A DNA stretch of 40,118 bases from Frankiaceae bacterium (lineage in GTDB: Bacteria; Actinomycetota; Actinomycetes; JAFAQI01), in contig JAFAZI010000066.1 of the NCBI GenBank assembly GCA_019239875.1, forward strand, positions 1 through 40,118, given 5' to 3'. Of the stretch, positions 1 through 40,118 are shown piece by piece (positions within the stretch are counted from its first letter, which is position 1; each line of letters starts with the position of its first letter). The notes under the pieces were generated by a model. That model was given only the letters and a program-made list of their open reading frames with translations. It made no database searches and was not told the origin of the DNA. The position numbers and the translations under genes are program-made.

Positions 1-32
1 AAGGCGTCGGATGGGTGAACTCCCGGTATCCG

Positions 33-38
33 TAGGCT
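33..38 (+). promoter_or_regulatory. Putative -10 box of a leaderless SDR transcript
   Basis: TAGGCT lies 7 nt before the ATG at 46. That is the spacing expected if transcription starts at the start codon, and no Shine-Dalgarno sequence is visible. The same arrangement recurs at many genes of this window. No convincing -35 element is seen. Confidence 0.5.
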
Positions 39-45
39 CGAACCG

Positions 46-789
46 ATGAGTCGAGGGACAGCGGTCGTCACCGGCGCGAGCAGCGGGATCGGAGCCGCGA
101 CGGCTCGCCGACTGGCGACGGAGGGGTACGACGTGGTTGCCGCCGCACGTCGTACGGAGCGGCTGACCGCGCTCGCCGGTGACATCGGAGCACGCGCGGT
201 CACCCTCGACGTCACCGACGAGACGTCCGTCCGCGCCCTCGCCGACTCGATCGAGACCTGCAGCCTGCTGGTGAACAATGCCGGCGGTGCGTTCGGCGTC
301 TCGCCGGTCGCCGAGGCGAATGACGGTGACTGGGGACGGATGTGGGAAGTGAACGTCATGGGCACGATGCGCATGACCCGGGCGATGCTCCCGAAGCTGG
401 AGGCGAGCGGTGATGGCGTGGTCGTGAACCTCACCTCGACGGCCGGCCACATCGTGTACGAAGGCGGCGGCGGCTACACCGCGGCCAAGCACGCGCAGAC
501 CGCGCTGACCGAGACGTTGCGGCTCGAGATGTTCGGCAAGCCGATCCGGGTCGTGGAGGTCGCGCCAGGAATGGTGGCGACGGAGGAGTTCTCGCTCAAC
601 CGGCTGGGCGGCGACCAGTCGAAGGCCGACGCCGTCTACGCCGGCGTACCAGGGCCACTGTCGGCGGATGACGTCGCCGACTGCATCGCCTGGGCCGCGA
701 CCCGGCCGTGGAACGTCAACGTCGACCTGCTGGTCGTCCGGCCGCGGGCGCAGGCCGCGGCCCACAAGGTGTACCGGGAGAGTCAGTGA
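46..789 (+). CDS. SDR family NAD(P)-dependent oxidoreductase
   Basis: This 247-residue protein is a classical short-chain dehydrogenase/reductase of normal family length. The Rossmann cofactor motif TGASSGIG is at residues 9-16, NNAG at 77-80, and the catalytic Ser131, Tyr144 and Lys148 (in GGYTAAKHA) are all present, so it should be an active soluble oxidoreductase. It resembles the YdfG/serine-dehydrogenase-like SDR branch, but the substrate cannot be read from sequence. The ATG at 46 is preceded by a TAGGCT box rather than a ribosome binding site, so the mRNA may be leaderless. The stop codon overlaps the GTG of the next gene (GTGA), so it is the first gene of a three-gene operon ending at 1951. 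Confidence 0.93.
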   Translation: MSRGTAVVTGASSGIGAATARRLATEGYDVVAAARRTERLTALAGDIGARAVTLDVTDETSVRALADSIETCSLLVNNAGGAFGVSPVAEANDGDWGRMWEVNVMGTMRMTRAMLPKLEASGDGVVVNLTSTAGHIVYEGGGGYTAAKHAQTALTETLRLEMFGKPIRVVEVAPGMVATEEFSLNRLGGDQSKADAVYAGVPGPLSADDVADCIAWAATRPWNVNVDLLVVRPRAQAAAHKVYRESQ

Positions 790-1223
790 GCGAGAGCAAC
801 CACACCCACGTCGTTCACAACGGCAAGCGCGAGCTCACGATCGACGAGCTCGCACGGATGCAGCCGGGGATGGACCGGCTGATGGCCGAGATCGGGCAGC
901 GCTGTCATCGGCTGTACTACGCCGGCAAGGCCGGGAACTGGAAGCTCGCGGAGTACTTCTACACGTCGGCGATCAAACAGCTGAAGCTCTGCGCCACCAG
1001 CCGGCCGAAGTACGCCGAGGACATGGCGGCCTACATCGACGAGGACTGTGCACCGTTGCGGGAGGCGCTACGCGATCGCGACCCGGAGCGGTTCGAGGCG
1101 ACCTACCAGGTCTTCATCGACCGGGCCAACCACTACCACGACGTCTGGAAGAAGCCGTGGCTGCACTGGGTTACCCCATCGACACCTCCCGACGATCTTG
1201 ACCTGAAGGCAGGCATCGAATGA
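786..1223 (+). CDS. Conserved hypothetical helical protein
   Basis: The gene encodes 145 residues starting at the GTG at 786, which overlaps the SDR stop (GTGA); a longer upstream start would run deep into the SDR gene. The protein is hydrophilic and predicted helical, with no signal peptide or membrane segment. The segment around residues 35-55 (RLYYAGKAGNWKLAEYF) resembles a family of small four-helix conserved hypothetical proteins seen in proteobacteria and actinobacteria; that is from memory and not verified. No catalytic motif is recognisable. Its stop overlaps the next start (ATGA at 1220). Tight coupling on both sides suggests it acts with the SDR and the downstream mycothiol-type enzyme, but the function is unknown. 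Confidence 0.8.
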   Translation: MSESNHTHVVHNGKRELTIDELARMQPGMDRLMAEIGQRCHRLYYAGKAGNWKLAEYFYTSAIKQLKLCATSRPKYAEDMAAYIDEDCAPLREALRDRDPERFEATYQVFIDRANHYHDVWKKPWLHWVTPSTPPDDLDLKAGIE

Positions 1224-1951
1224 CGACGCCGTCGTACGCAGAGCTCGTCACGGCGGTCCGCCGCGAGGGCGAGGGATTGCTGGCGGCCGCGTCTCTCGGC
1301 AGCGACGCCGACGTTCCGACCTGTGAGGCGTGGTCGATGTCAGATCTCGTCATCCACACAGCGGACGTGTACCGCTATGCGGCGATGATCGTGTCGAACC
1401 GGCTCGTCGAGCAGCCCGACGAGCGGCCGGGAGTCCCCGAGGGCGAGCCGATCGACGTCTATCGGGACGCGCTCGACGAGGTGGTTGCGGCATTGCAGGA
1501 CGCCGAGCCCGACACGTCGGCGTGGAACTGGACGGCTGGGGAGCCGCACGTCGCGGCCTTCTGGGCCCGGCGGATGGCACACGAGTCGTCGGTGCATCGC
1601 TTCGATGCGCAGACGGCGCACGGGGTGGTGCAGCCGATCGACGCGGAGCTCGCCGAGGACGGCATCGACGAGCTGGTCGACGTGATCGCACCGCGGGTCT
1701 ACCACCGCGACTCGGTCATCGGCCCGACCGGCACGATCGTCCTCGCCTCATCGGACAGCGAGACCTGGAACCTCGAGCTGCTGACCGACGGCGTGCGGCG
1801 GATCGACCCGCCGAGCTCCCCGGACGCTGCGGTGACCGGTACGACGAGCACGCTGCTGCTCGCCTGTTACGGGCGGGTGCCGTGGACCGCGCTGGCGGTG
1901 ACCGGCGATGAGGAGCTGCTGACCGCGTGGACCGGGTCCCTCAACTTCTGA
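1220..1951 (+). CDS. Maleylpyruvate isomerase family mycothiol-dependent enzyme
   Basis: The 243-residue product has the MDMPI/DinB-like layout: an N-terminal helical bundle (about residues 5-160, with conserved HTADVYRY near residue 45 and a HESSVHRFDAQ segment near residue 130) and a smaller C-terminal domain. Proteins of this family use mycothiol or bind metal through histidines of the bundle. Most actinobacterial members have no assigned substrate, so the true reaction is unknown. The histidines expected at the bundle core are visible. The ATG overlaps the preceding stop (ATGA), making it the last gene of the SDR operon. The family supports a mycothiol-producing actinobacterial host. Confidence 0.85.
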   Translation: MTTPSYAELVTAVRREGEGLLAAASLGSDADVPTCEAWSMSDLVIHTADVYRYAAMIVSNRLVEQPDERPGVPEGEPIDVYRDALDEVVAALQDAEPDTSAWNWTAGEPHVAAFWARRMAHESSVHRFDAQTAHGVVQPIDAELAEDGIDELVDVIAPRVYHRDSVIGPTGTIVLASSDSETWNLELLTDGVRRIDPPSSPDAAVTGTTSTLLLACYGRVPWTALAVTGDEELLTAWTGSLNF

Positions 1952-1984
1952 GCCCACCCTGCACCGCGCGACGCCACCTCGAGT

Positions 1985-2047
1985 CGCCGAGCCGCGCGAA
2001 ACGGGCCTTCCGAGAGTGGTTTTACGCCCCTTGCGCGCGGCTCGGCG
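1985..2047. terminator. Hairpin between convergent genes (bidirectional terminator candidate)
   Basis: A perfect 14-bp inverted repeat (arms 1985-1998 and 2034-2047, CGCCGAGCCGCGCG and its complement) encloses a 35-nt loop. It lies between the 3' ends of two convergent genes (stops at 1951 and 2072). There is no long U-tract, which is common for actinobacterial terminators. The loop contains TGGTTTTACG. Confidence 0.6.
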
Positions 2048-2071
2048 GGCAGCCCGGGGCTGCGGCGCGGG

Positions 2072-2578
2072 TTACGTGCCGAGGGCGCGGCTGAACTCGT
2101 CGTACGCAGCTCTGCCGAACAGCACGAAGCGCACGTCCTCGACGTCGGTGGTGGTCGCCCTCACAGTGTTGATCGCGATGTCAGCGGCGGAGTCCATCGG
2201 CCAGCCATAGATGCCAGCCGAAACCGCTGGAAACGCAACGCTTTTCGCGCCGAGCTCGTCGCATAGAGCGAGCGCCTCGCGGTAGCAGGACTCGAGCGGG
2301 GGCGCGCGGTTCTCGTTGCGGCTGAAGACTGGGCCGACGACATGCACGACCCAGCGGCACTTCATGTCACCTGCCTCCGACCAGGCCGCATGACCCGTCG
2401 GCAGCGGCCCAATGCGGTCGCGAAGCTTGCGACGCGCCTCCAACTGCGCCGGCCCGCCAGCACGGAGGATCGCGCCGTCGACACCGCCGCCGCCCATCAA
2501 GCCGCTGTTCGCAGCGTTGACGACGACATCGACCTCCTGCTCGACGATGTCGCCTTGAACGAGCGAGATCTCAGCCAC
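2072..2578 (-). CDS. Macro domain protein (O-acetyl-ADP-ribose deacetylase-like)
   Basis: The 168-residue protein is essentially one macro domain. It carries the ADP-ribose-binding signature VNAANSGLMGGGGVDGAI near residues 20-38 and the second loop with GIYGWPMD near residue 125. Family members bind ADP-ribose and many hydrolyse O-acetyl-ADP-ribose or remove ADP-ribose from proteins; catalytic type cannot be fixed by eye. The start is GTG at 2578, 24 nt downstream of the phosphodiesterase-like gene's stop, so it is probably the last gene of the leftward operon DUF2516-AlaX-phosphodiesterase-macro. It is soluble and cytoplasmic. Confidence 0.92.
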   Translation of the reverse strand: MAEISLVQGDIVEQEVDVVVNAANSGLMGGGGVDGAILRAGGPAQLEARRKLRDRIGPLPTGHAAWSEAGDMKCRWVVHVVGPVFSRNENRAPPLESCYREALALCDELGAKSVAFPAVSAGIYGWPMDSAADIAINTVRATTTDVEDVRFVLFGRAAYDEFSRALGT

Positions 2579-2602
2579 TTGCGCGGTCCGGTCGGTCCAC
2601 GG

Positions 2603-3757
2603 TCACAGCTGGACCGAGAGCAAGGGGACGAGGAGCTCGGCGTCGGTGAGGGAGCCATGGTGGCCGGCCAGCGCGGATGCGAGCGACTCTCGGCGGCGTT
2701 GTACGACGCCGAAGCCGTCCTTCGCGATCGCGAGCACGTCCCCGATCCGCTCCCGCGCCATCGGCGTGACGACCGGGCCGAACAGGCCCGTGGCGACCGC
2801 CTCGTCACCGGAGATCACCCACGCCCGGTCCCCGATCACCGACCGCCAGGCGGCGAGCACGTCGGCCGCCGCGCCCGGCTGCGCATGCACATGTCGCATC
2901 CGCGGCTCGCCGGCGATGGCACGCACCCCCTCGCGCAGCGGCGAGCCCGGAACGTCCGCGTCGATCGCCGCCTCCTGGTCGAGTGCGGTCATCCCGTGGT
3001 CAGCGGTGACGTATAGGGCCGTTCCTGCCGGGAGACGTTCTGCGAGCGCCGACACATGGCGGTCAACGAGCTCCAGCTGCGCGATCCACGCGTCGGTTCC
3101 CGGCCCCCGCACATGCCCGATGAGATCGAGCTCCGAGATGTACGCGTAGACCAGCGACTGGTGCCCGCGATCCGCCATGTCACCGGCCAGCGCGACCGCG
3201 TCGCCCGCCGTCGTGGTGCCGGTGTAACCGCCGCCGCGAAACACTGCACGGGTCAGGCCGGTCCCCTCGTACTGGTGCGCCGACACGATCGACACCGCGA
3301 CACCCGCGTCGGCCGCCCGCTGCCACGTGGTCGGCTCGGGCTGCACCACTTCGGGCACGAGCTGGTCGCGCAGATCGTCGCCCTTGCCGACCTCCTTCCA
3401 CGCGAGCCAGTTCACCGGCCCGTCGACGTCGGTGACGTAGGACGTGTATCCCGTCAGCGCATGCTGGCCGGCCGGCACCCCGGTGGACAGCGACGCGAGC
3501 GACGTGACGGTCGTTGACGGGAACCCCGCAGTCAGCTCACGACACGTCATAGATGACAGGTACGGCGCGGCATCGGCATGTTCGCGCAGGCCGACCAAGC
3601 CCATGCCGTCGACGAGCATCACGACCGCCCGCTGTGACGGCGCGAGGTCGAGGCGGTTGTCACCGCCCACCTCCAGCGCAGCCAGCACGGACGGCATGAC
3701 GTCGGACAGCGACGCCTCGCCGTACCGCGGGACCGCGAAACCCGAGCTGGTGATCAT
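2603..3757 (-). CDS. Alkaline phosphatase superfamily protein (nucleotide pyrophosphatase/phosphodiesterase-like)
   Basis: The protein has 384 residues of the PF01663-type alkaline phosphatase fold. Metal and nucleophile motifs are recognisable: MLVDGMG (Asp50), FPSTTVTSLASLSTG (nucleophilic Thr around 82-83), ELDLIGH, and TADHGM. It should therefore be a two-metal phosphodiesterase, pyrophosphatase or phosphatase. Typical actinobacterial relatives of this length have no known substrate. No signal peptide is visible, which suggests a cytoplasmic enzyme. The ATG overlaps the AlaX stop codon (ATGA at 3754-3757), so the two are translationally coupled. Confidence 0.88.
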   Translation of the reverse strand: MITSSGFAVPRYGEASLSDVMPSVLAALEVGGDNRLDLAPSQRAVVMLVDGMGLVGLREHADAAPYLSSMTCRELTAGFPSTTVTSLASLSTGVPAGQHALTGYTSYVTDVDGPVNWLAWKEVGKGDDLRDQLVPEVVQPEPTTWQRAADAGVAVSIVSAHQYEGTGLTRAVFRGGGYTGTTTAGDAVALAGDMADRGHQSLVYAYISELDLIGHVRGPGTDAWIAQLELVDRHVSALAERLPAGTALYVTADHGMTALDQEAAIDADVPGSPLREGVRAIAGEPRMRHVHAQPGAAADVLAAWRSVIGDRAWVISGDEAVATGLFGPVVTPMARERIGDVLAIAKDGFGVVQRRRESLASALAGHHGSLTDAELLVPLLSVQL

Positions 3758-4476
3758 CCTGGCAGCCGCACTCTGAGCCGGCGGAATCCCTTGCCCTTGT
3801 TCTCGATCTTGACGATCTCCATGTCGCCGATGAACTTCGTCGAGGCGACATGGGTGCCACCGTCGGCCTGCGTGTCGAGCCCGACGATGTCGACGATTCG
3901 TACCTCGGTGAGATCCGGCGGAAGCAGGTCAGTCGCGGTGCGGATGATGTCCGGGATCGCGTACGCCTCGTCGCGCGGCAGCACCTTGACGTCGATGCGC
4001 CGGTCGGCAGCCACCTCGACCGCGCACGCCGCCGCGACCGCCGCCTTGAAGCCCTCCGGCACCTCCGGCAGGTTGAAGTCCATCCGGGCCTCGAGCGGCT
4101 CCATGTTCCCGCCGGTGACCAGCGCGCCGAAGTCTCGGTACACCACGCCGGCCAGCAGATGCAGCCCGGAGTGGGTGCGCATCAGGGCTGTCCGGCGGTC
4201 GTCGTCCACGGCGCCCTGCACCGCCGTCCCCGGTGGCGGAAGCGGATCGCCGTCAACCGGAATCAGGTAGATGTCGTCATCGGTCTTGCGGGCGCCGGCG
4301 ATCCGCGTCTGGACCCCTCCCCACAGCAGCACTCCGTGATCGGGCGGCTGCCCGCCACCGCCTGGGTAGAACGCCGAACGGTCCAGCACGATGCCTTCGT
4401 CACCGGCGGTGAGGACGGTCGCCTGCCACTCGCGAAGGGTCGCGTCGGTGAGTTCGAGGCGATGGGTGCCCATCAC
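3754..4476 (-). CDS. AlaX-type alanyl-tRNA editing protein
   Basis: This 240-residue trans-editing protein matches AlaX of the longer type. An N-terminal beta domain carries YPGGGGQPPDHG (residues 37-48) as in AlaRS, followed by the editing domain with HSGLH (His102, His106), and a C-terminal GGTHV (His209). The family deacylates mischarged Ser- or Gly-tRNA(Ala). The usual zinc ligand Cys of CGGTH is Asp205 here (DGGTH); related AlaX proteins with this variant exist from memory, so activity is still likely. It lies 20 nt downstream of DUF2516 and overlaps the phosphodiesterase gene. Confidence 0.92.
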   Translation of the reverse strand: MMGTHRLELTDATLREWQATVLTAGDEGIVLDRSAFYPGGGGQPPDHGVLLWGGVQTRIAGARKTDDDIYLIPVDGDPLPPPGTAVQGAVDDDRRTALMRTHSGLHLLAGVVYRDFGALVTGGNMEPLEARMDFNLPEVPEGFKAAVAAACAVEVAADRRIDVKVLPRDEAYAIPDIIRTATDLLPPDLTEVRIVDIVGLDTQADGGTHVASTKFIGDMEIVKIENKGKGFRRLRVRLPG

Positions 4477-4496
4477 GCGACCCTACGGCCGAGGCG

Positions 4497-4808
4497 TTAT
4501 CGACGGGGCGGCGGCGGACCGTAAGGGCCGTCGGAGGACGACGGCCGTCGCCCGCCACCACCGCCCGCAGCCTCGACGGCTGGGCGGACATCGAGGAAGT
4601 AGACCAACGACGCGATCACCCCGACGATCGAGATGAACACGCCGAGGACCAGCAGCATGATCCAGAACAGCTTCGTCTGCTTGTCGGCCAGCACGAATCC
4701 CTGCGCGGGCTGAGTCAAGACGCCGATGATGGCCAGCACCGTCAGCACGCTCACGGCGACACTGATGATGAACAGCGCACCGTGAAGCGGGAACAGGAGG
4801 CTGGTCAC
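4497..4808 (-). CDS. DUF2516 family membrane protein
   Basis: The GTG at 4808 gives 103 residues: a short N-terminus, a membrane helix at about 7-30, the family segment ADKQTKLFW at about 40-48, a second helix or helix pair ending in SLVYFLDVRPAV, and a Gly/Pro/Arg-rich cytoplasmic tail. This is the pattern of DUF2516, whose mycobacterial member lies beside hbhA (from memory). The frame stays open upstream, but residues there are not membrane-protein-like and run over the divergent gene. A TACGCT box (4815-4820) 6 nt before the GTG supports this start and a leaderless message. It is probably the first gene of the leftward operon; function unknown. Confidence 0.85.
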   Translation of the reverse strand: MTSLLFPLHGALFIISVAVSVLTVLAIIGVLTQPAQGFVLADKQTKLFWIMLLVLGVFISIVGVIASLVYFLDVRPAVEAAGGGGGRRPSSSDGPYGPPPPRR

Positions 4809-4814
4809 CGGCAA

Positions 4815-4820
4815 AGCGTA
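4815..4820 (-). promoter_or_regulatory. Putative -10 box of a leaderless DUF2516 operon transcript
   Basis: On the minus strand TACGCT is followed by 6 nt and then the GTG start at 4808. No Shine-Dalgarno is visible. The element lies in the short divergent region shared with the secreted-protein gene at 4905. Confidence 0.45.
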
Positions 4821-4904
4821 CGTCGGAACTCCACGGCGGGCATCGGCGTCGAAGCAGGTATGACCGGCATGACCGACACGGTGGATCGGTGGGAGCATCG
4901 GACC

Positions 4905-5666
4905 GTGAGACGAGCCGTCCTCGTTGCCCTTGCTGTCGGGATCGCGGCCAGCGGCATCGGCGTTGCGACAGCCGGCGCCGGCAAGAAGCTGGACATCCCA
5001 ACGGTCAAGCGGATCGCATTGGTGTACCGCCATGGCAATCCGTCGGGCGTCGAGCGCGGCAGCATCCGGGGCAAGACAGCCCGCCGGATCGTTCGCTCCC
5101 TCGACGAGCTGACGCCGTACCCGAAGCACACGGGGTTCGGGTGCACGGTCAGCCCTGGCGGCATCAAGACCGCGTTCATCCACCACCACCGTCACCGGTG
5201 GCGGGTGCAGGTCGGGAGCTGTGGCCGGGTTCCTTTCGTGCGAACGGACGGCGGCCGGCCCCGCGCGTACCACGCGACGAAGACGTTCACCGCATCCTTC
5301 AAGCGCGGCTTCGCACTCATGCGACCTCGTGCGGAGCAGGTGCCCGCATCGCTTCGCAAGGCTCGGGTCGCCGACCGCAAGGACCCCACGAGAGCCTGGG
5401 CCCATCGCCGTACTGTCTCCGGCCGGAAAGCGGCTGACCTGGTGAAGTCGTTCAACCACCTCGACGTCGAGCCGCCGAACTCACTCATCTGCAACGCCGC
5501 CGGCGGGCCGGAGCAGAAGGTGGTCTTCACAACCTCAGCGCATCGCTGGCTCGTCATACAGGCGCCCTGCTCAGAGGTCCAGGTGCAGCGGGACGGCAAG
5601 TCCCTCCCGACCCTGCTCTCCGACAAGGCCTGGGCGAAGGCGCTCGAGGCCGCACTCGGCACCTGA
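4905..5666 (+). CDS. Secreted hypothetical protein
   Basis: With GTG at 4905 the product has 253 residues and begins with a clear export signal (VRRAVLVALAVGIAASGIG), then a likely cleavage after ATAGA near residue 24. A GGGAG-like Shine-Dalgarno about 10 nt upstream favours this start; in-frame ATGs at 4860 and 4869 would add a hydrophilic extension before the signal. The mature part is basic, with four cysteines that could form two disulfides in two similar halves, each carrying a Lys/Thr-rich strand, then CTVSPGG or CNAAGG, and later a CGRVP or CSEVQ segment. This suggests an internal duplication. No family is recognised. It is transcribed divergently from DUF2516. Confidence 0.75.
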   Translation: MRRAVLVALAVGIAASGIGVATAGAGKKLDIPTVKRIALVYRHGNPSGVERGSIRGKTARRIVRSLDELTPYPKHTGFGCTVSPGGIKTAFIHHHRHRWRVQVGSCGRVPFVRTDGGRPRAYHATKTFTASFKRGFALMRPRAEQVPASLRKARVADRKDPTRAWAHRRTVSGRKAADLVKSFNHLDVEPPNSLICNAAGGPEQKVVFTTSAHRWLVIQAPCSEVQVQRDGKSLPTLLSDKAWAKALEAALGT

Positions 5667-5702
5667 CGCCGATCGGCGAGTCCGACTTGAAAGACTGATC
5701 AG

Positions 5703-6113
5703 GTGCTCGCCATCACCACCGAAGACCTCCGCCTGTTCCTGCATGTCCTCGCCGCGACCGTCTGGGTCGGTGGCCAGTTGACCCTCGCCGGGCTGCTGCC
5801 AGCGCTTCGCGCGGCCGGCGCCGACGTCCCAGCGGCAGTGGCGCGGCAGTTCAACAAGATCGCGTGGCCGGCGTTCGGCGTCCTCATCCTGACCGGCCTC
5901 TGGAACATCCAGGCCAACCACGACCGGATCAGCCACGACCACGACTACCGCAGCACCCTGTTCGCGAAACTCGGTTTCGTGGTCCTGTCAGGAATGGCGG
6001 CCTATGCGCACACCAAGGCAACCTCGAAGCGAGGCCGCGCGATGTGGGGTGCTGGCACGGCGCTGTTCGCGCTCGCGTCGCTGTTCGTCGGCGTGGTTCT
6101 CGCCCACGGTTAG
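5703..6113 (+). CDS. CopD-like / DUF2269-type membrane protein
   Basis: The 136-residue protein has four predicted membrane helices (about residues 10-30, 50-70, 85-105, 112-135). Conserved features include LFLHVLAATVWVGGQ near the N-terminus, where the His in the first helix is typical of CopD-related haem- or metal-binding membrane proteins, and an N-x-x-KIAWPAFGVLILTGLW segment. Members of this group are annotated as copper resistance CopD-like or DUF2269; no copper genes are nearby, so transport is not established. The start is GTG at 5703, 36 nt after the upstream stop. It ends 51 nt before the convergent ABC ATPase gene. Confidence 0.8.
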   Translation: MLAITTEDLRLFLHVLAATVWVGGQLTLAGLLPALRAAGADVPAAVARQFNKIAWPAFGVLILTGLWNIQANHDRISHDHDYRSTLFAKLGFVVLSGMAAYAHTKATSKRGRAMWGAGTALFALASLFVGVVLAHG

Positions 6114-6164
6114 CCACTGTCCGGCCGTCACGTGACGGTGGCCACGCGGGTCCGAACCGGTCGT

Positions 6165-6935
6165 TCAGGCGATCGCGAACCAGCGGCCATCACGATCGAA
6201 GGCACTGACCGGCCGGCCGAAGCAGGCGCTGAGCGCGTCCCCGTCGCCGAGCAGCGCCACCCCGCCCTGCGCGACCAGGCGCCCGTCGCGGATGAGAGCG
6301 ACGTGGGTCGTCGTCGCCGGCAGCTCCTCGAGGTGGTGAGCCACGACGATGCTCGCGAGCGCCGGGTCGGTCGATGCCGCGGTCTGCACCGCATCGAGCA
6401 GGTCGGCACGGCCGGGCAGGTCGAGTCCTGCGGCCGGCTCGTCGAGCAGCAGCAGCGGGGGTCGGCCGACCAGAGCGCGCGCCAGGCGCGCGCGGGCGCG
6501 TTCACCTTGGGAACACACAGAAATCCGGCGATCGCTGAGATCAGCTAGGCCGAGCTGGCCGAGGAGCTCAAGCACTCGCGCGGCCACATGATCGGTCACC
6601 GGACCGATCAGCTGAACCGTCTGGGTGGTGCCGGTGGCGACGTACTCGGCGATCGACAGCTCGACCGGCATCCGCAGCCGTACGTCGACCACGCCGATCG
6701 ACCGGCGCAGGTCACGGACGTCGACCCGCCCCATCGTCTTGCCGAGGATGGTCACGGTGCCGCGGGAGGGGAACCGCTGCGCGCCGGCCAGTGCGAGCAA
6801 CGTCGACTTGCCGGCGCCGTTCGGGCCGAGGAGCGCCCAGTGCTCGCCCGCGTCGACGTGCAGCGAGACGTCGTGCAACACGTGCGGACCGTCGGCGAAC
6901 CACACATCGGCACCGGCTATGTCGAGGACACCCAC
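6165..6935 (-). CDS. ABC transporter ATP-binding protein
   Basis: The product is a single ATPase domain of about 256 residues. Walker A is GPNGAGKST, the Q-loop region follows, the signature region reads VCSQGERARARLARAL (a degenerate LSGGQ, giving CSQGE), and Walker B is LLLLDEPAAGLD, with a later AHHLEEL switch His. Such stand-alone ATPases resemble the ModF/YlmA group, some of which are not linked to permeases, and no permease is adjacent. The GTG at 6935 is preferred over the one at 6947 because TAGTGT (6944-6949) sits 8 nt ahead of it. The gene is divergent from the VOC gene at 6956, leaving almost no intergenic DNA. Confidence 0.88.
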   Translation of the reverse strand: MGVLDIAGADVWFADGPHVLHDVSLHVDAGEHWALLGPNGAGKSTLLALAGAQRFPSRGTVTILGKTMGRVDVRDLRRSIGVVDVRLRMPVELSIAEYVATGTTQTVQLIGPVTDHVAARVLELLGQLGLADLSDRRISVCSQGERARARLARALVGRPPLLLLDEPAAGLDLPGRADLLDAVQTAASTDPALASIVVAHHLEELPATTTHVALIRDGRLVAQGGVALLGDGDALSACFGRPVSAFDRDGRWFAIA

Positions 6936-6955
6936 GCGGGTAGACACTAGGCGGC

Positions 6956-7501
6956 ATGGCCAAACCCGACGAAGCCGAGCAAGCGGAGCTCGCGGCCCGA
7001 CGCGCCGAGCTCGCCGCGAAGTACATCGCGCCGCCGGAGTCCCGCCCGAAGACCAACGGCCGCGGCATCCACCACGCCGCGCTGATCTGTAGCGACGTCG
7101 AGCAGACCATCTCCTTCTACCAGGGGCTGCTCGGCTTCCCGTTGATCGAACTGGTGGAGAACCGTGACTACCCCGGGTCGTCGCACTTCTTCTTCGACCT
7201 CGGCAACGACACGCTGCTCGGCTTCTTCGACTTCCCCGGGCTCGGCCTCGAGCCGGCACCGGAGGGTTATGGCAACGTCCAGCACATCGCGATCTCCGTC
7301 CCGCCGGATGCGCATGCCAAGCTGCAGGCGCGGCTGGATGAGCTGGAGATCCCGTACGACGGACCGGGCCGCGGCATCGAGGAGTCGATCTACCTGCGTG
7401 ACCCGGACGGGATCGGGATCGAGCTGCTCGCCGACAAGCTGATGTGGTTCGGCGGCCAGTGGCTCGACGGCCGTGACGAGCCCCCCGGCCACCTGGCCTA
7501 G
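6956..7501 (+). CDS. VOC family protein (glyoxalase/dioxygenase fold)
   Basis: The 181-residue protein has an N-terminal helical extension of about 35 charged residues and one vicinal-oxygen-chelate module. Likely metal ligands are His in RGIHHAALI, His in NVQHIAIS and Glu in DGIGIELLA. The LRDPDGIGIEL ending is typical of glyoxalase/bleomycin-resistance/dioxygenase proteins. Substrate is not predictable from the sequence. The ATG is at 6956, nearly abutting the divergent ABC ATPase gene, so promoters of both must overlap coding sequence. The gene ends at the inverted-repeat element at 7517-7675. Confidence 0.9.
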   Translation: MAKPDEAEQAELAARRAELAAKYIAPPESRPKTNGRGIHHAALICSDVEQTISFYQGLLGFPLIELVENRDYPGSSHFFFDLGNDTLLGFFDFPGLGLEPAPEGYGNVQHIAISVPPDAHAKLQARLDELEIPYDGPGRGIEESIYLRDPDGIGIELLADKLMWFGGQWLDGRDEPPGHLA

Positions 7502-7516
7502 GCCCACCATCCCGAG

Positions 7517-7601
7517 CCGCCACTTTCGCCCAACCGTCCAGCCCCGCCGTACCCCGTCCCCGCCGCACCTCGGACCGTCCCGCCACTTTCGCCCAACCGT
7601 C
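7517..7601 (+). repeat. 22-bp direct repeat pair
   Basis: An identical 22-nt stretch beginning CCGCCACTTTCGCC occurs at 7517-7538 and 7580-7601 in the same orientation, 63 bp apart. The second copy runs into the left arm of the long inverted repeat at 7586-7657. Confidence 0.85.
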
Positions 7602-7657
7602 TCGAATCGTTGGTTTCGCGGGTCTCAAAGCAACGATTCGAGACGGTTGGGCGAAAG
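7586..7657. terminator. Perfect 27-bp inverted repeat between convergent genes
   Basis: Arms at 7586-7612 and 7631-7657 are exact reverse complements over 27 bp and enclose an 18-nt loop. A second, slightly imperfect inverted pair (about 7542-7560 with 7657-7675, CCCGCCGTACC-like) nests around it. The position between the stops of convergent genes (7501 and 7717) fits a bidirectional terminator. The length, perfection and extra direct copy make a dispersed palindromic intergenic element equally possible. Confidence 0.7.
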
Positions 7658-7716
7658 GGACGGGTACGGCGGGCGGGCGCGGGCGCGGGTCAGGAAACGC
7701 AGGACACTCGAAGGAC

Positions 7717-8628
7717 TCAGGACAGCGTGCGCTTCATGTAGGTGAGGTGCATCCCGAGCAGGATGATGGCGATCAGCGCGAGGTATGCCGTACCGATCTT
7801 CACTCGTTGCCCCGGCTGCAACGCGAAGTACACCTGCGAGGCCTGGCTGCCGCGGTCCTTCCAACGGCGATACAGCTCGAAGCCGCCCAGCACCAAGATG
7901 ACGATGATGATGCCGCTCGGGCGATAGATCTCCCAGACGAGGAGAACGAGCAGGCCGCCGAACCAGATCACGGGATGCAACGCGCCGGCGACACGGCCGC
8001 CGTCGAGCGGCAGTACGGGCAGCAGGTTGAACAGGTTGAGGAAGAGTCCGGTGAACGCAAGGCTCATGAGCAGATCCGAGTGCTGGACGTGCGCGTAGTA
8101 GCCGAGAGCTAGGGCGCCAGCCGTGCCGAAGACCGGGCCGGCCAGGGCAGACTCCGCCTCCTCGTACACCGACCGCGGCGTCGACTGCATCGACACGAAC
8201 GCCCCGAGGAACGGCAGGAACACGGGCCAGCCCGCCTTGATGCCACGGGCGCGCAACACGATCACGTGCCCGACCTCGTGCACCAGGATGAGCAGCACGA
8301 ACCCGACGGCGTACTTCCAGCCCCACAACGATGCGTAGGCGGCGATCGACACCGCCATCGAGCCGAGCAGCGTCAGCGACTTGATCTTGACGAGGATCGC
8401 GCCGAACTTCGCGAGCAGGGCGCCGAGCGCCGCGATCGGGGCGAAGAACCGCTTGAGCCGCGCGCGGAAGCTGTCAGGGTCGCCGGGCGGGCGGACATAG
8501 CCGGGATGCTCCGGCCCCCACTGTGGCGGCTCAGCGCCGGGCGCCGCGGGAACCTGTGGCGGCGGCCAGTGGGCGGACGGTGCCTGGGGCGGCTCCCAGC
8601 GCTGTGGCTGCCACGGCTCGTCGCTCAC
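7717..8628 (-). CDS. Site-2 protease family (M50) membrane protein
   Basis: From the GTG at 8628 the protein has 303 residues. A proline/tryptophan-rich cytoplasmic N-terminus (1-50) is followed by about six membrane helices. The zinc protease motif HEVGH is at 117-121 and the second motif NLLPVLPLDGGR is at 201-212, with Asp209 as third ligand. It is therefore an intramembrane metalloprotease-like protein of the compact prokaryotic S2P group without PDZ domain. Such enzymes can release membrane-bound regulators, but no anti-sigma partner is adjacent. The frame is open further upstream, but that translation is low-complexity antisense to the HBHA-like gene. No strong ribosome binding site was seen. 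Confidence 0.86.
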   Translation of the reverse strand: MSDEPWQPQRWEPPQAPSAHWPPPQVPAAPGAEPPQWGPEHPGYVRPPGDPDSFRARLKRFFAPIAALGALLAKFGAILVKIKSLTLLGSMAVSIAAYASLWGWKYAVGFVLLILVHEVGHVIVLRARGIKAGWPVFLPFLGAFVSMQSTPRSVYEEAESALAGPVFGTAGALALGYYAHVQHSDLLMSLAFTGLFLNLFNLLPVLPLDGGRVAGALHPVIWFGGLLVLLVWEIYRPSGIIIVILVLGGFELYRRWKDRGSQASQVYFALQPGQRVKIGTAYLALIAIILLGMHLTYMKRTLS

Positions 8629-8704
8629 CACTCCATGGTGCGCCCTCAACGTGGATGCCCGTGGCAACGCCTGGCGCGGGGACCGAAAGTGGTGCCCGGA
8701 CATG

Positions 8705-8743
8705 ACGGAGCCCCAGGGACCACATACGTCCCTGGGGCTCCGT
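8705..8743 (-). terminator. Strong hairpin after the HBHA-like gene
   Basis: Arms 8705-8720 and 8728-8743 pair perfectly over 16 bp (core CGGAGCCCCAGGGA) around a 7-nt loop. The hairpin starts about 34 nt after the HBHA-like stop at 8777 on the minus strand. There is no U-tract, but a compact GC-rich stem of this kind is the usual actinobacterial intrinsic terminator. Confidence 0.8.
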
Positions 8744-8776
8744 GATGATGCTGGGGTCACCCGACCCGGCGAGGGG

Positions 8777-9535
8777 TCAGGAGCTGGTCGAGCCTTCGCC
8801 GTTGAGCGGCGTGGTGAAGCGGGGCTCGAGCACCGGGGTCTCCGGAAGGTCCGCGATCGCGGTCTCCGCGAGCGGCAGGGTCTCCGCAGCCGGTGCCGTC
8901 GGGGCAGCCGGGGTGGTGGCAGCGGTCTCGACCGGCTTGGTCGCGGCCTTCGCCGGAGCCTTCTTGGTGGCAGCCTTCTTCGCGGTCGGCTTCTTGGCAG
9001 CCGGCTTCGTGGCAGTCGGCTTGTCGGCAGGCTTGGTCGCCGGAGCGGTCTTCGCGGTCTTCGGTGCGTCGCCGCGCAAGCCAGCAACGACGTGCTCGCC
9101 GCGCTGGGCGAACTCGGTGTAGGCGACGGTCGCCTTGGCGGCCAGGTCGTCGAACTGCTTCTTCAGCTCAGCCGGGAGCTCCTCGACCTGCTTGCGCAGC
9201 GAGCCGACCTGCTTCTTCAGCTCGGCCGGCAGCGCCTCGACCTGCTTGCGCAGCTCGGTGGGGAGCGTCTCGGCCTGCTTGCGGGCCTCGCCCGGGAGCG
9301 TCTCAGCCTGCTTGCGCAGCTCGGCGGGCAGGGAGATCACCGTGTTGCGGAGGTCGATCACCTGGCCCTGCGCCAGCTTGACGAGCTCGCTCTGACGCGA
9401 GGTCGCGGTGTTCTGCAGGTCCTTGACCTGCGAGGGGAGGGCGGTCGCGCGGGTGCGCAGCCGCTCGACGGCGAGGTCGCCAACGCCAGCAATGGCGTAC
9501 AGCGGCTTGACGTCAATCGTCGGGACGGTAGGCAT
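8777..9535 (-). CDS. HBHA-like (heparin-binding hemagglutinin-type) coiled-coil protein with Lys/Ala/Pro tail
   Basis: The ATG at 9535 follows a textbook AGGAGG Shine-Dalgarno and gives 252 residues. Residues 1-60 resemble the N-terminus of mycobacterial HBHA (IDVKPLYAIAGVGDLAVE). A series of 11- to 12-residue amphipathic repeats (LPAELRKQAE and variants) forms a coiled coil at about 60-135. The next segment, about 155-205, is Lys/Ala/Pro/Thr-rich (AAKKPTAKKAATKKAPAK), like the heparin-binding tail of HBHA, and then an acidic C-terminus follows, which mycobacterial HBHA lacks as far as I recall. In mycobacteria HBHA is a surface adhesin; in other actinobacteria the role may be DNA, lipid or surface binding. 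It lies 108 bp downstream of its HTH neighbour. Confidence 0.8.
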   Translation of the reverse strand: MPTVPTIDVKPLYAIAGVGDLAVERLRTRATALPSQVKDLQNTATSRQSELVKLAQGQVIDLRNTVISLPAELRKQAETLPGEARKQAETLPTELRKQVEALPAELKKQVGSLRKQVEELPAELKKQFDDLAAKATVAYTEFAQRGEHVVAGLRGDAPKTAKTAPATKPADKPTATKPAAKKPTAKKAATKKAPAKAATKPVETAATTPAAPTAPAAETLPLAETAIADLPETPVLEPRFTTPLNGEGSTSS

Positions 9536-9643
9536 CGGACCTCCTGGACCGGTGTGGGTGTGTCGGATGACACGTCGGGGTGTGATGTGGTCGGCGGAAG
9601 AGAACACGGGCATCGCCCGAGGGCGCGTCTTCTCCCCCGCCAG

Positions 9644-10153
9644 CTAACGGGCGCTCGAACCTGGCTTCGAGGCGTTCTTCTTGGATCCCTCGGCCGTCGC
9701 CGACACGCGAGGGTTCGCGCGCCGCGCCGTCCGGGTGCGGGACGTCTTCGGGGTTGCCGCGGCCGCGGGCTTCGACTCGGCGACGCCGGAGGTGGTGTCC
9801 TCGGCGTTCGCGGCGTCAGCCTCGCGACGGTAGGCCTCATAGAGCTCGAGCAGGACCTGCTTCTGTCGCTCCGCCAGGTGCGCGTCGGACAGGATTGCGG
9901 CCGGTACGTCGCTGTCGTCGTACCGCTCTTCGAGAATTCCGGCCTGGACGTACAACGCCTCGGCGGAGATGCGCAGCGCCTTCGCGATCTGCTGGAGGAT
10001 CTCGGCACTGGGTTTGCGGAGGCCACGCTCGATCTGGCTGAGGTAGGGGTTGGACACACCCGCGAGGGTTGCCAGCTGCCGCAACGAGATCTGCGCCGAC
10101 GAACGCTGCTCGCGGATGTAGTCCCCGAGGTTGCGAACGTCGATTTTGGCCAC
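9644..10153 (-). CDS. XRE-family helix-turn-helix regulator
   Basis: The GTG at 10153 gives 169 residues. A Cro/CI-type helix-turn-helix occupies about residues 8-65 (SLRQLATLAGVSNPYLSQIE as the HTH core), followed by a helix-rich middle and a basic Ala/Lys/Thr tail. Small regulators of this type stand directly upstream of hbhA in mycobacteria (Rv0474, from memory), and the same pairing is seen here. TAGGGT lies 7 nt before the GTG, and TTGCAA lies 17 nt before that, so the mRNA is probably leaderless. A 20-bp palindrome overlaps the -35, which points to autoregulation. The frame continues upstream through the asparaginase gene, but that part is not coding-like. Confidence 0.88.
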   Translation of the reverse strand: MAKIDVRNLGDYIREQRSSAQISLRQLATLAGVSNPYLSQIERGLRKPSAEILQQIAKALRISAEALYVQAGILEERYDDSDVPAAILSDAHLAERQKQVLLELYEAYRREADAANAEDTTSGVAESKPAAAATPKTSRTRTARRANPRVSATAEGSKKNASKPGSSAR

Positions 10154-10160
10154 GGACCCC

Positions 10161-10204
10161 ACCCTAGACGCCGGTGCTAACAATTGCAAGCACTCAGCAA
10201 GCAC
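10161..10204 (-). promoter_or_regulatory. Promoter and palindromic operator of the HTH regulator
   Basis: On the minus strand the -35 TTGCAA (10184-10189), a 17-nt spacer and the -10 TAGGGT (10161-10166) precede the GTG by 7 nt. The imperfect palindrome GTGCTTGCAATTGTTAGCAC (10174-10193; symmetric form GTGCTnnCAATTGnnAGCAC) covers the -35. A further copy of its half-site, GCAAGCAC on the plus strand, is at 10197-10204, exactly 11 bp from the first. This layout suits repression by the adjacent HTH protein. Confidence 0.65.
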
Positions 10205-10230
10205 CCGTGGCGGGGCGTGACCAAGATCAC

Positions 10231-11184
10231 CTAACCGACGAACCGTACGGCGCCGACCGGCTCGCCGTGACCGAGCACAGCGGTCGTCTCCAACTCCGAC
10301 AGCCCAGGCGCGTCCACACCAACCGCACGGAGCCCGGCGACCAACACCGGCAGGCGAGCCCGGGCCGCGCCGTCGTCGATCTTGACCGCGGCCGCCCGGC
10401 CGTCGGACATCACCGCGGCGTACACGCCCTCGGCGCCGTCCTTGGCCATCAAATCCGGTACCGCCTCCATCAGCTGCGTGACATCTCGCTTGCGGCCACC
10501 GACCAGACCGGGCTGCGCGACCATCACATCGAAGCAGCGCCGCTCGGGCGAGCCGGCGGCCCCGAGGGCAAGTCGTGCGAACGCTCGTGCCAGACCCGTG
10601 AGCGGCACTGCGAACATCGGCGCGCCGCAGCCGTCGACGGTGGTCGCCGACACCGTCTCGCCCGTGAGCTCCTCGGTCGACTGCCGCAGCGCGCCCTGGA
10701 GCGGGTGCGACGGATCGCGATAGCCGTCGGTCGGCCAGCCCGCTACGACGCACGTCGCGAGCATCCCGGCGTGCTTACCGGAGCAGTTCTGAGTGATGGC
10801 AGCGGGTTTCCCGCCGGCGATCGTCAGCTCGCGCCGAGTCGCACTGTCCTGCGGCCAGCCGGGCGTGTTGTCCAGCGCAGTCTCGTCCAGGCCGGCGCGC
10901 GCGAGCAGGCGCTGCACGACCTCGACGTGCCGCGGCTCACCGTTGTGCGACGCGCACACGATCGCGAGCTCCGCATCGTCGACCGCAAGTCCGGCCCGCA
11001 GCATGCCGACCGCCTGCAGCGGCTTGAGACACGAGCGGGGCAGCATCGGCGCGTCCGGCGTGCCAACCGAGAAGGCAACCGCGCCGTCGGCCGCAAGTGC
11101 GACAGCGCTCCCCGTGTGCGAACCCTCGACGAAGCCGTTGCGCTCGACAACGGCCACGACCGTCACGGTCGGGGTGTCAGGCAC
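10231..11184 (-). CDS. L-asparaginase II family protein (thermolabile type, PF06089-like)
   Basis: The 317-residue product matches the asparaginase II family of actinobacteria and rhizobia, which is unrelated to the classical bacterial type. Visible conserved segments are GSHTGSAVAL, LPRSCLKPLQAVGM, CASHNGEPRHV, QNCSGKHAGML and TTVDGCGAPMFAVPL. Family members hydrolyse asparagine to aspartate and ammonia in the cytoplasm; some are only distantly tested. The GTG at 11184 is immediately next to the RsiG stop at 11187, so the two are probably co-transcribed. The upstream open frame overlaps RsiG and is not supported. Confidence 0.88.
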   Translation of the reverse strand: MPDTPTVTVVAVVERNGFVEGSHTGSAVALAADGAVAFSVGTPDAPMLPRSCLKPLQAVGMLRAGLAVDDAELAIVCASHNGEPRHVEVVQRLLARAGLDETALDNTPGWPQDSATRRELTIAGGKPAAITQNCSGKHAGMLATCVVAGWPTDGYRDPSHPLQGALRQSTEELTGETVSATTVDGCGAPMFAVPLTGLARAFARLALGAAGSPERRCFDVMVAQPGLVGGRKRDVTQLMEAVPDLMAKDGAEGVYAAVMSDGRAAAVKIDDGAARARLPVLVAGLRAVGVDAPGLSELETTAVLGHGEPVGAVRFVG

Positions 11185-11186
11185 CC

Positions 11187-11741
11187 TCAGCCGGACTCGC
11201 TGGGCAGCAGGGCGTCGACGTTCGCATCGCCGTCGCGGTAGCGCCGGGTGATCTCGTCCTGGCAGCGGTCCATGACGGTCTGCACGGCGCGCCGGTTGCT
11301 GGAGACTTCGGCCTCCTGCCGTTCGAGCACCGTGATCACGTGGGCTAGTGACTCGTCGGAGTGGCTGAACGGATCCGAGATGTCCACATCGGCGACCAGC
11401 GCCTCGACGTGGCGACGATGCATGTCGGCGCGTGAGGGCTCGACGGTGGCATGGCGGCCAAGGCCGTGCGGCACCTGCGGACCCGCCTCGTCGGCGAGGA
11501 TGCCGGGCAGCAGATCGATCAGCGAGGGCGCGTCCGGCCCGCCTTCGCGGCGCTTCTGCTCGGCCCGCATGATGTCGAGGCGACCCTGCAGGAGACGACG
11601 GATGTAGGAGAGGTCCGTTTCCTCCTGTTCCGCCTCGTCTCGCATGGTTCGCAGGTCGTCCAGGGAGACCTCGTGGACCCGCTCGAGAAAGCCCTCGGCG
11701 AGGACTCGGTCGATGCGCCGTTTGCCACCGGGATAGGTCAT
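11187..11741 (-). CDS. rsiG: RsiG, c-di-GMP-dependent anti-sigma factor for a WhiG-type sigma factor
   Basis: The 184-residue protein has the antiparallel-helix layout of RsiG (older name: aerial mycelium formation protein AmfC). Both c-di-GMP-binding motifs E(x3)S(x2)R(x3)Q(x3)D are intact: Glu41-Ser45-Arg48-Gln52-Asp56 and Glu143-Ser147-Arg150-Gln154-Asp158. In Streptomyces, c-di-GMP-loaded RsiG sequesters sigma-WhiG and thereby delays sporulation; forms with one motif dimerise in other actinobacteria. WhiG is not in this window, so the regulated process here (sporulation, motility or pili) is unknown. The ATG is at 11741 with GAAGG about 7 nt upstream. It is divergent from the DUF4388 gene. 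Confidence 0.9.
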   Translation of the reverse strand: MTYPGGKRRIDRVLAEGFLERVHEVSLDDLRTMRDEAEQEETDLSYIRRLLQGRLDIMRAEQKRREGGPDAPSLIDLLPGILADEAGPQVPHGLGRHATVEPSRADMHRRHVEALVADVDISDPFSHSDESLAHVITVLERQEAEVSSNRRAVQTVMDRCQDEITRRYRDGDANVDALLPSESG

Positions 11742-11818
11742 TCCTGCGCCTTCGTCTGCGTGGGATCAGAGTCTCTGGGGCCATGGTGTCACGCCGGACC
11801 AAAATGGCCACCGTTCGA

Positions 11819-11836
11819 TTGACCCAATTGGCTCAA
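11819..11836. promoter_or_regulatory. Near-palindrome in the rsiG/DUF4388 divergent region
   Basis: TTGACCCAATTGGCTCAA is an 18-bp palindrome broken at only one symmetric pair. It lies in the 168-bp region between the rsiG start (11741) and the DUF4388 start (11910), in a locally AT-richer stretch. It is a candidate operator; no regulator is assigned. Confidence 0.4.
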
Positions 11837-11909
11837 CACACGCGTGGTTCCTGCCGAAGGAGAACAGGTAAGCGGAGCGTCAGGTCAGCGTGCGGATGGG
11901 AGGTTGTCC

Positions 11910-14219
11910 ATGCTCAGAGGCGACCTCGTGACCACGCCCCTTGCACCCCTCCTCCTCGAACTCGGCGAGGACGCCTCCACAGGCTGCCTGGTCATCAACG
12001 ACGAGACTGGCGACGAGGCGGAGATCTTCTTCAAGAACGGCCTCGTCTACTCGGTGTTCGTTCCGGGCACCCGGCCGCAGCTCGGCGCCAAGCTCGTGTC
12101 CTCCGGTGCGCTCGCCCCCGAAGCGCTGGCCGAGGCCCTCGAGGCGCAGCGCAGCGAGCTACAGGGCTGGCGGCTCGGCGAGCTCCTGGTCCACCTCGGG
12201 TACGTCGATCAGCCCGTGGTCGAGGCGTTCGTGAAGGAGCAGGTCAGCGAGGCGCTGTGGGACCTGCTGCGCTGGACGACCGGCAAGTGGAAGTTCCGCA
12301 AGAACGTCAAGGCACGCGAGGACGTCGGCCCGCCGATGGCAGTGGTCGACCTGCTCGAGACGCTGCGCGAGCGCGGGTACGAGTGGGAGACCATCTCCGC
12401 GGTCGTGCACGGACCGACCGCCGTACCCCGCCTGTCGACGCGCGGTGACACGACCGCCGAGACGACCCTGGACAACGACGCCTGGTCGATGCTGTGCAAG
12501 ATCGACAACGAACGCTCCGTCGCCGACCTCGCCCGTGACTGCGGCTACACGCTCTTCGAAGCCGGTCACGTCATCGTCTCGCTCGTGCAGGCCGGCCTGG
12601 TCGACATCGACGAGGACATCGATCTCGACTCGCAGGAGCTGTACGGCGCGCAGACGCTGTCCTCCGCGCTGGCCGGCGACGTCGTCGAAGAGCCCGAAGA
12701 GGACGCGCTGTCCAAGCTCGCGCGGCTGGTGACCGAAGTTGCCGGCGACGCTCCGCCGGAGGGTGACGAGGAAGCGCCGGTTGCGCCGGCGCCGCGCACC
12801 GAGCGTGTCCTGTCGGCGGCCGACCTCACCGTCCCTCTCAACCGTCACAGCACCGAGTCCTTCGCCGCAGCGATCTCCCGGGTGTCGAGCGCGCTGTCCG
12901 ACGTACTCGGCGAAGCTCCCGACATCTCCCCCGAGGCCGACCTCACGCGAGTCGCCACCCATCGCCGGAGCTCCTCGTCGCAGGACGACCCAGAGTGGCA
13001 GCGCCGCAAGCGCCTGCGCTCCGCCGCGGCGGCCGAGCTCGCCAGCGCGCAGGCGCTGATCGAGACGCTTCGTCCCGACCACGACGGCTCGCCCTCGACC
13101 AGCCCCGACCTGGGGCTCGAGGTGCCGAAGGTTCTGAGCACCGAGGCCGAGCAGCGCAACCGCGAGGTACGGGAAGCCGAGGAGGCGGCCCGTCACGCCG
13201 CCGAGGAAGCGGCCCGGAGGGCGGCCGAGGAGTTCGCCCGTGCCGCCAGCGTGGAGGCGCAGCGGGTCGAGGCCGAACAGGAAGCCGCCAGGCTCGCCGC
13301 CGAAGCCGCGGAGCAAGCAGCCGCTGACGAGGCGGCCCGACTGGCCGCGGAGCAGGCCCTGGCAGAGCAGGCCGCCGCCGAAGAGGCCGAGCGTCTCGCC
13401 GCCGAGCAGGCCGCCGCCGAGGAAGCCGAGCGCCAAGCCGCCGAGCAGGCCGCCGCCGAGGAAGCCGCTGCCCAGTTGGCCGCCGAGGCGGCGGTGGCTG
13501 AGGAAGCCGCATGGGCGGAGTACTGGCAGCGCGAGGAGGCCGAGCGCGCCGCCGCCGAGGAAGCGGCCCGCATCGAGGCCGAGCGGATCGCGCAGGAAGA
13601 AGCCGAGCGGATCGCGCAGGAAGAAGCCGCTCGCCTCGCCCAGGAGGAGGCCGAGCGCGCCGCCGCCGAGGAAGCGGCCCGCGTCGAGGCCGAACGGGCC
13701 GCTGCCGAGGAAGCCGAGCGCCAAGCCGCCGAGCAGGCTGCCGCGGAGGAGGCCGCCCGACTGGCCGCAGCGGAGGCCGAGCGCCAAGCCGCCGAGGAGG
13801 CCGCCCGGCTCGAAGCTGAGCGAGTCGCCGAGGAGGAGGCGAAGGCCAACGCCAAGGCAGAGCGGGCCGCGCGCCGCAAGGCCGAGAAGGAAGCCGCCGC
13901 CGAGGCACAGCGTCGCGAGGACGAGGCGGCAGCCGCCGCCGCGATGCTCGCGGAGCTCAATGCCGCCGAGCAGGCCGAGGTCGTCGAGCCGGCCGCGGCC
14001 GAGCCGCTGCCTGAGCCGGAGGTGCTCGAGCCGGTAGGGGCGGGTGCTGCGTACGTCGATGAGCCGGAGCACGCAGACACCGCCGCGCTGCTCCGAGAGC
14101 TGTCGTCGCTGGGCGGCGACGAGCCGCGGGAGTCCGCGCCGCCGACAGCGCCGATGCGGCAGCGTCCGACACCCGCCGACAAGAAGGTCAAGAAGAAGAT
14201 CGGGTTGTTCGGCCTGTAG
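11910..14219 (+). CDS. DUF4388 (PATAN) domain protein with long Ala/Glu coiled coil
   Basis: The ATG at 11910 follows GGGAGGT at ideal spacing and gives 769 residues. Residues 1-150 are a DUF4388/PATAN domain (LRGDLVTTPLAPLLLELGE and GEIFF-type strand DEAEIFFKNGLVYSVF). A second helical, winged-helix-like section follows (about 200-260, with NDAWSMLCKIDNERSVADLA). Then comes a disordered acidic linker, a coiled coil of AAEEAAR-type repeats (about 425-690), and a basic end (KKVKKKIGLFGL). PATAN proteins connect two-component, GTPase and gliding or pilus systems. Nothing here gives a partner except the divergent rsiG. The exact function is unknown. An upstream in-frame GTG at 11844 is less likely. 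Confidence 0.85.
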   Translation: MLRGDLVTTPLAPLLLELGEDASTGCLVINDETGDEAEIFFKNGLVYSVFVPGTRPQLGAKLVSSGALAPEALAEALEAQRSELQGWRLGELLVHLGYVDQPVVEAFVKEQVSEALWDLLRWTTGKWKFRKNVKAREDVGPPMAVVDLLETLRERGYEWETISAVVHGPTAVPRLSTRGDTTAETTLDNDAWSMLCKIDNERSVADLARDCGYTLFEAGHVIVSLVQAGLVDIDEDIDLDSQELYGAQTLSSALAGDVVEEPEEDALSKLARLVTEVAGDAPPEGDEEAPVAPAPRTERVLSAADLTVPLNRHSTESFAAAISRVSSALSDVLGEAPDISPEADLTRVATHRRSSSSQDDPEWQRRKRLRSAAAAELASAQALIETLRPDHDGSPSTSPDLGLEVPKVLSTEAEQRNREVREAEEAARHAAEEAARRAAEEFARAASVEAQRVEAEQEAARLAAEAAEQAAADEAARLAAEQALAEQAAAEEAERLAAEQAAAEEAERQAAEQAAAEEAAAQLAAEAAVAEEAAWAEYWQREEAERAAAEEAARIEAERIAQEEAERIAQEEAARLAQEEAERAAAEEAARVEAERAAAEEAERQAAEQAAAEEAARLAAAEAERQAAEEAARLEAERVAEEEAKANAKAERAARRKAEKEAAAEAQRREDEAAAAAAMLAELNAAEQAEVVEPAAAEPLPEPEVLEPVGAGAAYVDEPEHADTAALLRELSSLGGDEPRESAPPTAPMRQRPTPADKKVKKKIGLFGL
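13180..13860 (+). repeat. Imperfect DNA repeats encoding the Ala/Glu coiled coil
   Basis: This stretch is built from variants of GAGGCCGAGCGC and GCCGCCGAGGAAGCG. Some blocks of over 30 nt recur almost unchanged, for example near 13537 and 13646, and near 13428 and 13718. The repeats encode heptad-like EEAERxAAE units. Slippage or length variation between strains is likely. Confidence 0.75.
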
Positions 14220-14231
14220 GTCCCGCCGCGG

Positions 14232-15143
14232 TTACGCGTCGACGACGCGCTCGGGCTTCATCGCCATGCCCGCGACCGTGAGCTCGGCGTCGTCCGGCGT
14301 CGCCCGCTTGATGACGGCAAGTGCGATCGGGCCCAGCTCCGCGTGCTGCACAGCCGTACCGAGAAAACCGATGACACGTCCGTCGAGCTCGATCGGGGTG
14401 TGCGGCGACGGCAGCTCGTCCGACGTGCCGTCGAGGTGCCCGGCGATCAGGCGCCGCGGTGGCCGCCCCAGGTTGTGCACCCGCGCCACCGTCTCCTGGC
14501 CCCGGTAGCAGCCCTTGTCGAGGTGTACGGCGACACCGATCCATCCCAGCTCGTGCGGGATCGTGCGATGGTCGGTCTCGAAGCCGAGCCTCGGACGATG
14601 CGCCTCCACCCGCAGCGCCTCGTACGCGCCAAGGCCGGCGAGCGGCAGTCCCGTTGCCGCGGCGTGCTCGGCCAGGTCAGCACGCCGAACGATCTCGTCC
14701 CGCCACTGTCCCTCGGAGAGCACGGACAGGACGGCGTACGACGGGGCCTCGTCGGTCACCTCGACCCGCAGCATGAAGCGCATCGACTCCAGGTACGCGG
14801 CGAGCGCCTCCGACGTACCGGGCTCCACCATCAACCAGGTCGACTCGCCGTCATCGCGCAGCACCATGTGGTGCTCGACGTGACCGTGTGGCGAGAGCAG
14901 CAGCGCTTCGCGTGTCTCGCCGGTCGGTAGCGCATCGAGGTGCTGCGAGGTCAGCGAGTGCAGCCAGGACAGCCGATCCACCCCGCTGACCCGCAGGATG
15001 CCGCGGTGCGAGCGGTCCACCACACCGCCACCGTCGAGCAGGGTGCGCTGCTCCCGAAACGGGTCGCCATAGTGCGCCGCCACGCCTGCATCGACCCCCT
15101 GCGCCTCGACGGCGCCGGGACGATCGAGCAACGGGCTGACCAC
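14232..15143 (-). CDS. ygfZ: YgfZ/GcvT-type folate-binding protein
   Basis: The GTG at 15143 gives 303 residues of the GcvT-like fold. The YgfZ signature KGCYRGQE lies near residue 205 (HLDKGCYRGQETVARV), with its single conserved cysteine. YgfZ proteins bind tetrahydrofolate and help assemble or repair certain iron-sulfur enzymes. The N-terminus (HRGILRVSGVDRLSWLHSL) is typical of the family. TAGACT lies exactly 7 nt before the GTG and no Shine-Dalgarno is visible, so a leaderless mRNA is likely. It is convergent with the DUF4388 gene, with only 12 nt between stops. Confidence 0.92.
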   Translation of the reverse strand: MVSPLLDRPGAVEAQGVDAGVAAHYGDPFREQRTLLDGGGVVDRSHRGILRVSGVDRLSWLHSLTSQHLDALPTGETREALLLSPHGHVEHHMVLRDDGESTWLMVEPGTSEALAAYLESMRFMLRVEVTDEAPSYAVLSVLSEGQWRDEIVRRADLAEHAAATGLPLAGLGAYEALRVEAHRPRLGFETDHRTIPHELGWIGVAVHLDKGCYRGQETVARVHNLGRPPRRLIAGHLDGTSDELPSPHTPIELDGRVIGFLGTAVQHAELGPIALAVIKRATPDDAELTVAGMAMKPERVVDA

Positions 15144-15150
15144 CCTGGCC

Positions 15151-15156
15151 AGTCTA
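15151..15156 (-). promoter_or_regulatory. Putative -10 box of leaderless ygfZ
   Basis: TAGACT on the minus strand is followed by GGCCAGG (7 nt) and the GTG start codon at 15143. No ribosome binding site can be seen. It lies in the 32-bp gap after the secreted-protein gene at 15176. Confidence 0.5.
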
Positions 15157-15175
15157 CGAGCGGCGCGACGAGCGC

Positions 15176-16741
15176 CTATTTCGTGACGTCGACCGGGTCC
15201 GAGGTGGCCGCCTCGAGGCCCGCGGTCTTTTTGATCTTCGCCACGAAGGAGTGATGGCCGACCTTGACGTGCTTCGCCACCAGCTTGTATCTCGACTTCG
15301 AGTTCAGCGTGACGCGGGTGAACTTCTTCGGCTTCGAGCCCACGACGTCGTAGATCACGACCCTGCGGCCGGCCTGCTTGGGACCGACCTTGCCCTTGAG
15401 CTGCAGCCACCGCGTGTGATGGACCGCCTTGCCCTTCAACGTGATGCGCTGTGTGACCGTCGCGCTGGTCACGCCCGAGGTCGCCGCATCGATCCCCGGC
15501 GTGGCGTCCGTGGAGTCGGTGCCGGCATAGGTGGCGACGTACGCGGCGCCTCGGGTCGGCTTGAACGCGTAGGAGTAGTTGCCGTCGCCGTCGGTCGTGA
15601 CGGTGGTCAGCTTCGTGTACTTCTTCGCGCCGGCGTCCTTGGCGTAGAGCCCGACCGTGGCGCCGGCGATGCCGTCGCCACTACCGTCCGCACCGAGGGC
15701 GAGGTTGCCGGAAAGGGTGAGCGTTCCCGGGTACGTCGTCCCGGCCGGCGCCCTGCCGATCGTGAGCGCCGAGGCCTGCTTCGTGAAGAAGCTGATCTGC
15801 GTCGGCGTACCCGCGCCGGACGCACTCGTGCCGGTCACCGTCGCGTAGTACTTCGTCGCCGCCGTGAGCCCGGAACTGGCCGCGGCCGTCGCGGTCGGCG
15901 AGCTGTGGGTGACCGTGACACCGGCATCTGTCTCGGTCGCGGTCTGGTCGGTCGAGACGACGATGTCGTAGCCGGTCGGCGTGGGTGATCCGCTGGGCGC
16001 GGACCAGGTGAGGCCGGCGTGGCTGACGGCAACGTTGTGCGCAGCCAGGTTCGTGACCGCCCCGGGGCCGTTGTCGACGGTGATGCAGCCGGTGCAGGTG
16101 GCGGTGCCACCTGCGGTGTCGGTGACCACGACGTCATAAGCACCGAGTGCCGCCGTCGAACCCGCCGACAGCGTGCCGGTGATCGTCGACGCGCCAACCG
16201 TCGGAGAGGTCAAGATGACCTGATCGGAGGTGGTGCCGCCCTGCGCGAAGGAGACGGTGTCGCCCATCGCGAACGTGCCGGTGGTCGCGTCGATCTCGAA
16301 TGACGTCGTCTGGCTTGGCTGGATGGCGGCTGACCCGCTGATGGTGGGCTGCGCCGCGGTGATCGTGACCGTCCCGCTGTCCAGCGGGATGGCTGGCGCG
16401 ACGGTCGACACCGAGAGCGTGTAGCTGCCCGGACCCGCCGGGAGGGTGCCGGGCACCATGTCGAACGTGCCCGTGACCGTGTTGGTGTTGCTGTCGACGG
16501 TCACACCGCCGGCGGCATAGGTGTCGCTGCCGCCCCCGGGCCCGGTGATCGACATGCTGGCGCCGTCGGTCTTGTAGAGCAACGCGTTGGTGGTCGACAC
16601 CGTGACCACGCGAGCGGTGTCGGTGTTCGCCCACGTGCTCGGGTCGGGGTTCACGGTCGCCGCGACCGCAGGCGCCGCGCCGAGGACTGCCGTCGTACCG
16701 ATGACGGTTGCGGTCACGACCGCGATGCTGGCAATGCGCAT
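15176..16741 (-). CDS. Secreted multidomain protein with TIG-like and fibronectin type III domains
   Basis: The 521-residue protein begins with a signal peptide (MRIASIAVVTATVIGTTAVL, likely cut after AVA at about 27). An Ala/Thr/Ser-rich beta region follows, then a TIG/Ig-like module ending in YDVVVTDTAGG with a C-x-x-C motif (Cys216, Cys219), a fibronectin type III domain (about 228-320), an Ig-like segment (about 325-435) and a basic C-terminal beta domain. No catalytic motif is seen, so a structural or adhesive surface role is inferred. The ATG is preceded by GGAG at about 11 nt. It is 14 nt downstream of a related gene and shares its domain order. Confidence 0.82.
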   Translation of the reverse strand: MRIASIAVVTATVIGTTAVLGAAPAVAATVNPDPSTWANTDTARVVTVSTTNALLYKTDGASMSITGPGGGSDTYAAGGVTVDSNTNTVTGTFDMVPGTLPAGPGSYTLSVSTVAPAIPLDSGTVTITAAQPTISGSAAIQPSQTTSFEIDATTGTFAMGDTVSFAQGGTTSDQVILTSPTVGASTITGTLSAGSTAALGAYDVVVTDTAGGTATCTGCITVDNGPGAVTNLAAHNVAVSHAGLTWSAPSGSPTPTGYDIVVSTDQTATETDAGVTVTHSSPTATAAASSGLTAATKYYATVTGTSASGAGTPTQISFFTKQASALTIGRAPAGTTYPGTLTLSGNLALGADGSGDGIAGATVGLYAKDAGAKKYTKLTTVTTDGDGNYSYAFKPTRGAAYVATYAGTDSTDATPGIDAATSGVTSATVTQRITLKGKAVHHTRWLQLKGKVGPKQAGRRVVIYDVVGSKPKKFTRVTLNSKSRYKLVAKHVKVGHHSFVAKIKKTAGLEAATSDPVDVTK

Positions 16742-16755
16742 GGGTCGAGAGTCTC

Positions 16756-18375
16756 CTACGTGCGCGTGACGGTGAACTGCTCCGACAGGCCCTTGGCGTT
16801 GCTCGACGTGTGCTTCGCGAGCACGACGAGGGTGTACGTGCCCTTCTTGCTCGGGCGGGCCGAGCTGAAGCGGAAGTGCGACTTCGCGTTGAGCGGCGTC
16901 GTCGCGATCTTGTGCCGCTTGCCGGCGCTGTTGACGGTGCAGAGGATCACGGGGCGGTTCGCCTCGTTCGGCGAGACCTTGCCCTTGACGATGAGCGGCT
17001 TGGTCCGCGACGACGTGGCGGATTTTGGCTTCGCGGTCACCACTGCGGACACCGCGATCTTGGGCGTCGGCTTCGAGATCGCCTCGCCGGTCCCGATGTC
17101 GGAGTTCGCGAAGTAGTAGGCGTAGTACGTCGCGTTGACCTGGGGCTTGTAGACGATCGTGAACCCGCCGCTGTTGTTCGTCACCGCCGACTTCCCGGTG
17201 TACACGGCCTTCGAGGTCGTCGGCTTCTGCAGCAGGTAGACGGTCTGGTTCGCGAGACCCTCATTGCCCTGGGTGAGCAGACCGCTGAAGTTCACGGGTT
17301 CACCGAACGACACCTTGTTCGTGTCGCCCTGCAGGGTGATGTGTGTCGTCTCGCCCGTGGTGATGACCTTGCTCGCCGGATCGCCGGAGCCCGAGTTGTT
17401 GCTCGGGACGACGGAGATCGTGTACTGCGTGCCGGCCGTCAGGCCCTTGATGTCTGCAGAGGTGCCGGCGCCGCTGTTGGCAACGGTCGTGGTAACGCCC
17501 GGGTCGTTGGAGAGGGCGCCGGTCTTGGAGGCGTAGACGGAGTACGCAGTTGCGCCTTCGGATGCGGTCCACGTGGCAGTGGCGGTGGTGGAGCCGGTGG
17601 CCTGTGCATCGAGGTTCGTCACCGGTGCCGGTGCGCCGGGTGGGGTGCCCACTCCGACGACGTGCAGGCACTGGCTGCAGACGCCGGTCTGACCGGCGGT
17701 GTCGGTCACCGTGACGTCGTAGAGCCCGGCCGGGACGGTGAGGTCGACGGCGAGGGTGCCCTTGAGGTCGGTTGCCGAGCTGGTCGCGTTGTCCTCGGTG
17801 AAGGTCAGCTTGTTCGCGGCGACTCCGGCCACGGACAGCGACTCGAGCTTTGCGAAGCCCGTGCCTGGGATGTCGACCGCACCCGACGTGCCCTGGGTGA
17901 TCGCCATCTGGGTGACGTTGCCGGCCGGGGTGGGCGCGTCACCAGTCACAGTAAGAGTGGACGTGTCCAGCGGCGGCGCGGCGCAGGACACCGCGCAAAC
18001 GTCAAGGTTGTACACGCCCGGCGCTGCGGGCAGAGCACCTGGCTTCAGATTGAACGTCATGTCGACCTTGGAGCCAGTGCAGACGAGCGCCACGCACCCG
18101 GTCCCGGTCACGGTCGGGGTCGCACTTGCATACGTGTTGTCCGACTCGGTGTGGCTGCCCGGACCCTGCAGCTGAGCGGCCGGAACGGTCAGCAGGACTG
18201 GCAGGTCGCTGGTGTTCACGGAGACCGCGCCAGCCACGGCGGTGTTCGCCAGCTGGTTCGGTGTCGGCCCACCTGTCACGCTCGCGTGCGCCGCAGGTGC
18301 GCTCGTCACCACGCCGGCGGCGATGACTGCCGAAATCACCGAGAGACCGAACAATTTGCGCACGGGTGCCTTCAT
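16756..18375 (-). CDS. Secreted multidomain protein, paralogue of the downstream gene
   Basis: The ATG at 18375 gives 539 residues. The signal peptide (KLFGLSVISAVIAAGVVTSA) ends near AHA at 31. The protein then parallels its neighbour: an N-terminal beta region with four extra cysteines (94, 99, 127, 131), a TIG-like module ending in YDVTVTDTAGQ with C-x-x-C (Cys233, Cys236), a fibronectin type III domain (about 250-345), an Ig-like region and a basic C-terminal domain. TACCGT lies 7 nt before the ATG, so it is probably leaderless and heads a two-gene operon. The frame extends upstream to 18429, but without support. Tandem duplication is inferred; function unknown, likely cell-surface or matrix. 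Confidence 0.82.
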   Translation of the reverse strand: MKAPVRKLFGLSVISAVIAAGVVTSAPAAHASVTGGPTPNQLANTAVAGAVSVNTSDLPVLLTVPAAQLQGPGSHTESDNTYASATPTVTGTGCVALVCTGSKVDMTFNLKPGALPAAPGVYNLDVCAVSCAAPPLDTSTLTVTGDAPTPAGNVTQMAITQGTSGAVDIPGTGFAKLESLSVAGVAANKLTFTEDNATSSATDLKGTLAVDLTVPAGLYDVTVTDTAGQTGVCSQCLHVVGVGTPPGAPAPVTNLDAQATGSTTATATWTASEGATAYSVYASKTGALSNDPGVTTTVANSGAGTSADIKGLTAGTQYTISVVPSNNSGSGDPASKVITTGETTHITLQGDTNKVSFGEPVNFSGLLTQGNEGLANQTVYLLQKPTTSKAVYTGKSAVTNNSGGFTIVYKPQVNATYYAYYFANSDIGTGEAISKPTPKIAVSAVVTAKPKSATSSRTKPLIVKGKVSPNEANRPVILCTVNSAGKRHKIATTPLNAKSHFRFSSARPSKKGTYTLVVLAKHTSSNAKGLSEQFTVTRT

Positions 18376-18382
18376 AGGCGAA

Positions 18383-18388
18383 ACGGTA
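18383..18388 (-). promoter_or_regulatory. Putative -10 box of the secreted-protein operon
   Basis: TACCGT on the minus strand is 7 nt upstream of the ATG at 18375, in the 75-bp gap after the histidine kinase stop. No Shine-Dalgarno is visible. Confidence 0.45.
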
Positions 18389-18450
18389 CGGCGACGTTGA
18401 GCAGAATGTGGCGGAATCCCCAGATTCACCCGTGTCGCTGACGATTGCGG

Positions 18451-20787
18451 CTAGTAGAGCCGCACCACCTTGCCGGAGCTGTCCTCGGGTGCCCGTTGCG
18501 CGGGCGCAGTGACTGGCGGGGTCGCGGTCGACGCGGCGGCGTCGACGGAGGCCGGGAGGGTCAGGACGAAAGTTGATCCGGCCCCGGGCAGGGACGAGAC
18601 GGTCACGTCGCCACCCATCGCCCGCGCGAGCCGGCGCGTGATGTAGAGGCCGAGGCCGGTGCCGGTCTGCTTGCGTGACTCCTCGAGCCGCTCGAAGCGT
18701 TCGAAGATGCGCTCCTGTGCCTCCTCGGAGATGCCCGGCCCGCGGTCGGTGACGCTCACGTTGACCAAGCCGGCCTCGCAGGACACGACCACGTCGACAG
18801 GCGAGTCGTCCGGGGAGTACTTCACGGCGTTGGCGACGAGGTTGGCGAGGGCGCGGTCGACCCACACGGTGGACCCACGGACCGGACACGGCACCTGCGG
18901 CGGCCGGACCCGGATCACCCGGTCCGGACGCGCGGCGAGCACGTCCTCGACGACGTGTACGGCGACTGCGGCGACGTCGACCAGGTCGAGCGCCTCGGAC
19001 TGGCCCGCCTCGACGCGGGAGGACTCGAGAATGTTGAGGACGAGCGCCTCGAGCCGCTGCGCCTGGGTGAGGATGCTCTGCACGGCCGTACGCCGCTGGT
19101 CGTCAGAGAGCCGGTCGCCGCGGTTGAGCAGCGTCTGGGCCCAGCCCTTGATGGGGACCAGCGGCGTACGGAGCTCGTGGGAGACCACGGCGATGAAGTC
19201 GTCCTTGAGGACTTCGAGCTCGCGGGCCTGGGTGATGTTTCGGGCGACGATGATCAGCGACTCGACCCCGTCGTCCTTGGCCGGCACCTGGCTGTAGGAG
19301 CACGAGAGCCAGACCGTCGCACCGTCGGCAGTGACGATTTGCATCTCGGAGGCAAGCCCGCCTGCGGCGTACCGCTCCGACCAGCCGCCGACGTGGAGAT
19401 CGACGTCGTGGGCGTCGCGCGGGCGGAGCAGGCCGAAGTGGCGGGTGTCGATCATCTCGTCGGCGGAGTAGCCGGTGATGGCCTCCATCGCCGTGTTCCA
19501 AGAGAGGATCGTTCCTTCCGCATCGATCGACACGATGCCGTCGCCCGTGTGCTGGACGATGTCGTTGAGCTTGCGGCGTTCCTCTTCGATCGCGCCGACC
19601 AGCTCCACCCGCTCGAGGAAGCCGACCAGCTCGCGGGCGAAGGCACCTGCGACCGCCAGCTCGCCGGCCTCGAACCCCTCGGCGCCTTCGCGGTCGAGCA
19701 GCAGGAGGACACCGAAGGTCTGGCCACCGGATCGGAGCGGGGCGGCGAGACCGCGCTGGTAACCCATCCGGCCGAGGGCAGCCGCGACGTCGCCGCCACT
19801 GGAGCCAAGTCGGGCAGGAGCGATCAGGGTGTCGACGAGGAGCTCGGCGAGGCCGTGCGGCGCAGTGGTGACGCTGTAGCCGTCGGGACCGTCCAGGCAG
19901 CTGTAGGTGGTCGGAAAGCCTCGCTCGGCGACCAGCACGAGCTGCACCTCGCGGACCTCGAAGCCTGCCCGCGCCGTAGCAAGTGACGGCGCCAGCGCAA
20001 TGGCTGGGTCGAGAGATGTCGCCAGGTGATGGGTGGCACGTTGCAGGCCGTCGAGCAGGCGGCGGTCAGCGTGGATCGACGCCTGCGCACGGCCGGCTGA
20101 CCACAGGAAGACCATCGGACCGGCGGCGAGAGCGCCCGTCCAGGGCACCCAGACGTAGGCGGCGGTGGTCAGCAGACCGAGGACGGTCGAGCCGGCAAAC
20201 CCGCCGAGGCGACCGAGCAGAACCATCCAGAGCATGCCGTGGTCGCCGGAACCCAACGGGTGGCCCGTGACGCACCAGAGGACGCCGCCCATGAACATCT
20301 GGTTGGTCAACCAGACGGCGAGCATCGCACCGACGAGCGCGACGACATCGGAGGTGCTGGAGCCGAGGCCGGCGCCGGAGGCGTGGAACGCGAGCAGGCC
20401 GACGCAGGCGGAGGCAACCCACTGCGCGATGTTGAAGACTGACTTGAGGACACCGTTACGTCGTACGGCGCTTGCGACCAGCAAGCCGCACCCAACGGCG
20501 ATCACGACCTCGAGACCGGAGCCGCGGAAGATCAGCGGCGCGAACATCGCCTCGATGAGGTTGTTCGCGGCGATGTCCTGCCGGTGGAAGTAGCGGATCT
20601 GCAGGCACTCGCCGAGCGCGATCAGCGCGACGAAGACCACCAGATAGCCGGGTGCGATGGCGTCTGTGCCGGGGACCGCGAGGGCAGCCCACGTCGACAC
20701 CACGGCCGCGAGCGCGACCACGGTGGCGACGTACAGCCGAGTGCGCACCGCCCGTGAGCGATGCGCCTCGGCCAGGGGATGGGTCAC
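18451..20787 (-). CDS. Membrane sensor histidine kinase (GAF-PAS-HisKA-HATPase)
   Basis: The GTG at 20787 gives 778 residues. Six or so membrane helices fill about residues 18-230. A GAF-like domain follows (about 250-395), then a PAS domain (about 405-520, DGIVSIDAEGTILSWN), HisKA with His537 in FIAVVSHELRTP, and an ATPase domain with N-box Asn653, DRGPG at 681-685 and TGTGLGL at 708-714. All kinase boxes are intact. The start overlaps the stop of the upstream subtilase gene (GTGA at 20784-20787), so translation is coupled. No response regulator is adjacent. The longer open frame at the N-terminus is a frame shadow of the subtilase repeats and is excluded. Confidence 0.93.
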   Translation of the reverse strand: MTHPLAEAHRSRAVRTRLYVATVVALAAVVSTWAALAVPGTDAIAPGYLVVFVALIALGECLQIRYFHRQDIAANNLIEAMFAPLIFRGSGLEVVIAVGCGLLVASAVRRNGVLKSVFNIAQWVASACVGLLAFHASGAGLGSSTSDVVALVGAMLAVWLTNQMFMGGVLWCVTGHPLGSGDHGMLWMVLLGRLGGFAGSTVLGLLTTAAYVWVPWTGALAAGPMVFLWSAGRAQASIHADRRLLDGLQRATHHLATSLDPAIALAPSLATARAGFEVREVQLVLVAERGFPTTYSCLDGPDGYSVTTAPHGLAELLVDTLIAPARLGSSGGDVAAALGRMGYQRGLAAPLRSGGQTFGVLLLLDREGAEGFEAGELAVAGAFARELVGFLERVELVGAIEEERRKLNDIVQHTGDGIVSIDAEGTILSWNTAMEAITGYSADEMIDTRHFGLLRPRDAHDVDLHVGGWSERYAAGGLASEMQIVTADGATVWLSCSYSQVPAKDDGVESLIIVARNITQARELEVLKDDFIAVVSHELRTPLVPIKGWAQTLLNRGDRLSDDQRRTAVQSILTQAQRLEALVLNILESSRVEAGQSEALDLVDVAAVAVHVVEDVLAARPDRVIRVRPPQVPCPVRGSTVWVDRALANLVANAVKYSPDDSPVDVVVSCEAGLVNVSVTDRGPGISEEAQERIFERFERLEESRKQTGTGLGLYITRRLARAMGGDVTVSSLPGAGSTFVLTLPASVDAAASTATPPVTAPAQRAPEDSSGKVVRLY

Positions 20788-22484
20788 GCCCAGTAGCCGT
20801 ACCAGCTGGTGCCGTACCACGAGGTGCCGTACCAACTCGTGCCGTACCAGCTGGTCCCGTACCAGCTCGTGCCGTACCAGGAAGTGCCGTACCAGCTGGT
20901 CCCGTACCAGCTCGTGCCGTACCACGACGTGCCGTACCAGGAGGTGCCGTTGAAGTTCGCAGCCAGCATCGTGAGGAAGTTCCACGGCGTGAGCTGGGCG
21001 GTGACCTCACCGTTGACGACGGTCGCGCCGCCGGCGCCGTTGACCTGGACGTTGACCGAGCCGCGGTCGGCCTGCAGGGAACCCAGGCCGGTGCTCGGCG
21101 TGATGCCCTGGTTGGCGAGACCCGCCGGAGCCGAGAGAGCGGCGTAACCGTCCACCAAGCCCGCACCGACCGCCATCGGGTCGTCACCGGCGTCGGACTG
21201 CGCGGTGTTCATCAGGGCGAACTTCACGCGGTTCGGTGACCAGTCGGGGTGAGCCGACAGGATGTCGGCGACCAGACCCGAGACCACGGCGGTCGAGAAC
21301 GACGTACCAGCGGCCTGCCGGTAAGGCGCTGCCATCGCCGGCGGGTGGTTCACCGTCAGGGAGGCACCAGGAGCGGCCAGCGACACCAGACCCACGCCGG
21401 GCGCGGTGATGTCGGGCTTGGCGAGACCATCGGCGGCTGTCGGACCGCGGGCCGACCAGAACGGCACGGTGTCGTCGGAGAGGTCGACCGTGCCGTTGTC
21501 GTCCGTCGCACCGACCGTGATGACGAACGGGTCGTCAGCCGGCTTGTCGACGGTGCTGGCGCCGGGGCCGAGGTTCGACGCGGAGACCAGCGTGGTGATC
21601 CCGGCGTTCCATGCCTTCTCCACGGCGTAGTCGAGGGGGGAGAGCTGGTAGCTCTGGGTGCCGTCGGTGCCGAGGGAGAGGTTGAGGACCTTGATGTTGT
21701 AGGTGTTCTTGAACGTGATGACCCACTGCAGCGCGGCGATCACGGTCGAGACGTCGGCGGAGCCGTCGGCGCCCGCGACCTTGACCGAGAGCAGCTTCGC
21801 ACCCGGCGCGACACCGGCGTACTTGCCGCCGGAGGCAGCACCGTTACCCGCGACCAGGCCACCGATGTACGTGCCGTGACCGAACAGGTCGGTGCACGTG
21901 CCGTCGCCGGTGAAGTTGACGCAGTTGGCGCGGTGGCCGACCGGGTCGGTCTGGACACTGACGAGGCGGCCCGAGGTGTCGGCCATCGAGGAGATGCCGG
22001 TGTCGAGGACCGCGACCGTCACGCCGTGCCCGTCGGCACCGGCCGACTGCAGCCGGTCGGCGCCGGTCACCTGCTGGTAGACGTTCGGCGGGTTCTGCGG
22101 GCTCGCGGTCATGCCCACCGGCGCTGCCTGGACGGTCATGTGCGTGTCGCGAACGATCGTCTTCACGCCAGGCGTGTGAGCCAGCTGCGAGATCTTGGCA
22201 GCGGGGATCGTTGCCGAGTACCCGCCGATCAGCGGCAGATCGTGGGTGACCTTGCCGCCGAGCTCGGCGATGGTGGACTCGGTGGCGCGCGCCCCTTGCA
22301 CCAGGACGTGCGCCGTACCCGAGATCCCCGACAGCGTCGGGTCGACGGCCGCGGACACGGCACTGGTGAGGCCGTTCCCCGCGTCCGGCGCAACCGCTGG
22401 GGCCGCCACCGCCCATGAAAGTGCGGCGACGGCCATAGCAGCGATTGTGCTTCGAAGCCGGCTGGTGGACACAGTCAGCGTCAT
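20784..22484 (-). CDS. Secreted S8 family subtilase with C-terminal GTSWY repeats
   Basis: The ATG at 22484, after a GGAGGG Shine-Dalgarno, gives 566 residues. A signal peptide (about 1-32) and a propeptide-like inhibitor region (about 55-120) precede the catalytic domain. The triad is Asp161 (VLDTG), His203 (GHGT) and Ser395 (GTSFS), with oxyanion Asn304. Residues 513-562 are ten perfect GTSWY repeats, and the protein ends GYWA. No sortase motif is present. Similar S8 proteases with aromatic tails occur in actinobacteria from memory. The function of the tail is unknown; wall or glycan binding, or polymerisation, is possible. It is coupled to the downstream kinase gene. Confidence 0.92.
   Translation of the reverse strand: MTLTVSTSRLRSTIAAMAVAALSWAVAAPAVAPDAGNGLTSAVSAAVDPTLSGISGTAHVLVQGARATESTIAELGGKVTHDLPLIGGYSATIPAAKISQLAHTPGVKTIVRDTHMTVQAAPVGMTASPQNPPNVYQQVTGADRLQSAGADGHGVTVAVLDTGISSMADTSGRLVSVQTDPVGHRANCVNFTGDGTCTDLFGHGTYIGGLVAGNGAASGGKYAGVAPGAKLLSVKVAGADGSADVSTVIAALQWVITFKNTYNIKVLNLSLGTDGTQSYQLSPLDYAVEKAWNAGITTLVSASNLGPGASTVDKPADDPFVITVGATDDNGTVDLSDDTVPFWSARGPTAADGLAKPDITAPGVGLVSLAAPGASLTVNHPPAMAAPYRQAAGTSFSTAVVSGLVADILSAHPDWSPNRVKFALMNTAQSDAGDDPMAVGAGLVDGYAALSAPAGLANQGITPSTGLGSLQADRGSVNVQVNGAGGATVVNGEVTAQLTPWNFLTMLAANFNGTSWYGTSWYGTSWYGTSWYGTSWYGTSWYGTSWYGTSWYGTSWYGTSWYGYWA
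20796..20945 (-). repeat. Ten 15-bp repeats encoding GTSWY
   Basis: Ten 15-bp units, for example GCCGTACCAGCTGGT on the plus strand, run without a break. Every unit encodes the same five residues, yet Thr uses ACC, ACG or ACT, Ser uses both the TCN and AGY families (four and six units), and Gly uses GGC or GGG. Trp and Tyr codons do not vary. Confidence 0.95.
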
Positions 22485-22644
22485 ATCGACCCTCCGAAAT
22501 ATGTTCGCTACTGAGAGTCGTCCATCGAGCACGGTCAGCACATGACGAGGCTTGATGGTCTTGCGCTGGCTAGTTATGACTACACAGCGGCCGGTTCACC
22601 CGTTCGGCCCATTCGATCAGGCCACCGGAACGCGTCGTCGGCCG
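22485..22644 (-). promoter_or_regulatory. Probable promoter and leader region of the subtilase-kinase operon
   Basis: These 160 bp hold no gene. They are less GC-rich near the gene (GAACATATTTCGGAGGG) and include the Shine-Dalgarno just before 22484. A stretch with TAGTCATAACTAG near 22565-22580 could hold a promoter. No recognised riboswitch or clear -35/-10 pair was seen. Confidence 0.35.
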
Positions 22645-22836
22645 CTAAACGTAACTAGAGGCGGGACGCTCTTTGGCGCTGATTCCGGCACTGTCTGGCC
22701 CGTTTCGCGCAGTCAGATCGATGAGCAGAGTCAACGGCACGCCAGCCTCGAGCAACCTCATCGGGAGGCTCTGCCGTGGCGGCTGTTCGGTCACACCTGG
22801 GAGGTCGTCCGGCCGACCGCCGATCGACACCGCCAT
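22645..22836 (-). CDS. Possible small protein of 63 residues
   Basis: The ATG at 22836 opens a 63-residue frame ending TAG at 22645, in the 391-bp gap between the propeller protein and the subtilase. The sequence looks protein-like, with the amphipathic stretch MRLLEAGVPLTLLIDLTARN followed by GPDSAGISAKERP. I recall short actinobacterial hypothetical proteins with a similar EAGVPLTLLxDL core, but cannot verify it. Ribosome binding is weak. There is no signal peptide. A competing plus-strand frame over the same DNA looks unstructured. It could be the last gene of the transcript from 23811, being 40 nt downstream of that stop. Confidence 0.35.
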   Translation of the reverse strand: MAVSIGGRPDDLPGVTEQPPRQSLPMRLLEAGVPLTLLIDLTARNGPDSAGISAKERPASSYV

Positions 22837-22875
22837 CCGGCGCAATTGGTACTGCGAGGGGTCGGGCCAGTCACC

Positions 22876-23811
22876 TCAAGCCGCGGCTGACCAAGACCTT
22901 CCGGCGTCAGACGTGATGTAGGAGACGCCGCTGCTGGACGCCAAGCCGGTCCCGGCGTCGGTGATCGCGACGACGGCGCTCGGCTTCAGGTCTTTCAGGC
23001 ACTGACCTGCCGACCAGTGCCCGCCAGCGTTCGCCGTAGCCACCAGGAGCAGCCCGGAGCAACCGCTGGCGCCCTTGAGGGCAGCGACCGCGGTGCCGCC
23101 GGTCGCCAGCGACGCGTTGACGATCTGGCCGGAGGGCAGGCCGGTGACCGTTCGCCAGCTCTTGCCCCCGTTCGAGGTCCGCCGCAGGCTGTCCGAGCAG
23201 ACGACGAACGCGTCGGCGGAGCCGGACGGAGACAGCGCGATCTGCCCTGCCGGCTTCGTGCCGCACGGCTTGGAGAGCTTGCCCCTTGGAGTGTGAACAC
23301 CGGTGGGGAGGGAGATCCAGACCTGGCCCAGTGAGCCCGCCGCCGACCAGGTCTGCCCGCCGTCAGTCGTCGAGTAGTAGGTGGGGTGGCACTTGCCATC
23401 GGCTCCGATCACCCAGATGTTCAAGGCGTCGGTCTGTACGACGCGCAGGATGTGGGGCGCCGGCGCCGTCAGCGCGGCCGTCGTCGCGCCGCCATCGATC
23501 GTCGTCCGGAGATCCGGGCTTCCCTTGCAGCCATAGTTCGCCAGCGTCGCCGTCGTCCCGTCGACCGTGCTGACAAGCGGCGCTGCATTCTTCACGGGCG
23601 GCGACGCGGGCGGCGCGGTCGAGGTTCGCGTCGGCTTGGGAGATGAGCTCGTCGAGTGGGTGGTGTGCTGCGAGCTCGCGGGTTGGATGGTGACGACCTG
23701 CGACGGGTCCTGACCTCGTCCGTGATGCCAGGCGAGGCCGACCAGGAGCATGTCGATGATGACGAGCAACGCGATGACGACTGTCGGCCCAGCCTCCAAA
23801 CGATGTCGCAC
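22876..23811 (-). CDS. Membrane-anchored BNR/Ycf48-like propeller protein
   Basis: The GTG at 23811 gives 311 residues: one N-terminal membrane helix (about 10-28, VVIALLVIIDMLLVGLAW), a Ser/Thr/Pro-rich linker (about 40-75) and an extracellular beta domain with repeated sialidase-type Asp-box motifs (STTDGGQTW, TSNGGKSW, TANAGGHW, TSDAGRSW). There are several paired cysteines. Such repeats form propellers used for binding, as in Ycf48/HCF136; sialidase catalytic residues are not evident. A second protein of the same build lies at 25243-26175 in the same glycan locus, so a role in surface polysaccharide assembly or recognition is inferred. It is divergent from the sugar transferase gene. Confidence 0.8.
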   Translation of the reverse strand: MRHRLEAGPTVVIALLVIIDMLLVGLAWHHGRGQDPSQVVTIQPASSQHTTHSTSSSPKPTRTSTAPPASPPVKNAAPLVSTVDGTTATLANYGCKGSPDLRTTIDGGATTAALTAPAPHILRVVQTDALNIWVIGADGKCHPTYYSTTDGGQTWSAAGSLGQVWISLPTGVHTPRGKLSKPCGTKPAGQIALSPSGSADAFVVCSDSLRRTSNGGKSWRTVTGLPSGQIVNASLATGGTAVAALKGASGCSGLLLVATANAGGHWSAGQCLKDLKPSAVVAITDAGTGLASSSGVSYITSDAGRSWSAAA

Positions 23812-24033
23812 CAAAAAAGAACATCATGATCAACCGTGTGCGCGGTGGTGACGCGCCGCATCAGTGACCGATCAGAACGATTGCGGCGGATTTCGAAAAC
23901 CAACCTCGCAAAGGTGCCGTCCGATATCCTGGCATTAAGTTGCTCGACGAAACGACCGATGACAACACGGCCTTGAGCGTGTCAAACTGCGCTTCGCAGT
24001 CAAACCCCCCAACACGATGACTGAGGTGGATCG
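23812..24033 (+). promoter_or_regulatory. Divergent promoter region with small hairpin
   Basis: This 222-bp region separates the propeller gene from the sugar transferase gene and is AT-richer than its surroundings. A possible -10 for the rightward gene is TATCCT at 23925-23930, giving a leader of about 95 nt. Within it, a short hairpin ACTGCG-CTT-CGCAGT is at 23986-24000. No convincing -35 was seen. Confidence 0.4.
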
Positions 24034-24816
24034 TTGCAGCAGCGGCTTACGGTCGCCCCTAGCCAGCTGCCGACCGATCAGCGTCATGCCGCCACCCGCA
24101 AGCGGGTGCTGGACGTCGTTGTCGCATCGGCCCTGACACTGCTGACCGCCCCACTCGTTCTGGTTCTCGCGATCGGGGTTGCGATCACCCTTCGGGCCTG
24201 GCCCGTGTTCAGCCACTGGCGAATTGGCCAGCACGGCCGGCCGATCCGGGTGTTCAAGCTGCGAACCCTGCCGACCAGCACGCCGCCGTACGCGGACAAG
24301 TTCGAGCTCCAGATCGAGGATCTGCCGTTGCCATGGCTGTGTCGTGTGCTGCGGCGCACCCACATCGACGAGTTGCCGCAGCTGTGGCTCGTCGTCGCCG
24401 GGAAGATGAGCATGGTGGGGCCGCGACCGGTCCAGGGCCCCGATATCGAACCGGTCCCCGAGACGTTCAGCGCGCTGCGTTCGGCCATCCGGCCGGGGTG
24501 TACCGGCCTCTGGCAGATCAGCGAGGCGTCCGGCGGTACGGCGACCAGCGCGCCGGAGTACGACCGCTTTTATATCGACAAGGCCTCGGTACGTTTTGAC
24601 CTCTGGATCCTGGCTCGCACGGTCGGGTGGATGCTGTGCCTGATCAAGCCGGTCACCATCGACGACATCCCGCGATGGGTTCGAGGCGTCGGCCTTGCCT
24701 CTGAGGGACACGAGGTCTCGATCGACCCGCGTCACAAGCGCCACCTGGTCGAACTCGTCACCCAGCACGTCCAGGCACTCGAGGACGACGCGTCACTTGC
24801 CTCGATTGGCGACTGA
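24034..24816 (+). CDS. Initiating sugar-phosphate transferase (PF02397, ExoY/WcaJ-type core)
   Basis: The TTG at 24034, after GAGGTGG, gives 260 residues. It has one N-terminal membrane segment (about 27-50) and the catalytic core of undecaprenyl-phosphate sugar-1-phosphate transferases: FKLRTL, LRRTHIDELPQLW, MSMVGPRP, RPGCTGLWQ and YDRFYIDKASVRFDLWIL. The four-helix N-terminal domain of WcaJ is absent, so it is of the short ExoY-like form. It should start repeat-unit assembly by moving a hexose-1-phosphate to undecaprenyl phosphate. The first sugar is not predictable. Its C-terminus (about 50 residues) is acidic and not part of the family core. It marks the start of the exopolysaccharide locus. 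Confidence 0.92.
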   Translation: MQQRLTVAPSQLPTDQRHAATRKRVLDVVVASALTLLTAPLVLVLAIGVAITLRAWPVFSHWRIGQHGRPIRVFKLRTLPTSTPPYADKFELQIEDLPLPWLCRVLRRTHIDELPQLWLVVAGKMSMVGPRPVQGPDIEPVPETFSALRSAIRPGCTGLWQISEASGGTATSAPEYDRFYIDKASVRFDLWILARTVGWMLCLIKPVTIDDIPRWVRGVGLASEGHEVSIDPRHKRHLVELVTQHVQALEDDASLASIGD

Positions 24817-24868
24817 CAGCGTCAACGCCTCACCACCGCGCTAGTGTCAACGCGAACGAATAGGTGGA

Positions 24869-25264
24869 GTGCGCATTCCTTTGGACGACTGGCAGCTCGA
24901 ACTCAAGCCGATGCGGGCCGTGCCGCCCAAAGCGAGCCGGTCGACGAAAGTCGATCGTCTTGTGTCCGGGTCATCAAGCGACGTCATCCTGACCTTGCTC
25001 GCCGAACTGCGTGAGAGCTTGGCTCGGATCGAGGACCGCATAACGGCACTCGAGCATTCGCTGGGCGCCAGCACGACCGTCCCGCGACCCGCTGAGGTAG
25101 CGGCCCCAGCCGTCCGCGCGCTGCGTCGCAGCCCCAACCCGAGCGATCCGTTCGACATGAAGCTGATGGCCCGCCGGATGCGGGCAGCGGTCACCGACGA
25201 AACCGCACCGGTATCAGTCGATACGGGTGCGGGCGGCGAGGATCAGACCCAGGACCTGCCGTAG
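24869..25264 (+). CDS. Hypothetical protein
   Basis: The open frame encodes up to 131 residues. GTG at 24869, TTG at 24880 and ATG at 24911 are all possible starts; an AGGTGGA motif just before 24869 fits the TTG best. The protein is hydrophilic, with one clear amphipathic helix (about 38-65, ILTLLAELRESLARIEDRIT) that could be a short coiled coil, and disordered ends. No family is recognised. It follows the sugar transferase by about 50 nt and its 3' end overlaps the convergent propeller gene by 22 nt. The likely role is small and accessory to the glycan locus, but that is only from position. Confidence 0.55.
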   Translation: MRIPLDDWQLELKPMRAVPPKASRSTKVDRLVSGSSSDVILTLLAELRESLARIEDRITALEHSLGASTTVPRPAEVAAPAVRALRRSPNPSDPFDMKLMARRMRAAVTDETAPVSVDTGAGGEDQTQDLP

Positions 25265-26175
25265 TCAGTCGTCTGGTAGGTCCCGCTAGCAGTGGTCAGC
25301 AGCCCCGAACCTTGCGCGCTCATGCTGGCGAAGGCGGGCGGTGCGGCCGCCCGCAGGCATGGGCCGACGGACCACGTGCGGCCAGCATTGGCGGTGTCCA
25401 TCACCCGCATGCCTTGGCACAACGGCGACTGCGTGAGGAACAGGGCGCCGCGACCGCTTCGGGACATCGCGAGAGCAGCGGCACGGCCCGCCGGCAACTT
25501 CGCTGTGGGCGTCCACGAGTGCCCACCATTAGCCGTCCGGAACACCCCGACCCGGCACACGACAACTGCGAGGCGATCGGTGCCGGCGGAGAGGAAGACG
25601 GGCGTAGGTGACGTCTTCCGGCAAGGCTTCGAGACCACGCCCTGCGCACTCCGCACGCCGAAGGGCGAGGCCACCCAGCTCCGATGAAACCCAGGCGCAG
25701 CGTGCCATCGAAAGCCGCCGTCCGTCGTTGTGTAGGTCTTGGCAATCGTGCAGGTTTCATCCGCGCCGAGCACCCGACCACTTCGCTTTCCGGTGACCTG
25801 TACGGCCAAGATTCGCGGTGCCGGCTGTCTCAATGGCTGCCACGTGACCCCTGCATCCTTTGTCACCGCGAGGTCCGCCGGTGTCGCACAACCACCGGTG
25901 GCGCGCCAAGCCTCGGTTGTGCTGCCCGCCGAGAACAGCAAGGGCACTGACAGCTTCTCGGCACGGATCGAGCCCGCCTTGGTGCTCAGGCGCAGCGGAT
26001 TCTTCGTGTGGTGGTGCTTGGTCGCCGTTGCTGTCGGAGTAGATCGCGGCACCGCGCGCGGCTCGTCACTCGACAGGTACCGAGCGAGCGCGTAGCCGAC
26101 CAGACCGACGTTGAGGGCCAGCAAGACGATGACTGCGAGCCGCCCGGTGATCCGACCGGCCGAATCCCGCCTCAC
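25243..26175 (-). CDS. Membrane-anchored BNR/Ycf48-like propeller protein, coupled to the tyrosine kinase
   Basis: The GTG at 26175 overlaps the stop of the upstream autokinase gene (GTGA). The 310-residue product has a membrane helix at about 12-34, a Thr/His-rich linker and a beta domain with Asp-box repeats (VTKDAGVTW, TTTDGGFRW, TANGGHSW, TANAGRTW, TTDYGRSW). It shares build and motifs with the protein at 22876-23811 (the Asp boxes, six or more cysteines), so they are paralogues, though quite diverged. Catalytic sialidase residues are not seen. Co-translation with a chain-length/tyrosine-kinase protein suggests an extracytoplasmic partner of the glycan assembly machine. Confidence 0.82.
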   Translation of the reverse strand: MRRDSAGRITGRLAVIVLLALNVGLVGYALARYLSSDEPRAVPRSTPTATATKHHHTKNPLRLSTKAGSIRAEKLSVPLLFSAGSTTEAWRATGGCATPADLAVTKDAGVTWQPLRQPAPRILAVQVTGKRSGRVLGADETCTIAKTYTTTDGGFRWHAAPGFHRSWVASPFGVRSAQGVVSKPCRKTSPTPVFLSAGTDRLAVVVCRVGVFRTANGGHSWTPTAKLPAGRAAALAMSRSGRGALFLTQSPLCQGMRVMDTANAGRTWSVGPCLRAAAPPAFASMSAQGSGLLTTASGTYQTTDYGRSWV

Positions 26176-27647
26176 GTCTTGGTTCGGGAAGTCGTCACCT
26201 CGGTGGACGCCCTTTGCGAGTCGGCCCGCGGGGTCGTACGTGGCGAACGCCGGAGTGTCGACGGCGCCTTGCCGTTCTGCGGCCGCGAGGGCCCGGTCAG
26301 GATCGGGATCTCCGCGGTCCGCTCGCTCCCGTACACATAATCGGCATACATGCCCCGGAGATCGCTCCGCGGCACTGCATTGAGCACGTACCCGAGAACG
26401 TTGGCGCCCACGGTCTCCAACCGACGGACGGCTTCGGCCGCGCTGTGACGCATCGTCGTGCCCGCGCGCACCACGAGGATCACCCCGTCGACCTGGGCGG
26501 CGAGCGAAAGGGCGTCATCGACCGGGAGGACCGGCGGCGCGTCGATGACCGTGATGTCGGCGCGCCGCGACACATCTTTCAACAGCTGGCCGAACAGCTG
26601 GGATCCGAGGATCTCCGACGGATTCGGTGGGAGCGGTCCAGTCGCGAGGACCGACAACCGTGGGCCCCACTCTTGAAGGGCGTCGGTGACATCGGTGTTG
26701 CCGAGGACGAGATTCGTGAGACCGACAGCGCTTTCGAGGCCGAAGGTCTGGGCGAGGCGCGGCTTGCGGAGGTCAGCGTCGATCGCGATCACATGGTCAC
26801 CAGAGAGCGCGAATGCCGCAGCGAGGTTGGCGGCGGTGACCGTCTTGCCGTCACCCGGCGACGGACTGGTGACCAGGATCGACCGCAGCGGCCGGTCCGG
26901 ATCGAGGAAGCGGATTGCCGTACGCGCGGAACGGTAAGGCTCAGCATCCGGGGAGTTTGTGGTGAGGTCTACGACGAGCGGTCCAGCCCGGCGTTTGGGA
27001 ACGAGTCCGACGAGCGGCCGGCCGAGCACTGCGTCCGCCTGCGCTGTCGACTTGATGGTTCGGTCCAACGCCTCGAGCAGCGCCGCCATGCCGAGACCGG
27101 CCAGCAGACCGAGGATCAGGCCAACGAGGAGATCGAGCCGCGGGCGTGGGCTCACCGGGGCGCCTGGCAGGGCCGCTGGGCTCGTCGTCTGGACTGTGAT
27201 CTTTTGCGGCACGCCGGATTGAAGCTTCGCCACGGTCGAGCCAAGTGCCTTGGCGCCGGCGTTGGCGGTGAGCTGGGCAAGTACCGGCGTGGTCGAGGTC
27301 GCACTGACGTCGATGAGGTATGTGTTGGTGACCGCTTTCGCCGACAGACCCTGGGCTCCGACCGACACACCCCGGTCGGCGAGCAGCGCGCTCGCACGCG
27401 ACAGTACGATCTTCGAGTTGATCAGGCCCACATAGGTCTGCACCAGGCTCCCGGCCAACTGGGTCCCGAGCACCTGCGTCTGGACGCTCTGACTCGGCGG
27501 GATGTTGACCAAGCACTCGGCGGTCGCTCGGTATTGCTTGGTGCCTCGATGTCCGAGGTCGAAGCCCCCCGCGATGCCCATGATGAGGCACAGCACCACC
27601 ACGAGCCACCGGCGTCGCAAGATCGCGATCGCGCCTAGGAGGTCCAT
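26172..27647 (-). CDS. Polysaccharide co-polymerase fused to BY-type tyrosine autokinase
   Basis: This 491-residue protein joins a Wzz-like chain-length domain and a CpsD-like kinase. Membrane helices lie at about 13-29 and 172-195, with a Pro-rich stretch (PGAPVSPRP) before the second. Cytoplasmic kinase motifs are Walker A SPSPGDGKT (261-269), Walker A' VIAIDADLRKP (286-296) and Walker B ITVIDAPPV (365-373). Three tyrosines cluster at GMYADYVYG (432-440), rather than in a long tail, which ends in a basic Ser/Thr-rich region. BY-kinases regulate length and export of surface polysaccharides. TAGCCT is 6 nt before the ATG. It is divergent from the Wzy-like gene. Confidence 0.93.
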   Translation of the reverse strand: MDLLGAIAILRRRWLVVVLCLIMGIAGGFDLGHRGTKQYRATAECLVNIPPSQSVQTQVLGTQLAGSLVQTYVGLINSKIVLSRASALLADRGVSVGAQGLSAKAVTNTYLIDVSATSTTPVLAQLTANAGAKALGSTVAKLQSGVPQKITVQTTSPAALPGAPVSPRPRLDLLVGLILGLLAGLGMAALLEALDRTIKSTAQADAVLGRPLVGLVPKRRAGPLVVDLTTNSPDAEPYRSARTAIRFLDPDRPLRSILVTSPSPGDGKTVTAANLAAAFALSGDHVIAIDADLRKPRLAQTFGLESAVGLTNLVLGNTDVTDALQEWGPRLSVLATGPLPPNPSEILGSQLFGQLLKDVSRRADITVIDAPPVLPVDDALSLAAQVDGVILVVRAGTTMRHSAAEAVRRLETVGANVLGYVLNAVPRSDLRGMYADYVYGSERTAEIPILTGPSRPQNGKAPSTLRRSPRTTPRADSQRASTEVTTSRTKT

Positions 27648-27653
27648 CCCGTC

Positions 27654-27700
27654 AGGCTACGTGGTTCCGCCCTCCGGTTTGCCAAATCTCGCACTACGGT
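27654..27700. promoter_or_regulatory. Back-to-back leaderless promoters of kinase and polymerase genes
   Basis: In the 59 bp between divergent starts, minus-strand TAGCCT (27654-27659) lies 6 nt before the ATG at 27647, and plus-strand TACGGT (27695-27700) lies 6 nt before the GTG at 27707. Neither gene has a visible Shine-Dalgarno. The closeness means RNA polymerases on the two strands must compete. Confidence 0.5.
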
Positions 27701-27706
27701 TATGGA

Positions 27707-29290
27707 GTGACCCGCGCGGTTTGGGCTGTCGGTCCTGGGGCGCCGCCTCGCCTCGGTGACTTCCTGGGGTGGACCATCGGCCTGGGGACGGCGGCGTTCG
27801 TGTTTGCCGATCTGAGCTTCGGGGGCCTTCACGCAGCGGAGCTGACGATCGGTGGCGCCGTGACGCTGCTCGCCGTGCTTGCGTTTGTGCGGTGGCCGGG
27901 TATGGCGATCGGCGCCGTCCTTGTCTTCGTGCCTCTACAGGTCCCGGTACTCGCGTACCTTTACAAGCACGGCATGCCCGGCGTCGTTGCCCGCGATCTC
28001 GGCTACCTCAAGGACGCGGCCATCCTCGGCGTCGGTCTCTGTGCCGTGCTTCGAACGTCTGGGAATGACAAGACCGATCGCTGGAATCTCGACCTGGTGG
28101 ACAAGTTCGCGATCGGGTACGTCGGGATCGCGACGGCCTACCTCCTGCTGCCGCTCGCCGCGCCAGGCGCACTCGGCGGCGAGCCATGGGGAGTTCGTCT
28201 GGGTGCTTGGCGGATCGACTGCCTGTTCGCGATCCTGCTGCTCGCGGCCAAGCGGGTGTCGCTGTCGATGCGAACGCTGCGCCGAATCCGCACCACAGTG
28301 TTCGTCGTCGCGGCGACCATTTTCGGGGTCGCGATCTGGGAGTCCGTCAGCTCCGACGGCTACAACCGCTTCTTGGTGAGAACGCTCGGCGTTCCGATCT
28401 ACCAGATAGCCGTCCTCCACACCTCACCACCGCCCGGGTACAGCTACGTCGTCCACGCGCAGGAGGGAAGTGGCATCCGGGTCGGTAGCCTCCTGCTTGA
28501 CCCGCTCGTCCTCGGGTTCTTCATGGTGCTGCCACTGGCTTACGGCCTTGAGCGCCTGTCAGGGTCACGGCCACGACTGCTTCCGCTCGCGGGCGTAGCG
28601 GGCGGCGCAGTGTCGATCGTGATGACGCAGACTCGAAGCGCGATCCTCAGTGGCGGCGTTGTCATTCTGCTCAGCGTCTGGCTCGCCGCGCGGCGCCGGT
28701 CCTCCGGTCGCCTGCCGCTTGTGATTCTCCTGGTCGGGACAGGCATACTCCTCGCGCCGTACCTCGCACAGAGCTCCGCATGGTCCCGGATTCAAAGCAA
28801 CCTCTCTGTCCAGACCGAGGACAACCAACAGCACATCACCCGGACGACCAACGGGTTCAACTCGCTTCTCCGCCATCCTGCCGGCTTCGGCCTCGGCGCG
28901 AATCCGGCGACTGGCGTCCGCAGCCAGACCGCCAATGCGACCAACACCGAGAACTCCTATCTCGGCGTCGGGTCAGAACTCGGCGCGGCCGGAATGCTGT
29001 GCTTCATCGGGTTCTATGTGGCCACGCTCGTCGAGCTGCGTCGGCGTGCCCAGGGGGAGTCAGAAACCGCGAAGCTCGCCGGCGCATCGTGGCTTGCGGG
29101 CTTCGGCCTCCTGGTCGGTGGCCTCTTTCTCCCGATCTGGATCAGCTTCCCCGTCGCGCTGACGTTCTGGGGTCTGGCAGGTCTCGGCCTCGCCCGTCCG
29201 GCCGCCGACGACGACGAGCTTTCCTCCGGCCTGCCGCATACCGTCGCGACACCGCGACAGAGCGAGACGGCGACACCCGTGTCAGTGTGA
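27707..29290 (+). CDS. Wzy/O-antigen-ligase-like polytopic membrane protein
   Basis: The 527-residue protein has roughly twelve hydrophobic segments spread over residues 15-500 and a large extracytoplasmic loop (about 365-425, with NQQHITRTTNGFNSLLRHP and GLGANPATG), the layout of the Wzy_C/O-antigen ligase family. GFGLGAN and the ENSYL stretch are typical of the C-terminal loop. It should polymerise or ligate glycan repeat units on the outer face of the membrane. GTG at 27707 fits a leaderless start. Its 3' end overlaps the convergent glycosyltransferase gene by 9 nt. Polymerase versus ligase cannot be told from sequence. Confidence 0.88.
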   Translation: MTRAVWAVGPGAPPRLGDFLGWTIGLGTAAFVFADLSFGGLHAAELTIGGAVTLLAVLAFVRWPGMAIGAVLVFVPLQVPVLAYLYKHGMPGVVARDLGYLKDAAILGVGLCAVLRTSGNDKTDRWNLDLVDKFAIGYVGIATAYLLLPLAAPGALGGEPWGVRLGAWRIDCLFAILLLAAKRVSLSMRTLRRIRTTVFVVAATIFGVAIWESVSSDGYNRFLVRTLGVPIYQIAVLHTSPPPGYSYVVHAQEGSGIRVGSLLLDPLVLGFFMVLPLAYGLERLSGSRPRLLPLAGVAGGAVSIVMTQTRSAILSGGVVILLSVWLAARRRSSGRLPLVILLVGTGILLAPYLAQSSAWSRIQSNLSVQTEDNQQHITRTTNGFNSLLRHPAGFGLGANPATGVRSQTANATNTENSYLGVGSELGAAGMLCFIGFYVATLVELRRRAQGESETAKLAGASWLAGFGLLVGGLFLPIWISFPVALTFWGLAGLGLARPAADDDELSSGLPHTVATPRQSETATPVSV

Positions 29291-30451
29291 CTTTTCCTCG
29301 ATGACGCGCCGGTACAGCCGCTCGGTCTCGGCCGCCACCTCGCTCCACCCGAGATCCTGCGCCTTGCGATGGCCGTTGCGGCGCATCTGGTCCAGCCTGG
29401 CGGGGTCACCAGCGAGGCGGCCGACCGTGGTAGCGATCGCATCGACATCGGCGGGTGGCACGATGACGCCCGCACCAGTCGGCTCCAGCAAGGCCCTGCA
29501 CTCGCCGACGTCGGTGCTGATCACGGCGAGGCCGCAGGCCATCGCCTCCAGGACTGCTCCTGGATACCCCTCACTCCGCGACAGCAGTAACAGGGCATGG
29601 TGCCCTTCCAGCAGGGACGGCAGGTCCTCGTTGCGGTAATGGGAGACCACGCGCACTCGCTCCCGCACCGAAGGATCAACAGCGGCCTTCACCTCCTCGT
29701 CGGGCGCTCCCAACCAGCTGGCATGGGCGGTCGGGGCGCGCTGCAAGACCCGCGACAGGACCGCGGCCGCCGTCTCCGCTCCCTTCCGCCAGATGAAGGG
29801 CCCGATCACGGCGATCCCGAGCGGGCCCTTGCCGTATGCGCGCGGCGGCGGGAGTCCGATGAACGAATCGGCGAGACCGTTGCGGACGACCTCCGAACGG
29901 CGAGGATCAAGTGCGAGGTGCTCGACCGCCCAGGCACGTTCGTTCGTGCTCAAGAAGAAGTCGGCATCGGCGACCCGAAGCGATCGGGCCACTTGCTTCA
30001 GCCGGATCCCGCCGTAGTAGACGAAGTATCGACGTGACAGCTCCAGCTCACCGCGGTCACGGGCCTCCATCGTCGCCGCAGCCTCGTGGTTTTCCAGACC
30101 ATGGCTTCGCGTGACGGCGATGCCGCGACACCGGCGGACCATTCCGCGCGACGTCGGCCAGAGGTCACCTGTGGATGCATCGACGACGTCCACGTCGTCT
30201 GCGCGGAGCCGACGCAGGGCCAACGCCGATGCCTGAAACGGAAAGGACAGCAGGTCCAGCTTGCTGTCACGTCGGCCCCGCATCTGGTCGAACCCGAACA
30301 CTGATACCTCGTGCCCACGCTCTCGCAGACTTGCCGCGAGCCGCAGTGTGCATCCCGCCGCACCGGCGTTGGGATCGAGCGGGTAATGCAACGTGAGCAG
30401 GATGCGCAGCGGCTGGTCGTCCCTGATAGCCAGCCCACCTTCGGTCGCCAA
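29282..30451 (-). CDS. Glycosyltransferase family 4-type protein
   Basis: The product of 389 residues is a GT-B glycosyltransferase. The N-terminal nucleotide-binding-like half has LTLHYPLDPNAGAAG and a glycine loop for substrate binding. The C-terminal donor half has the E-x7-E motif in SRSEGYPGAVLEAMACGLAV, typical of GT4 retaining enzymes. It starts from a TTG at 30451 with no clear ribosome binding site; TAGGCT lies 12 nt upstream on the minus strand. It is the only leftward glycosyltransferase here and is divergent from the gene at 30519. Sugar specificity is unknown. Confidence 0.9.
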   Translation of the reverse strand: MATEGGLAIRDDQPLRILLTLHYPLDPNAGAAGCTLRLAASLRERGHEVSVFGFDQMRGRRDSKLDLLSFPFQASALALRRLRADDVDVVDASTGDLWPTSRGMVRRCRGIAVTRSHGLENHEAAATMEARDRGELELSRRYFVYYGGIRLKQVARSLRVADADFFLSTNERAWAVEHLALDPRRSEVVRNGLADSFIGLPPPRAYGKGPLGIAVIGPFIWRKGAETAAAVLSRVLQRAPTAHASWLGAPDEEVKAAVDPSVRERVRVVSHYRNEDLPSLLEGHHALLLLSRSEGYPGAVLEAMACGLAVISTDVGECRALLEPTGAGVIVPPADVDAIATTVGRLAGDPARLDQMRRNGHRKAQDLGWSEVAAETERLYRRVIEEKSH

Positions 30452-30506
30452 TGACGGAATTCGAGCCTAGCCGTCAGCCTCGCGCATCCGGGTCGACCAC
30501 CGTCGA

Positions 30507-30512
30507 TAGGTT
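30507..30512 (+). promoter_or_regulatory. Putative -10 box of the glycosyltransferase operon
   Basis: TAGGTT lies 6 nt before the ATG at 30519, with no Shine-Dalgarno. The position implies a leaderless mRNA for the operon that runs to 36484. Confidence 0.45.
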
Positions 30513-30518
30513 GAGCCG

Positions 30519-31550
30519 ATGGATCGAGTGCCAGGCGTATCAGTGGCGATCGCGACGTTGAACGGCGCCCGCCACGTCCGCGAGCAGCTCGACAGCATCG
30601 CCGCACAGACTGAGAAACCGATCGAGATCCTCATCGGAGACGATGGCTCAACGGACGACACGATCGCCATCATCAACGACTTCGCCGCGACGACAGACAT
30701 CCCCGTCCACGTCACGATCAACCCCGAACGCCTCGGCTACGGCGAGAACTTCATGCAGACCGCGAGTCGAGCCCATGGGACGTTGATCGCCTTCGCCGAC
30801 CAGGACGACTTCTGGTACCCGGGCCGCTTGGCGGCGGCGGCTCGCGCTCTGGCCGAACCGGAGCCGGCGTTGTGGGTATCTGGCTGGCGCATCGTCGACG
30901 AGAACCTCCAGCCGCTCCCCGACCGTCGCTTCCACACCGGCTTCCAAGAGAAGTCGGCGGCGGCGTACCCGCTATTCGTTCTGCACGGCGCTCGCATGGT
31001 CTTCAAGGGGAAGCTCCTCGACTACATGCCGGCCGACGGCCGACCCGAGACCGCGTTCGGCAAAGGGCCCGCTCATCACGATGAGTGGGCGCACTTCGCC
31101 GCACACGTCGTCGGGCGATCGGTGCACGGATCCGAGCCGCTCACGCTCTACCGCCGGCACGCGACCGCGGTGTCGGCGGAGGCGCCCTCGACGCCGTCAC
31201 GACGATGGCTGCTCGGGCGAGTCGGCGAACCTCCCAATGACGGCGTGACCGGCGCGGCTCGCTCGCGCGCCTCCTACCTTCGTGTCCGTGCAGAAGCCCC
31301 GGAATGTGCGCCGGTGCGTGAACAAATGCTCGCCGCGGCTCGTTACTACGACCAGATCGTTCCCCGGCTGGAACGGCGGTCACAGACTCGCAACGGCCCG
31401 ACTCGACGCACTCGCGCCGCTCGCATGCTGAGCGGATTCGCCCACGGCGACTACCGTCCGCTGCGGTCGGGCGGCTTTGGCCTCTGGATCCTCCTCCAAG
31501 ACGGGTTCGCGTTGGCCGTGACGCCAAACGAGCGCCCGATGCCGTCGTAG
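30519..31550 (+). CDS. Glycosyltransferase family 2 (rhamnosyltransferase-like)
   Basis: The product has 343 residues with a GT-A domain in the first 220. Motifs are VAIATLNGARHVREQLDSI, GDDGSTDDT for nucleotide binding, and ADQDDFWYP, the form found in rhamnosyltransferase-like and capsule GT2 proteins. The second half is a helical region (about 220-343) that is rich in Arg and has no membrane helix. It probably adds one sugar to the growing repeat unit at the inner face of the membrane. Sugar is not predictable. It heads the rightward operon; the next gene starts 20 nt later. Confidence 0.92.
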   Translation: MDRVPGVSVAIATLNGARHVREQLDSIAAQTEKPIEILIGDDGSTDDTIAIINDFAATTDIPVHVTINPERLGYGENFMQTASRAHGTLIAFADQDDFWYPGRLAAAARALAEPEPALWVSGWRIVDENLQPLPDRRFHTGFQEKSAAAYPLFVLHGARMVFKGKLLDYMPADGRPETAFGKGPAHHDEWAHFAAHVVGRSVHGSEPLTLYRRHATAVSAEAPSTPSRRWLLGRVGEPPNDGVTGAARSRASYLRVRAEAPECAPVREQMLAAARYYDQIVPRLERRSQTRNGPTRRTRAARMLSGFAHGDYRPLRSGGFGLWILLQDGFALAVTPNERPMPS

Positions 31551-31557
31551 GCGTTGG

Positions 31558-31563
31558 TAGTTT
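31558..31563 (+). promoter_or_regulatory. Putative -10 box favouring the GTG start of the oxygenase gene
   Basis: TAGTTT is followed by GGGCCAC (7 nt) and the GTG at 31571. It decides for this start rather than the TTG at 31562. It may be an internal promoter of the operon. Confidence 0.4.
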
Positions 31564-31570
31564 GGGCCAC

Positions 31571-32386
31571 GTGTACCTGGCGCCGGACCGAACGTTCGAC
31601 GTCGTCGACCAGCTAGCCGCGGAGTTTCGTGCGGCCGAACCCTTCCCCCATGTCGTCATCGACTCGGCCCTGGGCAACGATGGCGCAGAGATTGTGCGGT
31701 CCTTCCCAGCGGCGTCCTGGGAGGGCTGGCATCGCTACCGCGACGAGTACCAGCACGGGAAGATGATCTGCTCGCAGTTCGAGCTGCTCCCGTCACCGAT
31801 TCAGCAGCTCATCACCGAGCTCAGCAGCCCAAAGTTCCTCTCGTGGCTCGAGACCGTGTCGGGGATCTCCGGTCTGCTGCCGGACCCCTACCTCGAGGGC
31901 GGCGGGCTCCACTGCAGCGGGCCGGGCGGCATCCTCGCAACACATACGGACTTCCACCTCTATCCACGTCTCGGCATCTACCGCCGTCTCAACCTGCTGC
32001 TGTATCTCAACGAGACGTGGCAAGAAGACTGGGGCGGCTGCCTGGAGCTCTTCGCTCCTGGCTCTGACACTCCTGGCGACGCCCCCGCAAAGACGGTGGT
32101 TCCAGGGCTCGGCACGTGCGTCATCTTTCGAACCGACGACCGGTCACCTCACGGCTTCGCGCGCCCGATCACCGGCGACCGCTGGCGGCGAAGCCTTGCG
32201 CTGTACTACTACACCGCGACCGAAGCAGATGAGTACAGCGGCGACACCAACACCTACTGGCGGCAGAACCGAGAAGAGAGGGTCGGGCGCAGGGTTCGTC
32301 AAAGCATCTACCGCGCATTGATCTTCGTCTCGAGAGGCCTCGCGTACGTGGCTCATCGCATCGACCCCAAACTGACGCGTCGATGA
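31571..32386 (+). CDS. 2OG-Fe(II) oxygenase
   Basis: The product has 271 residues (a TTG at 31562 would add three). It is a prolyl-hydroxylase-like dioxygenase: iron ligands His125 and Asp127 in ATHTDFHLYP, the distal His194 in SPHGFARP, and a 2-oxoglutarate-binding Arg around 204-207. EDWGGCLELF fits the DxGGxLxL strand of the family. It should hydroxylate or oxidise a substrate using iron and 2-oxoglutarate in the cytoplasm. Its stop overlaps the next start (ATGA at 32383), which ties it to the glycan operon, and a sugar, lipid-linked sugar or carried protein is the likely substrate. Such genes occur in some surface-glycan loci. Confidence 0.88.
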   Translation: MYLAPDRTFDVVDQLAAEFRAAEPFPHVVIDSALGNDGAEIVRSFPAASWEGWHRYRDEYQHGKMICSQFELLPSPIQQLITELSSPKFLSWLETVSGISGLLPDPYLEGGGLHCSGPGGILATHTDFHLYPRLGIYRRLNLLLYLNETWQEDWGGCLELFAPGSDTPGDAPAKTVVPGLGTCVIFRTDDRSPHGFARPITGDRWRRSLALYYYTATEADEYSGDTNTYWRQNREERVGRRVRQSIYRALIFVSRGLAYVAHRIDPKLTRR

Positions 32387-33453
32387 TCCGCGTCGCCATC
32401 GACGCACGACGTTTGCAGGACCGACCGCTGCACGGCGTGGGTCGCGGTCTCGCGAACCTGATTCCTCACCTCACGCCGCAGGTCGACGTCACCCTTCTCT
32501 TCGATCGCAGCCGGCCGTCCTACGGTGCGGTGCAATGCGCTGCGGCCGAGCTCGCCGGCTACGGACGGGTGCCCGAGCCGGCATGGTTGCAAGTCAGCGT
32601 CCCGATGTGGCTCCGTCGTCATCCCATGGTCTTCCACGGCCCGTACAACGCGGTTCCATACGCAGCTCCCGACCCATGCGTGGCCACGATCCATGACCTG
32701 GCCTGGGAGCACCACCCCGAGGACTACTCATCCCGCGGCAGGCGCGAGATCGTTCGGGCGCAAGCGAGATGGGCGGTGCGGCGCTCGCGGGTGATCGTCA
32801 CCGTGTCCGAGTTCATCCGCCGTTCGATCATCGATACGTACGACGTCGAGGCAGAACGGGTCGTCGTCGCTCCGAACTCCATCGATCCGGCGTTCTCCCC
32901 CACGCAAGCCGCGAGCAGCCGCGAAGTCCTCGCGCGCTTCGGCGTGACCGGGCCGTACGTCGTGGCGCTGGGCGGCGCGCGTCGGCGTGGTCTCGGGGAG
33001 GCGGTCGAGGCCTGGCGTCGCGCGTCGAGCGGGCTCACGCAGGCACCATGGCTGGTTGTCGTCGGCGGCGAGGCTCCCCCCTCGCTCCCGAACGTTGCGC
33101 ACATCGGGAGGGTGGACGACGCCACCTGGACCACCGTGTTGGCCGGAGCCGTTGCATTCTGCTATGCCACTCGCTACGAGGGTTTCGGGATGCCTGCACT
33201 CGAGGCAGCGGCGTCCGGGGTGCCAGTCGTCTGCGCATCGATCGGACCGCTGCCAGAGGTTCTGGGCGATGCGGCCGAATGGTGTGCGAGCCCGTACGCA
33301 GCCGATCTCGCCGAAGGGCTTCGTCGGATCCTGACGGATGAGTCCCGACGCGAGTCACTTCGAGCCGCGGGACTCGCGCGCGCGGCGACCTCGCCGACCT
33401 GGGAAGACAGCGCCGCAACCCTCGTCGCCGCCTACAAGACAGCGGCAGCGTGA
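32383..33453 (+). CDS. Glycosyltransferase family 4 protein
   Basis: The product has 356 residues and is a GT-B enzyme of the mannosyl/rhamnosyl GT4 kind. The N-terminal GVGRGLANL loop after IDARRL is typical, as is HDLAWEHHPEDYS. The donor site has E-x7-E in RYEGFGMPALEAAASGVPVV. Start is ATG overlapping the oxygenase stop. Its stop overlaps the next start (GTGA). Sugar specificity is unknown, though the gene for GDP-mannose 4,6-dehydratase nearby makes a 6-deoxy sugar from GDP-mannose plausible. Confidence 0.92.
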   Translation: MIRVAIDARRLQDRPLHGVGRGLANLIPHLTPQVDVTLLFDRSRPSYGAVQCAAAELAGYGRVPEPAWLQVSVPMWLRRHPMVFHGPYNAVPYAAPDPCVATIHDLAWEHHPEDYSSRGRREIVRAQARWAVRRSRVIVTVSEFIRRSIIDTYDVEAERVVVAPNSIDPAFSPTQAASSREVLARFGVTGPYVVALGGARRRGLGEAVEAWRRASSGLTQAPWLVVVGGEAPPSLPNVAHIGRVDDATWTTVLAGAVAFCYATRYEGFGMPALEAAASGVPVVCASIGPLPEVLGDAAEWCASPYAADLAEGLRRILTDESRRESLRAAGLARAATSPTWEDSAATLVAAYKTAAA

Positions 33454-34562
33454 CGATGGCGGGGCAGTCGCCGCTCACGATCCTCGAAGTGTCACAACCA
33501 ACGACCGGCGGGGCGGCTGTCGTCGTCCGGCATCTGGTCGAGACGCAGGTCCGGCGCGGACACCGGATCGTCGTCGCAAGCCCGACCGAGGGGCCGCTCC
33601 GCCACTGGACGACGTCGTCGGGCGGCGAGCATGTGCCGTGGGAAGCCGAACGATCACCTGGCGGATCGATCCCTGGCGAACTGCTCCGGCTGCGCCGATT
33701 GATCCAAGCGGTGCGGCCCGACGTCGTGCACCTGCACAGTGCAAAGGCAGGGCTGGTCGGTCGGCTCGTGCTACGCAACAAAGTGCCAACGATCTTCCAG
33801 CCGCACGGCTGGTCGTTCCTCGCTGCGTCACCCAGGTCCCGAAGGACAGTTGTCGCGTGGGAGCGCTTCGCCACCAGATGGACTGAGGCACTGATCAACG
33901 TCAGCGGTGCGGAGCGCTCGCTCGGCGAGGCTGAGGGAATTGTCGCCCCCTGGACGCTGATACCGAACGGTGTCGACCTCGACCACTTTCGGCCCGCGGA
34001 CCGTCGTGCCGCTCGCGACCGCTTGGGAATCGGGACGGCACCGTTGGCACTGTGTCTCGGGCGGATCAGCCTGGCCAAGGGACAGGACTTGTTGCTCGCG
34101 GCCTGGCCACATGTGCGCGCGCAACTGCCGGACGCCGTGCTGGCCGTAGTCGGTGGCGTTGACGTTGACCCGGTCCCGCTTCCGGACACTGAGTCGGTGG
34201 TCTTCGTCGAACATTGTGACGACCCGCGTGACTGGTACGCCGCGGCCGACGTCGTCGTGCTCCCCTCGCGATGGGAGGCAGCGCCTCTGGTCGCGCGCGA
34301 AGCGATGGCGTGCGCCCGAAGCGTCGTCATGTCCGATATCCCCGTGGCGCGCGAGACGATTCCGCCCGACGCCGGGGCAATCGTCGACGCGGCAGACTCT
34401 GGTCAGCTCGCGACCGCCGTCGCCGCCCGCCTGACGGATCCGAATCAGGCAGACGCGGAGGGCCGGCGCGGTCGCATCTACGCTCAGGAGAACTTCGACG
34501 CCACCGTATGGGAGCGACGCATGTCGGACCTGTACGAAGCCGTCCGGGGACATCGAGCCTGA
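33450..34562 (+). CDS. Glycosyltransferase family 4 protein
   Basis: A 370-residue GT-B glycosyltransferase. The acceptor half has EVSQPTTGGAAVVVRHL and VVHLHSAKAGLVGRL; the donor half has PNGVDLDHFRP, GRISLAKGQDLLL and E-x7-E in SRWEAAPLVAREAMAC. The form with HLHSAKAG resembles capsule and O-antigen transferases acting on lipid-linked sugars. It starts with GTG in a GTGA overlap; the second in-frame ATG is two codons later. The next gene begins one nucleotide after the stop. Confidence 0.92.
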   Translation: MTMAGQSPLTILEVSQPTTGGAAVVVRHLVETQVRRGHRIVVASPTEGPLRHWTTSSGGEHVPWEAERSPGGSIPGELLRLRRLIQAVRPDVVHLHSAKAGLVGRLVLRNKVPTIFQPHGWSFLAASPRSRRTVVAWERFATRWTEALINVSGAERSLGEAEGIVAPWTLIPNGVDLDHFRPADRRAARDRLGIGTAPLALCLGRISLAKGQDLLLAAWPHVRAQLPDAVLAVVGGVDVDPVPLPDTESVVFVEHCDDPRDWYAAADVVVLPSRWEAAPLVAREAMACARSVVMSDIPVARETIPPDAGAIVDAADSGQLATAVAARLTDPNQADAEGRRGRIYAQENFDATVWERRMSDLYEAVRGHRA

Positions 34563-34563
34563 C

Positions 34564-35442
34564 ATGACGCCGGCTGTGTCGATTGTGATCGTGACCTGGA
34601 ACTCAGAGTCGACGATCGAGGAGTGCCTGTCGTCAATCGTGCAGAATCCGCCAAGCGAACCCTATGAGGTCATCCTCATCGACAACGACTCTCGGGACCG
34701 GACCCTCGAACTGGCGAAGCTGGCATGTCCTGACCTGACAGTGATCCGCAACGCCTCGAACCGCGGCCTCGCGGCCGCGAACAACCAGGGCCTCGGCTCG
34801 GCCCTGGGCGAGTTCGTCGTGATCAGCAATCCCGACGTCATCTATCAGCCGAGCACCATCGACGAACTGATCAATGCTGCGAGACGCCACCCACGAGCCG
34901 CATTCGTCATTCCGCAGGTGCGATATCGGGACGGCCAGATCCAGACCAGCGTCGGCGACCTTCCGAGTCTCCGGGAGGCGCTGCTCGGACGCTGGGCGGG
35001 TCGTCGCATGGGCCGCAACAACGCTCGGTCGGGATTCTGGTGGGACGGCTGGCCGCACGACGAGGAGTTGATGGTCGGGCGCGGCCTGGAATGTTCGTAT
35101 CTGGTTCGCGCTCAGGCAGTGCACGAGGTCGGTCCACAGAACGAGAAGTACGTCCTCGACTGGGAAGGCCCTGAGTGGAGCCGGCGGGTTCATGACGCAG
35201 GCTGGGAGATCTGGTTCACCCCCAGCGCGGTCGCCATCCATGTCGGTGGCGTCAGCATCAAGCAGGCGCTCCCGCGATGGATCGTCAGTTCACACCGCGG
35301 CATGTACATGTACTTCGCGGAGCGGACACCTCGGCCGGCGCGACCCTTGCTCGCGCTTGTCCTGGCAGTCCGGGTGGCCGTGAAGCTCGTCGGCTTGCTT
35401 CGTCATGAGCGCGTGTACGCCGCTGGATACGAGGCGCGGTGA
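34564..35442 (+). CDS. Glycosyltransferase family 2 (WbbL/rhamnosyltransferase-like)
   Basis: The 292-residue GT-A enzyme has the motifs of WbbL-like transferases: IVIVTWNSEST, IDNDSRDRT, ASNRGLAAANNQG, ISNPDVIY, and DWEGPEWSRRV as the likely catalytic-base region. It has a hydrophobic segment near the C-terminus (about 257-280) that could touch the membrane. It probably transfers rhamnose or a related sugar to a lipid-linked acceptor. The gene begins 1 nt after its neighbour and its end lies 55 nt before the next start. Confidence 0.92.
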   Translation: MTPAVSIVIVTWNSESTIEECLSSIVQNPPSEPYEVILIDNDSRDRTLELAKLACPDLTVIRNASNRGLAAANNQGLGSALGEFVVISNPDVIYQPSTIDELINAARRHPRAAFVIPQVRYRDGQIQTSVGDLPSLREALLGRWAGRRMGRNNARSGFWWDGWPHDEELMVGRGLECSYLVRAQAVHEVGPQNEKYVLDWEGPEWSRRVHDAGWEIWFTPSAVAIHVGGVSIKQALPRWIVSSHRGMYMYFAERTPRPARPLLALVLAVRVAVKLVGLLRHERVYAAGYEAR

Positions 35443-35497
35443 CAGCGACACCCGCTGGCTTCGCGACTACGAACGCGACCGGTACCCTCGCGACCGT

Positions 35498-36484
35498 ATG
35501 AAGACTGAACCCGACGGTCAGACGCCGCGCGTCTCGGTCGTAATCCCCACCTACAACCGTGCCGACCTGTGTGCCAGGCTGCTGAGGACACTGGCTGACC
35601 AGACGATCGGATGCGACGCCTTCGAGGTCATCGTGGTCGATGACTGCTCGAACGACGACACAACGGACGTCCTGAAGGCCCTCGTACCAGAATTGCCCTA
35701 TCGCCTGCGCCCCATGCGGACAGCAGCAAACGGCGGCGCTGGACCCGCCCGCAATCTGGGTTGGCCGACAGCACAGGCGCCGATCGTCGCGTTCACTGAC
35801 GACGACTGCGTACCGGCGCCGAACTGGCTCGAGGCTGGCGTCGCGGCATTCACCGACAAGCCTCATGTCGGTCTGGTCCAAGGGCGAACCCTGGCCAGCA
35901 ACTTCGACATGGTCCATTCCGTGCGTTGGGCGCATGCGGTGATCGTTGACGGCCCCAACAGCTTCTTCGAGACCTGCAACATCTTCTACCGGCGACAGGC
36001 CATCGAAGATGCCGGAGGCTTCGGCGAAGACTTCAACTGGTGGTCCTCGCCGGCGTGGTGTGAAGACACGCTGGCAGGGTGGTCTGCTCTGGACGCAGGG
36101 TGGGAGAGTGCTTTCGCACCGGACGCGGTCGTCTCCCACGACGTTGACACCAGGTCATTGAAGTGGTGGGTGAAGACGAGTCTGAGCCAGTACCGCGAGG
36201 TCGCGATCGCGAAGCGATTCCCGGCCTACCGCGAACAGACTTTCTGGCGCCCGTGGGCGCCTCGGCGCCATGACGCTGCGTTCGTCGCGGCGGCGGTGGG
36301 TGCGATCGCCGCGACGCGCTGGCGGCCTGCAGTACTAGCCGCGGTGCCGTACCTGGTGTGGCGGCGACCGAGCGTCAGCCAGGGACAATTCGCGCGTGGC
36401 TGCGTCGAGACCGTCATCATCGACTCTGCTCGGACCGCGGGGAACCTCATTGGGTCAGTCCGCAGCCGCACCCTCGTCCTCTGA
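35498..36484 (+). CDS. Glycosyltransferase family 2 protein
   Basis: The ATG at 35498 gives 328 residues; a start at 35405 would overlap the preceding gene by 38 nt with low-quality sequence. TACCCT lies 9 nt before this ATG. Motifs are VVIPTYNRADL, DDCSNDDTTD, NGGAGPARNLG, TDDDCVPAP and a catalytic-type WCEDT. It has a C-terminal hydrophobic stretch (about 265-290). It is the last of five transferases in the rightward operon and convergent with gmd, with 26 nt between stops. Confidence 0.9.
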   Translation: MKTEPDGQTPRVSVVIPTYNRADLCARLLRTLADQTIGCDAFEVIVVDDCSNDDTTDVLKALVPELPYRLRPMRTAANGGAGPARNLGWPTAQAPIVAFTDDDCVPAPNWLEAGVAAFTDKPHVGLVQGRTLASNFDMVHSVRWAHAVIVDGPNSFFETCNIFYRRQAIEDAGGFGEDFNWWSSPAWCEDTLAGWSALDAGWESAFAPDAVVSHDVDTRSLKWWVKTSLSQYREVAIAKRFPAYREQTFWRPWAPRRHDAAFVAAAVGAIAATRWRPAVLAAVPYLVWRRPSVSQGQFARGCVETVIIDSARTAGNLIGSVRSRTLVL

Positions 36485-36510
36485 CCCCGGGGGGCTCGAG
36501 TGGTTCAGGG

Positions 36511-37536
36511 TCAAGCGCGATCCAGCCGAGCGCTGCCGGCCAACTCACGGGCTAGCTGCTCGCGATCGTGGTCGACCATGAGCCGCGCCAGCTCCGTCGC
36601 GTGCGTCGCCGCCTTCCACGAGAGCTCTCTCTCCGCTTTGCTCGCATCACCGATGAGAGCGTCGACCTCCGACGGTCGGTGATAGTTCGCGTCCAGGCGG
36701 ACATGTGCCTCCCAGTCGAGGCCCGCGTGCTCGAACGCAACCCGCGCGAATTCGCGCACGGTCGTGCCTACACCGGTCGCCAGAACGTATTCACTCGGCT
36801 CGTCGGCTTGCAGCATGCGCCACATGCCTTCGACGTACTCGGGCGCGTAACCCCAGTCCCGCACCGCATCAAGATTGCCGAGGTAGAGGACATCTTGCAG
36901 GCCGGCGGAAATTCTGGCCACGGCCCGGGTGATCTTGCGGGTGACGAACGTCTCGCCGCGTCGGCCGGACTCGTGGTTGAACAGGATCCCGCTCACGGCG
37001 AACATGTCGTACGCCTCGCGATAGTTCACGGTCACCCAGTGGCCGTACAGCTTCGCGGCACCGTACGGCGAACGCGGGTGGAACGCCGTCGTCTCGGACT
37101 GCGGCGGCGGCGTCGAGCCAAACATCTCGGAGCTCGATGCCTGGTAGAAGCGGCAATCGGCTCGAGCCGATCGGATCGCTTCGAGCAGCCGAACGGTTCC
37201 CAGACCGGTTGCCGATCCCGTGTACTCAGGTATCTCGAAACTCACTTTGACGTGACTCATCGCTCCGAGGTTGTAGACCTCGTCGGGGCTGATCTCGTGC
37301 AGGAGATTCACCAGCCCGACCGCATCGGCGAGATCGCCGTAGTGCAGGATCAGCCGCTTGTCGATTTCGTGAGGGTCCTGGTAGATCGTGTCGAGGCGCT
37401 CGGTATTGAACGACGATGATCGTCGAACGAGTCCGTGGACCTCGTAGTCCTTCGAGAGCAACAGCTCGGCGAGGTACGAACCGTCCTGACCGGTGATCCC
37501 CGTGATGAGCGCCACGCGCCGCACGTCATACCCCAT
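36511..37536 (-). CDS. gmd: GDP-mannose 4,6-dehydratase
   Basis: The 341-residue protein is a complete extended SDR of the Gmd family. The N-terminus has [16 protein letters not shown], then [12 protein letters not shown] and [13 protein letters not shown], catalytic YGAAK, and the segment [17 protein letters not shown], where most Gmd have P at the fifth position. The C-terminus has [11 protein letters not shown]. It makes GDP-4-keto-6-deoxy-mannose from GDP-mannose, the precursor of GDP-rhamnose, fucose and related sugars. The partner reductase is not in the window. It is transcribed leftward, opposite to its neighbours. The ATG at 37536 lacks a strong ribosome binding site; an in-frame GTG lies five codons downstream. 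Confidence 0.96.
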
Positions 37537-37647
37537 TCATCGCCGGCGGCTCGTCCGCCGACGACCGCCATTCTCGGGCGCCGCACCATCGCGATGCACG
37601 TGACAGCACCCTACAGACGTACACCTCTGCCTTACACTCACCACGGC

Positions 37648-38532
37648 ATGCGCACATCAAATGACAGGACTGGCGGGCCGGCCGTAGTCGCAGATGTGCC
37701 AAGTCACGCGATGTCGACCGCCGAGGCCGGATTCGAGCTCCTCGGGGAAGCGGGGACCCTTCGCGACCTCATCGTTGACACCTGGCGATCTCGCGACCTC
37801 ATAGCGACACTTGCGCGCAAAGAGTTCCTGGTCCGCTATCGGCGGGCATTCTTCGGGGTTTTGTGGGCCCTGGTGATTCCACTGATGCAGGCGGCCGTGC
37901 TCGCCCTCGTCATCCCGAAACTCGCCCGGTTTCACACCCCGGGCAGCTACCTGCTGTTCGTGCTCTCAGGGACGGTCGCGTGGACCTTCTTCATGTCAAC
38001 GATCACGCAAGCCTCGACATCGATCGTCGACAACCAGGCAGTCACAACGCGGGTCTACTTCCCGCGAAGTGTGCTCCCGATCTCGGCGGTCCTGAGCAAC
38101 CTGTACTCGTTCGTGCCGACCATGCTGATTCTCGGCGCGATCACCCTCGCCACCGGCCACGGTTCGTGGCGCCTACTCCTGCTGGCGCCGGCCACCATCG
38201 CTGCGTGCGCCCTGACGGGGGCGCTTGCCATCGTGCTTGCCGCTCTTCACGTGTACTTCCGCGACGTGCGCTATGTGGTACAGGCCGCCCTCCTTGCGTG
38301 GATCTACGTCACACCCGTCATCTATCCGCTCAATGCAGTCAGGGGTATCCGGCCCTGGTTAGAAATCAATCCGGTCACGGGCGTGGTTGAACTCTTCAGA
38401 GTCGCAACAGTTGGAGCGGACAACGCGTGGCTGCCCTCTCTGTGGTGGATGCTCGCATGGACGGTGGCGCTGCTCCTCGTCGCCGGATTCCTCCATCGCA
38501 GGTTCGACCGAGTATTCGTTGATCTGCTGTGA
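37648..38532 (+). CDS. wzm: ABC-2 type polysaccharide export permease (Wzm-like)
   Basis: From ATG at 37648 the protein has 294 residues with six membrane helices (from about residue 65 to the end). The pattern RDLIATLARKEFLVRYRRAFFGVLWALVIP and the ending RRFDRVFVDLL are typical of Wzm/TagG permeases. It exports glycan across the membrane with the following ATPase. Other possible starts are ATG at 37594 and 37711; the chosen one follows TACACT by 9 nt. The stop overlaps the GTG of the ATPase gene (GTGA), so the pair is translationally coupled. It is divergent from gmd over a 111-bp region. Confidence 0.92.
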   Translation: MRTSNDRTGGPAVVADVPSHAMSTAEAGFELLGEAGTLRDLIVDTWRSRDLIATLARKEFLVRYRRAFFGVLWALVIPLMQAAVLALVIPKLARFHTPGSYLLFVLSGTVAWTFFMSTITQASTSIVDNQAVTTRVYFPRSVLPISAVLSNLYSFVPTMLILGAITLATGHGSWRLLLLAPATIAACALTGALAIVLAALHVYFRDVRYVVQAALLAWIYVTPVIYPLNAVRGIRPWLEINPVTGVVELFRVATVGADNAWLPSLWWMLAWTVALLLVAGFLHRRFDRVFVDLL

Positions 38533-39761
38533 GCGAGGAACCACGCGTCGTCGTCGATCACGTTTCGAAGCGTTACGTGAAGTATGACGACGCACCAATG
38601 CTCGTCACTCGCGCGCTGCGGTGGGGCCAACGCAGCTCCCGCTCAGAACTTTGGGCGCTTCGCGACATTGACTTCACAGTTGCCACCGGCGAGTGCGTCG
38701 GTGTCATCGGGCACAACGGCTCCGGCAAGTCGACGCTCTTGCGTCTCCTTGCCGGTGTTACCGGACCCACACGGGGTCGAGTCAAGGTACGCGGCAGAAT
38801 CGCACCGCTGATCTCCGTCGGAGTCGGCTTCCATCAGGAGCTGACCGGCCGGGAGAACGTCCATGCGAACGGCACGATACTAGGGCTCTCGCGGTCGCAG
38901 ATCGAAGATCGACTACCGGACATCATCGACTTCGCGTCGATTGACGACTTCATCGATACGCCGGTGAAGTTCTATTCCTCCGGCATGTACATGCGGCTCG
39001 GATTCGCGGTGTCCGTACTGGCGGCACCCGACGTCCTCCTGGTCGATGAAGTTCTGGCTGTCGGCGACTTCGCCTTCCAGATGAAATGCCTCGACCGCAT
39101 GATGGAGATCAAAGAGTCCGGTACCACCATCGTGATAGTGAGCCACAATCTTGGAGCGATCCGCCGCATGTGCGACCGCACCATCGTCCTTCATAAGGGA
39201 GAGCTTCGTTACAACGGCGACACAGCGCGCGCCATCACCGTCTTTCACGAACTGCTAAGTGGCGCGACCGACGGGGAAGACCTGCAGGATCCGGCGTATC
39301 GAGTAATGGCTGCGGATCCTGGCGAGATCGAGTCGTTCGAGCTGATCGGTCCCTCGGGCGAGCCGACTCGGACCGTTTCGAGCCAGGACCGCGTCCAGCT
39401 ACGCCTGGACGTCCGGTTCCGCAAGCCGACCCGCGACGTCAGGGTCGGCGTCATGGTGTGGGACGAGTTCGCCTCGCTCTATGAGGACATGAGCGCGAAG
39501 GAATCCGCGCGAGCGTTCGAGGCCGGCGACCGGGTGCGCGTGAGCGTGGAGTTCCGGCCGTCATTGCGAAGTGGCTCCTACATGGCGCGGGTCGCCCTCG
39601 TACAGGACGACGGGGTCGTCGCCGCTGAACCATTCGCCATCGACTTCTTCGTGACCAGCCCCCCGCAGACACAAGGCGGCTTGATCGACGTCGCCGCAAC
39701 CATGTCGATGGCCGAGCTAGCGCCGGTGGCAAAGCCTACTGAGGTGACCGATGGAGATTAA
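38529..39761 (+). CDS. wzt: ABC-type polysaccharide export ATPase with C-terminal binding domain (Wzt-like)
   Basis: The 410-residue product has a nucleotide-binding domain with Walker A GHNGSGKST (61-69), the ABC signature in FYSSGMYMRLGFA (148-160), and Walker B VLLVDEVLAVGD (169-180). The last 150 residues form a beta-rich extension of the Wzt C-terminal type (about 262-390), which in Wzt binds the modified end of the glycan and so gates export. GTG start overlaps the permease stop. The end overlaps the start of the next gene by 11 nt. Confidence 0.95.
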   Translation: MSEEPRVVVDHVSKRYVKYDDAPMLVTRALRWGQRSSRSELWALRDIDFTVATGECVGVIGHNGSGKSTLLRLLAGVTGPTRGRVKVRGRIAPLISVGVGFHQELTGRENVHANGTILGLSRSQIEDRLPDIIDFASIDDFIDTPVKFYSSGMYMRLGFAVSVLAAPDVLLVDEVLAVGDFAFQMKCLDRMMEIKESGTTIVIVSHNLGAIRRMCDRTIVLHKGELRYNGDTARAITVFHELLSGATDGEDLQDPAYRVMAADPGEIESFELIGPSGEPTRTVSSQDRVQLRLDVRFRKPTRDVRVGVMVWDEFASLYEDMSAKESARAFEAGDRVRVSVEFRPSLRSGSYMARVALVQDDGVVAAEPFAIDFFVTSPPQTQGGLIDVAATMSMAELAPVAKPTEVTDGD

Positions 39762-40118
39762 CCCGCGACAGCGTGCCCTTCGTGCTGCGAGACGCCTGGT
39801 CCCTACGCCGCTGCGGCCGAAGGTACGAGCGTCTGCGATCCGTCACGGCCTGATTGACCCCCCGCCATTCCAATACCCCTTTCGTGAGCTCATCAGAGAC
39901 ACCCCATATCCGAACTACTTGTGGGGAACGTTGTGCGCCGCAGCGGTGGCGGCGACCTTGCAATACGAGCGGATCTCAGTAATCGAGTTTGGTGTTGCAG
40001 GTGGAAATGGACTGGTTGCGCTCGAGGATTGTGCGCGCCGTGCGGCCGCCTTGTCCGGCGTCAAGATTGACGTATACGGCTTCGATACGGGCACCGGCTT
40101 GCCAAAGCCGGTGGATCA
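39751..40118 (+). CDS. SAM-dependent methyltransferase-like protein, partial (continues past the right edge)
   Basis: An open frame from the ATG at 39751 runs off the window after about 122 codons. The fragment begins with a basic helical leader and has VIEFGVAGGNGLVAL near residue 77, a class I SAM-binding motif, and then YGFDTGTGLP. In Wzm/Wzt systems a methyltransferase often caps the glycan and gives the terminal mark that Wzt recognises. Its overlap with wzt supports that reading, but the catalytic part is missing. GTGACCG lies just upstream; Shine-Dalgarno GAGGTGA is 4 nt before the start. Confidence 0.75.
   Translation, partial: MEINPRQRALRAARRLVPTPLRPKVRASAIRHGLIDPPPFQYPFRELIRDTPYPNYLWGTLCAAAVAATLQYERISVIEFGVAGGNGLVALEDCARRAAALSGVKIDVYGFDTGTGLPKPVD

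Follow-up and report, generated by a model that had tools for sequence, protein, structure and literature searches.

The window, a stretch of 40,118 nucleotides from a Frankiaceae bacterium, carries on its reverse strand a pair of overlapping genes encoding a putatively exported serine protease of the S8 (subtilase) family and a membrane sensor histidine kinase. The features of this pair are as follows.

20784 to 22484, reverse strand: S8 subtilase gene with a tryptophan-pentapeptide tail, 566 residues from its ATG, first gene of the pair
22389 to 22484, reverse strand: putative N-terminal signal peptide, about residues 1-32, predicted from a basic-then-hydrophobic sequence
21192 to 22031, reverse strand: Peptidase_S8 catalytic domain, residues 152-431 (Pfam, E=3e-45)
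20799 to 20948, reverse strand: C-terminal tail of ten GTSWY repeats, residues 513-562
20784 to 20787, reverse strand: GTGA, the protease stop overlapping the GTG start of the kinase (at 20787)
18451 to 20787, reverse strand: membrane sensor histidine kinase, 778 residues, with a membrane domain, a weak GAF domain, PAS, HisKA and HATPase_c
20089 to 20736, reverse strand: membrane domain, about residues 18-233, placed by profile and by hydropathy over 44 paired members
20422 to 20436, reverse strand: FNIAQ motif of the membrane domain, which holds Asn119 (family form FNxAQ)
19003 to 19206, reverse strand: HisKA phospho-acceptor domain (Pfam, E=1.9e-15)

The assignment of the first gene product to the S8 proteases, made in an initial annotation from the sequence, is sound. 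The Peptidase_S8 score is 155 bits against a Pfam cutoff of 21.8, and the catalytic domain is intact, as in other subtilases (PF00082): the triad of Asp161, His203 and Ser395 is complete, the oxyanion residue Asn304 is also kept, and all four are invariant in 23 aligned family members. The nearest PDB sequence to the domain is 3afg, a subtilisin-like serine protease. The top NCBIfam match is the mycosin family TIGR03921; at 132.1 bits it falls far under the equivalog cutoff of 278.75 bits, and a mycosin identity was rejected. The window protease further differs from mycosins in its C-terminal tryptophan repeats, and a Pfam scan of window ORFs turned up no type VII secretion family.

The tail contains exactly ten perfect copies of GTSWY, the number first reported, followed by GYWA and the stop codon. 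Tandem Repeats Finder places a 15-nt array at 20796-20950, and a longer ORF from 20985 was dismissed as merely an other-frame reading of the repeats. The ten DNA units comprise eight distinct sequences, and every one of their pairwise codon differences is synonymous (78/78), which argues that the amino-acid repeat is kept by selection and is more than a fresh duplication of DNA. No Pfam family, glycan-binding families included, matches the tail. A classical pentapeptide repeat (PF00805, A(D/N)Lxx) was rejected on this ground and because a consensus with tryptophan at every fifth residue differs from it.

The second gene product is an orthodox sensor histidine kinase, possessing a HisKA domain with its phospho-acceptor histidine (in the motif VVSHELRTPL) and a HATPase_c domain. 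Its earlier description as a GAF-PAS kinase stands as regards the PAS domain, the kinase domains and the N-terminal membrane domain, but the GAF domain is weak here (Pfam E=0.003); it is clear in a relative, L015. The GTGA overlap is present as first described, and the response regulator that had been noted as missing is likewise absent among the window ORFs scanned with Pfam. An exopolysaccharide gene cluster adjoins the pair.

The window's genome holds a second such pair, on contig C159, in which an S8 gene with a SASSW tail again shares a GTGA overlap with a gene for the same membrane domain. A third tailed S8 gene, on contig C117, stands alone, and there are also two membrane-domain genes that have no tailed neighbour. 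Tailed S8 genes are present in 13/13 genomes of the window's order. Among named genome records the sole close relative is L015, from an Acidimicrobiaceae metagenome-assembled genome, where GGNWY repeats form the tail and the adjoining gene encodes the same type of kinase. A scan of viral contigs gave no close relative, and plasmid records gave ordinary S8 proteases only, among the matches listed.

The arrangement was surveyed from both sides in 396 genomes of the phylum, many of them fragmentary, with tail and adjacency scored on mechanical ORFs. A profile of the catalytic domain of tailed S8 proteins recovered 75 genes of the subfamily in 51/396 genomes. Removal of six genes cut by contig ends and four tandem copies within the same operon left 65 testable genes, which were tallied by hand. 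A membrane-domain gene lies directly downstream of 54 of these 65; two more have it directly upstream and three as a divergent neighbour (one of these three S8 genes has no visible tail), so that 59/65 are adjacent to it in some orientation. It is about 1.6 kb away in one case, and five genes are alone. By contrast, none of 41 control S8 genes outside the subfamily has a tail or such a neighbour; these comprised 34 weaker and seven borderline matches, the scores of tailed and other S8 proteins overlapping at about 238-278 bits, where the tail and not the score decided the class. Thus the C-terminal tryptophan array and the constant sensor neighbour separate this subfamily from the other S8 genes examined. 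In the converse search, a membrane-domain profile matched 105 places in 67/396 genomes; 100 of these places were examined together with L015. In 45 of these 101 loci an S8 gene on the same strand runs up to the matched domain, its end lying anywhere from 3 nt within the domain to 239 nt upstream of it, and all 45 S8 proteins carry a tail with tryptophans spaced by five. Every genome with a tailed S8 gene also has the membrane domain (51/51), 44 by the first profile and seven by a better one, which was made from paired loci and whose scores favour paired members; with the first profile alone, the co-occurrence has a Fisher p of about 6e-34.

The pairing is therefore conserved across the phylum, beyond local chance. 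Its conservation in relatives had been set in advance as the test of a link between protease and sensor, and it holds in 24/27 testable loci of the window's own order as it does directly downstream phylum-wide; a tailed protease without a sensor neighbour is, correspondingly, rare. Solitary membrane-domain genes and solitary tailed S8 genes do exist, as they would if adjacency were a coincidence or by-product of genome organisation. Set against the controls, however, and recurring in dozens of genomes amid unrelated flanking genes, the arrangement is hardly to be explained in this way, and chance adjacency was rejected. No description of the pairing was found in the literature searched (open-licence papers only).

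Comparison of the loci indicates which part of the tail is constant. In the last 260 residues of the paired S8 proteins, successive tryptophans are exactly five residues apart in 687/830 cases and ten apart in 43/830, whereas within the catalytic domains of the same proteins a spacing of five occurs in 5/148. The runs extend from four to 38 repeats per tail in the 45 paired proteins. On average the consensus is [GA]-x-S-W-[STY], generally [GA]-x-S-W-x; by locus, the repeat types include GTSWY, SASSW, GGNWY, NSWHG, ARQWS, GTRWT, GKSWT and RWVGDDW, and charged forms such as DVARWVGDDW exist. The tail is thus defined by a tryptophan at every fifth residue, and the remaining residues vary between loci.

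The tail also occurs without the protease. At five loci that have no S8 neighbour, the gene directly upstream of the membrane gene encodes a short exported protein consisting of a signal-peptide-like start and tryptophan repeats: GISWVGAQ in L096, the GISWTAAP type in L131 and L142, GISWLGAIW in L163 and EVRWN in L111. The first four fall within one clade; L111 is separate and distant in the tree. A further candidate, L141, was dropped, having no clear signal peptide and near relatives (L137 and L140) that lack it. Since tail-only proteins replace the protease in five loci, the constant element beside the membrane domain appears to be the repeat and not the protease. The functional link between protease and sensor first suggested is consequently supported as regards the conserved pairing, but the protease domain itself is not a constant part of it.

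Hydropathy over the 44 paired members reveals six clear hydrophobic segments in the membrane domain, some of them long enough for two helices, with short outside loops; the positive charge falls on the same side as the cytoplasmic output. The domain is accordingly predicted to consist of six to eight hydrophobic helices with almost no extracellular part. As to its kinship, two of ten membrane domains scored alone, those of the relatives L098 (29.3 bits) and L083 (24.4 bits), pass the cutoff of MASE9 (PF20972, 24.3 bits), and 10/40 paired members match MASE9 at E<=0.01. The domain of the window kinase itself does not match MASE9 and, judged through these relatives, is best called a divergent MASE9-like membrane domain, distantly related to MASE9. 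The domain is of the general type of the MASE group, a multi-helix membrane input ahead of GAF or PAS domains and kinase or GGDEF-EAL outputs. It differs from MASE9 in its companion: a search of open-licence papers found no secreted partner reported for MASE9.

Because a sensor with almost no outside part is inherited alongside an exported repeat protein, a split receptor is suggested, and the shortness of the membrane-domain loops makes an outside partner plausible. The gene pair would then encode the two proteins of one conserved sensing module, the first of them exported and presenting a C-terminal array of tryptophan pentapeptides, usually with a protease attached. The repeats would dock on the outer face of the MASE9-like membrane domain, and the exported protein would serve as the detached extracellular part of the sensor. 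A change in the tail (its arrival or release, its loss to another binder, or a cleavage that the S8 domain carries out or itself undergoes) might switch the attached output, be it a kinase, a diguanylate cyclase or phosphodiesterase, or a phosphatase. We give this reading, in which the docking, the direction of the signal and the trigger are all inferred, about an even chance (roughly 0.5).

The membrane helices and their vicinity contain conserved polar residues (E60, E79, R110, K115, N119, N200 and R233), and Asn119 is invariant in alignments of 40 and of 31 rows. Such residues, and the C-terminal position of the tail, reminiscent of sorting signals, are what might be expected if the membrane domain sorted or processed the tail, retaining or trimming the exported protein while the cytoplasmic part reported the traffic. 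This appears very improbable, however. Sorting tags are single short motifs, in contrast to the runs of four to 38 repeats found here; R110, K115 and N119 are on the predicted cytoplasmic side; and no match of the membrane domain to known membrane peptidase or transferase families was obtained.

The outputs of 40 membrane proteins were compared: 25 are kinases, 13 are GGDEF-EAL proteins, one is a SpoIIE protein and one has no recognised output domain, with GAF and PAS domains often between the membrane domain and the output. Thus the outputs are interchangeable while the input parts stay constant. An early guess that the partner would be a kinase, GGDEF or HD-GYP protein was right for the first two, but HD-GYP is confined to membrane-domain proteins without a tailed partner. 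The preponderance of kinases, and the co-directional order of the two genes, which overlap or stand only a short distance apart (14/45 paired loci overlap in frame by a 4-nt NTGA), would also suit simple feedback, in which a sensor of envelope stress regulates the operon that encodes its own protease, the two proteins never touching. This is an improbable account, if less so than sorting, since the c-di-GMP enzymes among the outputs have no obvious control over a single operon, a response regulator is encoded by only 5/66 flanking genes and a conserved tail is not required by feedback.

Scanning of these 66 flanking genes disclosed no common neighbour genes and no common polysaccharide family. 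As the flanking genes have nothing in common, the conserved unit is the pair alone. This bears on the main rival to docking, in which tail and sensor have an extracellular polymer in common: the tail would hold the protease on this polymer, in the wall or matrix, while the sensor monitored either the polymer itself or the proteolytic products, and the two proteins would be co-expressed for a single task without touching. It is an unlikely explanation, albeit the strongest of the alternatives. Aromatic residues at regular spacing typify carbohydrate-binding repeats, as a matter of general knowledge, and the exopolysaccharide cluster beside the window pair would fit; yet the flanking genes elsewhere make any such polymer link a local one, the tail residues other than tryptophan vary widely and include charged types, and the tail that stands next to a sensor without any protease is left unexplained.

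Docking of the tail on the membrane domain has one further observation in its favour. Tail similarity tracks membrane-domain similarity after S8 similarity is allowed for (partial Mantel r=0.22, p=5e-4), a correlation that fits contact without proving it and could reflect shared ancestry. AlphaFold models from two-row alignments were poor (pLDDT 42 and 31). A functional link in which the two proteins do not touch directly would also account for most of the data.

The membrane-domain family is wider than the pairing: it includes a separate branch, some members of which have HD-GYP domains, with no tailed partner, and at least one third of the membrane-domain genes found have no tailed neighbour. 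These genes count against docking, and the domain may work alone or with a partner encoded elsewhere; so too do the five tailed S8 genes of the phylum set that have no adjacent sensor.

Sensors with a separate extracytoplasmic partner are known, as in TorT/TorS and LuxP/LuxQ. The proposed module would resemble these in that a membrane kinase obtains its outside part from a secreted protein; it would differ in its partner, a protease or a bare tryptophan-repeat protein, and in a sensor that has no outside domain of any size to bind it. In Bacillus, CssS reads envelope stress and controls HtrA. There too an envelope protease is coupled to a sensor kinase, but the coupling of CssRS and HtrA is transcriptional, whereas here two genes are kept side by side, one product bears a repeat tail and the outputs of the other are interchangeable. 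If extracellular proteases, or their tails, do feed into intracellular signalling in this way, the route is apparently one not described so far.

Most MASE-type sensory domains, which are integral to the membrane, have no known ligand. A secreted partner that is genetically fixed, and recognisable in sequence by its array of tryptophans at every fifth residue, would offer a testable input for one such group. Were the proposal true, a family of secreted proteases would work as part of signalling, and c-di-GMP and phosphorelay outputs would draw on a single extracellular input, in bacteria that are represented mostly by metagenome assemblies. In its widest form, the proposal would make tandem tryptophan-repeat polypeptides, alone or behind a subtilase, the cognate partners outside the cell for a large class of MASE9-like sensors in the phylum. 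They would form a general input module through which proteolysis outside the cell, or a surface polymer that the cell itself makes, is connected to phosphorelay and c-di-GMP signalling; this we advance tentatively, at slightly less than even odds.

The second pair of the window's genome, on contig C159, divides its parts differently: the membrane-domain protein has no kinase domain, a separate kinase gene comes next, and a response regulator gene lies divergently upstream.

The arrangement of the tailed S8 protease (a subtilase ending in tryptophan-every-five-residues repeats) and its membrane sensor varies between genomes. Among the pairs at loci L102, L103, L211 and L212, the two genes are divergent in genomes G117 and G245, and the sensor gene comes first in G197 and G292, showing that the protease–sensor association persists beyond operon order. 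At L100, L123, L211 and L253 the protease is present as a tandem duplicate with one sensor gene, the duplicates lying before or behind it. Short exported proteins consisting almost wholly of tryptophan repeats (GISWT.., EVRWN) are encoded upstream of the membrane gene at L096, L131, L142, L163 and L111.

The window's own genome carries another such pair:

Contig C159, L013:8447-12425: second tailed S8/membrane-protein pair

The tail repeats here are SASSW, and a GTGA overlap joins the S8 gene to that of the 469-aa membrane protein; a separate HisKA_3-type kinase gene comes next, and a LuxR/NarL-type response regulator lies upstream in divergent orientation. In several genomes of the window's order, a tailed S8 is again accompanied by a membrane protein of ~475 aa.

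Elsewhere in the window lie:

11844-14219, plus: DUF4388 protein carrying a long stretch of repeats rich in Ala, Glu and Arg
15176-18429, minus: two adjoining ORFs with fn3 domains
22876-23814, minus: BNR/sortilin-like protein 1, hydrophobic segment at N-terminus
25243-26175, minus: BNR/sortilin-like protein 2, hydrophobic segment at N-terminus
22876-39761: exopolysaccharide-type cluster

The fn3 ORFs lie immediately downstream of the kinase gene on its strand, and one has an additional weak purple-acid-phosphatase-N-like match. Between the protease and polysaccharide genes, the sugar transferase gene is flanked by both BNR/sortilin-like genes. The cluster encodes an initiating sugar transferase, a Wzz/tyrosine autokinase, a Wzy-like ligase, several glycosyltransferases and an ABC-2 exporter together with a Wzt-like ATPase.
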